Shown: positions 1 to 64,000 of the stretch, piece by piece
How positions within the stretch are numbered: the stretch's first letter is position 1
Layout: every line of letters starts with the position of its first letter
Assembly (NCBI GenBank): GCA_950295325.1
Contig: OX485803.1
Coordinates: forward strand, 10,850,001 to 10,914,000
Origin: Polytrichum commune
Lineage: Eukaryota > Streptophyta > Polytrichopsida > Polytrichales > Polytrichaceae
Direction: 5' to 3'
Length of the DNA stretch: 64,000 nucleotides
Notes under the pieces: model-generated
Told to the model about the DNA's origin: nothing
The model's database searches: none
The model's input: the letters and a program-made list of their open reading frames with translations, nothing else
Program-made: the position numbers and the translations under genes

Positions 1-3000
1 TTGGCATCAGCTGTGTTTCCAGTTATTCTTAATCCCGGGGTCGTCAATGGCTTTGCTTCAGGTATTTTATTGAGGTGGATCCTCTCTTTAGTGCACATTG
101 TGGCTCAAAATTGTGTGTAATGTATCACTTGTTATTAATTGGACAAGTTTCTTGATCTCAAGCTTGTAGCAACAAGTGAAATTAGAGTCTTTTTTGACTA
201 TTCATCAATGAACGTGGTTTATGCAGCCTGATTTCTCTCGCTGACTTGTGAGATCCCTTCCCAGGGTAGGTCGATGAACCGGCGTAAAAAGAACAAGCTC
301 CAGATAGGTGAAAAATTGTAGTCCCCACTATCAGATGGCGTGGGTATTGTGCTGTGTAAAATGACCTCCTTTGAGTCAATGTAGGTTACATGATAAATAA
401 TAGAGCAGATTTTGTTCATGTCTGACAATTTCCCACCATCAGCTGCTGTGGTGTTTTAAGTCGTCACTGCAATAACTTTTGAGGAAGGAAAAGCCAAACC
501 GGAGCTTGGAGGATTGTAAATGCGTCTCTTAGAAATTATGCATGGTGTGCAGTTTTGGATATTCAAAGTGAATTTTTGTTCTATAAAGACTGAAAGTAGG
601 GATGTGTGTTGTCACCTGTATCTTTCCTGAATGGAGTTTGAGATGGTTTGTCATGGGGTAAGACTAGAGGGCACCATTAAGAAGTATAAAAACCAGACAT
701 ATTTTTTAGCTGGGCTGAGCTAAGCGTTGGTGATGCTATGTTTTTAATTCCGTTCCCTCTTTATTCTTAGAGGAACTTCAATCATGGTTGGTGCAACAAG
801 TATGGATTGCAAATGCATTATGTTTCTAGTGCATATGGTTAAAAGGTGTTCAGTTTATGACCAATGCTGATTGTGGAATATGGAAATATGCAAGCATTGA
901 AATATGGAGCCATTGATAGAGTATGAGGGACCCTATTGCAAACCATGTACAACGAGGTAAACTTCGTCAGTTAAACTAATGTCTGCTGGGGTTGCTCTCA
1001 TAAGGAATATTGCGCATGTGGAACACTTCGCCTTGGATCGAGGTTTGAAATGATAAATTTGGGAAAGGGGTTGCAATCTGACAGGCTCATAATAAAGCAG
1101 GAAAAGTATGGTATCCTTTCTCCACATCCCGAAGCTTGATAGGAAGACGGCCTTTGAAGTGTCAGATTCTTTGATGTGGGTGAGATGCATGTTCATCATC
1201 AATGTGAATGGACATGTTAGAAGTGATGTTTAAAATATAATTTAAAATAGACTTTGTAGAGGATGTACTCCTGCACGAAGAGTTCATTGAAATTGCTCCT
1301 CTTTACATTTTTTCTTATGAAGGTGGCTTCATTTAAAATTCCTGAGCTGAGCGATGACATCCTGGCCTGTCAGTGTGCGCACCTATCAGAAGCTAAAATT
1401 AAGTCTCAAGATTGGCCCAAATCTTTTGTGGATTTTTCAAGCCCTGAAATTTTCCTAGACCGCTTGAATTTCGATGTGAATTTCAAGCCTTGAATTTTCC
1501 TGCCCAGGCATGTGTATAAAAATGGAACATGAATGATGTTACTTGGTTTAGCAGTAATATTGGTCACCTTGAGTTCTCATGTGGAGGGAGGCCACACATG
1601 TTTGAATATGCTGGTTTCGAAGCAATGTTTGGTAAGCCAAGGTAAAAGAATTTTGGCCTTGACATGTGCTTTATTTTTGGGAAGCTTGGTTTCAAGGATG
1701 TTTAGTTTTTTGGGTAGAATTGTCATTTTCAACTCCTATCCAAGACGGCGGTTTTGTAAAGTGGTAAAACCTTTGTTTTCGATCAGAATGGGAACTAGAT
1801 AGTTTAAACCAAAAAATAGAAACCAACTTCCAAACCAAGCTCCTGAAGATTAGGCACACATCAAGGCGATAATTCATTTACCTTGGTCCACCAATCTTTG
1901 TTTTAAAGCCGTTGATTTTGAATATGAGTGGCCTCCTCTTCATAGGAACCTAAGAACTTGTGACAATCATATATATCTTCTCTCTTGTGCTTTGCTGACT
2001 GCTATACATCTTGGCATGTCCTAGGTTCTCTATATAAGTATCTTACAATGAAGTTGAGCTAACTTTCACATTTCATTATTTGAGTGGTTCCTCTCCATTA
2101 TTTTTGCAAAAAAACAAGTATTGAAGGTCGATTTTGAAATGTGAGTTGGAAACTTGATAAGGAGTTGACGTACAAGAGAAAGTTGCAAGGGGTGAATTTT
2201 GGACTACATCTACTCAACTGGAACAAGGAGCACCGTCATTGACATCCACAAACGCATTTTGGAAAAACAAAATTTTAAATGAAAAAAAAATCCATAAGGT
2301 TTTCTTTTTTAATTGAGTGAAAATATGCATTTTCGTTAGAATGGCAATGTGATCACTACAATTTTCAAATCATTAACTTCGCTACTTTCCTCAAATAGGT
2401 AATTTTGTGATATGGATTTTGCTTCAAATGATTTCAACCACTTCCAACTCCACCAATTTATTATAAAAATATATAACATTATTTGATTTGCTTGAAGTAA
2501 TGTATAAATTTACTAGTTTCAAGTGCAAGACGAAAACATAAATGATTTTACCTTGAAAAACAATTATTTGAAAAGTACTCACAACCATTTTTTGACTTCC
2601 TAAACATTTAGGAATTAGCATGATCTAGTGTAGAATTCATCGAAGTCAAAAGGATGCTAATTTGTGTAGTTTGCACTAATGTTTACCCCCATGTCATGTA
2701 AATTTCCATTGCAATACTAGGGATTGGGATCGCATTTGATGATGATGGTCCCTAACATAGCTTCTGTCACTAGTCTTGAGTCCACGAGCTAAATTATGGC
2801 CATGTCAGGTTATGCAAAAGTCATCGCCTTGGGGACCGCACACGGGTAATCTACCCATTGTAATTTCCAACGTTTCACTATTACAGTGTAGTAATGTTTT
2901 AGTGTTACAATGTTACACTGCACAAATGTTTCACAATTAGGATAGGTGTACATGGTAGATCAATGTTCCCATTTTGTTCCCTAGAGGGTCTTAATATTAA

Positions 3001-3645
3001 AGAGCAAGGTGAGAATGAATTTTGATGTTCCCCATGATGTTCATTGGAGGGGAAAATCAAAATCCACTCCCATGATCCTCTTTATTGGCTCTGTCTATAG
3101 GACAGAGACTATGCGTCAAGTTTTATGTTTCAATTTGAGCAAATTTCCTAACTACTTTGCGTTCACACTTGAACGTTACTTGTTCTTGCTCTATTTGGTC
3201 CATTCTATTTTAATGTGGATGTTAACTATAGTTACTATAGTTATACATATGTAGTTAATTATATTATTATATGTATCTAGTTAAGTATATTTGTTTCTTA
3301 AAACAAACTACATATAAAACAAATAAAATATATTATATAGTAGCTCTCTACTAGCTTGGACATAAAGTAACTAATTTTAAAAGTGCCTAAATTCATGGAA
3401 ATTTAATTTTTTTGGGTGTCTACAAACAATAATATTCAAGTAATGTCAAAATATTTTAAAAGTGCCTAAATTCATAGAAAATTAATTAAATAATGTTAGT
3501 TATAGAAAATATTTAAGTTAATTAAAGCCTCCAAAGATGAAATTAGGAAAACCATTCATAATTCATAAAAATGAATTGGATGAATGTCTATATTATTTTA
3601 AATGATTTTTGTAATCTACTTTTAAATAATTGTACATTCAACTTT

Positions 3646-3768
3646 TATGCATTCAACTTTTATGATTATGCATTCAACTTTTATAATTATGCATTCAACT
3701 TTTATAATTATGCATTCAACTTTTATAAGTATATATTCAACTTTCATAAGTATACATTCAACTTTTAG
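3646..3768. repeat. AT-rich minisatellite, about 21-bp unit
   Basis: About six consecutive copies of a 21-22-bp unit beginning CATTCAACTTTTAT, with small variations (TTATGATTATG, TTATAATTATG, TTATAAGTATA). It translates as a YxFNF repeat in one frame, but this is a by-product of the tandem repeat and there is no sign of a gene. The flanking DNA (about 3250-3900) is AT-rich and featureless. Confidence 0.85.
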
Positions 3769-4042
3769 ATAATTATATATAATTATTGTTAATTGTATAT
3801 TTTAGAGGACCAAATTTAAAACCACTATAGTTAAGATATTTGAACTACTAGTTGAAAGAGAGCCTCAATTCATAGTAGTTTATAGTATATAAGCTCTAAG
3901 GTTTGGTGGAATATGCCTATCAAATTTCATTATTGTAAAAACCACTTTCACATCTTCTATCCTTGTGTCTACAACATTTTTCTTTCTTGATTTTGTTCCC
4001 TGTTGTAAGTCTTTCTCTCCTATCCATAGTTTAAATACTGTC

Positions 4043-4255
4043 ATGGCGACAATTAGCAGCAGTAGGGTTTGTAAGCCTGTTATCTCTGTCACTGATATCA
4101 ACGAGAATTCCAGGGATGTGTGGTTTGAGGGAAGGGTTTTAAATCGATATGATACTTTTGATTTTGTTCGTTCAGGAGGTTTAAAGAGAGCATCAGGATC
4201 AAGTCCATTTCCATACATGCACTGTGATTTGGTTGATTTTTTTGTATCTTATTGA
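4043..4255 (+). pseudogene. Possible OB-fold (RPA-like) gene fragment
   Basis: An open frame of 70 codons begins at an ATG at 4043. Its middle part (VTDINENSRDVWFEGRVLNR and following residues) has the spacing of the first strands of an RPA70-type OB fold: a hydrophobic lead-in, Asn/Asp, then W-x-x-x-G/A-R-V. That resemblance comes from memory of the family and is weak. The frame runs straight into a 10-bp tandem repeat, so if it was ever coding it is truncated. No partner exons could be identified. It could equally be a chance frame. Confidence 0.22.
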
Positions 4256-4257
4256 CT

Positions 4258-4380
4258 TTTTTTGTATTTTATTATATCTTATTGTACCTTATTGTATTTT
4301 ATTGTACCTTATTGTACCTTATTGTATTTTATTGTACCTTATTGTATTTTATTGTACCTTATTGTATTTTATTGTATTAT
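4258..4380. repeat. Decanucleotide tandem repeat
   Basis: A run of about twelve 10-bp units of the form TTATTGTAYY (alternating TTATTGTACC and TTATTGTATT), followed by very AT-rich DNA to about 4620. No gene is visible here. Confidence 0.8.
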
Positions 4381-5785
4381 AATATATATGATTATATTTA
4401 AATTAATTTTTTAAATGATAAACTAATCATATTATATTATAAAATTGTATTATATATATATTAATATACTATATTCAATTGCATTATATCATACGCTTTG
4501 TAAGCTAATTCTATATTTATTATTTTATTATAGTATATTTTGTAAATTAATATATTTTTAACATAATGTTGAAGTTAGATTATGTACTAAAACAATATAA
4601 TCTTCAACGAAATACAACATTCTTCTATAATTGTAGCCTTTCATAGCAAAGGACAGAGCCTCACGGTTCTACCGTTTTCTTGTTTCAATTCCCATCATCT
4701 CCTTTAACTTTATGCTCAACTCTAAAACATTGAAACATCTAAACGTTGGATGTGTGTAAAAATTGGGTAGAATGTGAACAACTACCCATGCGGTCTCCGA
4801 GGTGATATGCTTTGCCAATTCTGACACAACCATAATTAACTTGTGCATTCAAGATTAGTAATGGAAACTATGTTGGAAGGTGATGGGTGCACTAGCAACC
4901 CTCATGACTGGGGGGATTTGCAAATGACTGGTGTCAACATCCATGTAAGGAGGTGGCAAGCATTTTTTGCCCACAAATGGTCTCCTCTATCCACAGGAGT
5001 CCGTGCATGTCCCTTGCATGAAAGAGTCCGTGTATCCCAAGACACTTTCATGCAAGGGGCCAAGCATTTGTGCAACGTGCACATTTTGCACACTCAAGAG
5101 AGTATGGCCCATCACCTATTCATTCCATCTCTAATCTTTGCCTCCAATCAAGACTATTAAGTTCCAATCCAAAGTTGCAAGTTGACCATGCTGCCAACAT
5201 GGTCAAGGGACCTCCCGTTTTGTGACATTTGCTGCATGGGTACAATGAACGGGGAGAACCGACCGCTAGTTAAAGATGAACCGGTTGGCTTTGAGAAATA
5301 ACTGGTTGAAGTTCAAGACCTCAGCAAAATCACCGATCATTTTAGAGGAATCTATAGAAGAATATACCCCAAATTAGTAATGATAAAACGGAAAGAATCA
5401 CAACATGTAATCGGTCGATCCAGACCGATTATGCCTAAAAATCTCCCTGGACACTGGGTGATTTTGAAATCTTTTCGATGCTTCATACTTTCATGAGAAT
5501 ATCCACACCTATTGAGACAAAACCAAAATATGTCTCTTGATGGCTGGTTATATGTTCCATGGAAATTGACTTTAAGAGTCCCAAAGTAACATCATAGATG
5601 CAGGCATCATTCGAGAGAGGAGTGATTTGTTGGATGGGAAAAGATGTAGAATATTCTCTACTTTTGGAGAAAACTAATCAAGTCATACATAGTGTCATGC
5701 AAAAAGCATGTGCAGGCTCCAAAGGGAGAGTTGGGTTGGCACCAAGCCGCCTAGGGTAACATCAAGTCTTCCATAGTGGTTAGGG

Positions 5786-6128
5786 CAAGGTTTCATGTAC
5801 CGGTCCCGGTCCGTTTTTAAAAAAATTAAATGGGTGGGCTGGTGAAAAGAGGGTGGTGTCATGTGCCCATCTCTCTGACCCAAGGACTGGTACCCCCCAT
5901 GGATGGGTGTCCCACATTTTGTGTTGTGCAAGAACGGGTGCCAAAGGACCGGCGGTCCTAACGGACACACGAAGGACATGTGCCGGTTAGAAAGCTCCGG
6001 TGACCGGATCGGCTGGTCACCTATGGTACACCCTTGGGTACTAAAGGCCATTTTGTTCTTCAAGTCCTTCCTTTTGAGGAGTACTCCTAGACAACGTGTA
6101 TTTTACGATGTTTTTAGAATCTAGATCT

Positions 6129-6165
<37 letters not shown>

Positions 6166-6412
6166 CAAACAAATCAAAGGAAACACTCATGAAATATTTA
6201 AAAACCTAGTGACCTTCATTGTTGGTGACCTTCATAAAGTGTCATGTCTTGTCACTCACCAAATTTAGTTAGAAAGTAGGAAATCGAAATAAACCAGCAC
6301 CCCACATAGAAGTACCCCTTCATAAAATGGGTGACATCACCCATTTTTTGGATGAAGTCACCCATTTCTCACCCATTTAAAAAACGGACTGGGACCGATA
6401 CATAGAACCTTG
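5786..6412. mobile_element. Nested hAT-like non-autonomous element
   Basis: The ends match as inverted repeats for about 40 bp: CAAGGTTTCATGTACCGGTC at 5786 and CAAGGTTCTATGTATCGGTC on the minus strand from 6412, followed on both sides by a CCGTTTTT run and ATGGGTG. CAAGGTT ends with an internal ACCGGT resemble hAT-type MITEs from other plants. The expected 8-bp duplication is not clear (GGTTAGGG against GCCTTAGT). No coding capacity. Confidence 0.6.
6133..6162. repeat. (TA)n microsatellite
   Basis: About 15 TA dinucleotides in a row inside the nested hAT-like element. Confidence 0.9.
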
Positions 6413-8455
6413 GCCTTAGTGTTGAATAAGGCTTGTTGAGCATTGACTTTTTGGCTGTCCTAAGTTCCTAACCAACAAGCCGTCTTATTGATCCTTAGCA
6501 TAATATTTGAAGTCTTTGTGGAAGGAGAATATTGAACCATTTTACACCAAAAAATAGGTATTGGAAGAGACATGTCTACCTCAACTCACTTAATAGTAAA
6601 TTCACTTCTTTGTTGAAGTCCATTTAAGAGGACCAATTTATATATATGTGGTTGTCTCTCTAGGTCAGTCCGCCTTAAGTATGCATGCCTAATTCAATTA
6701 CTTCTCTTAATTGAACACCTATATTTGACCAGTGTTGGGTTAGGTGTGGATCTAAGAACAACCCACACTAAAAGCACACTAAAAGCACGGGCTACAATAA
6801 TTATTTTCCTAGAAATTGAATGTGGGTGCTTATTTTATTTTGTGCTACTATTGTCCTACATGTAGTATTCAATGTCTCAATCGGAAGTCTTTATGAAGAC
6901 TGAGGGGAAGTCTCGGGTCTTGGACCCATATTAATTCCACCTTTGACTAAAACATTGGTGTGGCCCAAGATAATTTTTCCACCCACACTAATAGGGGTTC
7001 TAATCGGGAATACGCACCTCCACTATAATCGGTCAAGATCCTAGTCTTTCCAAGACCAACCAATTACATGTTGACATGTTTTGGTTTTTCCTTCAAGAAA
7101 TTGAAGAATATTCTATAAATTCCTCTAATTGAATTGGTAATTTTCTTGAAGTCTTGAGCTCAAACCGGATATTTCTCAAACTCACCTAAAACTTCATTTG
7201 TAGACTACATTTTTTGATTATAATTTGAAGTGGCCCACTGTAATTTCTAGTGTGAAAAAATTAGTGTGGGTTTTCCCATCTGCATATTTTGACAAAAATT
7301 AAAGGCAAGCCAAGTACTATAAAACTAATGTAGGTCACACTAAACTCCAACCCACACTAATTACACAAAACAGTGTAGCGGTCAGTTCTCCCCCGTGCAT
7401 TGGTGGGGATCCAAGAACGGATACCAAAAAGGCAAGCCTACCTCTCACTGAAAATGTGCCTTCATGAAAATAGGGCACGAGAGGCACGAGTTGTTTGTCA
7501 ATCACAACTTGCAAGTTCCAATTTTTATTTATTTTTGATTCTGCGGCAGAAATTAAGGACTCGTGTCAACGCCCCGTCCAACTCAGTCAGCATCTTGGAT
7601 GCACTTCACCAGTATGTTTTTGTGTCTCTATCCATCACCCAGATTGTAATTCTAATCTTGAACATGGCGTATGTACTTATTAGATGTAGCAAAATCAATT
7701 CCAAAATTGCCAAGAAAAAAAGGAAGCATTCACAATGGTTGACAATACATCGTCTTTCTGTGTTGTATTACTGAGTGTACCAAAACGAGCGTACACATAT
7801 ACACGAGTAAATGTTTCTTCTGATTCGTCTCTCATAAACTGTGCAGCTGCTAAATCTCTGAGCAAATACTTTGTGCGATTTACAAGTGCCGTAAACTGCA
7901 GAGAAGTGCAAAATGTCAACTCGACCAAAATTTTTTATTTGGGGACTACAGGAGGTTGGAGCAGGCGCAAGCTTCCACTCCGAAATATGTACTTCCAAGA
8001 GTCTAACATGTCGGCCGATTCGAGGAGATGGAATTACTCCACTTGGGGTTCGATGAATCAATCGTCCTTCAATTCTGGAGCGTGTTGACAGGCTAACTTG
8101 CTCGGCGGCTGATCCACCACTTCCAAACAAATTAAGAATGTTGCCAATCCTCGCCCACCATAGCCAGACGTTGGCAACAACAAACAAACACCAAATGCGC
8201 CTCGGTTCGTAGAGCACTGTAGAAAATGATGAACAAAGCTGCAGCAGAAGAAGAATTAGAAGATGAAGAAATGTTGGTCAGAAGGGAATGCGACGGAGGT
8301 CGTACGAATGGTGATCTGCAGCAATTTCCAAGGCAAGTGCAAGTGCGTGGATCGAATCGGCCGCCAACACCAAGAGCTGCAGAATGAGTCTCCAGTTCGC
8401 CATTCCCACACACTCCTAACCCTACTACCGACGTCGTGGCTCTTCTCAAACCCTA

Positions 8456-8830
8456 TGACCTCCTCTTGTGCAATCAATATAAGTGCATTGACTGCAACGA
8501 AGAATGGCAAGCTTCCTAGAGTTAAGTGAGATTACTGAAAAGGAGGAATCATGGAAAATGATGATGATGATGATGATGATGATGAGGAAGAGGATGATCA
8601 GAAATGGGGAATGGCCAAAGCTCTCAAGCACTTAGCTAGGACCTCTACTCCTGCAATCAATATCCTTACATTGACTCCACTGCAACGAAAACCGGCAAGC
8701 TTCCTAGGGATTGAGAGAGCTTAGTAAAATGGAAGTTGATGGAAAATAGTGTTGGTGATCATAAGTGCTGCATGCGAAGGGTAGGCGACATGTGGGGAAT
8801 GGCCAAGGTGTGTTCCAAAGTGCGAGTCAC
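8456..8830. repeat. Diverged direct duplication, about 180-bp unit
   Basis: Two copies share TGCAATCAATAT, GCATTGACT or ACATTGACT, GCAACGAA, GGCAAGCTTCCTAG and ATGGAAAAT in the same order, followed in both by GGGGAATGGCCAA. The copies begin near 8470 and 8652. The first copy contains a GAT repeat. Confidence 0.6.
8553..8584. repeat. (GAT)n trinucleotide repeat
   Basis: About ten GAT/GATGAT units at 8553-8584, continuing as GAGGAAGAGGATGAT. Confidence 0.8.
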
Positions 8831-9671
8831 CATCTCCATCGACGTTGCCGCCAGCCGAAAATGCTCCAGCAACAGCACCCAGTTCGCCAAGCTCAGCAGC
8901 AGCAACCCCGCCAACATTTAATCTCCACCTGCAGATAAATCTCGACTGAGGGGGCTTGCTTTTGTTGATTCGATTGTCGAAGAAGAGCAAGTACTTAAAT
9001 CATCCAAGCTTACGTAGCTGCTTCCTACCATGACCAAACTGCATCATTCTCATTCTCATCTACAAATTACACCACATAGCTACCGCGATATCCTTGCAGG
9101 AAACAGTCTCAGAAAACTGCACTAGTCGACATCGATGAGAAGATGCGAGGCCCAAATGAGCAGGCAGGAGAAGTAAGAAAAATGCGCAAAATCTACTTGA
9201 CACTGCATCCCACACACCACACACCACAAATACTACTCCCACTCCTTCACCCGTGTGAGTCGATATCGGTGTAACTCAGCACAAGAACACAAGACAAAAT
9301 CAGGGGAACTTACAGCACTGACGACATGTTCGACGTCCCACAACTGAGCGAGCTTCCATCACCTCGTTCACACCTTAATTCGTCTAATATATCTTATTGT
9401 TTCCTCTGACCTGACCACCGAGCCGCAACTTAGATCTAAAGTAAGTTCATTTAGTACCAGTACTCCCACCGACGTCGCTGATGCATTTAGCTTTTTCTCG
9501 CACAGAAAGACAAGTTGGGATTCCAGAACGCGGATATTTATGGAGTACTGGGTCGATTTGTGTCTTTTTTGAGTGATTTCGGAGGCTTTTCTCAAATGAC
9601 GCGGCGGATGCCGCTGGATGTGAATGTCTAGAACTGGCGGCTCAGATTGCTGGAAGACTCAGGACTTTAAA

Positions 9672-10275
9672 GAGCCACTTCACACATGAGCCAAGAGCCG
9701 TGACCTTGTAATGCTGAGGACCCTTGACTCTCATCCAAAGGCCGTACCATGGGTGTTGGGAAAGCCGTTTTATGTAGTCTTGGGCCCTCAAGCATTGTGT
9801 GAAGTGAGAATGGACCATGTTGCGGGATCATTGCATATTTTGTTGGCGGAAAAAGAGGGGAGGTTTGGTTTAACTTAATATGTCTCAAATTTGATCAATT
9901 TCAGAGAATTACTTGGTGGTGTTTGTCTGTGCTGGAATTTGTCCTGGAATTTGTTCTGGAATTTGCCATGCAGTTTGTCCTGAAATTTGTCTTGTTAGGA
10001 AAGAAAATATTAAAAAAGTCATGGTCTCCCGAAATTTGTGCCAGGCCCACCTCTTGGAGGTGGGTCTGATGCAAATTCCGGTAGACCATGCGCCCTTATC
10101 CACAACTTGCCATGTAGGACTCCATGTAGACTTTTCATCCACAAACTTTTCTTTGGACCTTTAGGCCTTCACCTCCTAGTGTGAAGTGAACTTGGACGGT
10201 CTCCACCTTTTCGACCAATGAGAGCTCTTACATTGCCATGGTCAAGGGCCTTCAACCTTGTGTGTGAAGTGGCCC
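9672..10275. mobile_element. Tourist-like MITE, copy 1
   Basis: The ends are inverted: GAGCCACTTCACACATGAG at 9672 and, on the minus strand from 10275, GGGCCACTTCACACACAAG. TAA follows the right end and TAA(A) precedes the left end, which fits the 3-bp target duplication of PIF/Harbinger (Tourist) elements. Inside are diverged inverted stretches (CCCTTGACTCTCATCC on the left). No transposase. A shorter relative lies at 32291-32573. Confidence 0.65.
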
Positions 10276-10339
10276 TAAGAGACTTGGGATTTAATTTGCC
10301 AAGGTTTGAGTTGTTCTAACTTAAGTTAACCTTCGATGG

Positions 10340-11110
10340 GGATGATCAGTTGGACACAATGAATGAAGTGAAATGAAATTGGTTTTAAAGTCCGGGAAGC
10401 TGAAAACGGTAATGGGACTAAAAGTACATCATGATCGTTTCAAACCAATTAATTCTCTAGAATGGCGGAGTGCGGTAGCCTTTGTGAGATAGAGGCTAAT
10501 GTTAACTTGTTGGTCTAATTAAAAGAAAGACTTGAGGCTCCTTGAAACTATGGTCTTAAAATAGTGATGGAAACTTATCTCTAATGGGATTATATAGGGA
10601 AATTCCAACACGAAATGCGCCTCATTTTCAATTGCATTATAGGAGCAAAAGTGACAAAGTCTAGTACCTCTAGAGACAGGGGTACTCGTCCATTGTCCAT
10701 TTTTAATGAAAAGTCTATGGTTTGAGGTGCGGTTGGCAACAATGATCTTGCGTTGTGACGGAGTCAATGGTTGTTTCAAGTACGATTAACATTTGTATTT
10801 AAGAAAAATCCTTGAGGTGGAGGTAATCTAGTTTCTTCCATGAGAGATGGAAAGAGTTCCACTCTTTGGCAAGAAAACCCTCCTTGATATCAACTTATGT
10901 TGTTTTTGATGTGGTTGGATTGTCATGGGTTTCCCAATGAGATAAACCCACGATGTCCTCCATATGGTTGTCAATTTGTACCAATTGTTAAATCCTTGTT
11001 CAGCCAAGTGTTGGGATAGTGAGGTGTTGGTCATTGGGAGACGTTTATAGGTGTTGGTTTTAGCACCCTCTACTTTATAAAGCGATCTTTTGACATAAGT
11101 CAAATGCTTT
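10340..11110 (-). repeat. Dispersed repeat with retroelement-like remnant
   Basis: The block 10340-10760 is paralogous to 29550-29960: both carry ATGAAATTNNTTTTAAAGT, GGGACTAA, GCCTTTGTGAG and TTAAAAGAAAGACT in order. The minus-strand frame at 10519-10779 is described separately. The remainder has no recognisable function. Confidence 0.5.
10519..10779 (-). pseudogene. Zinc-knuckle tail of a reverse-transcriptase-type ORF
   Basis: An 86-codon frame contains RLCHFCSYNAIENEAHFVLE preceded by the pattern RLFIKNGQW. This resembles the C-terminal CxxC...H knuckle of non-LTR retrotransposon-type proteins (pattern R-x-C-x2-C-x7-10-E-x-E-x-H-F-x3-C). The last cysteine is replaced here by Glu/Phe, and no upstream reverse transcriptase domain is visible, so this is a decayed fragment. 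The same block, more decayed, recurs at 29550-29960. Recognition is by motif only. Confidence 0.4.
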
Positions 11111-11902
11111 CGCTTTCATTTCAACATAATGAGGGGTTTTGTCACCACTTGAAAGCTCCTTAAAATTCTATTATAAAATATCAAAAGTGGGTCAAATCTC
11201 CCTACCAAACGATGGCTTTTTGAGAGACTTTAAGGATAGTTCTTATTACTAGGCAAGATCAGGGAATCTTTGAGCAATCATAAGCATCCTAGCTTCCACA
11301 CGTGTTGTGCATGGGTCAAGGTAAACTTTAAAAGTCTATTTCCCCCTTTCAAGTCTTGGACAATGTAAAATTGAGCTAAGGTTAAGAAGGTACCGTTCTA
11401 TGTGCAATTAGGTTGCCATTGAGAATTATTTGCCTCTTAACCCATGCAAATTGCCTTGGGTCAAATCATATTGCAAAAACTTGTAACTTCATCCGTATAG
11501 CAACCACAATAAAATAAAAATCTTTTGTTACATTAGTATGGTAATAAATACTCAAAATAGTGTGGAATGTGGAGAAATTAACATGGGGGAAACCTAAGTG
11601 CATATAGAGTTAGTGTAGATGGGTTTGAAATGGTTACTAATTCTAACTAGCCCTAGGATATGAAACACGATTAATATGAGTTGGTTAGCAGATCTAAATC
11701 AAGGTCGTGGCCTTTTCCCTTGTAGCTTTTGGAGCTCATGAATAACTTATACACTATCAAAGTGAAGATTTTCGTGCTCACTACACTAAATATGATATTT
11801 AGTGTTTGATTATATTTAGTGTTGTTACCACCCTATCCTGCTCAACACTAATTTTCAATTCTTTGATAATTAGTGTTAGAGATAGATGTGCCACCACCTT
11901 CC

Positions 11903-11910
11903 CTACTGCC
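11903..11910. repeat. 8-bp target-site duplication, left copy (CTACTGCC)
   Basis: CTACTGCC directly precedes the TIR at 11911 and recurs exactly at 13181-13188 after the right TIR. Confidence 0.9.
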
Positions 11911-13180
11911 CTCGGGGGGTGCACTGTACTAAACATGTACGAGTATACGTGAGTGCACAGGAGGGGTATTGATTTGGACCTTGTTGTATTACGTATACAT
12001 ATGGTATACATGTTATAATTTATAGTTACGTACATATATGGAAGGCCTTTAAAAAGTATACAATAATTGTACTTGTATGGTACTGTTACTATACTACATA
12101 TCATAAGTTTTCATATTGGATGAAATTAGGATTAACTAGGATTAACGATTTTCGTTAGCAACCTTATAGGGTAGTATGAACCATGTACAAGGTGTCAAGG
12201 TAATATCGGGGAAAGAGGCAGTATTAGGGTTTTGAAATGATTCGTTCAGCTCAAAGTAACAAGGACCCTTTTCCCCTCCCATCCCTAGGTTTTTGTTTTA
12301 TCTTTTTGTCGGGCGCTGAAGGTTTTTGTTTTCTCTTCTCGCATAGCTTGCTTTTTTTTGCCAACAACTGCTTCACTTTTCCTTCTTTCACCTGTTGCTT
12401 CCAGCGCTTTTCAACGTCCGTGCAGTTACTGCTGCCGTGGGAATCACCGAAAGTCTTGACATTATCATGGCCTTGTTCTGAAATTCGGAGCTAGAGGACG
12501 CCTATATGAAGCCTAAACTCTTGAGTGATGGAAACCATGACACTTTGTTAAAGCTTGGTTGTGACTGTGGTGTGTGTTTTTTGAACACACCTGAAGCTAA
12601 AACCATGAAAAAACGAGGTAGGCCAAAAAAATCTACTCGAGTTAAGGTTTGGTTTGTTGGGAGAGTTTATAGGATGTGGAGGAAGTTTGGTAATCGTTGG
12701 GTGGAGTATAGGGATCCAATTGACTTGATGGACCGTCCATCAAACGTGGAGATTGGTTTATGTTGGTTTCAAAAAGGGACTAACAACAAGTGGACATACG
12801 ATCTTATTGATCATTTGATGGTAGACTTAGAGACAATAATTGCATTGGCTACAATGACATATATTGGTGAATCAAATGTTGATGAGTTACATCCAGGAGA
12901 TGAAAAAAATTTCAACGACTTTGTTGATGAAAGCTAGGATATTTTGTTACACATATTATAGGGGTTGATTATTGTTCAAAAGTATATTTGTATACTTATG
13001 TTAATGACTATATATGAATGGATGTTTTTTTGTGTATACATATTGTCACTTGTGTATTTATTGTTGCAATTGTATGTGTATTACTTCATTTCACAAAAAA
13101 TAACTTGTATATAGGGGGTTTTTAGAGTATGCAGTGAACGCACGTGATTCTAGGTTTTAATGAAAGGTGCACCCCCCGAG
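11911..13180 (+). mobile_element. 8-bp-TSD DNA transposon with AT-hook cargo, copy 1
   Basis: This 1270-bp element has perfect 14-bp terminal inverted repeats, CTCGGGGGGTGCAC at 11911-11924 and its complement at 13167-13180, flanked by perfect CTACTGCC duplications. An 8-bp duplication is known for hAT, P and a few other superfamilies. The TIR does not begin with the usual hAT CA, so the superfamily is left open. It carries one reading frame (12506-12937) and no recognisable transposase, so it is presumably non-autonomous. A second, 1396-bp copy is at 50556-51951. Copy 1 lacks about 150 bp in the 5' part of the frame. The element sits inside a MITE, which sits inside repeat R1. Confidence 0.88.
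12506..12937 (+). CDS. AT-hook cargo protein of the transposon, 143 aa
   Basis: The frame begins at an ATG also present as an internal Met in the copy at 51076-51708, and ends 243 bp before the right TIR. Residues 35-44 include KKRGRPKKST, a canonical AT-hook (R-G-R-P) with flanking basic residues, so binding of AT-rich DNA in the nucleus is likely by family knowledge. The rest (WFVGRVYRMWRKFGNRWVEY, a charged PIDLMDRPSNVE stretch, then an acidic C-terminus) matches nothing I recognise. Upstream, an in-frame stop and a deletion remove the N-terminal 67 residues found in copy 2. It is not a known transposase; it may be a captured host gene fragment or an accessory protein. Seventeen of 143 residues differ between the copies, against roughly five silent changes. 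Confidence 0.6.
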   Translation: MKPKLLSDGNHDTLLKLGCDCGVCFLNTPEAKTMKKRGRPKKSTRVKVWFVGRVYRMWRKFGNRWVEYRDPIDLMDRPSNVEIGLCWFQKGTNNKWTYDLIDHLMVDLETIIALATMTYIGESNVDELHPGDEKNFNDFVDES

Positions 13181-13919
13181 CTACTGCCACCTCCTTTCTC
13201 CTTGTATCATTGATAATTTTTTTTCATATCCTAACTAACACTAAATTCGTAAATGTAACTTCCACATATTACCATAGTTGGTATTTAGTGTTTGAGTTTA
13301 CTTTTGATGTTACTTACTTTCATAGGGTTAGTGATATTTAGTGTATGCGTTCGTATTTAGTGTATCAAACACTAAATATCATATTTAGTGTAGATGGCAC
13401 AATACATATAGGATCCCCCATTCATGTCCACTATTGAACCCATAATAGTTATCATATTTTAGGCATGTTGTTCAATCTCTCTGAAAACAATGTATCTTTT
13501 CTTTTGTATTCATTCTTGGAGCTGCACCTACCCACATATCATTCCAATAAAGGTGTCCGAGTAAGATTAGTTACTGAATTAAGCACATCTACCTTATGTA
13601 CCTAGTTGGATGCAAAATCTCTCTCACACAACATAGTATGTGCGTTAGACATATTCCACATCAAGGTACTTTTGTAGTTTAAATGTGCAACTTCCATGAA
13701 GTGAATCTTTTATAGGAATTCTAGCTCCTATCATGTATAAGCTTTCAAAATTTTGAAGGTCACCATCTGTATGTTTACCTTTAGAGCAATTAGTATTACA
13801 AATATACTCTAAGGGCGAGTTTCCATGTAGGCTGCTCATCCACCAGATTTTCGAGTGAATAAGGACAAATCCGTCCAAATGTAGAGGGAATTTGGTGTGG
13901 TAGGGTTCGTGTGTGCCAA

Positions 13920-14318
13920 CTACACTAAATATGATATCTAGTGTCACCAATTCTAATTGTCTTGCTAACAATTGATTGTAAACCATGGTATAGTGTCACC
14001 AACACTCAACGTTAATCCGACATTATTTGTCACTCCTTGTAATTTAAAAAAAAATTAATTAATTTTTTTAAAGGGGGTATAATTGATTTATAGTGTTTCA
14101 AATATTGTCACCTACCAAGTGATTTTTCATCCAAATTTCAATCATCCATGATGATATTTCATAACAAGTTGCTGACAAGAGAAGGTAGGGTTTTGGCCAA
14201 TGGATGAACTCATCTATCATTTATGACAATATTTGTTCACTTATTCATAAGAAGCGTCATCCAAAAAGTTACCATAGTAGCATTAAATACCATATGACAT
14301 TAAATATCATATTTAGTG
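13920..14318 (+). mobile_element. MITE family B, forward copy
   Basis: It starts CTACACTAAATATGATATCT and ends near CATTAAATATCATATTTAGTG. The interior differs from family A (landmarks: GTCACCAATTCTAATTGTC, then AACCATGGTATAGTGTCACC, later CTTATTCATAAGAAG). An inverted relative is at 15911-16313. It is non-coding. The right end lacks the final TAG, so the boundary is approximate. Confidence 0.55.
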
Positions 14319-14898
14319 CAACTACTCCCATCTTCTCAAATCGAGGTCCACCTACTAACCTCCTCTTTCCAGTTACAAAGGATGGAGTCCTAGACCAACA
14401 GTGGTTCTCTTGAGCATTAGTGATTTTTGGTCAATGACTATATTCATAGAGTGGTTGATCATTCTATTTGTCAAGATTTACGCCAACTGAGGGCCGGTTT
14501 ACACTATGGACCATGAAGTCAGACCATGGAAGATGGCCTTTGTCAATGGTTTGAGTTCATGGTCCAACTTTCATGGACCGACTTCTCAAAAAAACAATTT
14601 TGAGAGCCTTGGGCCCCTCACTAGATATAAACCGAATGTGAACCAAGAAGAATGACCATGCACCACGAAGGGAAGGTGTTGATTTTTTTAATACATGCCC
14701 AAAAATGGCAGTTTAAGAAAAAAATCAAGTTTGACCATTCTCTTGTCTTCTCTTGGGCTTCACTTGCCTTCCCTTCTTGTTAAATGTGTCGAAGATGTGG
14801 CTTGCAAATCTTCTCACAACAATTTTTACAAATAAATGAGCGATATAATTTGTACATGATCAATGTAATTTACATGTGACATGTACCTTGTGTTGTCA

Positions 14899-15220
14899 CT
14901 ACACTAAATAGGATATTTAGTGTTTGATTATATTTAATGTTGTTACCACCCTACCTTGCTCAACACTACTTTTCAATTCTTTGATAATTATTCTTGGAAG
15001 ATTTGCTAGAAGATGTGTTGGAATTCTCCTTTTATCATTGTTATTTATTTTTATATCCTTACTAACACTAAATTCAAACATGTAACTTCCACATATTACC
15101 AAAGTTGATATTTAGTGTTTGATTTTACATTTATTGTTACTTACTTTCACAGGGGTAATGATATTTAGTGTATGCATTCGTATTTATTGTATCAAACACT
15201 AAATATCCTACTTAATGTAG
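14899..15220 (+). mobile_element. MITE family A, copy 2
   Basis: A 322-bp copy starting CTACACTAAATAGGATATTT and ending with the inverse form. It is uninterrupted and so shows the ancestral state of the family A copy broken at 11781-13393. Confidence 0.75.
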
Positions 15221-15329
15221 TAGAAAAATATACAAAAAAGAACCACAATCGTTTTCCCATTGCGGTTCTTGTGACCACCCTGATCTACAGTCACTAAACA
15301 ACTACGGATTTTTTTATTTTTTTTCAGCT

Positions 15330-15440
15330 GTAATGTTTAAAACATTTGGGGGGTGTAATATACCGTTGGAAAGATATTTCAAGACCTTTCCAACGGTATA
15401 TTACAAGACCGCAGATTTTAAACATTGCAATTGGTAGACC
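15330..15440. repeat. Long imperfect hairpin inside the Harbinger-like element
   Basis: The core arms GTAATATACCGTTGGAAAG (15355-15373) and their exact complement (15386-15404) form 19 perfect pairs around a 12-nt loop. Pairing continues outward with mismatches towards CAGCTGTAATGTTTAAAACA and TGTTTAAAATC-like sequence. The same hairpin is kept in the inverted copy (17540-17645). It has the size of a plant MITE-derived small-RNA precursor, but transcription is unknown. Confidence 0.7.
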
Positions 15441-15910
15441 AAAAAAAAAAAGTTGCACTTGAATTCTTGAGTTCGAGATGTCCCACGTTGTTTGGTGAAA
15501 CATGTGGGAGCCGGTTTAAGGGGTAGGGCAAGGTAGTATATCTCATGGGCTATGATTTAATTAAGGCACCTAGAGGGTAGATTCATTGAAATTTTATTCA
15601 AACGGCATTTGTTTGACATGGGCTCTTGCTTTTTCCTACCAGACCACCTGTCTTGCCTCTCTCACTGCAAAACACGTTGGACAATGTCAGTGCATTTATT
15701 AGGCCTTAAAATTTATATTTTGGGGAGCTCGACCTCCATGGTCCTTCTGCCATTTTTTCCTTAGTGCAAACCGAAGTTCTCCCGGGACAACTTCAGCAAC
15801 CAATCAGCTGCCTTGCAGAGCCTTGGTCCAACTTCATGGTCCATAGTGGAAACCGACCCTAAGAAGTGGATCCATATCACAAGCTCAACAATAATAAAAT
15901 TCACAGTGTA

Positions 15911-16313
15911 CACTAAATATGTACACTAAATATTGTATTTATTGTCATATGTTATTTTATGTCACTATGGTAACTTTTATAGTCACAATTCTTATGAATA
16001 AGTTTACAAATGGTGACATGGATGAATAAAAGAAATTTGGATGAAATCCATGCCAATTATTGAAACAGAGTTTGAAATCCTAACATTCTTGTAATGAAAT
16101 ATTGAGATGGATGATTGAAATCTGGATGAATAATCACTTAGTAAGTGACAAGTATTGCAACATTGTAAATCTATAATGCCCAAACAATTTTACAAGGAAT
16201 GTAAAATAATGTTGGGTTTACATTTAGTGTTGGTGACACTACATGGGCGGCTTACAATTAGTATTGAGCATGACAAATAGAATTGGTGACACTAAATACA
16301 ATATTTAGTGTAG
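15911..16313 (-). mobile_element. MITE family B, inverted copy
   Basis: It ends ACACTAAATACAATATTTAG plus TGTAG at 16313. Internally it is the reverse of 13920-14318, for example GTCACTATGGTAACTTTTAT and GAATAAGTTTACAAATG. The left boundary is blurred by a duplicated CACTAAATAT (15911 and 15924). Confidence 0.5.
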
Positions 16314-16639
16314 TAAACGAATTGTATAACTTACCCACTTGGACTTGGAGAGAAGGAATTATCATATACAAGCATAACTCTCTTCTATCAATAGGTTTGA
16401 TGCCAATTCATCTCAAATGACCTTGAGCAAACTTATTCATGCTTTTTAAAGCTAATTCTGGTGTTAGATCAACTTTAAAAAGAAGCCTCCAAGTTGGATA
16501 CTATTTCAAAACTTTTATGTTGGATGAACGAGAGCTGCACTCATATACGATAATTTATTTCTCTCCCTTGGAATCACCTTATCAACCCATGATGAAACAT
16601 TGCAGAGTTCAATCTCATAGAATTGTTGTGGAATGAGGT

Positions 16640-17010
16640 CTTGAATGGTTACTTTTTCTAATTAGCCCCACTTGAGTCTCCTAGGATATGAATGAAGCAT
16701 GTGATTAGTACGACATGGTTAGCAAATCCAAATCAAGTATGTTGCCACTTTCCTCATACTTTGTGGAGCTCGTATTAATATTCTATTCATTTTCGAAGTG
16801 AAGGTCGTTGTGCTCATTAAATGGTCATATAGGTCCCCTCAATTATGTTGACTACTGAATTTAGAATGGTCATCATATTGTCAGCAAGCATTTCAAATCT
16901 GAAAACTTGGGTATTTGTTCTTGGAGCCACCAAAGCACATACCATTCAAATATAGGTGCCCGATTAAAATGAGTGATTGAATTAGGCACATCAATCTTAG
17001 GTACTTTATT
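16640..17010 (+). repeat. Dispersed repeat R1, uninterrupted copy
   Basis: It contains the R1 landmarks in order (CTAGGATATGAATGAAGCA, GGTTAGCAAATCCAAAT, GGAGCTCGTATTAAT, AAGTGAAGGT, GTGCTCATTAAATGGTCATA) and has no insertion where the copy at 11580-13620 is broken. It therefore shows the pre-insertion sequence. Confidence 0.65.
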
Positions 17011-17539
17011 GTCATCAAGGTATATCTAGACGTTGATATGATTATAATGAGTCATAATTAAGAATGAGTGATTTTATTTTTTTCATTCACACTATTGAGA
17101 GACATGCTTTAGGGCTGGTTTACACTATGGACCATGAAGTTGGACCAAGGCTCTACAAGGTACTTGATTGGCTGTTAAAGTTGTCACAAGACAACTTCGG
17201 TTTACACTAAGGAAAAAATGGCAGAAGGACCATGGAGGTCGAGCTCCCCAAAATATAAATTTTAAGGCCTAATAAATGCACTGACATTGTCCAACGTGTT
17301 TTGCAGTGAGAGAGGCAAGATAGGTGGTCTGGTAGGAAAAGGCAAGGGCCCATGTTAGACAAATGCCGTTTGAATAAAATTTCAATGAATCTACCCTCTA
17401 GGTGCCTTAATTAAATCATAGCCCATGAGATATACTACCTTGCCCTACCCCTTAAACCGGCTCCCACATGTTTCACCAAACAACGTGGGACATCTCGAAC
17501 TCAAGAATTCAAGTGCAACTTTTTTTTTGGGTCTACCAA

Positions 17540-17645
17540 CTGCAATATTTAACATTTGGGGGCTTGTAATATACTGTTGGAAAGGTCTTGAAGATACCTT
17601 TCCAACGGTATATTACACCCCCCAAATGTTTTAAACATTACAGCT
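17540..17645. repeat. Hairpin in Harbinger-like copy 2
   Basis: Arms GTAATATACTGTTGGAAAGG (17566-17585) and CCTTTCCAACGGTATATTAC (17597-17616) pair with a single C/T change that leaves a G-T pair. Outer AACATTTGGGG and CCCCAAATGTT arms extend the stem towards 50 bp per arm. Confidence 0.72.
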
Positions 17646-17752
17646 GAAAAACAAAAAACAAAAATCCGTAGTTGTTTAGTGACTGTAGATCAGGGTGGTC
17701 AAAAGAACCGCAATGGGAAAACGATTGTGGTTCTTTTTTGCATAGTTTTCTA

Positions 17753-18074
17753 CTACATTAAATAGGATATTTAGTGTTTGATACAATAAATACAAATACA
17801 TACACTAAATATCATTAACCCTATGAAAGTAAGTAACAATAAATGTAAAATCAAACACTAAATATCAACTTTGGTAATATGTGGAAGTTACATGTTTGAA
17901 TTTAGTGTTAGTAAGGATATAAAAATAAATAACAATGATAAAAGGAGAATTCCAACACATCTTCTAGCAAATCTTCTAAGAATAATGATCAAAGAATTGA
18001 AAATTAGTGTTGAGCAAGGTAGGGTGGTAACAACATTAAATATAATCAAACACTAAATATCTTATTTAGTGTAG
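17753..18074 (-). mobile_element. MITE family A, copy 3 (inverted)
   Basis: 322 bp, the reverse of copy 2. It begins CTACATTAAATAGGATATTT and ends ATCTTATTTAGTGTAG, nested in Harbinger-like copy 2. Confidence 0.75.
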
Positions 18075-18485
18075 TGACAACACAAGGTACATGTCACATG
18101 TAAATTACATTGATCATGTACAAATTATATCGCTCATTTATTTGTAAAAATTGTTGTGAAAAGATTTGCAAGCCACATCTTCGACACATTTAACAAGAAG
18201 GGAAGGCAAGTGAAGCCCAAGAGAAGACAAGAGAATGGTCAAACTTGATTTTTTTCTTAAACCGCCCTTTCTGGGCATGTATTAAAAAAATCAACACCTT
18301 CCCTTCGTGGTGCATGGTCATTCTTCTTGGTTCACATTCGGTTTATATCTAGTGAGGGGCCCAAGGCTCTCAAAATTGTTTTTTTGAGAAGTCGGTTCAT
18401 GAAAGTTGGACCATGAACTCATACCATTGACAAAGGCCATCTTCCATGGTCTGACTTCATGGTCCATAGTGTAAACCGGCCCTTA

Positions 18486-20212
18486 GTTGTAAGAATCTTG
18501 AAGTTTCGTTCCAATTATACAAACCACAATACCATATGTTTCAACATGTTTATATACAATGAAAGATGTGGTGGTGGTGGCGAGGCCATCGCCTCATCAT
18601 TTCCGGCCGTTCTTGCCTAAAAAACAAAATGGTTCAAAAGAAAAAGGACCACATGTCAAAGACTCTCTCCCAAAACAAGCTTGGGACAAAAGAAAGAGGA
18701 AACAAGTGTGGAAAGGTGGGGGACTACAAGTGCAAAAGGCGGGTGTGTGGGAAACCTAAGGGAGGTGGCAAGCATGGAGCCGAGCTAGTGACATGGCATG
18801 GGCAAGAGGACAAAATAGGATTGTTTTAAAAAAATCAAAAGGATTATTTCAATATAAAAAGTGCAGCATTGGGGCATGGTGGCATGTGACAAGTCATGGG
18901 CGCTTATGAACATGGGCATGGGCATGGGCATAGATGCATGCACATGATGGGTATGCACGGGCACAGGATGGTTGCACGGGTGTATGGGGTTGGGTTCATT
19001 CAAGATATTAATTCATAAGCACGGGTGCAATAGACCAAGACAACACAAGTCCAAGCTAGTACTATACAAGAGACAATGTGTTGGTGATGGTGATAAGGCC
19101 ATTGTCCAACCAAAGTCCACCATTCCATAAAGGTGGGGGGAGGGGGCCAACGGGTGCAATGGGGCCTAGACAACACGGGTCGAACTATGTCACACAAACA
19201 ACACCAGCTCAAGTGTAAGTGAACTCTCTCTTCTCATACACAAATCCCTTACAAGTCTACAACTTTTGAGGTTTGCTATAGGCATCCCTCTCTGCCCTCA
19301 CCTCCATTTAGTTATCATTCACATGACATATGCATGATAATGAATGAATAATAATGAGGTGGGGACAAATCATGGGGAGGTCACTTCATTGTCAAGTTGA
19401 CACCACATGCGGACAAAGTTTGCTACCCCTATATTACATGCCATATATAATTTTAAAATTTATGATATTTTTTCTACATATACATAATCATTGACAGTAT
19501 CTTTTGTATATATTTTTTGAAAATTTTAATCATATATATATTTTTAAATAAATGTTTTTGTTCAATTCTGTGTCATTCTAGTTAGAAATGGTATGTTTTA
19601 TGGGAAAAAAAAATCATCAAATTTAGTTACCACTTTTACCTATGTCATAGGTATTGTGTATATCTACTCATGAAAAAAATTTGATAAAAATTTGACCCAT
19701 TTTGGTGGTGCAACTTACCAAAAGAAGATTTTTTTTGGTCGCACGTGGTGTTCAACTTGACAATGGAGTGATCTACCCGTGGGACAAATTGGAACAAATT
19801 TTTCATATTTGCATTCCCATCCACCCACCCCCAAAACTTCACACTAGTTTTTTTTGAGGGTTACCTTGTTTGACTAGGGATGAACGGCATGTGGTGGATG
19901 GCACTACGACAATCTCTTATGTTGCTTTCCATTGCTACAACACTTCACCGCAAAGGGAAAGTTGGATACATTGCCTTAGAAAAGTAGTGGGTCCCCTTAG
20001 TTACACCAACTCACAACTTCTCACACACCTCCCTTGCAATTGTCATTTGTGAATTTGAGGCGTGGAGGTTGTCGACTTGAGTTTGTGTTTGCCTTACAAA
20101 ACATCACACCCTACAAGGCGGCATATGGCGTCCTTTGAAAAACGCAGCTGTAAGGACGTAGGATTAGCATGAGACTTCTAACCATGACCCACATTATTGA
20201 TTTGCTCCTTAT
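18486..20212. other. Unassigned repeat-rich interval
   Basis: There is no supported gene. It contains a short ATGGGC tandem repeat (about 18898-18926). A block at 19019-19170 (GGGTGCAATAGACCAAGACA, CCATTGTCCAACC, CCACCATTCC) recurs in diverged form at 32590-32830 and near 41580-41660, so it is probably another dispersed repeat. AT-rich DNA fills 19440-19740. Confidence 0.4.
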
Positions 20213-20214
20213 TA

Positions 20215-20626
20215 CTCCCTTTGTTTCAAAATAAGAGTTATGTTTGGACATAAACTGCATTACGAAATCAAAGTAACATTTGGTGAAATTTCTTTCAAAT
20301 TTCGCCAAACGAACTGGAATGTTGCCAGAAACAATGTAAATGTTGTTGTTGATGAACTACCAAGTCAGATAACAATTTACACTTGTTTAACAATTGATAT
20401 TTGGACTCGACGGCGTCGATGCACATCAACACGATTTTATGTGTGAGATCAATCAGTGTCAATCGTCAATGACGATGAACGGGCGTTATTATGGACACCC
20501 CTAGCTCGCAAGAAAGCACTTAGTGAGAGCTTTGCAACGCATGCAATTTCGGGCTAAAAGTGCGAAAAATGACCTTAAGCCCACGGATTTTCTAAAACGT
20601 AACTTTTATTCTGAAACGGAGGGAGT
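20215..20626. mobile_element. Stowaway-type MITE, 412 bp
   Basis: Ends CTCCCTTTGTTTCAAAATAA and TTATTCTGAAACGGAGGGAG are inverted repeats, and TA flanks both sides (20213-20214 and 20627-20628). CTCCCT...AGGGAG ends with a TA duplication are the known signature of Stowaway elements of the Tc1/mariner group. No transposase. Confidence 0.85.
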
Positions 20627-20628
20627 AG

Positions 20629-22660
20629 ATGTTATGGATTTGAGAATAGGGTCATATAACATCCATCCTTTCACTCAACAAATCTTTGGCCAGAGTTGGT
20701 CGGCCACCCTGCCCAAAACCAACACCTATAAATACCTCCCAATCTCCAACACTCTACTACCTTGAATTGTTGCCCATGGTGTAGGAGTGCCCATGCCCAT
20801 GGAGTGACGGTTTTAGGTGCCGTTAGTGGTGCACCTCATACCGGCCTCCATTACCTCCATGTAGGGTAGGTAATGGGCTCCACTCTATCTCACGTTGGTT
20901 TAAGGTGGCTTCCGGGTGGCTTGTCAATGCCTACTCGAGCCATTTCTATTTACAGGGGGGGACAATTATAACCAATCTATTCACAAAGTCAAGAAGGTAG
21001 GCCCACAAAGCACAAAGGGGGTTGGTAACCAAGATGCAAGGTGACAGTTTTGCAACCAAATTGGGGTGGGATCATGGAGGTGGTCATGTAGCTATGCACA
21101 CATTTACTACCTGGGGTTTGATCTAGCTTGGGCGTTTCTGAGCTTGACTTTGAATATTCATCAAATATCCAATTGAGGCTAAATCATTTTGTCTTTTTAA
21201 CTATATTTAGTCCAAATGCTAATATGAATATATTTATTTTAATGTCAGCCACATACACCCTAAACTCCATAATATCAACCTTCATAATGCCACTCACTCT
21301 CTAATATCCCAAAACCCTAGGAAACGGATGTTTATAGTTCAAATCTCTATCCTTATTGTCACCTTTCTCTCCCTTATATCACAAATTTTTCATTAATGCA
21401 AACCACCAAAGAAGTCAACCCACACCCTCAGATTGCACCATATGTCAATATGTGGAGTGTCACCTTCTTATTCTTCTTCTTCCTCTTATGCCACTTGTTG
21501 AATGTTGGTGCATGCATCTGCCACATCACCCTGGAAGGCCAAGTGGAGTGGACCACACCACATCATTTAATATGTTGCACTTTGTGTTATTCCATAGTGT
21601 CACATGCTACACTAATTCACTAGTAGCACGCATCCATGTAAACACTACAAAACTCTGTATTACCATGTGCACCTTGGTTGCCACAGATGTGGTATTACGG
21701 AATTTAGAGTGTAGTCATATGTATGTGCAGTAGCTTAGCCTTTAAATGCTCTAGCAACCCAAAATGGGTCGCCACCTAATATTCTACTGGGGTTTTCGAC
21801 CCACTAGGTGGCAATCTACGTGAATTGAAAAGGTATCTACTAGTGTAGGGTGGTGCCTGCTACTATGTGAGCCAAAATAACATATGAAAACCTCATACTC
21901 CAAGCATGTAGGATTTTTTATTAGGTTGGCAACTTGGCATTGCTTGTTTTGGGGACGGTTCCATGTGTTGCTCAAATGCAAGAGCCAAATTTAGGAGCCA
22001 AAATCTTTCACATATGGGGTTCTTTTTCCCTTCGCACAAGGTGACGGTTGTGCACAACTAGACCAGATGGATTTAAATAAAACTTAGTGCAGATGTTGCT
22101 TGCTCCATGAAAAATCGACCTCATGTGAAATTCCTCATGTAGACTTTGAGGGTATCGGACTTCATCTAAACTTGCTCACAAAATCCCAAATTTTTGAGAG
22201 TAGCTCATTTGTCATCCACATAACATAATATGACAAAATTGCCAACTTTCTAAAATTTGTGGAATGACCGAAATGGTCATGAAACGAAGAATTTCAGAGT
22301 TTTTCTCTAGCTGCCCCTCATAACGAAAAAGCGTACTGTCATTGCACCAGTGCATGAATTTGCCAAGTAGCACCAGTGCATGAATTTGCCAAGTAGCACC
22401 AGAGACAACTCAAATGAAATGAATATGGTAGAATCCAATCACCAGTAAAATACAGCGCTGACTGTACTCCAGGCTTTGGGATGGTTCTACCAAGCCGCAA
22501 GGACTACAAAAGCCCCCAGAGATAGACATAGCTCTGAAGGCTAAACAGTGTCATTGATCTCAAATCTGTACAAATGCGCATCATTGCCATTCTAAAATGG
22601 CACTGCCTGCTAAGTGGCTGTAAGTGAAAAATTCATAGATTTCTGTTCAATTTCATACAA
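20629..22660. other. Unassigned intergenic DNA downstream of USP39
   Basis: No gene is supported. A 26-bp unit (GCACCAGTGCATGAATTTGC plus CAAGTA) is repeated twice and partly a third time at 22344-22404. The last few hundred bases before 22666 are probably the 3' untranslated region of the minus-strand USP39 gene. Confidence 0.4.
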
Positions 22661-22665
22661 AAAGG

Positions 22666-25600
22666 CTATTGTTGCTGTTCATATATCTGCATGTATGTTT
22701 CTGAAAGAGCCACCATCTGAGGCAATGTCTCATCCACGTGAAGGTCTTGCATCTCATACCTGAAAACAGCACATGCTATCATTAGAAACAGCAGCCACTA
22801 ATGTACATAGAACAAAGATTGCACTGTGTCGGCACAACTTTTTCCTCCACAGCCATGGCCCTACACTTGCTCTCTAGTGCTCAAGCCAACCACGTCTATG
22901 AACTGCAATGAAAGTCTAGAAGAGCATTTACAAAGAATAGTGTGAAAAACACTCCTATACCTGGAAATATGTGAAACAAAACAACATGAATTAATGCACT
23001 TACCACATCTCATCAGATCTGCGTTGTACAAAAACCCTATATGAGCCCTCTCCAGGTTTCCCATCATGAACAAGGTTTGCAATCAGATCATATTTCGTCT
23101 TTTGCTTCTCTCCATCTTTTGATGCTGGCAGAGGGATGTAGTCTTTCAGCTCCAGATTCTTGACAGGAAAGTTCACTGTTTTCAAAATATAGCAGGCACT
23201 GGTCATTAATTTTACAACCACAACTACAAAAGCGCACAGTAATCAATTAAACAATTGTTGCAGTGGCTCACTTCAATAAAAATGCCAAGTAAATCTGAAA
23301 TGGTAAAAACGCAACCCTCCTGGGAAAGTTCTCAAAGATGGGGTGTAGTATATACACTACAGAACAAACAGAACACCAGAGAAATAAGACAATCTACAAT
23401 AAGCATATCAGCAGATTGAAGGCCACAGCACGAATGCTCACCCAGTGTAGGATTTTTTTCCACAAAGAAGTTATTTTTCGTAAAGCGTCGCATGTGCAAA
23501 ATTATGTAATGGGGCAACCGAGTGATTTCATAACGCATTCGAGCAAGCTGGGGCCTCACAACTTCAGTTACCATTTCTCCATCAAACTTTTTCAATATAT
23601 TGAAAAGAGGAATCTGCTCAATAGAAAGACAACCAAGCATCTCATTAAAGACAGGTTTGATGTAGAGAACAAACAAGAACCTTGTCATGTTCTTTCTCCA
23701 GACATCAATCATATGAGATGCACTCAAACTGTAAGTAAGAAGGGCCCTGGAGTGTATTGCAGGATACCCATATGACCTTGAATTGAGGGAAATGTTAAAT
23801 ACGGATCTCCAACCTGACAGTTGTGAAGACTATATTATGCAACTCAAACTACAACACATGAGCATCAAGGATTGATATGAAGACTTCTCACTGACTGAAG
23901 CTTGGTACTAATCACACAACCTTACCACATACTTTACAAAACAAGAGCTACCATACAAGACTCGGGAATTAGGGAAGTCACCTGAGGAATAATGTTTTTC
24001 TCCATAACATCCTTGAAAAGTGGAGGTGGGGGCAAATCAAGTCCCAGCATGAGAAAAGGCATTTGACTCACTTCTCTCTCTAAAGTTCTGGTATCCACCT
24101 TCTCCTCTTCATCTGCCAGTACATCTCCCTCATCACGTTTCCCAGCCAGCCTCCTCTTCTGAGTTTCCTTTGTAACCTTTAGCTCTCCCTGAACAAGTAC
24201 CCTGTATTAATGTCCAGCAGATGCAGGCACAGGAACAGGAGCAATTACAGACAGTTTCAACCTGACAAGCACCTACATAACAACTGTATTGACTCTTCCT
24301 GACAAGATTTACATGGACTTGCCTGCAAAGCATGTCCTCCAAAACTATTGGAAGGAATAGAAAAATCATTTGCAGAACATAAACGATGACAAATACCCTG
24401 TTCACATAGAATACCTGAAAGCATTTGTAAATAATGCTGCTGTTTGATTTCTTTGTGCCCCCAAGATCTGCATGAAGAGTGTTGAGGAGCCATGATATGA
24501 ACTCCACAGGATCAGACTGTACCCCAATTCGAAATCTCTTTTTACTTGCTACCATCACTGCCTGTAGAAACTCATGGGGACTGACCTGCCAACACCATAA
24601 TATGCTCAGAATTATATTTATAAGTATCTAATCAATAAACATACAACAAGTGAACAGGCTTAACAAGTGCAAAGAAAAATTGAAAAGGACATCCTCTTTG
24701 AGATTATTTTAAGAAGCTGGTGGTGACAATGTGAAAGAGTCAACTATAAAATTCAAAATTAACCTTTACAGACTCTTGTTAAAAACCCATCAAAGTCTGA
24801 ATCAAACCTACATAACCATTGCAAGTGATAATTATCAGATTACCTGGCCCTTGAAGTTCTTCAGATGCCAAATCTTCCTTGTGAGTTCCCCAAAGCGTTG
24901 AACCAAAGGGGACTTGCATGTTTTGTAATTCTCAGGAATCAAGAAAAAGTCCCTCAATGGAGTAACTCGCATCAGTGACTGTATTGTAACATTTACAAAA
25001 TCATTCTCTTTGATATTATTGATTCCAACCTGCAACAGTGTCAGCACTTGAAATCAGGCACAACAGGTGCAAGGTTAACAAGAGTTCCTTAATTATCCAA
25101 CAAGTGCACACAACAAGTGAAAGCAAAATCATCAATTTGTTGATATTCTAAAGTAGCTACATTTGCAAACGTTGTATATTCATAACAACAGTTGTTTACC
25201 ACAGGAAAGCAGAAAAATACACTTTCAACTGAAAAGATCCACTAACCATTCCAGGTAGATAATCTGAGCCATCTAATGCCCGTGACCACTGTTTGATCTT
25301 ATCCAATTGCTCCACTTGTGCTCTTGTGAACCTAACAATATACAAAACAATCCCTTGCTCATCAGACAGTCGGCAACAAATCCACAAATCTTGATCTATC
25401 AAAAATAGGTACTGTGAACTTCTAAAACATCATTGATACATATTAAAACCAACTCACGATACATGCACACCCAACCATGATACTACAGGCTAAAAGAAAT
25501 CAAAGAGCTATCTCATATAACAATACATACTCTAATGAGAGATCTGCAGGGATCCACAAAAGAATAGCACAACCCACCACAAAACTCATTGTTAAGAGAC

Positions 25601-28600
25601 TGTAATATAGAAACTAATCATAAAAATATTGGGCACTCTTGAGATGCAGACTGCAAGGCTTGGCAGTGCAACATAGAGGAACTCATTTTTTTCTGTGCCT
25701 ATCACACACAAGGTGTGCCGCGTTGAAACCTCTCTCGCGGAATACCACGTTGCCCCAATCCACAAGGGGTCAACGCTCGGCCTAAGGCAGGGGTCTAAAT
25801 CAACTGACATTGGAATCCAATGCCATTTAAACGTAGACACTCTACATGGAAAAAAAACTTGAGGGGTGCATCCAAAGATATTCCAAAAGCACAATCAGAG
25901 ATAATACTTTGACTACTGTCCTATAATTACTTCTAGAATTTGACAAACAACAAATATAGGGCCACTCCTTGGTGCAATCTGCAAATCTCCAAGAGTGCAA
26001 CCTACAGAGTACCCTCAATTGTTCTGTGCCTATCACACACAAGGTGTGCCGCGTTAAAACCTCTCCCGCGGAATACCACGTTGCCCCATTCCTTAAGGGG
26101 ACACCGCTCGGCCTAAGGCAGTACACATTTCTCCAAATCTAAAAAACGTTTCATGCCAAAACCAAAGAAACTAGAGCTCTACATGCACTACAATCCTTCA
26201 GAGTCAACCAGAGTGATGGATGACAAAGCAAGCACTTGGGAATTTAGGCCTTCCCTCTGTCATAATATCTAAGACAATACCTATAATGTAGTGCCACTCC
26301 TAGGTGCAACCTGCATAGCTCCAACAGTGCAACCTCCAGAGAACTCACTTAATGTGTGCCTATCACACACAAGGTGTGCCGCGTTGAAACCTCTCTCGCG
26401 GAATACCGCGTTGCCTCAGTTCTCAAGGGGACAACGCTCGGCCTAAGGCACTATAGATTCACTTATTGCAAAAAACCAGCTCCCATAAAGCCTTGGTTAA
26501 GAACTCTAGAATCAAAACAAGATGGAAAGAATTGCGGTGAAGTACAAAGTTTGCCTAGAGCAAGGGAAATACATACCTAGGGTTCAAAACATATCGAATG
26601 TCATCTAGTGAAGGGTCATTCACTTCATAGCCATCTGGAAGGCAGTAAACCTTCTCTGTGTGCAGATTAATGAAGACATGGTGACCAGCCTCAAGACTGT
26701 GTGTGTAGGCATGTGACTTCCGTCCACGTCCTTGAAAGTATTTTCCACACACAAGGCATGCATACACATTCAGATTGGAAAGTGACACTGAGCAAAATTT
26801 CTCGAAGTCAAAGTCCAGAACCTGGAAAACACAGCCAAAAGTAAGTACTCAAGAAGTTGTTACATGTCTGCTTACTTCCTGTCTGCTGCCTCTTTCTAGA
26901 AATTGCCATAAGTGTATGAATACTACCCACCCAAAGGACATCTTCTGTGTTATCAAAACACTTCATGATTACTTACATTTTAGAAACCACCTACATTGTC
27001 ATTCCTTGAGAAAATCTCCATGGTCCAGAAAGGCCGGAATCACTTCCCCTAAATATCACTAGAACCTACAGTAGATATCCTGGACAGTTACTAGCAGATA
27101 AGAAGAGTATCGAATCTAGAGATTTCTATCGCTTCAAAAGTAAAGTGCCGGTTCTTTATTCCTCAGAGAAGAAGAATTTCGGCCAACAATAAAATCGGCT
27201 GTTTCCATCCTGAACATAACTTCAGAGAGAGCTTTTGGATGTGAAATTGAACTACCCATTACGATGAGGTAACTTGTAGGAGACAGCAACACATTTACAT
27301 ATTTGACAGGTAGACTTCAGAGCAGCAGATAACTGTGTGTACTGTCCACATGGGAACAAACCATAAACTTTAACATTGCAATCCAACAGAATCGAGGGCC
27401 TCAACCGCCTGAGACCCCAGTGTCACGATAAAAGCAAAGCTCAACGCAGTAATTAGGGTTTAGAGAATAGTGTGTCCAAGGTTCGAGCAAGCTTGCACCA
27501 ATCCAATACTTTATCTCTAGCACCTTCTGAGGCAAAATAACTGTAATACCTCGCCCTGTCCAGCTCCTAACAACCAAAAATTTCTCGAGCTCAAGCTCCA
27601 TAAGGTAGACTGTTGTTAATCCAACACGCCCAAAATGTGGACACCTACATTTGAGTGGTGTGTGTTAAGGTGTGGATGTAATAATGGACTCCCAAAAGAC
27701 ATGTCTTTGAGAAAGAGTGAACTGCATGCTCAAATTTTGTTAACCTTTCTAGGCTCAACAGTCAACTTAATTTGGGGAGGCCTATATGACCAGTTCATAA
27801 GCTCACGAATCTTCACTTTGATGCTAACTAAGGTGTTCATATGAGCTCCATAAATTATGAGGAAGATGGGCGCGATTTGGATTTGCTAATCATCTCACTC
27901 TAAATGCCATGTTTCGTTATCTATGAGATCTGGGTGCAGAGCTAAAAGTGACGATTTAAGCCTTAGGGTTTAGACAATATTGTGTCCAATGTTCGAGCAA
28001 GCTCAAACCAATCCAATACTTTTATCTTCAAGGTATGCAGACCTGCCTTGGTTACTTTTATTAATCAGACAGCTATGATTGAGTGCTGTATGGTTACGTG
28101 CGCATCTAAAACCGGAAACCAAAAGGGCATGTGTTAATACGAGATTGGACTACATGCTCAAAATTTGTATACCATTCTAGACACATTAGTCAACAGAATT
28201 GGGGGGGGACCTATATGACCAAATTAATCACAAATCTACACTTTGATAATGAATAAGACATTCCTATGAGCTCCAATATTATGAGTAAAATGGCTGCAGC
28301 CACAATATGGATTTGTCAATGATCTCGCACTAATTAGTGCGTGTTCCATATCCTGCGAGAAGTGGGTACAGAGCTTAAACTGCCCACTTAAGGACCGTTT
28401 TCCTTTAGGTTTAAGCAACAGGGTGTCCAAGGTTCGAGCAAGCGCGAACCAATCGAATAAACTTATCTCTAGCGCCTTCTGAGACAAAACAACTGCAATG
28501 CCGTGCCCTGTCCAGCTCCTAACAACCGAGACCTCTCTCGAGCTCGAGCTCCACAGTATCCAGATTGAACCACAGAATTGTATGAGCATTGGATAAAATC

Positions 28601-29001
28601 GATCAGAATACAAGGAAAGCTTCACGTACCTGTCTGTTCACAGTATCCAGATAGGGACAATCCTTGCGGACCTCAGTGTCGCGACGAAAAGCCGCCCGCG
28701 ACCGCTCCAGCTCCTCATCGCTCTCGTACTCGTACACCTTCTCCTTCTCCTTCTCTTTCAACTTCTCTTCCTCCTCCTCCTCCTCTTCCCCGTAGGACAC
28801 AAGGTTGGACAGGACGCCCTCCTTGGGAGAATCGGGGATTTTGAACTTCTTTCGGATGCCATTCAGGTCGCCGTTGGTGCGATCCTCGGGATCCAGTGGC
28901 ACTTGCCTGGCTGCGGGCGCCTCGTCGTCGTCGTCTTCCCGGTCGCGCTTCATTTGAAACCCTGGGTGAGGAGGCTCCGGAGGTGCTAGAGCGATGGACA
29001 T
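22666..29001 (-). CDS. USP39: U4/U6.U5 tri-snRNP protein USP39/SAD1, nine exons, 567 aa
   Basis: An inactive ubiquitin-protease-like splicing factor. Family members bring the U4/U6.U5 tri-snRNP to the spliceosome in the nucleus. Exons read on the minus strand: 28630-29001, 26577-26821, 25247-25331, 24844-25029, 24415-24585, 23982-24188, 23442-23613, 23004-23175, 22666-22759. All junctions are GT-AG, phases agree, and the sum is 568 codons including TAG; human USP39 is about 565 residues. Residues 1-110 are acidic and charged, with poly-Glu. The UBP zinc finger uses C134, C146, C149, H161 and H165 (ACLVCGKYFQGRG). The USP fold follows, but the catalytic Cys position is Asp244 (NNIKENDFVN) and the His-box His is Ser (EGSYRVF), as in other USP39 proteins, so it is expected to be catalytically dead. 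Intron 2 carries three snoRNA-like units and intron 1 repeats. AAACCCTA motifs near 29006 and 29042 resemble plant telo boxes. Confidence 0.93.
25623..25790 (-). ncRNA. Candidate box H/ACA snoRNA, intronic copy 1
   Basis: A 168-nt unit in intron 2 of USP39, sense to the host gene. Hairpin 1 is closed by TGCCT/AGGCA and contains GCG-TTG paired with CAACGC, a CCCC/GGGG stem and a CGTGG-TATT-CCGCG stem. AGAAAA follows as an H-box (ANANNA) match. Hairpin 2 contains TGCACTGC paired with GCAG-TC-TGCA. The 3' end is ATA plus TTT, a box ACA variant exactly 3 nt from the proposed end. A tRNA-derived SINE is the main alternative, because TTAGGCCGAGCG resembles a tRNA box A. Confidence 0.55.
25952..26121 (-). 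ncRNA. Candidate box H/ACA snoRNA, intronic copy 2
   Basis: A 170-nt unit homologous to the other two. Hairpin 1 is closed by TGCCT/AGGCA; the H box is AGAACA. In hairpin 2, GGG/CCC and ACTC/GAGT close the lower stem and TGCA pairs with TGCA. The end is ATA plus TTT. Some stem positions differ from copy 1 (GCGGTG where copies 1 and 3 have GCGTTG), which weakens one stem here. Confidence 0.55.
26284..26452 (-). ncRNA. Candidate box H/ACA snoRNA, intronic copy 3
   Basis: A 169-nt unit. Hairpin 1 is closed by GTGCCT/AGGCAC; it has a perfect CGCGG-TATT-CCGCG stem, where copies 1 and 2 have CGTGG with a G-U pair. The H box is ACATTA. Hairpin 2 has AGTG/CACT at the base and GG-TGCACTG paired with CAG-TGCACC. 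The end is a canonical ACA plus TTA. It has the best match to the box rules of the three. Confidence 0.6.
27456..27600 (-). repeat. USP39 intron 1 repeat, copy I
   Basis: A 145-bp unit shared with 28407-28553 and, partly, 27965-28032. Common landmarks on the plus strand are GTGTCCAAGGTTCGAGCAAGC, TTATCTCTAGC, CCTTCTGAG and CCTGTCCAGCTCCTAACAAC. In each copy the GGTTCGAGC segment can pair with a downstream segment, and the changes keep partial pairing. Confidence 0.6.
27965..28032 (-). repeat. USP39 intron 1 repeat, copy II (partial)
   Basis: It holds only the GTGTCCAATGTTCGAGCAAG and CCAATCCAATACTTTTATCT part of the unit. On the minus strand GTTTGAG-CTTG-CTCGAAC makes a 7-bp hairpin. Confidence 0.5.
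28407..28553 (-). repeat. USP39 intron 1 repeat, copy III
   Basis: A full copy. On the minus strand GGTTCG and CGAACC pair perfectly, and AGATAA (an H-box-like motif) lies just upstream of the hairpin. Directly beside it, CACAGTATCCAGAT repeats a 14-nt stretch of exon 1 (28636-28649), a small duplication at the exon 1 boundary. Confidence 0.6.
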
Positions 29002-29099
29002 GGGAAAACCCTATGTGCTCCGATGCGCGATGGAGAGCTTCAAACCCTAAAATCCCTTGGCACTGAATATAAAGTTAGAGTGAGGGTTACAAGCTCAAG

Positions 29100-32000
29100 T
29101 CTTCCCCCACCCATCACCTGGATTCCGGCCTCCACATTTACTTTTAAGGTATGTGGGTGTTATTTGGTTCGTTTTCCATGTGTTCCAACTTCTACTGATT
29201 AGATTTACACAACAAAACTCGTGTTGCATTAGAAGATCCACGACGAAACGTATGCAAAAATCGGTTTGAAGATCAAATCCTCCTTGAATTACTATTGGTT
29301 ATTGGAGGCGCATGTTTGTCGATTTCTTTATTGGACATGTAGGTTCTTCCAATTGTGTTCACTACTGAGTGTAGAGTAGTTATTAATCTTTGAAGATGTA
29401 GTCCAGTCACTTTTGAACATGTGTCTTTATGATGTTAGTTCCTTGATCTTCATTGGACCATGTACCATTTAAATATAGGGGTTTAATAAAGAAACAAGCC
29501 ACTCAAGACCCATCTACTTTACTTAAGGGCATGTTTACGCTAGGGTCGAGGACTGAAGAAACTCTAAAAATGAAATGAAATTCATTTTAAAGTTTGGGAA
29601 GTCGAAAGGCTTATGGGACTAACAGTATATGAGGATGGTGTCAAATTGGCTAATTCCTTAGAGTGGGGAGTGTGGTTGCCTTTGTGAGGTAGAAGCTAAT
29701 ATCCACTTGATGGTCCACTTAAAAGAAAGACTCAAGACTCCCAAATACTACATTCTCAAATAATGATTAAAACTTAACTCTAATGGAGTTATACAGGGAC
29801 ACTTCAACACGTAGTGTGCCTTGTTTTCAATTACATTAGAAGAGCATAAATGGCATAGTCTATCACCTCTAAAGATTGAGATAGTTGATCATCATCTAGT
29901 TTCAATATCAAGTATGTGATTTAAGGTGTGGTCAGTAGCAATGAGTGGTCTTATTGGTTCAGAGCAAAAATTTGGGACCCAAGGAGTTTACATTAGGTCG
30001 AGGTCCAAGGTATGAAAAAATGAAGTGGCGTTAACGTGGCATCACTATTCTACCAAATTTTATTGGTCCTCATCCAAGAAATTAAAATGAAATTCATGTT
30101 TATCACAAATATTTGAAGTGTTTATGGCAATGATAAGAATGATAAATATGGGAGGATTAAAAGCATTTTTACCCAAGATCTTGGATACAAGTGAGTATGA
30201 CATATCATCTGACTCTAGCAATGACTATGATGATGTACTACATACATGAGGTAAGGGAGTAGGCCTACTACATTTACTCATCTCAAATGGCCACCTATAT
30301 ATTGAAGGTGTGTGGTTAGGTTGAGAATGGACATCAAAAACATGTGTTTTCAAAATAGATTAGACTATGTGCTCAAAATTTATCAACCATTCTAGACTCA
30401 AATAGTCAATAAAATTGGGGGACCTTAATGAAAATTTTACAAGGAATAGAAACGTCACTTTGACAATGGGCAAGGAATCATATGAGATCTTACAAGTATA
30501 GTTATTAAAATAAACTAAGGAAACAAAAGAAAAAAGATAAAGTGGCTACATACACTACTTGCATTTGGTAATCATCTCAAACTAACTGTGTAGTTCACAT
30601 CCTACAGAAAAATGAGTGCAAAGCTAAAAATGTCCGTGTAAGGGCCTCCTACCTTATTTACCAAGTGTGAGCACATTTAACTTCTTGCCTAAAATAAATC
30701 ATATTTATAGATTTGCATGGACATGAACATTGTTTGGCTTCTCTTTGATATTTTCTTCCAATTTATTATGTTTTCCCAAGACCCACATAAGATATTCAAC
30801 CCAAGATTTTGACATTCCATCATATGCAAAGGCACACACTACCTATGATGCATAAGATGGTCTACATGGAGGTTGAAGAGGTATGCAACTCTCCTTGAGA
30901 TTATTTGTATGCAATCATAATATTAGAGTATTCACATTGTATAACTTCAATGTAGGGTTTTTGTGTTGGTAAACCCATGAAGAATTTTGTCTATGTGCGT
31001 GTTTTTGAATAAAGAGCATTGAAGTCCCGGTGGCATTATTCTTTCCATTAAACATCATATTTTCATCTCAATCATCTTCAATCACTTGCTTGTGGCTTAT
31101 TTGATTGTGTGCAAATTTATTTAGGGCAAGATGAAAGGTTTTTGGCCCCCCATGACAAATTTGGTTAAGACAATTGAGTAACACGTGAATGTTTGGGAAT
31201 GTGTTGCACCTCCAAACCCATAGTGATAGGACTTTGCTTGTGCTCATGCATCAATTTCTCTTAGTTGAACATGATAATCTAGGGTTTGTTTTGGACACCA
31301 CTTATAATCACCGCTTTGAGCATTCATAGGTTATTCATTTGATGTCCAAAAAGTGACATGATAAAGTGTGTTGAAATCCTTTGATAATCAACAACAAGTG
31401 CCAACAAGTATTAAACATTAACATTCATACTCAAATCCTTTATTTGGATGTTTTTAGATGCAATTAGGGCAAGGCCACTTGTTATGCAATTGCAATATGA
31501 AACTCCTATGCTAGTTGCCATGTAGTGCAAGTCTATTTGACTAAAAACATACTACATACCACAAATCGATGGGAGTTGGAATGTCAAAATTGAGGTAATA
31601 AGCTACCAATAGTTTGTTAGTCGTTGAATCACCCACGAATATGCAAAATTTGTGGGTACAAAAGCCTGCCACCTTGCTTGCGTACAAATATCTATTTGAA
31701 TTTGACAATGTTGAATATGCTTAATAAGTTACTAAGTCCTACTAATTTTGTTAGTATGCAAATCCACGGCGATTGGCTTTGCTCTTGCTGTGCATAGTTT
31801 GTTATGTGCTAGATAATGTTTATTGTATGGACTTTATCAAGTGGCATGTGATCATGAGCTAGATCCAAATGGCCATTATCTAACTTAATCTCCATTAGGT
31901 TGAAAATATGCACATCATTTGAAACTTTTTAAATCAATCCTTTGGACCGCATGGCATCTTCTCAATGCATCAGATCTACATGAATTTGTGATTCGCCCCC

Positions 32001-32285
32001 AAAAATTTCAAGTAGAGGGCACAACCCCTACTTGATAGAAATCACATATAAAATATTGGCATATGGTTGGACCCGGTTGAGCGGCAAGGAACTGGAAGTC
32101 GAATCCACCCAATGGCCATAATAAATCATTATTTTCATCATAAGGACACTATGCAATCAATGAAAGATTTGTAGGCAATTTGTTGGATCACATAACATTT
32201 TATAAATGAGGTAGATGTGCTTGATTGTGTGGTTCACCCTAAGAAATTTGGGGTGAAGGGCATAATCTCAACATTCCACTATGTG
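29100..32285. other. Intergenic dispersed repeats between USP39 and ACX3
   Basis: No gene is supported. It holds a partial R1 (about 29330-29530), a paralogue of the 10340-10760 repeat (29550-29960) and a reversed R1 (30290-30650). The stretch 30650-32280 is AT-rich with no structure I recognise. Confidence 0.4.
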
Positions 32286-32290
32286 GTTTA

Positions 32291-32573
32291 AGGGCCACTT
32301 CACATACGAGCCAAGGGTTGCGATCCATGTAAATGTGAGGGCCCTTGACTCTCATCCAAAGGCCGTACTAGATGTCTACGACCTTTGATTGTAACATGGT
32401 ATGCCATGTAGGTATCCATGTAGACATTTCAACCATTATAATATATTTGGACCCTCAGGGCTTCACTTTCTAGTGTGAAGTGAACTTGGATAGTCTCATC
32501 ATTTTCATCTAACTTAACAAGAGATCCTAGAATGCAATAATCATGGGCCTTCAGTCTCGTGTGTGCAATGGCC
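32291..32573. mobile_element. Tourist-like MITE, copy 2 (short form)
   Basis: Ends AGGGCCACTTCACATACGAG and CTCGTGTGTGCAATGGCC are imperfect inverted repeats flanked by TTA/TTA (32288-32290 and 32574-32576). It shares CCCTTGACTCTCATCCAAAG with the 604-bp copy at 9672-10275, of which it is an internally shortened form. Confidence 0.6.
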
Positions 32574-33475
32574 TTAACATGTTCTGTCCCAATCCCATTG
32601 CCCCTTGTGGTCCCCCCACCTTCCTAGAACAGTGGACCAAGGTGGAGAATGGTAAGGCGACAATTATGACTACCACCATCACCATCGATTGTCCATTGTA
32701 TATTAGACCAGTTGGGTCCATGTCATCACATCCCCTTGCCCATGTGCATATGACACATCATTTCTCCCACCAATCTGGAACAATGGAGAACGGCATTGTG
32801 ACGCCACCACCACCACCATATTGTCCATTGTAGATAGATAGCATAAATGTTGAAATTTTGCAAACCGTTGAAAAAATTTATAGTTAGCTCATATGACATG
32901 TTATAAGCAAGGTGTACTATGTGCTCAATTTTACGATTTACCCTAAGAAGCTTTGGGTGGAGGGTATAATCTTCTCCCCCTAAAAGTTATCTACCTAATT
33001 ATACTCAAAGTTCATAAACACGATCCCAACGATGTTCCCTCCGAACGTGTGGGGCCCACCACGAGGCGTGGGGCAACTTAGGAGAACCATGTCGACGCTG
33101 CTCCGAAACTTTTTGTGGGGACATGTTTGTGGGTCCATTTCCCACGTGGTCGTCGAGGTAGTTGGGAAGTCAAAATCCTGGAGGAAAAAAGTAGGTAGAA
33201 GCGGAATGATCATCAGCTCCGCAACAATTGCGTCTGAAGGAAGTTGTTAACAGATCAGAAGAGATTCAAGAGAAGCAATAGGATGAGGCATCCACCGTTC
33301 TGAGACCGGAATGATCGCGTAAAGAGGTGCCCACATGCTCAAAGAGTTATATACAAAAACTTGGGTTGTAGATGATGTTTCTGGATAGCTAACATCACAA
33401 AGTTGCATATATACAAAGCAAGTCCCCCCAATTCAATTCAGATTACTCATTTGCACTGTGTAAGCTTCGGAGTCT

Positions 33476-33494
33476 AGACAGACAGACAGACAGA
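33476..33494. repeat. (GACA)n microsatellite upstream of ACX3
   Basis: Four to five GACA units about 85 bp before the ACX3 start codon, probably in its 5' leader. Confidence 0.8.
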
Positions 33495-33573
33495 GCCAAT
33501 TTCTTGGGATTGCTTCGCAAGTTGGAGGCAGGAGTTCGGTGGGAGGGGTTTTTTGAGGGTTGTTGCAGAAGAC

Positions 33574-36500
33574 ATGGAGGAGAAGAGAGAAGGATCGTCA
33601 TGGACATCATCTGCCGCGGCATGGCGGACTTCAGTGCTAGCCAAGCATCTCACTCAAGAGTTGTGCTATGGCGCTTTCTTGCAACCCCAGGCATGCTTGG
33701 CTTATGCTCCTCCCGAGGTTAATTCAGGTAAAATTTACCCCTCCCTTAATTGTTTAGAGGTTTTTTTATGCAAAACCCCGAGCTTAAGTCAGGCTAGACT
33801 TTCAAACACTTGGATTGTCTGCATCTTTGTCGGTTGGGCAGCCTTTGCAGACGTCGATCGTAGAAGGCATTCTCTAAGTGTTTCTGTGAAACTGGATTTT
33901 GTACAGGCTAGGCTAGACATTCTTGATTTTGAATCTTTTTTTTTCTTCCCCCTTCGTTGACATCTTCATTCTGAGCAACGGTGATTTTTGAGAAGCTGTA
34001 TGTGTTTTTGAAACTAGAGAGAAGGGGGCTCTACGCCAGATTGCTGAAGTTGGGTCACTCAGAAACTGTTTATATCTCCAAGAAGGGTTGCAATTGCAGC
34101 ATACTGCTTTATTTTGTGCAAGGAGAGTACTAAAATTGAGTGGTTTGGGTTGAAAGAGCCTGTTGATGTGGTGGATGTTCCGAAACTGTTTGGGGCTTTT
34201 GGGATGAAGTTGCAAGATGTGATGGAATCTGCCATGAACTGGGTATCAAAATTTGTCTTCAAACAGTTGCGATGAAAGTTGTGATGAAAGTCAAACTAGA
34301 GGTCCTTTGCAACCCCTGTAAGATCTCTAGACTGAATTTTATTTATTTTCACTCTTTTTCCAGAGAACGAAGTGAGCTGGGTTTGAGGAATCATTGGGTT
34401 GTTGACATCTTTTGTTTCAATTCTGTGCAGATGCCCCTGCTTTTGATAAGTCTGTGATGCGATTTATGTTGGATGGACATAACCTAGAAGTCAGAGATGC
34501 CATGTTTGCATTGATGGCTGGTAGTGATCTTTTTGTGTCCAAAAGAGTGGGTGACCAAGTTTTTGTGTCTCCTGATTTCAACCAACCCATGGAGAAACAA
34601 AGAGAGAAAACTATGCAGCGAATTCTTTTTTTACTCAACAAAGGGATCTTCAAGGGCTGGCTGACGAAGCAATCGCCTGAGGATTCGCTGCGGCGAGCTG
34701 CAATTTTTGAAGCGTTGGGCACTTTTGATCATTCTCTTGCTATCAAGCTTGGAGTCCATGTCACCTTGTGGTGAGCATTCATCTCAAATCAAAGTTTTTC
34801 TTAATGCAGATTTCTGAAAATGTATTTAAGGTTTTATTGATTGCACTATATGCACTGTCCTTGACATCTGCTGAAAACATAATGCGAGTCCAAGAGTTGG
34901 AGTTTTTTGAGAGTAATACTAGGGTTTGGGGATGGTTGTGCTACAGGGGAGGCTCCATTCAATTTTTGGGGACAAAAAGACACCATGACAAATGGTTGCA
35001 GCTGACTGAAGACTATGTAGTCAGAGGATGTTTTGCAATGAGTGAACTTGGCCATGGCAGTAATGTATGTTTTTAGTGCCCCAAACTGCATCTATGTTAT
35101 ATCAACGGCTGTGCATCCAGAGCAAATTTCTTTATGTTGATTTTCGGTTTCCAATCTTGAGCATTTACCAAGAATTATTGTTTGCAAACATCCGATCACG
35201 TAAATTGGTTTTTTCAGGTGCGGGGAATTGAAACAGTGACAACATATGACTCGTCAACACAAGAGTTTATAATTGATACTCCCTGTGAGTCTGCTCAGAA
35301 GTACTGGATCGGAGGTGCAGCATTGGTAATTCTCTTTAAAGGTTTTTTTCTTTTGAATGATTGATAAGTATTTACTCTTGTTTAAAGCATCAGATGCCTA
35401 TCGTTTCTCAATCTTGGATGATGCAGTGCAATGTATCAGTTTGCTGCTATGACGCGTATAATTTACTGTTATAATTATATGCGCCATCCAAGATCCAGTA
35501 TCACATACTGACGCGTATAATTTGCTGTTATACATGCAGCATGCTACGCATACAATTGTCTTCTCCCAGCTTTTGATCAATGGAAGAAATGAGGGTGTTC
35601 ATGCTTTTGTTTGTCAAATACGGGATGAAAATGGACGCGAGTGTCCTGGTGTTCGGGTCGCTGATTGTGGTCACAAGATTGGATTGAATGGCGTTGACAA
35701 TGGTCGTATATGGTACGTTCTCTTATGTTAGTGAAAGTTGGATGTTTCAATAAACATCCATGCTCACAGTTGTCACATTGCCCTGATTAGCTTTAGGCAG
35801 TGCTAATGTAATTTAGGCTAATCAGGAATGACCCTGAAAGGATGCATTGTTTGAACTTCCCATGCTAGTTACAAATGCAATATTTTTTGAGAATAAAGTG
35901 TACAAATCGTGGTGCTTCTAAATTTGAAGGGTGATGAAAACATTTATTTTCAGCTTGAAGTGATACAATATTGACATGTTGGAACCTGATTCTGCCTTGG
36001 ATTGCAGGTTTGACAAAGTGAGAATTCCTCGTGAGAATTTGCTTAATGCAGTTGCTGATGTTACTCCAGATGGGCGCTACGAAAGTGCCATCAAGGACCC
36101 AGATCAGGTGTGTGGTTGTCAAGTTTGATTGTTTGAGCAACAACAATACCTATATTAGGCCTTTTTATTTTATTTTAATCAATTTCTGCAACAACACTGT
36201 ACATTTTGGTCAGTTTTGGACACCCGTGTGATGAAATAATAAATTCTCCAGGTGCCACATAGGACACATAAATGTTCTTGACCAATGACAACATGACAGG
36301 TGAAACTTAGAGGTTTAGGCATTCATGGGTAGAATCAAATATTTACAAAAATGATAGGCACGCAGGGTATGGAGTAATGTGCAATAACTTCCTACTTATG
36401 TCCCATTGTTATCTTACATTTGTCTGGGCCTCATTTGAAAGTTATTTTGTACATGTATGCAGAGATTTGGTGCCTTTATGGCCCCTCTTACATCAGGTCG

Positions 36501-39500
36501 GGTTACGATTGCCGTAAGTGCTATTTATCAAGCCAAAGTGGGTTTGGCCACTGCAATTCGATATGCATTGACGCGGCGTGCTTTCTCGCTTGCCCCAGAT
36601 CAGCCTGAGCTACTACTTTTGGATTATCCTAGTCACCAGCACCGATTACTCCCTCTCTTAGCCAAGACGTGAGTTCTCCATTCTCGTCTTTCACAAACAT
36701 TAGGTAGGAGCTCGAATGACCATATTACAGCTACTGATCATTGGTAATCTTAGAGTTCTTGCTGTTTAATCTTATCATACATTTTTTGTGTTCATCACCT
36801 AAATTCAAGCAAGTTGATGAGTGTGTGTGCTGCAGATATGCGATGAGCTTTGCTGCTGTGGATCTTAAAAAATTGTATATGAAGCGAAGGCCGGAAGATT
36901 CAAAGGTTATCCATGTGCTGTCAAGTGGTTTGAAAGCCATCTTCTCATGGCATAACATGCACACCCTCCAGGTTGGTCTCAGTCTACTTCTCAGTATATG
37001 TTTTCTTGCTTCTCTGTGCACTTTTGTGATGACATTGGTCTTCTGGGAGGTGGCCATTCAGTTCAACCCCAGAGCTTCTTTGCTGTGCAAACAAGGATGT
37101 TTTGGAGAATTTTTTGACGGTTGGTCAATATCACTATGATATCTTTCTTTGATTGCCTATGGAGTGAAGGTTTGTGACATCTATTTCATTTTTGTACACA
37201 AAGCTGTGTTCCCATGGGAGCTCCTAACAATCGTTGTTTTTATGGGCATTTCTGTGATGACATTGGTGTGGTGTGTTTTTGGAGAGATTTTTTTGATGGT
37301 GGGTCAACATGAATATGATATTTTTCTGTGATTTTTGATTTATTACGGAGTCAAAGTTCGTGACATTTATTCCATTTCTGTACACGAAGTTGTTTCCTGA
37401 CAAGAGGTCCTAACAACTGTTGCAAAACCTCCATGGTGTTGTAGGAATGTCGAGAGGCATGTGGAGGCCAGGGCCTGAAGACCGATAACCGAGTTGGTCA
37501 GCTGAAAGCAGAATATGATGTGCAGTTGACATTCGAAGGCGACAATAACGTACTCATGCAACAGGTTCTAGTTCCCAACTTCATTGTGTGTGCACGATAA
37601 TTTTCTCTATTCCAACATTCAAAGATCATCACTTGATTTTCCATGGTTCTTGCTTGTGTTTCTTCATTTGATTTGTCTAGTTTTCTGGACACATATTATG
37701 ATGGCAGGAGCTGGAAATTTTAGAGTTTAGGACTCAGCCTTTTCCTGTGTCATTGCAGGTGAGCAAAGCACTTCTTGCTGACTACATCGCTGCGCAAAGG
37801 AAGGGAAGACCCATGAAGGGTTTGGGCTTGGAACACATGAATAGCTCTCGCCCGGTCATTCCTGAGGAACTTAAGAGCAACTTACTTCGTGATCCTTCAA
37901 CTCAGGTACAATTTATAACATTAAAAAACTTTGTCAAGGAAATGCTTTACTTGAAATCCTTAGACCTGTATTTTTGCACAGGCTGGGTATGGGTTTTTTG
38001 GTTGTTTATTGTAATTTTAATACTTTTTAAGCTGTTGTGCTTTGTGCCTTAACTGGTGAGTATGCATGTACCAGTTGTCACTCTTCCAGCTACGAGAACG
38101 AGGATTATTGGAACTCTTGACAGCACAGGTCACGAATCTTGTGAAACAAGGGGTCTCCATGACAGATGCCACCATCTCGGTATCTTTCCATTCAAAGTTC
38201 AATACCCATCCAATTATCTGTTGGATTTTTTTTCATTTCTATGATATTTGTGAATGATTTTTCGATGCTGAAACAGTGTGAAAGGTTTCTGTTCGTTGTG
38301 TGACAATTTTATGTGGTTTGACATTTTGTAATTTAAATTATATTCTTGGAAGTGAATATGTGGATAGAGAATGGGAGGTTGAGTTGGGCTTTAACTCTTT
38401 TCTTTGTCATGCAGTGCTATCAATTAGCAGAGGATCTGGGACAAGCATTCTCTGAGCGCTCAATCTTGGAAAGCTGCTTGAGAGCAGAGCAGAATGCAAC
38501 AGGCTCGACAAAGGTAGAAAGGTTCACAGAACTCTAATTTGTGATAGCACAATCTCCAGGATATTATACATTGTACAAATATTTTCTCTTTCTGTTCTTA
38601 CACTACAAGTTTCTAACAACAACTCTTGTATTTTCAGGAGATTCTTAGCTTGTTAAGGTCACTCTACGTGCTATCGGCTGCAGATGAGGAGCCTGTTTTC
38701 TTGCGGTTAGTGTCAACCTATGCAAATGCAATATTTTATGTCGTTAATTATTTACTTCTGGATAGCTACACCATTAATAATGTTTATTCTAGAGTAAACT
38801 TACTTTTAATGGTTACACTAATTTCAAGAGTGGAAATTGGTGCAAATATTGCAATACACAGGGTATTTTGGACAATGAGAAATTTAACTACATGATCCGC
38901 CTAAGTGTGCTCGATTCATTCACTCAATGGACCTAAATTCCTGAACTTTAAGAAAACAAGCTCACAGACATCCCACTTCAATGAGCCACCAGTGAAAGTT
39001 ATAGTGTACGCTACACTAATTCTCATTCTCATATTCTCCCTCTTTAGACAAGGTGTACATAAGGTAAGCGGGTCTTAAATAGACGCTTTTCCTTTTGCAC
39101 CCACTTCTCATAGGATATGAATCACAAAATTAGTGCAAGATGAATAGCAAATCCAAATTGTGCCCATAGCCATTTTTTTCATAATTGTTGGAGCTCATAT
39201 GAATGTCTTATTTATTATCAAAGTAAAGATTCTCTTTCTCATTAAATGATCTTATAAGTGCCCCGAATTATGTTGACTTTTGAGCCTAGAATGGTTATTA
39301 TATTTTGAGCACGTTGTCCAATCTCTTTTAACACATGATGCCTTTTTGGTATCCGTTCTTTGAGCCACACCTAACCACACACCACTCAAATATAGGTGTT
39401 TGTTGAAGATGAGTAATCGAATTAAGGTAGACAACTCTTATTTTAGTTACTCCCTCCGTCCCAAAATTATTGTCCTACTCCCGGGAGTTTAATATCCCAA

Positions 39501-39806
39501 AATGTTTGTCACAAGAATCACTTTGATAATAAATATTAGATTCATACGAGCTCTGGTATGACCTTAGGTTTGACCTGCAAGACGTGGATTTTGAGCTTGT
39601 TGTGGATTTTTTGTGAATCATGCAGATATGGCTACTTGACACCAAGGCAGTCACAGCTGATCCGCACCGAGGTTGCCACCCTTTGTGGAGAGCTTCGGCC
39701 ACAAGCATTGAATTTGGTGGACTCTTTTGGCCTCCCACAGTCCTTCCTTGGTCCCATTGCCTCTGACTGGGTTGAATACAACTCATGGAAGAATGTACAA
39801 GCTTAA
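33574..39806 (+). CDS. ACX3: Peroxisomal acyl-CoA oxidase, ACX3 type, 14 exons, 684 aa
   Basis: A flavoenzyme of peroxisomal beta-oxidation that converts acyl-CoA to trans-2-enoyl-CoA and makes hydrogen peroxide; ACX3 of Arabidopsis prefers medium chains and is 675 residues long. Exons: 33574-33727, 34431-34770, 34947-35064, 35218-35325, 35540-35712, 36008-36107, 36463-36668, 36836-36971, 37445-37564, 37759-37905, 38075-38179, 38415-38513, 38638-38705, 39626-39806; all GT-AG with consistent phase. Marker stretches: [37 protein letters not shown] (flavin region), [20 protein letters not shown], and [10 protein letters not shown] with Glu446 as the expected catalytic base. The N-terminus holds R18-T-x5-H25-L26, a PTS2-like peroxisome signal; the C-terminus (NVQA) has no PTS1. 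The ATG at 33574 is the first in frame; an upstream TTG is not used. Exon 11 starts at the AG before 38075, which keeps the family spacing. Confidence 0.93.
37012..37440 (+). repeat. Tandem duplication inside ACX3 intron 8
   Basis: Two diverged copies of roughly 190-230 bp share TGTGATGACATTGGT, TTTGGAGA..TTTTTTGA, GGTCAA, ATATGATAT, GTGACAT and TTCTGTACAC. Both lie in the intron between the exons ending 36971 and starting 37445, before the exon with the catalytic Glu. Confidence 0.6.
39010..39445 (+). repeat. Dispersed repeat R1 in ACX3 intron 13
   Basis: A nearly complete R1 copy (GGAGCTCATATGAATGTCTT, AAGTAAAGATTCTC, GTTGACTTTTGAGCCTAGAA, GAGCCACACCTAACCACAC), followed at 39449 by a Stowaway-like end TACTCCCTCCGTCCCAAAAT. 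The intron is intact and the splice sites remain usable. Confidence 0.6.
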
Positions 39807-39974
39807 ATTACAATTGTATCTAGCTTACTACCAATTGGAAAGAGATACGTGCTGGGGCTGACATTGCTGTCAACATGTCTAGGAGGAAACGTGAATAGAT
39901 TTGTAACTGCTTAATAACATAAAAATTGTTTTACTCTGGACACATCATGTTCTTGATCTTCCATGTCTTGAGTA

Positions 39975-40370
39975 TCACCTCGTCCCTGTTGTCATAAGGT
40001 AGATGGGTCTTAAATGGTTACTTTTTTCCAACTAGCCCACTTCTCCTAGGATATGAAACACTCAATATGGTTAGCAAATCCAAATTAAGGCTATAGTCAC
40101 TTTCCTCGTGATTTCGGAGCTCATATGACTATCTTATCCAATTTTCAAAGTGAAGATTCTTGTGCTCATTAAATGGTCATGTAGGTCCTCCCCAATTTTG
40201 TTGACTATTGAGTCTTAGATAGTGATCATTTTTGAGCACGCAGATCAATCTCTCTTAAACACATGTCTTTTTGCTATCCAGTTTTGGAGCCATGCCTAAC
40301 CACATACCACCCAAATTTAGGTGTTTGACTAAGAGAAGTAATGGAACCAGGCACGTCTACCTCAAAGTTC
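39975..40370 (+). repeat. Dispersed repeat R1 downstream of ACX3
   Basis: A second R1 copy in the same orientation just after the stop codon of ACX3, probably within or beside its 3' untranslated region. Confidence 0.65.
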
Positions 40371-40860
40371 ATGTGCTTGTAATCATCAACTTCAGGGATT
40401 TTCAAAATTGAGGTTTTTACATTTTACTGCAACATATGTAGAGTTTGGTGTTTCAAAATGGATTCAAAGATGTAACACTCACCCCAATCGATCAAAACAA
40501 GTGATTAGACATCGTGGTTGTTATGAAATGGATAGTGAAAAATGCTTCCTATGATTTAATGTTTTATCTTTATTTTGGGAAATAGGAAAGGCCTAAATCT
40601 CACAAATGATCAGCAACAGTTTAAGGAATGCACTTGATAAGTTTCATCTAAAAGCACTGTTGAGGATTTGGACGAGTACTTGCACATTATATTGGACCTT
40701 GTAGTTTATCTATTCAACTGCATACCAAACTTTATTTCTAAGATTTTAACAACCTCGAAACTCGTATAGTGACCGATACTTGTTTTGTTGTGCTGGTTCA
40801 TGACTTAATATAAAATAAAGAATGTCGAGGTTGTTGTTGCACCACTCTTGTAATGTGTTA

Positions 40861-41177
40861 CTCCCTCTGTTTCACAATAAAACCATGGTTTCTGCATAAA
40901 CTCCGTGCCAGAATAAAACCATGGTTTCGTTATTACCACTACTCATGCCTATCATTCACGGCTAACAACGGCAGTGCAGCAGGGCCTACTAATAAATATG
41001 GTATATTTATCTAAGAAGCTACAGTAGCCTCGGTAAATACTGTATACTCCGTGCCAACTTGCTAATTTTTGGCAGCTCCCAATTTTGGTTAAAAAACGCA
41101 TTGTGGTTCAAAGATGGTCACTGTTCTTAATCCCGCACTGAAATAGAAACCATGGTTTTATTGTGAAACAGAGGGAG
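40861..41177. mobile_element. Stowaway-type MITE, 317 bp, between direct repeats
   Basis: Ends CTCCCTCTGTTTCACAATAA and TTATTGTGAAACAGAGGGAG are perfect inverted repeats for more than 30 bp, and TA flanks both sides. Unusually, a stretch of about 72 bp (GTTGTGCTGGTTCATG to TCTTGTAATGTG) occurs just before it (about 40787-40856) and again just after it (about 41185-41257). Confidence 0.88.
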
Positions 41178-41279
41178 TAGTATTGTTGTGCTGGTTCATG
41201 GTTAAATATAAAATAAAGAATGTCGAGGTTGTTGTTGCACCACTCTTGTAATGTGGTAGTAGTATAGACTAGATTATTA

Positions 41280-43240
41280 TGAAGTCTCAAAAGTTAACTC
41301 AACTAGGCTATCACAAAGTCAAGTGGATAAGAATGGATTAGTTACAATCTAGTTGACTACTTTTAGTGGCAATCTTGCTATTCATAATACTTGTAACTCC
41401 TCGTAACTCCTCTTATCTTGGACAAGTTGCATGGCGGTGAGCACTATACATGAGGAAGGCTTGCATGACAAGGGGGCTCCTTCCTCATGGCTCTAAGGTG
41501 GCTTGGTTCATCTCTCTCTCTCGTTGCTAGCTTGAGGATTCGATTTATATTTTTAGTCCGAGCTTTGTGAGCTCATGACAACTCCCCACCATCACTCACC
41601 ATTTTGGAAAGGGGGAAATGACCGAGGAGGGGCATGGGTGCAACGGGCTTAGACAACACATGTCAAAATAGTGCTTTATGATGGACTTTGCAAGGTCTTC
41701 CATTTTGTTGTGAAAGGATCTCAAAATTAAATTATCTTAAATATATCATAATAATAATAATAATAATAAATTTATGGCATTTTAACATTCCCATGATATA
41801 TAACTTGCAATATGATTATTAATACTATTATAATTATGTCAATTCATAAATGAATAATTGAAATTTTCATAAAGCAAAAGGGTGCAATATCCTAGCTCTG
41901 CACCGCATTTTGTTGGAAATAAATAATCATAAGTGGAGACTACAACAAGAAGTGGACGGCAAGCAACACAATTTCAATCTAAAAATGTAAGCAACAAATG
42001 AAAGTAAGAAACATTTCTTATTTAGTCCATTATTGCATCATGGAGTTTGATTTCATTTTTATAATTAATTAGTGAGAATTCACTTATCTTAAGTAAGAAA
42101 TTAGGTCAAAATTGGATTTCATAATCCACACACCCTTGCAGGTTATGGTGGAGTTGCCACCCCAGGTTGTAAAAGATATGTTTATGTACCTACTTGTGTG
42201 TTGTGATTGTCCTATGTGTTGTGATTTTTGGATTGCCTTAGTTTTAGGCATAGCACATTAATTTTCTTAAATGAAAGGCTTGCAAGATTATGTGTATTGG
42301 GATTGATGAATTTGTCACCGAGGGTGAGGGTGTGAGGTTGACTAACATGGTTACTATACTTTAGCTTGAGTGCTACATTGTATTGGCCTATTGGTGTGGG
42401 CCATAATAATTCTTTAGAACCAATAATGTGGGCACATTAATTTTCAACCCACACCAAATCTCTAATTACAAATTAGTGTAGACTAAAGTATAAATTATAT
42501 ATATATATATATGGTTAGGAAATTGATGTGGTGATTGTTTATTTTATATATAGTTTCTTAGAACCATGTTGATATGAAACTTTGTCGTCTGGGTCATAAA
42601 TCTCTAGGAAGATTTAAGAGGAAACTTGAGACCTTTGGGTCCCCATTCTTTCCATCCGTACTAGACAATTAGGGTGGCCCACACTAAATTGCCACCTAGA
42701 CCAACATGATAATTAGTATATTTAGGGCATCTCCAAGCATCATTAAAATTTGTACTCTTTATATTTGGATTTGTAGGTTTTTTGGAGTATAGCTGCATTT
42801 TGGACCCACTTGCAAAGCCCAAATGTTTCCAATTTGTTAGTGCCAATCATTTATGTCAAAGGACTTCAAAATGTAGTTGGTGGGCAATAGAATACTAGGA
42901 CATGTACATGGATTGCATGGACCGAGTGAGCATGCTACCTCAAGAGCTCATTAAAATTTGATTATTGGGAAAAATGTTTTGAGGCAATGATTGGAGACGC
43001 TCTTTATTCTTGGCGGGTTCATTGCTAAAGATAGTTGTTGTGGCTGTATAGATCTTGATTGCCTTTTTATAAATTGGTTACATATACTTTGTGTTTGTCT
43101 CTTCGTTGTGGGTTCGGTCTATATTGGGTTATATTTAAGTACATTTTACTTCCTTGAATGAAAATTTCATAAGAAAAGAAACAACTCCTTATATGGTTGA
43201 AACCAAGGTTTAAGAAGATCCAAAGTTCACAATTCATTAG
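41280..43240. other. Unassigned AT-rich intergenic DNA
   Basis: No gene is supported. It contains an ATA-rich microsatellite (41747-41771), a (TA)n run (42493-42512) and a trace of the repeat also seen at 19019-19170 (near 41580-41660). Confidence 0.4.
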
Positions 43241-43247
43241 AAAAGTA

Positions 43248-43388
43248 CACCGTTCATGGTGTTTAGTGTCACTTACTATTTGAAATTACACAATGCAATA
43301 AATGGTTAGTAAATTTTATATTCTCAATAAATAGTTATAGCATTGTGTAACTCCAAATAGTAAGTGATACTAAATACCATAAACGGTG
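43248..43388. mobile_element. Foldback MITE, 141 bp
   Basis: Ends CACCGTTCATGGTGTTTAGT and, on the other strand, CACCGTTTATGGTATTTAGT continue as inverted arms of about 49 bp each (to GCATTGTGTAA-type sequence) around a 40-bp centre, with TA on both sides. It is small, non-coding and highly hairpin-forming. Confidence 0.75.
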
Positions 43389-43399
43389 TAGTGAGCTAA

Positions 43400-44216
43400 A
43401 TAGCAATAATGTAGACTTATGATTACATTTAGTTACTCGTAAATACTAAGGCCATTTCATACTACAACTATACTTAAAGTTGGGGAGCACTGTTTATATT
43501 TTCACTTTTCCACTAAGATATGGGTCAATCACTTAATCTACAAGTGAAAGTGAAGTTATTTTTTGAAAGTTAGGCCTTCGAATGTAAATGCACTTAGTAT
43601 GGATTAATGGGCCCTCTAAAATATAAGTGACATGAATTTCAGTTGGGTAGGGTAGTCTGAGGAGGGTTGCCTTGCTTGACACAAAATGACCCATGGTTTC
43701 ATATCCTTTGACACCTCCTTACCCCGAATGAGTTCGTAAGGGGGGGATAGTGTCTTCTGAGTCAAAGACACCCCGATACACACTGTACGCCCGTTGATCT
43801 TGCCCTCCGGTAGATGGAACTAGGCTACATCATGCCCATCCTTTTGTTGCCATCACATAATTTCAATCACGTATTTAAGTTACAATAATTGTGCTTATCT
43901 TATGACTTAAGTGTTCACATGATGATAAATCTAGATGTTGTCATTGCCCTAGCTCTAATGACGTATGTTACATGGCCAAATTATCATGAGTTACATCATA
44001 TGGATTAAAAAATAGAATTTAATAGCATTTTCATTGGAAAGCGAAGTGGATCGTATATATAGTAAACAAATTACATTTTCATGATTTACATTTTGTGTAT
44101 GTGATAGGAATTTATCACATTATATTGAGAACCTTAGTATACATACATGAGTCCATTAATTGGTGTACCAGATTACTATGTATACTCTTTTCTCTTTACA
44201 AATTTTGTATGATATA
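43400..44216. other. Unassigned interval
   Basis: AT-rich DNA with no gene or structure I can support. Confidence 0.3.
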
Positions 44217-46480
44217 TGGTGGGAATTAATGGTGTTTGTTCTTTAGACATCACCACAACTTGTATTTGGTACTCCATGTGTAGTATAACACTATTTCTGT
44301 AGTGTCCGCACCCTCTGAATTGATATGGTCCACCTTATTTTTAAGAACTATCTTTTCAAAAGTAACTTAATAATTAATGGTATGGATGCCTATCACATCG
44401 ATCTGTTGCATCTAATAGCCGGTTTACACCATGGACCATGAAGTCGGACCATGGACTTAAAAAAGCAATACACAAAGTTTTTGGGCCCTCACTAGGTGTA
44501 AACCGAATGTGGACTAAGAGGAATGACCATGCACCCATAAGTGAATGTGCTGATTTTTTTGTAATTTATGCCCAAAAAGGGCAGTTTTGAAAAAAATAAA
44601 GTTTGACCATTCTCTTGTCTTCTCGTCTTCATCTTCTTTCCCCCCCCCAAAAAAATCATTGAAATTTATTATAACAACGTTTTTCCTGCCGTGGGCCCCT
44701 ACCTATTTCTACTATAGCCTCTTTTTTGCCTCTCCCACCGCAAAACCACGGGGAGGTCACTCAGTAGGATTTTTGTGTACCACGTGCGGCGGAGGGGTAT
44801 TTGTTTAGGGGCTATTTACCTCCAAGGCACGAATTAAAAGCTCCCTATAATTACATAATATTCTAAAATGGCCTATTTTTTTGTACCCTAGCATTACTTA
44901 TAATGCCCATGTCATTGAATTTTTTTGTAGTCTATATTCCTTTTAATTTAAAAAACTAAATTTAAGAATGTATGCAATGCAAAAGTGATGGGAAAAGCAT
45001 GGCAACAAAAAATATAAAAATTACGTACCATTGCAAAAACCAAGTACAAAAACTTAAAGTGAAAAACTTAAAGTGGATCGTTTCAGACCTGCTCTTCAAG
45101 GTTTCCGCATCAGATCACGCAGCCTGGCTAAAAAACTCTACACAAGATTGGAGAAGAGGATGACGACAAGCAATCCTAAACCCTAAACACAACGGTGAGG
45201 CTCAAATGTTGTGCACAAACAGGCGCCCTACAATCGGGTTGAAGAGTTTCAAAAGAGAAGGGGAGAAAAACCACCAAGAGAAGTCTGGCATAGAGTTAGG
45301 CTTCCAATTTCATTCATTTTTGGGTGAATGATGAGTAATTTTTCATCCATCCCTCGTGAGGCATGCGTACGAAATTGATTCTACTAAACATACATCCTAA
45401 GATCCTTATTTTCAGCCCCTATATTATTTTTACTAGAAGGGAATGACCCATATTTTATACCTGCCTATTTTACTTGTAATGGGCTTATGTACTTTTAATG
45501 GACCCTTCATTATTTGGAATTCTTTTATAATTTTTATGTCAAATGATTTTAATCCTCCCTACATAATGCCACACGTTGTTTTTAAAATGCACTAAGTGAC
45601 CTCCCCGTACACAAAACCCATTGGACCATGTTAGTTGATAATGTAGGCCTTAAAATTTGTCTTTTGTAACCTTGGTTGTGCATTTGCTTAAATCATGCCA
45701 TGCCAACATGTAAGTCTTAATTGATAGGTATCATGTTCTTTGTTCGGGGACCCGAGGGGCTTGTCACTTGGCACACAAACTACTTAGCCAACAACATAAC
45801 ATCATTCAGCCATGTGGGTCACTTCCATTGACCCTGGAATATGTCAAATTAATTTTGTGAGCCCCATGAACAAAGCAATAATACTTGTTCATTATTCATA
45901 CATTTAGGTTGACACTTGGAAATTTGGGTGGAGTTATAATCCTGGCACTTTCACATAAAACATTGTTCATCCCGACATTCTCCACAAGAAGCATTGTTCA
46001 TCCTGGCGCCATTCATAGTAGAACTTTTCACTGAAAATACCAACACTATCATGATATTCATACTATTTATTTTGACATTATTCACTATTCATACATGTGT
46101 CAATTTCTTCATATTATCTAAGTTTCTTCTAATGAAGATAAGATAGTCAAGGCCCATGTTAGATGCTAAATATAGAATGAATCACAACCATGTAGCTGAA
46201 CAATATTATGGGAGAGGAAATTGTGGAGGGGGAGACAAAATAGTAAGCTAGAAAGGGAAGGTACTTAGGGGGGACATAATGGCCCGGGGAATGATATTAA
46301 GAAGGGAACTCCACCTTGAGAGATGTTACAATGTACAATGGAAAGATAAATACAAGCATACATAGGATAGTAATGTACTCCTAAGTATTTACATGTGTTC
46401 TTCTTTTATAAAAATGGGGGCATGTATGTGGTAGAGTTCAAGGTGGTGCTCATGACCTTCAAGAAAGATGATGCTACCTT
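44217..46480 (+). repeat. Diverged segmental duplication, copy 1
   Basis: It is paralogous to 56786-57306 plus 63279-63420. GTGGGAATTAATGGTGTTTG opens both copies; later landmarks are ACTATTTCTGTAGTGTCC, ATAATTAATGGTATGGATG, AACCTTGGTTGTGCATT, GTCACTTGGCACACAAACTA and GACCTTCAAGAAAGATGATG. Copy 1 contains a Harbinger-like insertion (44417-45664) missing from copy 2. Copy 2 contains the copia element, missing here, and this copy shows its target as CATAGGAT near 46363. Confidence 0.75.
44417..45664 (+). mobile_element. PIF/Harbinger-like element, copy 3, degraded
   Basis: The left end AGCCGGTTTACACCATGGAC continues as in copies 1 and 2 (CTCACTAGGTGTAAACCGAA, GAATGACCATGCACC, GTTTGACCATTCTC). 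Near the right, AAAACCCATTGGACCATGTT and GTAGGCCTTAAAATTTGTCT match the distal part of those copies, but the final TIR is gone. It lacks the clear family A MITE. The paralogous locus near 56980-57030 lacks the element. Confidence 0.6.
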
Positions 46481-48734
46481 GAGGTGGCAACATATGTGTA
46501 AGAAGCAGGGATCACTTGTCGCAATCTTTGCTAGCTCCCCTTAACCATCTTAACCATTTTCATTTCTAACAAGGGTCATGAGCGCTAATCCTTCACATTC
46601 CACCATGCTAATGATTAGCTTCTCATACCCCGGACCTTATAATTCATAAGAGGGGAACCAACCCTCCTACTTTGCTTTCGGGACTCACCCCTTAATCAGT
46701 AACTAATTCTTAGATGTGGTCTTTCATTCATGAAAGTCCAATCTTATGTTGATCATCGCGTTGCCGGAGCAACACTACAACAACCCGAACCATACTAGGC
46801 AACTATGCCCTCACATTAGGCCAATGCCCATGGAGGCCGTGTTGTTTGGCCTCGGGTGGGTTCGGCCACACTACCTCACCCATATAAGCCTCTAGAACTC
46901 TAGGTAAGACCCCTACCCCACCGTCAAGAAAACTTTTGTCTCTCTACCAAGAGTTGGGACCAAGTAGACATTTCCCCTTAGCCGCTGGGGCTAGAAGCCC
47001 CCAACAACTTCAAAACACCATAACTTCCTTGTTTGATGTCTAATGCTAACAAGCGACCACTCCATAATCATCTACGCTTCACATAGATGCGAATGGACTC
47101 CTCACTTTCCCCATTTGGGCAAGTAATGAGGAAGTTATGCTTGTTCAAACCTTGGCAGTCCCGGGAGCCACTCCCAAGCCACTGCTGCAGTAGGGCGCTA
47201 TCTCGGGACAACGCCCCACTCAAATTGCCATATCTCTTAGCTTACACCTCCAATTGAGGTGTTCTTGAGCATTCTAGAATCAGCACACCATAAGCTACTC
47301 ATAGCTCATGGCCTTACCCTCGTGCCTCCTAGTTTTTGTGGGTGGGAGGTGTTCCCAACGCTCGGGGCCTTCACCCACACTAGGACCATTTGGCCCTTAT
47401 CACCAACGGCATCACAAGTTCCGGGTGTCACTCCGGGGTCCCCCTTGTGCCCATGGTGTTTCGGGCAGTCCTCATAGAGAGGTGCGCGGCATCACTGGCT
47501 AAAGAAGAGGAATTGAAGTTGCATTATTATTTATAGTAAGATTATTATCAGTTATTATAAGAGATTTGAAGAAAAAAATTACACCTGGTAATTCTAATAA
47601 GTTATAAATGATAATTTGCTTACCATGAGAATGACTTGAAATTTAGAAATACTAATTTCATTTCAAGTTGTCACCCAAATTCTATGGGAGATCGATATAC
47701 ACCTACAATCATTCAGCTAAGTAGAGCACACATGAAGTTTAGACTTGGACATTATCAAACACTGGAATATGATGGATTATTACGACGTCGGCTAGAAGCG
47801 CAAATGCAAATTGATATTCATTTGCAAATCCAAAGGTACAATATAATTTTTCTGTAATATATGGAATGTACTAGACATGCATTTGCATATTGGTAAGATT
47901 AGATCGTCATCTCCGACCTCCTTTGTACCAATATGAGAAGTAGAGATGAGCCAAAGATACCATAATCATCTATAATATGATACAATGTTGATATGTGAAG
48001 GTTGGTTCATCTAGGATCAATAGGGCGTTTAAACCTAATGAAGAGAAAACTACTAACGAACATGAGTTGTGAAGATACATAAGAAGATACACCTGTGAAG
48101 TCGACTCTAAAGTCTTACAAGAGAAACAACTTGGGAACAACTTCATCATGTTTAGAAGCAATGAATCATGAGAACCTCAAAGATCTCATATTTTCTTCAT
48201 GAGCCGATTTAGACGAAAGGTGCTTTGTCGTTGTTGTTTATGCTTCAATCAGGGACTCATCTACTCCTACATAATCCATACTCATCGGGGACATAATCTA
48301 TTGCTCAAGAAACTGCCCATATCCCCCACTCACACAGGTCACACACAACAACAACAACAACAACAACACAAGTGCAAGCTTGAGCCCCTTCGCGGCCCTC
48401 AAACCTTGGACCTCACACCCTACCCCTAAGTCCCCCTTGGAAGCTGCCTTTTTAGAAATTTTCAAAAAATTCAAAAATTTAAATAAAATTCTATAAATTC
48501 TAAGAAAAGAAATATAAAACTGAGGGGATCTAGATGGTGATCCCCGCATAAGAAAAGCTACTTATAATAAGCTCTACAAACAAAATTTGGAGGTCCAAAA
48601 CTTTTCTAATTTGAACATTTATGGTGTCATTGGATTCCTCTCAATGTCCTCTTTCTATGCATGTTGTTTGTTTTTACAAAATTAGCAAATTGTAAACTCT
48701 TAGATGCATTAGAAGGGAATAACAAGGAGCTGTT
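46481..48734. other. Unassigned interval, possible retroelement remnant
   Basis: The part 46600-47500 is GC-richer with no supported frame and has the look of decayed LTR or non-coding element sequence, though I cannot assign it. A (CAA)n microsatellite lies at 48345-48370. Near 48440-48560 is a unit related to 49905-50110 and 50145-50375. Confidence 0.3.
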
Positions 48735-48812
48735 TTGGAAAGTAGAGTTGCCACCCCGGGGATGCTACACACCTCACGCTCACCTCACTTGACAATTCAC
48801 CAAATCAACCCT

Positions 48813-49379
48813 TCACCTGCTCAAATCAGGAACATCATATGTCTCTGGAGGACTAAAGAACTCAATCTGCTGACCATCTCTATGGAAGCTCGGCCCATCA
48901 AAGGCTTGGATTGGGTCACTGTTGTCGCCCATGAGAGTGATGCTTCCATGGCTGAAGACGAACACATCAAACGAGATCTTGGGGACCTCCCCAAAGAACA
49001 CAGGCAGTTGCAACACAATGTGGCTGGAGGCACAATCCTCAAAGTTCTGCAAACACAGTTGAGGAGAAGCGAGTACCAGAACATTGTGCTTGGGGTGTGC
49101 TACTCGGAGGTAGGCCACAATACTTTGGGCTGCCTGTTCCCTGAAATCCTCACTCTGGTCCAATTCACCGCGATTTAGCCATTGCAAAAAGGCTTCGCAA
49201 GCCTTCTGCACATCCGCACGAATATCTATGTTTCCAGCCACAGACTCCACACTGACATGAAACGACATGCTTAATTGCAGCGTTATTGATTGGTTTACAC
49301 ACGATGTTGAGGATTCGGGCTTGTCTGAGCTCGTGGAAGAGTCAGCCGTTGGTCTTGGTTGCTCTTGCGTTTGCCTCAT
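48813..49379 (-). CDS. Orphan protein or exon, about 188 aa
   Basis: A long open frame, read from the ATG at 49379. A good acceptor (TATTCACTCTTCAG/G) lies just upstream at about 49403, and the frame could end at a donor (AGCAG/GTGAAG at 48817) instead of the TGA at 48813, so this may be one exon of a larger gene. The first 35 residues are Ser/Thr/Glu-rich. The rest is a compact soluble-looking sequence (ADVQKACEAFLQWLNRGELD, then FREQAAQSIVAYLRVAHPK and a hydrophobic SSHIVLQLPVFFGEVPKISF). No family is recognised. The sequence just downstream (48769-48840) is duplicated at 63425-63478. It is a neighbour of the double-kinase gene, in the same orientation. Confidence 0.45.
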   Translation of the reverse strand: MRQTQEQPRPTADSSTSSDKPESSTSCVNQSITLQLSMSFHVSVESVAGNIDIRADVQKACEAFLQWLNRGELDQSEDFREQAAQSIVAYLRVAHPKHNVLVLASPQLCLQNFEDCASSHIVLQLPVFFGEVPKISFDVFVFSHGSITLMGDNSDPIQAFDGPSFHRDGQQIEFFSPPETYDVPDLSR

Positions 49380-49904
49380 TGCGTGTGCTGAGAGAAGGGG
49401 TGCCTGAAGAGTGAATAGACGATGGTTAGCACCAAAAACATACACCTATCTGGATCTCTGCAAATTCAAATATATTCATCTCAACTTCCAAATGGTGATT
49501 TATGCGGCATCATGATGCAATCTCCATGCACTATATGTATTGATCTTATGTAACACTTCGCTTTGTACTAGGAGTATGACGTCGCCCACAAAAATGGAGA
49601 ATTATGTCAACATTAATTATTACAACTGTAATATACACTCAAATTCAAGATGTTATATTTACACACATACTATAATCTTTATGTTGTAAAACAGATTCAG
49701 GGAGGTGGTGATGTGTATTGCATGCTCATTGCATGGCCTTGTGTATTAGAACCAACCACCTCTTGAAACATATTGTTAACCAACAACGCCAGATACTTAC
49801 AAAAATATCTTCACCTTTCACCAACACAACATTACAACATAATTTGTTGTGGTCTAGTAACTATCCAAATGTTGACAAGTGTCTATATATAGCACCTCCA
49901 CGGG

Positions 49905-50380
49905 TTAGCGTCTTTAGAACTTGATTTGAAGTTGTTAAGACTTCTTTCAAAAGCATTGTTTTGGAGGTTTCTTTTGCATTAAAAGCGTTTTTAAGACTTT
50001 AAGCTCTAAGAAAATTTTGAATTTTTCTTTAGGGTGAAAATAAATACCTAGGGTGTGTAGATGGTGACCCTATCTTTAGGGAGGGGGGAATGCATCCAGT
50101 AAGTTGTAGAAGAGGTATCTAATTTATTTTGACACAAATGATCTCCCTTGGGGTGGCAGCTATTTGTAGCACTCACATGCGTCACTATCTTTAGATCTTG
50201 ATTTGGAGCTGTTGTAGCATCATTTTTAAGAAGCAGTTTTAAGGAGCTACTTTTGCAATATAAGCATTTATAATACTTTGATAGATTATAAGAAATTTTC
50301 TAAATTTTTCTTAGAAGTGAAATTCAACTCGTAGGGGATCTAGATGGTGACCCCTATTTTAGAGAAAAAAAAATACTTTT
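49905..50380. repeat. Two tandem diverged units, about 240 bp
   Basis: Units at 49905-50110 and 50145-50375 both run TTTAGAACTTGATTTGAAG-type, then TAAG..TTTTAAGACTTT, AAATTTTCT..ATTTTTCTT, then TAGATGGTGACCC. A third relative is at 48440-48560 (TCTAGATGGTGATCCCC). CCTCT..ATGCCCTCTTTCCAAGCAT follows the second and recurs at 51985-52010 beside the kinase stop codon. Confidence 0.55.
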
Positions 50381-50547
50381 ATTCAATTCTAAACCCAACA
50401 TTGATTATGCGAACTTTTTTTATAACTCAAACACAACTTGTGTGAACGGATTCCTCTCTATGCCCTCTTTCCAAGCATATTTCTCCTTTTTTTGAAAAGA
50501 AAATCATGGATCCATAAGAAGTATTACTAGAAGTGATTTACAAGCAA

Positions 50548-50555
50548 CTAAAGAT
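50548..50555. repeat. 8-bp target-site duplication, left copy (CTAAAGAT)
   Basis: CTAAAGAT precedes the TIR at 50556 and recurs exactly at 51952-51959 after the right TIR. Confidence 0.9.
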
Positions 50556-51951
50556 CTCGGGGGGTGCACTGTACTAAACATGTACGAGTATACGTGAGTG
50601 CACAGGAGGGGTATTGATTTGGACCTTGCCGTATTACGTATACATATGGTATACATGTGATAATTTATAGTTACGTACATATATGGAAGGCCTTTAAAAA
50701 GTATACAATAATTGTACTTGTATGGTAGTGTTACTATACTACATATCATAAGTTTTCATATTGGATGAAATTAGGATTAACTAGGATTAACGATTTTTGT
50801 TAGCAACCTTATAGGGTAGTATGAACCATGTACAAGGTATCAAGGTAATATCGGGGAAAGAGGCAATATTAGGGTTCTGAAATGATTTATTCAGCTCAAA
50901 GTAACAAGGTCCCTTTTCCCCTCCCATCCCTAGGTTTTTGTTTTCTCTTTTTGTCGGGCGCTGAAGGTTTTTGTTTTCTCTTCTCGCATAGCCTGCTTCT
51001 TTTGCCGACAACTACTTTACTTTTCCTTGTTTCACTTGTTGCTTCCAACGCTTCTCAGCAACCCTGCGGTTACTGATGCCGTGGGAATCACCGAAAGTCC
51101 TGACATTGTCATGGCCTCGTTCTAAAATTCCCTCTCTATCAAATGCAAAGTTAGTTGTGGCTTATGTAATGGTAGGGGAGTCTAGAATTTTTAAAAGTAC
51201 ACTTGTTAGTCAATTGAATGGCAATCCTTCTTTATGTAAAGATCGGTTGACTCGAATTAGAGTTGGCATGTTATATATGAAGCCTAAACTCCTAAGTGCT
51301 GGAAACCATGACACTTTGTTAAAGCCTGGTTGTGACTATGTTGTGTGTTTTTTGAACACACCTGAAGCTAAAACTGTGAAAAAACAAGGTAGGCCAAAAA
51401 AATCTACTCGAGTTAAGGTTTGGTTTGTTGGGAGAGTTTATAGGATGCGGAGGAAGTTTGGTAATCGTGGGGTGGAGTATAGGGATCCAATTGACTTGAT
51501 GGACCGTCCATCAAACGTGGAGATTGGTTTATGTTGGTATCAAAAAGGGGCTAACAACAAGTGGACATATGATCTTACTGATCATTTGATGGTAGACTTA
51601 GAGACAATAATTGCATTGGCTATAATGACATATATTGGTGAATCAAATGTTTATGAGTTACATCGGGGAGATGAAAAAGTTTTCAACGACTTTGCTTATG
51701 AAAGTTAGGATATTTTGTTATTCATATTATAGGGGTTGATTATTGTTCAAAAATATATTTGTATACTTATGTTAATGACTATATATGAATGGATGTTTTT
51801 TTGTGTATACATATTGTTACTTGTATATTTATTGCTGCAATTGTATGTGTATTACTTCATTTCACAAAAAATAACTTGTATATAGGGGGTTTTTAGAGTA
51901 TGCAGTGAACGCACGTGATTCTAGGTTTTAATGAAAGGTGCACCCCCCGAG
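50556..51951 (+). mobile_element. 8-bp-TSD DNA transposon with AT-hook cargo, copy 2
   Basis: This 1396-bp element has the same perfect 14-bp ends (CTCGGGGGGTGCAC) as copy 1 and its own perfect 8-bp duplication CTAAAGAT. It lies about 90 bp beyond the stop codon of the double-kinase gene, in the opposite orientation. It keeps the longer version of the reading frame. Sequence outside the frame is also closely similar to copy 1, so the family moved fairly recently. The two targets share only CTA at their start. Confidence 0.9.
51076..51708 (+). CDS. AT-hook cargo protein of the transposon, long form, 210 aa
   Basis: The frame opens with MPWESPKVLTLSW. Residues 27-67 (KLVVAYVMVGESRIFKSTLV and following) are missing from copy 1. 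The C-terminal 143 residues match copy 1. The AT-hook here reads KKQGRPKKST, so R-G-R-P has become Q-G-R-P, a weakened hook. The central WFVGRVYRMRRKFGNRGVEY block is basic. There is no catalytic DDE/D signature and no BED finger or hAT dimerisation domain that I can see, so it is not an evident transposase. An upstream T-rich stretch (50930-51060) with ATG codons in other frames could be a leader or intron. It may be a captured plant gene fragment; function unknown. Confidence 0.6.
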   Translation: MPWESPKVLTLSWPRSKIPSLSNAKLVVAYVMVGESRIFKSTLVSQLNGNPSLCKDRLTRIRVGMLYMKPKLLSAGNHDTLLKPGCDYVVCFLNTPEAKTVKKQGRPKKSTRVKVWFVGRVYRMRRKFGNRGVEYRDPIDLMDRPSNVEIGLCWYQKGANNKWTYDLTDHLMVDLETIIALAIMTYIGESNVYELHRGDEKVFNDFAYES

Positions 51952-52044
51952 CTAAAGATCAAAGGGAAAGTAGTCCATAGAATCCTCCCAATGCCCTCTT
52001 TCCAAGCATGTCGCTCCCCAGATTTGTTTTGCGACGATAAATCA

Positions 52045-55000
52045 TCAATTCATTAGGAGCATCAGAAGTGGTTTATAAGAAAGAAGTGATTTAAAGAGGA
52101 GAGTTGCCGACCCAGCAATCCAAACGACGAGGAATGTGATGATTACCTCAACAGTGTGTTCGATTGCAACTTGTGTCGCAACGTGTTGACGTCGTCGTAG
52201 CTGGGAACGACCCCGCAGCGTCGTCTCAATATACTTGTGGCTATTTGGATATTCCACCCTCCTTTGTTGCACATCTGCATCAGCAGTAAAACGTCTGCTC
52301 AAGAGGTCATATTTGCACATCTCAAGCCTTGTGCATATCTGTTCAAAACTTGGTCTTGAACGAGGGTTTATATCCCAAGCCTCATGGATGAGTGCAGCCA
52401 ACTGTGGAGGGCAGTCTCTGGGAAGATATGGCCTATAACCACTCAGCACCATGTGGTGCAGCGGTCTCTCAGGGAGTTCAACGAAGGCCTTCTGCAGAGT
52501 GAGTATCTCTGAGCAAGTCACGGCAAAACTATAAACATCCGCCTTGAACCATTGCTCCGGCTTAAACCTTTGTGGTTGGGGAGACATTAGCTCTGGAGCT
52601 CTGTATGTACTGGTCCCAACACGAGCTGACTCTGACGTGCTCTCTTTTTCACACCACACTTGTTTGGACACCCCAAAATCGATCAACTTCGCCAAAAAGT
52701 AATCCTCAAGATATGGAGTGCCGGGGACATTGCTGACCACCACATTCTGTGGTTTCATGTCGCGATGTGCAGTTCTCATGTCATGCAGATAGCACATCCC
52801 CTTTGCAATTTGGAGCATAATGTCAAGGGCTACAAGGGGCGGAAATGGCTTCTCCTTCTCTCGACGCTCTAGTATCAAATGGTGCAGGTCCATCTCCATA
52901 GCCTCCATCCCAAAAGAGAGCTCATTTTTCTGAGGGTCATGGCCACAACAGAAGAACTTCACAACGTTGGGGTGGTGGAGACTTGCCAAAATCGCTGCTT
53001 CTTTCAGAAATATGGGATTAGGGCCCGAAAATACGTCGCCTCCGATATACTTCATTGCGCAGGGAAGGCCAAGCCACCTAGTTCTTAATACTGTCCCGGA
53101 AGCTCCTTTTCCAAGGAATCCAATAATTTCGACTTGTGTTTCTGTTTCATTCGCCGACAAGAGTGCATCATATATGCCGAACTTGAGATCTTCGGATGAT
53201 GTGAGCTTGAGATTGTGTAACAAGTACCCTACAAGTCCGCACTGATCATTTGATAATTCGACACCCCCAGGAAAGTATCCTGTAACGCGTGGATCAGTAA
53301 TTATATTATTGTCAATGGCATACTTCTCAAGTCTCTGCTGGAATGTCTTTCGATCTTCAACAACCTGATTATCGTCTGCGGGCTCAAAAGTTGATAATTG
53401 GCGGAGGTCTTCTGTTTGTAGATGCCCTTCTTCCTGTTCAAAGATTTCTCTCGCTTGCTCGTAGATGACATTGTAGCACAACCCCATCTCCACCAAGATC
53501 TCTCGAAAGGCCTCCTCATTCTGAATCTGGATTAAGGCTGCTCTACACCAATCTTTCCTGGAGCAGTCACTGACAAGCAACCTCGACTTCTCCGAGATTC
53601 TATAGAAGTTCTCCAAAGCTGGTAGAAAGTGTGGATCATTGATGGACGCAGCTCCAGGGTGTGAGATTAGTTCCTCAACATTCTTGACAGTTTTGTAAAG
53701 CTTCGAAGACAGATCTTGACACTGACTCCCATTTAGCAGGTTTCCACGACCTACAAGGTTTGCAATATCCTTAACACATTGCATGGATTTTTGCATTGGC
53801 GCCTTGGACTTCGCCCGTGCAGCACTTGGGATTTTGGCAGTCTGTTGCATTCGTAGGTGAGGGTGATGTGTCAGCAATGTGTCAATGTATGTGTAACCTT
53901 CCTCACCAGTAGTAACGGGTGTCAGGAGGTCATATTTGTACCTTTCCAATGTTATGCAAATCTCCCTAAAAGTTGGTCTTAACTGAGGCTTGGTATCCAA
54001 ACATTTCTCCAAGAGTGCAACCAACTCTTGGGGGCACTCTGAGGGAAACATTGGCTTCCAACGAAGTCTCGATGACACGTCACGCCGCATATGTGGAGGA
54101 AGATCTTGGAATGGCGCCTCTAGGGTAAGTAGCTCTGTGCAAGTCAGCGCAAAACTGTAAACATCCGCCTTGAACCAATTCACCCTGGTGTTATATTCTG
54201 GTCGAAAATCGTCGCGTGCCTTGCAAAATACCTCTGGGGCTCTATAGTTTGTGGTGCCAATATTATTTTGAGAAGGAGTATTGGACTTGGAAAAGTGCAC
54301 CCTTGTCTTTGCCAAACCAAAATCAACCAACTTGACCAAAAAATCAATAAGATCAAGATCGCTGGGAACGCGGCTGATCACTACATTGTGCGGTTTAATG
54401 TCACGATGCGCAATCCCTTGGTCATGCAAATAGCACATCCCACGTGCTACTTGAATTATAATGTGAAGTGCGAGATAATATGAGAATGGTTTCTTTTCCT
54501 CTCGTAGTTTCCCAATGAAATCAAACAGGTTCATCTCCATGAGCTCCATTCCAATATAGTACTGCCTCTTTATGGTATCATGGCCGCAACAGAAAAATTT
54601 AACGATATGGGGGTGGTTGAGACGTGCCAGAATTTCTGCTTCTCTCTGAAATGTGTCACACGCTGACGGGATGTCACATATATTTTCCAGTTTAAAGATC
54701 TTCATTGCAGAGGGCATGCCAAGCCATTCGATGCGTAAAACAGCTGCAAATCCCCCTTGCCCAAGGTAATGAATTATTTTGACTTGTGATTCCATTTCAT
54801 TCGGCCACGGTAACGTATTAGACATGCCTAAGCCCTCTTTCATGCGCTCTTCAGACATATGTTCTAATTTCCCCAACAAGTATCTTGCAAGGCATTCATC
54901 ATATGGCGAGAAGGAACTCCTTTGTATCCATAATTTTTGACGAGTCTGATCAGGTGATAGACCGGAACTCCTGGCTAGTTGCTCCTCAAGTCTCAGGCGG

Positions 55001-55437
55001 AGTGTCTTCTGATCCTCAAGAACCTCACTTTTGGATGCGGGCAGAAATGTTGGGAACTTGCGAAGATCTTCTACTTGGACATGCCCGTCCGGTCCAACTA
55101 TACCTCTCGCTTGCTCGTAGATGACATTGTAGCATAACCCTAAATCCATCAAGATCTCGGAAAAGGCTTCGCCATTATGCATCTGAAACACAGACGCTTG
55201 GCACCAATCTGCTCTGGAGCAGTCATTGATGAGCAATCTCGACCTCTCCAAGACTCCATACAAGTTCTCTAAAGCTGGTCGAAATTGTTCAATATATGAA
55301 TCTGCTCTGAAGTGCAGGACTAGTTTTTGAACATTCTTGGCGGTTTGGGTAACCTTTGAACAGAGATCCTGGCACTGCCTTTGATTTAACAAGAGGCCAC
55401 GACCTACACGGTTTCCAATATCTTGAACAGAGTCCAT
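52045..55437 (-). CDS. Double MLKL-like kinase, two helical-kinase modules, 1130 aa
   Basis: One uninterrupted frame. Module 1: helical domain about residues 1-150 (ALENLYGVLERSRLLINDCS, then MDLGLCYNVIYEQA), kinase 1 about 218-505. Module 2: helical domain about 552-705 (ALENFYRISEKSRLLVSDCS), kinase 2 about 768-1045. The helical parts resemble the MCAfunc/HeLo-type bundle of plant MLKL-like proteins. Kinase 1: G-loop 226-233, K246, E266, HRD 344-346, DFG 372-374, APE 400-402. Kinase 2: G-loop 776-783, K796, E813, HRD 891-893, DFG 920-922, APE 947-949; both look catalytically intact. HRDIKPHN and HRDMKPQN suggest Ser/Thr specificity. Residues 1095-1119 are hydrophobic, a possible tail anchor. 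The likely role is signalling or cell death in immunity, by analogy with plant MLKL and tandem kinase proteins; untested. An unequal duplication of one intronless gene explains the layout. Confidence 0.88.
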   Translation of the reverse strand: MDSVQDIGNRVGRGLLLNQRQCQDLCSKVTQTAKNVQKLVLHFRADSYIEQFRPALENLYGVLERSRLLINDCSRADWCQASVFQMHNGEAFSEILMDLGLCYNVIYEQARGIVGPDGHVQVEDLRKFPTFLPASKSEVLEDQKTLRLRLEEQLARSSGLSPDQTRQKLWIQRSSFSPYDECLARYLLGKLEHMSEERMKEGLGMSNTLPWPNEMESQVKIIHYLGQGGFAAVLRIEWLGMPSAMKIFKLENICDIPSACDTFQREAEILARLNHPHIVKFFCCGHDTIKRQYYIGMELMEMNLFDFIGKLREEKKPFSYYLALHIIIQVARGMCYLHDQGIAHRDIKPHNVVISRVPSDLDLIDFLVKLVDFGLAKTRVHFSKSNTPSQNNIGTTNYRAPEVFCKARDDFRPEYNTRVNWFKADVYSFALTCTELLTLEAPFQDLPPHMRRDVSSRLRWKPMFPSECPQELVALLEKCLDTKPQLRPTFREICITLERYKYDLLTPVTTGEEGYTYIDTLLTHHPHLRMQQTAKIPSAARAKSKAPMQKSMQCVKDIANLVGRGNLLNGSQCQDLSSKLYKTVKNVEELISHPGAASINDPHFLPALENFYRISEKSRLLVSDCSRKDWCRAALIQIQNEEAFREILVEMGLCYNVIYEQAREIFEQEEGHLQTEDLRQLSTFEPADDNQVVEDRKTFQQRLEKYAIDNNIITDPRVTGYFPGGVELSNDQCGLVGYLLHNLKLTSSEDLKFGIYDALLSANETETQVEIIGFLGKGASGTVLRTRWLGLPCAMKYIGGDVFSGPNPIFLKEAAILASLHHPNVVKFFCCGHDPQKNELSFGMEAMEMDLHHLILERREKEKPFPPLVALDIMLQIAKGMCYLHDMRTAHRDMKPQNVVVSNVPGTPYLEDYFLAKLIDFGVSKQVWCEKESTSESARVGTSTYRAPELMSPQPQRFKPEQWFKADVYSFAVTCSEILTLQKAFVELPERPLHHMVLSGYRPYLPRDCPPQLAALIHEAWDINPRSRPSFEQICTRLEMCKYDLLSRRFTADADVQQRRVEYPNSHKYIETTLRGRSQLRRRQHVATQVAIEHTVEVIITFLVVWIAGSATLLFKSLLSYKPLLMLLMN

Positions 55438-56785
55438 GCAATGTGCCCAGTAACCTTGCGCTTCATTGGATGAGGATCTGGCATGAACTTCGAGATTTAA
55501 CAGCTCGCTGCTCCTAAAGGTTTCACAAGTTTGAGCAGCGATACCATGTCATTCAGCTGGAGGTCTATTTAATGGATAGGAATGTAACGCAACCAAAATT
55601 AAGAGATTTCCAGAAACCATATCCACTTACAATTTCTAGTAAACAAATACATCTTATAAGAGGAATAAGTGAAAAGTCTAAATACCTGAATGATGTGATT
55701 GCTTCCACAATCTGCCAGCAGCAAGGAGGAAAGATTGATATCGTTGACATCGGTTTCAATAGCAAACTTTCTAAGCCAGCAGGTAAATGTTGGAGCCGGA
55801 GTTGACCTGGGCATTCACATGTCGGGCACACTACAACACTGCACGAGAGGAGATTGTGCAGATAGGAAGCTAGATAGTAGAAAGAAAAGTGTACGAACAA
55901 TTTCAACAGGCCGTAGTTCGAAAGCCAGCGTAATAATCAACATGAGCTGCTATTCACATTGCCAGAAGAAATGTCAAATATCAAAGAGACCCATGTTAAG
56001 TGCCACAATTTGTTTGAGCGCATTCGGAGACACACCGTCATACGGATCTTCTCTCTAGAAGGTCACTATATCCTCGAACACGCGCGTGAAGAGACAATTT
56101 AGTTTTAAATCTTCACATAATGAATCCAATCCACCTCACCCCATGCCTACCACAATTACAGAGATATACAGCTCACTTTGAAGATCACCAAAACCAGAGG
56201 CAGGGTACGTAGTTCGTCGATGTAACAGACCAAATCTAAGTGGGCCAGAAACAAGACGTACATGATAAACTTGCACAGATCCAAGTCACAAGGAAACTCA
56301 TGTACTGGGCCCGAACAAGAACAAATCACCCCACATCAGTCTGGCACAGCGACATAGGATTTTGAGGTCACGTGAGACCAGTGACTCATGGAAAGATACA
56401 CGAGGAATAACTCCTCCACGCTTCTGCTACTCGTATGAACCACCCAGTACATTTAACCCAAATCCACGAGCAAACTCCCAATTCGCGACTCGCAGGCATC
56501 TCCTACAAATTTGTGAACCGGTAGGGATATAAGTTAACCAGAGCAGCGCATGGGACATCATAAGTCAGAGATGCAAGGACGGACGGTGGGTGCTCTTGAA
56601 GGAAGAGTGCAAGAAAGTCTTTCCAAACTTAAATGTTTTATTGCCAAAATTGTCGGTAACTTAGCTACAGTTAAGTTGGCGTGTACAATGTGTTCCGCAC
56701 GCAGAATTCACGACATCTGTAACTTGTGCACTGGATTCCTGGTGAAGAAGAATAGAAGAAGAACTCCTCCAGTACTTAAGAATTG
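55438..56785. other. Upstream region of the double-kinase gene
   Basis: It probably holds the 5' leader and promoter of the minus-strand kinase gene. Frames here overlap on both strands and none is convincing. No TATA element or known operator could be assigned with confidence. Confidence 0.35.
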
Positions 56786-57306
56786 GTGGGAATTAATGGT
56801 GTTTGGTCATTGGACATCACCAGAACTTGTATTTGGTATTCCATGTACAGTACAGCACTATTTCTGTAGTGTCCCCACCTCGGAATTGATATGATCCACC
56901 TTATTTTAAATATCTATCCTTTCAAAAGTAACTTGATAATTAATGGTATGGATGTCCAGGACATTGACCTGTTGCATCTAAAAGATTGTGCACAGAACAT
57001 GGGCAATATGTGTACAACTTGTATATAACCTTGGTTGTGCATTCGCTTAAATCATGCGATGCCGGCATGTAAGTCTCAGTTGATAGGTATCATGTTCTTT
57101 GCTCGGGGACCCAAGAGGCCTGTCACTTGGCACACAAACTAATTTAGCCAATGGAGAGGCAGTTGTGAAGGGGAAGACAAAATAAGAAGTGTGAAGAGGA
57201 TTATTTACACCCGATAAATGGTCCCACGGAACGCAGCCAAGGAATTGAGTGATGTAATAAGAGATGTTTCAATGCACAGTGGAAAGAGAATTGGGGGCAT
57301 GCATAG
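56786..57306 (+). repeat. Segmental duplication, copy 2, left part
   Basis: Paralogous to 44217-46480 (see that entry), without the Harbinger-like insertion. It ends at the copia target CATAG (57302-57306) and resumes at 63279. Confidence 0.7.
57302..57306. repeat. 5-bp target-site duplication, left copy (CATAG)
   Basis: CATAG borders the 5' LTR and recurs at 63279-63283 after the 3' LTR; the paralogous empty site near 46363 reads CATAGGAT once. Confidence 0.85.
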
Positions 57307-57633
57307 TAATGGATGTATACGTTCATCCAGTTACATCCAGACAACAAACTCTATTACGAAAGAAGAACTTTCCAGAGACGAAACTTCTAGATGGATGTCT
57401 GATAGAAATGCTTTATATACAGATATAGAATTACAGTAGATTATCTTAGTGAATGTAATGTATCAGACAAGTGAGAACGTCTAGATATGGCAGTACATGA
57501 GCAGGCTAGATCCACCAGGCGTAGGAACATTTGTCATGTTCTGTAAGGTGTTTTGAATACATGAAATAAAATTTTCATTGCATTGCAGAGTTGGTCACAC
57601 AGATACTTGTGTAAATAGTCTATACATGCATCA
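57307..57633 (+). repeat. 5' LTR, 327 bp
   Basis: It starts TAATGGATGTATACG and ends ATACATGCATCA. The start is TA, not the canonical TG, if the target duplication is read as CATAG. CTTTATATACA near 57409 is a plausible TATA element for the retroelement promoter, and AATAAA at about 57567 a plausible polyadenylation signal. Confidence 0.88.
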
Positions 57634-57647
57634 GGTTATGGGCCCAC
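57634..57647 (+). promoter_or_regulatory. Primer-binding site for half tRNA-iMet
   Basis: GGTTATGGGCCCAC directly follows the LTR. It is complementary to GTGGGCCCATAACC, the anticodon arm of eukaryotic initiator tRNA-Met, and not to the tRNA 3' end (which would read TGGTATCAGAGC). Drosophila copia is known to prime from a cleaved initiator tRNA at this same region. Confidence 0.85.
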
Positions 57648-57696
57648 AACCATAGGATTAATTCTGCAATTCTATACTTAGATCTGATTCGCTCCA

Positions 57697-58677
57697 ATGG
57701 AGAAGCGAGACGTCGAGCTCCCTAAGATTTTTGATGGAGAAAAGTTTCCCGTCTGGCGATTTCACATGGAAATCTGCTTCGGAGACACAGGTACCATGCC
57801 AATTGTCAACGGCACCCTCCTAAAACCACCAGAGACCGCTACCGAAGAAGAGAAACTCGCCTGGGAAAAAGCAGACTCACGAGCAAAAAGAATGATAAGT
57901 TCTTCAGTGTCTATTTCAGTTCTTGAAAACTTAGTCAATTGCACTACTGCTACATGCATGTGGGCAACACTTTGTTCCTTCAATTACAAGATGCATGCAG
58001 GTGATTCCATCAATACACATGTGAATAAGATAATCAGTATGGGGAACTTACTCAAAGAAATGGGAGAACCATTTACTGAGAAAATGTTGATCACCAAAAT
58101 TATTTGTAGTCTTCCAGCCAGCTACAACAGCATCATAACAGCATGGGCGAATCTTCCTACTACTGAGCAAACTGTTGCCAACCTCAAGGTTAGGCTTCTT
58201 CAGTTGGAGAATCTTCTGGCACTCCAGAATACTGACAGTAATAGTGATGCAGCATACTTCACTCGCTCAAGCAAGCATTTCAATGACCGATCTGGTGACA
58301 TATATGTTGATCGCTCCAGAGATCGCTTCAATGATCGCTCCAGTGATCGCTCCAGTGATCGTCCAAGCAGATCATCCACGAAAGGCAAGAAACAACAACA
58401 TGAATACAACAAGGATTATATACAAGACTTGAAGAGCTGCACTAGATGCTTCAATTGCGGGGAACCAGATCACTGGACTGCTGAGTGTCCTCGTCCACGA
58501 CAAGATCGAGTTAAGTTTTCAAATCAGAAGAAACAACAACATGACCGACGACACAGAGATTCCAATAGCAAGCGAAGCGAAGCATATGCAGTAGCAACTG
58601 AACAGCATCACTCTGATTCCAGTAATCACTCTTCACAATCAAATACTGATTCCTGCGCACTCGTAACTGTAAGTTGA
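57697..58677 (+). CDS. gag: Copia gag protein, 326 aa
   Basis: The capsid-forming part of the element. It starts at the first ATG after the primer-binding site. The N-terminal half is the UBN2-type gag domain of plant copia elements (FDGEKFPVWRFHMEICF; then MWATLCSFNY and ITKIICSLPASYNSIITAW). A DRSxDR repeat of Arg/Ser/Asp is at about residues 207-228, then a zinc knuckle C-x2-C-x4-H-x4-C (CFNCGEPDHWTAEC, 58447-58488) for RNA binding. It ends at TGA (58675-58677), but the same frame continues directly into the protease region; in most copia elements gag and pol are one frame, so the stop is either a mutation or a readthrough site. Confidence 0.9.
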   Translation: MEKRDVELPKIFDGEKFPVWRFHMEICFGDTGTMPIVNGTLLKPPETATEEEKLAWEKADSRAKRMISSSVSISVLENLVNCTTATCMWATLCSFNYKMHAGDSINTHVNKIISMGNLLKEMGEPFTEKMLITKIICSLPASYNSIITAWANLPTTEQTVANLKVRLLQLENLLALQNTDSNSDAAYFTRSSKHFNDRSGDIYVDRSRDRFNDRSSDRSSDRPSRSSTKGKKQQHEYNKDYIQDLKSCTRCFNCGEPDHWTAECPRPRQDRVKFSNQKKQQHDRRHRDSNSKRSEAYAVATEQHHSDSSNHSSQSNTDSCALVTVS

Positions 58678-61600
58678 CACTCACATGCGCTAAGTGTTCA
58701 CTTAGACGAGACAGCCTGGTTTGTTGATTTAGGAGCCACAGAACACATGACTGAACACAAGGAATGGTTTACAACGTTCAAGGATATACCATCAGGTACT
58801 TGGTCTGTGTCTGTTGCTGATAATCGAAATCTCTGGGTACGAGGCATAGGTGATATACATATCACAAGAACTGTTGACGGCATAATAAAGCAGGGCATCC
58901 TCAAACAGGTCCTATTCATACCTGAACTACGCCGAAATCTTTTTTCTATTGGTCACGTCTCCGAAACAGGGTACTCCTTTCAAACTATTGGTGACAAATG
59001 TGTTATTCGCAAAGATTTCGGCAAGGGTCCCAAAGTCATGCAGGGAATTCGAATCGGGGGACTGTACAAGCTCTCCATCGATCATGTTTTACCTTCAAGA
59101 ACAGCAATGCAAGAGTCATCAACTGTCCTTACAGTTAGCAATAACTGTGACACAGATCTCACACTCTGGCATAACAGGATGGGACATGCAAATGTACAGG
59201 TACTTAAGCAAATGAGTATACACAATAGTCTTCAAGATTTCACCGTCTCTCCACATGGTAAACTGCTTTCTGTATGTCAAGGCTGTGCTCTCGGCAAACA
59301 ACACAAGGCATCATATGTTTCCCGACCATTCAAGGAAAGATCAAACATACCTGGAGAAGTCTTACACGCCGATCTGTGCGGGAAGATGTCCCAACTCTCC
59401 CTCGGAGGAACATCTTATTACATGCTGATCAAAGACGACTGCACATCTTACAGGTTTGTTGCATTCCTTAAAGCCAAAGGTGATGCACTTCGATTTTTCA
59501 ACAAGATTCTTCGTTATATTGAACGCACCACAGGCAATCATGTCAAGACTCTTCGGACAGATCGGGAAAGAATTTTGTAATGATGAATTTGACTTACTTC
59601 TCGAACGCGAAGGCATTTTACGAGAAACCAGTACACCTTATACTCCACAGCAGAATGGTTATGTTGAACGTGACAACCGCACTATCTGCGAAGCTGCTCG
59701 CAGCATGCTTCATCTTCACAACATTCCCTTGAAGCTTTGGGCCGAGGCTGTTCACACAGCTGTGTATCTTCTCAATCGCACCATCAATACTTAAGTTGGA
59801 TTCGTTACTCCATACGAATTATGGTTCCATACTAAACCTGGTGTGTCCCATTACCGTACCTTCGGCACTCTTGCTTATATATTCATTGACAAATCATTAC
59901 GCACAAAGTTTCAAGCCAAAGGTCATATGGTTGTTTTCATTGGCTATAGTCCTACCAGCAAGGGGTGGAGGTTTTGGCATCCTTCTACCGATCATGTCTC
60001 TGAGAGTTCTAATGTCATTTTCGACGAACGAACTGGTTACTCGTCATCCCTCTTTCTTTCCGAACAGGCATCCCCTGTAAATATACCAGTTCACCTACAT
60101 TTTCCTACTACTATATATTTTCCCTTCTATTCCAGTGGGAGGTCCAGTGGGAGATCCTCATGTCGCTCCACTAGCTGATCCAGTGGGAGATGACGTAGCT
60201 GATTCAGTGGGAGAACCATTATCTTCCATTTCGTTAACCCCTCTCGATGACGATTCCCATTCATCTTTTCCTAATCTACCAGATTCTACACCACTCTGTT
60301 ATGATGAATCTCTTCCTTCTTCTTCTTCTGATCCTTATAATTTTGAAATTCCTTATTCACATCCGACTCCCTTATCTGATGAACCTCTTCAACCCAAGTT
60401 TAAGAGTCTTACCGACTTATATATTGATCCTACTCCTTCAACCTCATCCTCCTCATTCGCAAATATGGTTTCATTTGCTGAGTCCTACCGTGAACCTGCC
60501 ACTTATCAACAAGCAACTATGTCACCTCAAGCTCAATTCTGGAAAGAAGCCATGGACAGAGAATACAATTCGTTGATGGACAATCATACCTGGATTTTGG
60601 TCCCTCCTCCTCCTGGTCGCAAGATTATCCAGTGTAAATGGGTCTACAAAATCAAATACACCTCAACTGGTGCTATTGATAAGTATAAGGCCAGACTTGT
60701 CGCAAAAGGATATAGTCAAGTTCATGGTATTGATTACACCGAGACATTCAGCCCAGTTATTAAACATGACTCTATTCAGGTATTATTTGCGATTGCTGCT
60801 ACCTTACGCATGCATATGCGCCAATTTGATATTGGTACTGCTTATCTGAACAGTGACCTAACCACACGCATTTACATGCGTCAACCCGAGGGTTATCTTC
60901 ATTCCAAACTTCCCTCACATGTTTGCCAACTCCTCAAGAGTTTATATGGGCTTAAACAATCTGGCCGACTCTGGAATCATACTTTTGATACATTCCTGAA
61001 GCTTTATAACCTTTTACCAAGCGACGCCGACACATGTGTTTACTATTGGCCAACAACTTCTAAACAATCTGTGGACCTTATCGTCGGGATTTTCGTGGAT
61101 GATGGTATTGTATGTGCTTCAAATGAACAAGATCTTGATGCTGTCATTCAACATCTGGCCAGTATGTTCAAGGTAACTCACGGCCCTATGGATTACTATG
61201 TGGGTTTTCAAGTTCACCGTGATTTATCTAATCATACCATCTTCATCAATCAAGCTAGATATATTTCAGACATTCTTCACCGGTTTTAGCTTCAAAATGC
61301 AAACCCTATCTCTACTCCAACTGACAACCACGTACCTCTTCAAGAGACATTAGGCCCAGATGACACTCTTCTTCCATCAACAATACCTTACAGAGAAGCA
61401 GTCGGCTGTCTTATGTACGCCATGGTACTCACACGTCCTGACATCGCTTTTGCGGTCAGTCGCGTTGCGAAGTTCACCAACACACCTCGACAATCTCATT
61501 GGACTGCGGTCAAGCGTATCTTTCGATACCTTTCTGGTACTCAACACATGGGACTATCTTATTATGGTTCTCCATCAGATCTCACTCTTCGAGGATATTG

Positions 61601-62111
61601 CGATGCTGACTACGCTGGCAATCACGACGACCGCAAGTCACGCACAGGATACATGTTTCTTCTCGCCAATGGCGCTATAGCTTGGTGCAGTAAACGGCAA
61701 GGGTGCACCGCTGATTCCACTACCGAAGCCGAGTTCGTTGCCCTTGCCGAATCCGTCAAGGAAGCCATCTGGTTACGCCGTCTCCTTCACAGTTTGGGTT
61801 TTCCTTCCCACCAACCCACACAAATTTATTATGACAATCAAGGCGCAATCCAACTGGTCAAGAATCCCAGGTATCATAAGCGCACCAAACATATTGAAAC
61901 CAAATACTATCTTATTCGTGAGAAGTATGATCAACAACAGATCGATGTGTCCTATATTAACACTAAACAACAGCCAGTAGACATCCTTACCAAGGCTCTT
62001 ACTCGTGATACTTTTCAGTATCTCCGTCATCTTCATGGTCTTGTTGTTCCTCCTTCTCGAACGAGTGGGAGATTAGATGATAACGTTCTCACAGAAGAAC
62101 AACCAAGTTAG
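58678..62111 (+). pseudogene. pol: Copia pol, broken by stops and frame changes
   Basis: Segment 58678-59580 is in the gag frame: protease active site as WFVDLGATEHM (the usual DSGA is DLGA), then GAG-pre-integrase with HNRMGH and CQGC zinc ligands, then the start of the integrase core (LHADLCGK; TLRTDR). Around 59565-59575 the frame changes by a small length difference. Segment to 59794 holds the catalytic Glu region (PQQNGYVERDNRTI) and ends at TAA. The same frame resumes to about 60178, and the frame changes again near 60135-60178. Frame 60135-61289 is reverse transcriptase (CKWVYKIKYTSTGAIDKYKA, FDIGTAYLN, GIFVDDG in place of YVDD), ending at TAG. The same frame continues from 61290 through RNase H (GYCDADYAGN, TTEAEFVALAE, YYDNQGAIQL) to 62111. 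Confidence 0.9.
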
Positions 62112-62263
62112 TGTACAAGATGACATGATGCAGGATGAAATGAGAACTAAAAGCTTTCTAAGTTGAAGCAACACAGCATGAGAGATTAGTGTACAAGATG
62201 ACATGATGCAGGATGAAATGAGAACTAAAAGTTTTCTAAGTTGAAGCAACACAGCATGAGAGA
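62108..62263 (+). repeat. 78-bp tandem duplication after pol
   Basis: Two copies (62108-62185 and 62186-62263) differ by a single base (AAAAGCTTTC against AAAAGTTTTC) and start just before the RNase H stop codon. Confidence 0.88.
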
Positions 62264-62948
62264 AATTCTTGGTATAAGGTGATATGACGAGGATGAAGAA
62301 GCCTAATACTGAGCCGTAGCAAAGAAGATGGTGAAGAGAAACAGATGGATGCTAATCGTGCTATGAGTTAACAAGGAGGATGAAGACGACAGATAATAAG
62401 TGTGCATGTGAGCAACGGTGCACAAGAGAGTGTCAGCAAGACAGGATAAGAAGATAGTAAAGGAAGAACAGTTCACTTGTAGGATAAGGAAAGAGAGTGC
62501 TCCGACGAAATGACGATGCTCAAAGAGAAACGGTTATATACTAAACAGCTACACACAAGAGAAATGAAGAGCATGGAATGGAAACGGCTGAGTTGATCTC
62601 CAAGGCAGATCTCAGGAAATCACGCCATCACAGAAAGATGAAATGACACACAGGGACAGCAACAAAGACGTGGCACCACTCATCGTCATCATTTAGGTCT
62701 AGGGTTAGGGTTTAGACTAGATAGATACTCATCATTGACAGGAATGGAGAAGATTGAGAAGACATTATCTAGTAAGGCTAGTAGTTCATAGGCAGTGAGA
62801 CCACTTATACTTGAGCAGGGAAAGATTACTTGAAAAAAAAAACCATTTGATCAAACTAGATACCTATAGGGTTTAGAAAACCTAGAAGCTGAGATTTAAC
62901 CTAGGGTTAGGGTTACATCCTCTCTGTAACTAGATGAACGAGTGGGAG
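62264..62948 (+). other. Copia 3' non-coding region with polypurine tract
   Basis: Purine-rich DNA without a frame. It ends in GAGTGGGAG (62940-62948), which abuts the 3' LTR and is the likely plus-strand primer. A second ACGAGTGGGAG lies at 62061-62071 near the end of pol, so about 880 bp separate two polypurine-like tracts. Confidence 0.6.
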
Positions 62949-63278
62949 TAATGGATGTATACGTTCATCCAGTTACATCCAGACAACAGACTCTGTTACG
63001 AAAGGAGAAGAACTTTCCAGAGACGAAACTTCTAGATGGATGTCTGATAGAAATGCTTTATATACAGATATAGAATTACAGTAGATTATCTTAGTGAATG
63101 TAATGTATCAGACAAGTGAGAACGTCTAGATATGGCAGTACATGAGCAGGCTAGATCCACCAGGCGTAGGAACATTTGTCATGTTCTGTAAGGTGTTTTG
63201 AATACAGGAAATAAAATTTTCATTGCATTGCAGAGTTGGTCACACAGATACTTGTGTAAATAGTCTATACATGCATCA
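62949..63278 (+). repeat. 3' LTR, 330 bp
   Basis: It matches the 5' LTR except for three substitutions and one 3-bp insertion (GGA within GAAAGGAGAAGAAC). It is followed by the CATAG duplication. Confidence 0.9.
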
Positions 63279-63283
63279 CATAG

Positions 63284-64000
63284 GATCAAAATGCATTGCT
63301 AATTGTTTACATGTGTAACTCATCCTTTATGGAAGTGGGGGACATGTAAAGGGCATGAAAGTATGAGAGCTCAAGATGATGCACATGACCTTCAAGAAAG
63401 ATGATGCTACATACCTAACATTCACCTCAATTGACAATTCGCCAAATCAACCCCTCACCTGCTCGAATCAGGAATTTACAAGATGCTCGAGATCAGGCAT
63501 CGACAATACATCAATTCCAATATATCAAGGTCATAGTCTCTGAAGCACTGGTAAAGAGAACTACAAGTCACACAATAGTATTCTCATCATTGCCAATGAT
63601 ATTTAGACCTGCACCTCTTGAATAGTGTGTTTGAAAAGCTTGCAATTCAGTGAGAGTGAAGGGGACGTTGATAGCATTTGAGGACCTGGAGGAATTGAAG
63701 AATTTCACTTGTTTCGTATGGAGCAATGCCAGTGGGATTTTGTCAGGTACAGATGTGCATACACCTCTCGGGCATTTTCCAGCATCACTCAAAGTTCTTG
63801 TGTCGAAGCACGATTGCGAACTTAGACCACCATCATCCAGGGCCAAGTGCACAGTGAGACTGTTGTTGAGCGATGATCAAGTTGCTCAAGAGAGTAGCTA
63901 GGATGAAGCGCAAGCGTGTTGGAGTGCAGCTTGAAGCTTTTAATGTGTTGGAAGAGGTAATTGTATGTCAGTGAATCTGGTTGATAAGGGCTAGTTGGCG
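63284..64000. other. Segmental duplication, right part, and window end
   Basis: The part 63284-63420 is paralogous to 46368-46480, and 63425-63478 to 48780-48833, so about 2.3 kb present between these at copy 1 are absent here. Frames at 63650-63901 (plus) and 63568-63852 (minus) overlap each other, and neither shows a family motif; a gene running off the window cannot be excluded. Confidence 0.45.

Follow-up and report, generated by a model that had tools for sequence, protein, structure and literature searches.

The element at 50556-51951 and the other insertions of the window

The window (the whole 64,000-nucleotide stretch of Polytrichum commune DNA analysed here) contains at 50556-51951 a short element with inverted ends and a single reading frame. 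The question raised by this locus is what kind of transposon it belongs to, which enzyme moved it and whether the frame is a gene of its own. As developed below, the short copies very probably arose by internal deletion from a cut-and-paste DNA transposon with a large unrecognised transposase, presumably a DDE enzyme of RNase H fold. The features of the window concerned are as follows.

50548-50555, no strand: left target site duplication (TSD), CTAAAGAT; present as a single copy, CTAAATAT, at the empty site L054
50556-51951, plus strand: non-autonomous element under study, 1396 bp
50556-50569, plus strand: left terminal inverted repeat (TIR), CTCGGGGGGTGCAC, 14 bp, perfect (TIR scan of the window)
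50556-50973, plus strand: left 418 bp common with a 9148-bp copy elsewhere in the genome, 96% (sequence alignment)
51076-51708, plus strand: 210-codon frame, matching the transposase C-terminus from about codon 17 (alignment to the L009 frame)
51125-51951, plus strand: right 827 bp, shared at 96% with the 9148-bp copy; contains the C-terminal codons of the transposase (alignment)
51938-51951, minus strand: right TIR of the same element (TIR scan of the window)
51952-51959, no strand: right TSD, CTAAAGAT (direct reading of the 8-bp duplication)
11911-13180, plus strand: second non-autonomous copy, 1270 bp, with TSD CTACTGCC at 11903-11910 and 13181-13188
11911-11924, plus strand: left TIR of the second copy (TIR scan of the window)
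13167-13180, minus strand: right TIR of the second copy (TIR scan of the window)
12506-12937, plus strand: 143-codon remnant matching the same transposase C-terminus (alignment)
46478-48760, plus strand: third insertion, L017/L025 family, 2283 bp, TIR CTTGAGGTGGCAAC/CCCGGGGTGGCAAC, with TSD GATGCTAC at 46470-46477 and 48761-48768

The two copies reported in a preliminary description, with their perfect 14-bp TIRs and each with its own perfect 8-bp duplication, were confirmed. Exactly four matches to CTCGGGGGGTGCAC with up to two mismatches were found in the window, compared to an average of 0.11 in shuffled sequence, and the two elements were identical at 1200 of 1269 aligned positions. The third insertion, at 46478-48760, had been missed. 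Three pieces of it matched the end regions of L017 and L025 at 79-91%, no transposase match was detected within it, and it was judged to be older.

The flanks of the 50556 element (50396-50555 and 51960-52119) are repetitive. A CCCGGGGTGGCAAC end is found no more than about 30 bp from at least three of the sequences that they match, so the element may have inserted into an older relative. A possible 411-bp miniature element with ends CATGGGGAGGTCAC/CACGGGTAGATCAC and an exact 8-bp repeat, GGACAAAT, was seen at 19371-19781 and may be due to chance. At 43898-44023 a short fragment is similar to the transposase C-terminal domain (50% over 42 residues). By eye, the coding frames of a Copia-type retrotransposon occupy 57688-62111, and a 1167-codon open frame on the minus strand (52045-55548) reads as two tandem protein-kinase-like domains. 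Pol_BBD and gag_pre-integrase domains of the retrotransposon were detected in 58678-59577.

Genome-wide copies and target site duplications

The plastid psaA and psaB proteins scored best against 8htu and 6l35/7ksq, which are photosystem I of Physcomitrium patens, ahead of angiosperm chains, in agreement with a moss host. The exact 14-bp TIR occurred 721 times in the 408-Mb genome versus 7 times for a reversed-pattern control. To call the family small was therefore an understatement: there are hundreds of ends and several related families, some of them with uninterrupted transposase frames.

The 8-bp duplication, on which the preliminary description had staked the family, was found in the other copies as well. 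An exact TSD flanked 26 of 30 distinct insertions, and the remaining four matched at 7/8, 7/8, 6/8 and 1/8 positions. The sample consisted of 31 rows, namely the eight best BLAST matches, 20 pairs from C1, the two window copies and the long copy; since the 50556 copy was counted twice among them, the raw count of 27 of 31 becomes 26 of 30. The 20 short copies were chosen, as exact TIRs pointing towards each other, from the first 100 TIR places in the list, which are all on C1; L001-L008 were the best genome matches (40 of 1715 candidates scored). The rate therefore applies to well-preserved copies. L011 (2,982 bp, paired ends, TSD 7/8) stands outside this count.

An empty site was found for the 50556 copy. 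Joined together, its flanks gave an ungapped alignment of 318 bp (97%) with C1:11031019-11031336, where a single target octamer, one base different from CTAAAGAT, is present. This site is paralogous and lies in a duplicated region 129 kb away, most of the approximately 3 kb read being 93-95% identical. Furthermore, the 50556 element was identical to L002 on C5 (1396/1396), and the 11911 element was identical to both L035 and L037 (1270/1270 each), in each case with different TSDs. Identical copies within different duplications point to recent mobility of the family.

Paired TIRs, a TSD of fixed length, an empty site (for one insertion) and longer relatives in which the same ends enclose a transposase gene are together the characters of a cut-and-paste TIR transposon (class II). 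The short copies fall into size classes of about 1396, 1270, 784 and 716 bp that differ by internal deletions, and a 271-bp class retains short end pieces alone. Overlaps of 9 bp and 3 bp at the deletion junctions of the 716-bp and 784-bp classes, respectively, may be read as microhomology.

Longer relatives with uninterrupted transposase frames

The preliminary description had suggested a search for a longer relative encoding a transposase, and such a copy was found. When the genome was queried with the 210-residue protein, copies with a far longer open frame, up to 796 codons, were recovered. One of them, at C4:55005007-55014154 (two stretches joined), is 9148 bp long, has the same ends as perfect TIRs and is flanked by the TSD GTTTATTT, which is weaker evidence than the other duplications because a 45-bp tandem array that contains the same octamer has its edge there. 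About 150 bp between the two shared parts of the 50556 element are missing from this copy. Its frame of 1,450 codons contains two in-frame stops, leaving open stretches of 392, 260 and 796 codons in one frame. With the closest full-length copy interrupted in this way, the current helper is perhaps a family at 66-68% such as L012/L018, each of which showed one end.

A 593-residue core of the transposase gave at least 77 matches in the genome (74 of 458 candidates scored), nine of them open, without an internal stop, over 1,490 codons or more. Frames of 1,493-1,549 codons from stop to stop were verified at seven loci (L014, L015, L016, L019, L020, L021 and L023); from the first ATG they measured 1,490-1,509 codons, except for L015 with 1,333. 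Shorter frames were present in L017 (1189 codons), L025 (1114) and L026 (1127). The ends of these relatives are C[C/T]CGGGG. Among 12 relative loci (L014-L017 and L019-L026), six had an exact 8-bp TSD, one a TSD of 7/8, two were one-ended and three were without ends in the DNA fetched. The loci with paired ends were:

L016, 5,802 bp, exact TSD AATCTAGA
L017, 6,034 bp, exact TSD CTCAGCTC
L025, 5,800 bp, exact TSD CTCGTTAC
L019, 6,351 bp, exact TSD AAAGAAAC
L021, 6,880 bp, exact TSD GGGTGGCA
L026, 8,611 bp, exact TSD GTTCTCTC
L020, 8,315 bp, TSD 7/8

One end each was seen in L014 and L015. No ends were detected in L023 even with extra flanks, nor in L022 and L024 within 6.5 kb. Outside the set of 12, L010 had one end, as did L012 and L018, and none was seen in L051. 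At its loosest setting (10 of 14 positions) the TIR search returned some hit in 9 of 100 shuffled-flank runs; the accepted end pairs begin with C[C/T]CGGGG on both sides. The exact ends of two further families occurred 211 times (control 2) and 31 times (control 2) genome-wide.

The pN/pS ratio was 0.20-0.39 in six of eight transposase pairs, with synonymous sites saturated, which indicates purifying selection on the transposase. The other two ratios were 0.57 for L017/L025, which are 99% identical, and 0.67 for L012/L018 (30% identity), discounted because the two sequences cover different parts of the protein. A transposase tree was not used, as only one of its seven inner branches is starred and L009 is flagged as a long branch. 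In L015, positions 1258 and 8356 enclose the uninterrupted 1506-codon frame; an inverted repeat was found there, with the palindromic octamer CATTAATG on either side. The N-terminus of L015 is unlike that of L014 and is similar, by eye, to the frame L009:8172-8546.

The frame of the short copies

The single frame of the short copies had been described as a protein-coding cargo. Positions 51124-51702 of the window were 92% identical to residues 603-795 of the L009 frame, that is, to the last 193 residues of the protein of the 9148-bp copy. The frame is thus, by alignment, a leftover transposase C-terminus and apparently not a selected passenger. That both window copies carry the same frame was correct in so far as both contain the same transposase C-terminus, but the lengths differ (210 versus 143 codons). 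The wider view of a non-autonomous, TIR-bearing family with 8-bp TSDs held up: the copies have no complete transposase and matched no Pfam transposase model.

The AT-hook-like motif fared less well. Its Pfam match was sub-threshold in the 143-residue copy (E 0.56) and there was none in the 210-residue copy; as it is also unconserved at that place in the relatives, the AT-hook was rejected as a defining feature. A GRP[S/P] motif, which we take to be AT-hook-like, was seen by eye further upstream in 7 of 10 aligned sequences, as RGRP in L014, L016, L019, L021, L023 and L026 and as AGRP in L020. The 210-residue frame had no Pfam match and nothing significant in the PDB (best E 0.42), and its structure as predicted from two sequences (pLDDT 32) was useless.

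Alternatively, the short elements might produce a selected cargo or a repressor like KP, in keeping with the interfering truncated proteins reported for the P element (PMC9033089) and with the GRPKK motif in the frame. Among the 38 listed rows that reach within one residue of both ends of the 210-residue query, 19 were stop-free, but the other 19 contained stops. The changes unique to single copies were 33 nonsynonymous and one stop versus 8 synonymous, a ratio of 1.11, as expected under neutral evolution; the test is based on 42 unique changes over 145 codons, from a set with several identical copies. The set comprised 13 of 15 sequences, including the 9148-bp copy, L011 and the identical copies (the 50556 element and L002; the 11911 element, L035 and L037), while L005 and L007 were left out of the pN/pS count for a gap in the alignment. 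In addition, the 716-, 784- and 271-bp classes, in which the remnant is shorter or absent, moved too. Because of the neutral evolution in the copies tested and the identity with the transposase C-terminus, we rejected this explanation as very unlikely.

Candidate catalytic motifs and proposed mode of transposition

Four motifs, AEDET, SDxDxRRR, QDxxH and DxCExFFS, occurred in this order in all 10 aligned transposase sequences. On their conservation, D702, D821, the DxxH at 868-871 and E1063 of L016 are candidate catalytic residues of what would be a DDE enzyme with an RNase H fold. In the transposition cycle that we propose, the transposase of approximately 1,500 residues from the longer relatives would recognise the C[C/T]CGGGG ends and excise the element, and insertion at an 8-bp staggered cut would produce the 8-bp duplications. 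The short copies retain both ends, which would be enough for mobilisation in trans, and the frame that they carry would be what the internal deletions left of the transposase. Catalysis, fold, trans-mobilisation and the affinity to P elements considered below are what we infer from the sequences.

Probable capture of host gene pieces by the 9148-bp copy

Positions 659-3717 of the 9148-bp copy are a chimera that matches four loci on four chromosomes (C7 at 96.5%, C1 at 92.4%, C3 at 93.4% and C2 at 97.0%), and the pieces abut with overlaps of 1-2 bp. No TIR with up to three mismatches was found in the 1.3-5 kb fetched at the four source loci. A DUF1295 gene makes up the largest piece: PF06966 was detected in three of four frames scanned (E 3.9e-28, 1.3e-4 and 0.052), and similar frames were seen by eye in the C2 locus. 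A second copy on C3, L051, contains part of the chimera block together with part of the transposase at 97-98%. These matches suggest that the 9148-bp copy captured pieces of host genes, the direction from host loci to element being deduced from the four separate sources.

Pack-TYPE capture is known for MULE, CACTA, hAT, PIF and Mariner elements according to PMC8903248. The present case resembles Pack-MULE, Pack-CACTA, Pack-hAT and others in having chimeric host gene pieces between transposon ends, and differs in that the capturing copy bears a transposase and belongs to another lineage. Four-locus capture would add an agent of gene shuffling beyond the superfamilies named in that paper.

Recognition by databases and significance

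No significant match of the transposase was found in Pfam or the PDB. When the 10 aligned transposases were compared with Pfam the best matches were chance-like, the lowest E value being 0.038 in one member. As a positive control, the hAT-type frame L012 5716-7077 (minus strand), located beside the 66% family relative, was recognised as DUF659 at 5.5e-34, indicating that Pfam can see transposases in this genome. No relatives were found in prokaryote and viral collections. In the literature titles and opening parts of abstracts, on which this comparison is based, no description of the lineage was found; its novelty is provisional.

The elements are apparently an undescribed lineage of DDE-type transposons that is absent from Pfam, possibly of superfamily rank, and the transposase is most plausibly related, at a distance, to the P/hAT/MuDR group. 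The joint reading, which adds radiation into several families (some with uninterrupted frames), recent mobility and a multi-locus host-gene chimera captured in at least one copy, is put forward tentatively, at slightly less than an even chance.

A high-copy lineage invisible to Pfam would end up among unclassified repeats or, with worse consequences, be annotated as host genes with about 1,500 codons. If this is a divergent P-like lineage, the P group extends into land plants; otherwise it is a new superfamily. With uninterrupted frames available and identical copies known from different sites, it is practical to assay transposition in a moss.

Comparison with known systems

Assignment to the P superfamily as a divergent member, which would mean a land-plant transposase of P/THAP9 type with ends of a new kind, is possible but in our view doubtful on balance. 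The TSD is 8 bp as in P (PMC7776569), internally deleted non-autonomous copies occur in both, and D, D, DxxH and E follow in the same order within similar motifs (AEDETKV/AFDEMKV, SD, D..H..K...N and D..E.FF). A joint pattern, composed post hoc from both, matched none of 20000 shuffles of P. The spacing from DxxH to E was 188-195 residues compared to 192 in P and that from the second D to DxxH 42-47 compared to 36, whereas the first two D residues were separated by 119-120 residues versus 73 in P. Unguided addition of P with MAFFT brought D1, D2 and E into register but left DxxH unaligned; with reversed P no such register was obtained. Profile similarity was not significant: hhalign scores against P were as high in 35 of 150 shuffles and HMMER scores as high in 273 of 1602 scored decoys (3000 made). 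No significant similarity to the P/THAP9 RNase H domain was thus obtained, with the limited sensitivity of a single P sequence. The Pfam P-type RNase H model matched P itself and none of the scanned transposases, in which no N-terminal THAP zinc finger was detected by Pfam either. A classical P model had no match in the genome, but it had none in the controls either, so that absence of P is not shown thereby. The ends are CTC/CCC, and the protein, with about 1,500 residues, is approximately twice as long as that of P. Table 1 of PMC9033089 lists Tc1-Mariner, hAT, Sola, MuDR, PIF-Harbinger and CACTA as the TIR superfamilies of land plants, and P is absent from that table.

We regard a Zisupton/KDZ or MuDR-like element as highly improbable. 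MuDR duplications are usually 9 bp long versus 8 bp here, and Pfam contains KDZ models. None of the 10 members scanned had a significant Pfam match, whether to a KDZ or to a MULE transposase domain; from Zisupton/KDZ the family is set apart on this result. The shared features are the 8-bp TSD of Zisupton (PMC12730594), the very large transposases and elements of KDZ, which can exceed 1300 residues and be very large, respectively (PMC12477816), and gene capture like that of Pack-MULEs. Least probable of the assignments, and very much so, is an ordinary hAT family with unusual ends: the 8-bp TSD, the short TIR, internal-deletion derivatives as in Ac/Ds and a DxxH motif common to the family and hAT (PMC9587614) are opposed by a larger transposase, by the 10 aligned transposases, none of which showed a hAT domain at E values up to 10 (the real hAT frame of this genome being detected readily), and by Pfam scans without dimerisation domain, DUF659 or BED finger.

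The ends and targets of the family agree with this. The termini of hAT elements are of the CA/TA type and their target pattern is nTnnnnAn, whereas the present ends are C[C/T]CGGGG and the pattern fits 4 of 26 TSDs versus 2.4 expected. Lanisha, a proposed superfamily of the CMCT clade, has been reported from a moss and moves by cut-and-paste. CMCT lineages mostly have CA..TG ends, TSDs of 2-5 bp and C(2)C/H(3-4)H motifs (PMC12730594); in contrast, the family described here has CTC/CCC ends, an 8-bp TSD and DxxH. Since hAT, MuDR, KDZ and CMCT/Lanisha each fail in a tested feature, the family was filed as an apparently undescribed lineage that is absent from Pfam.
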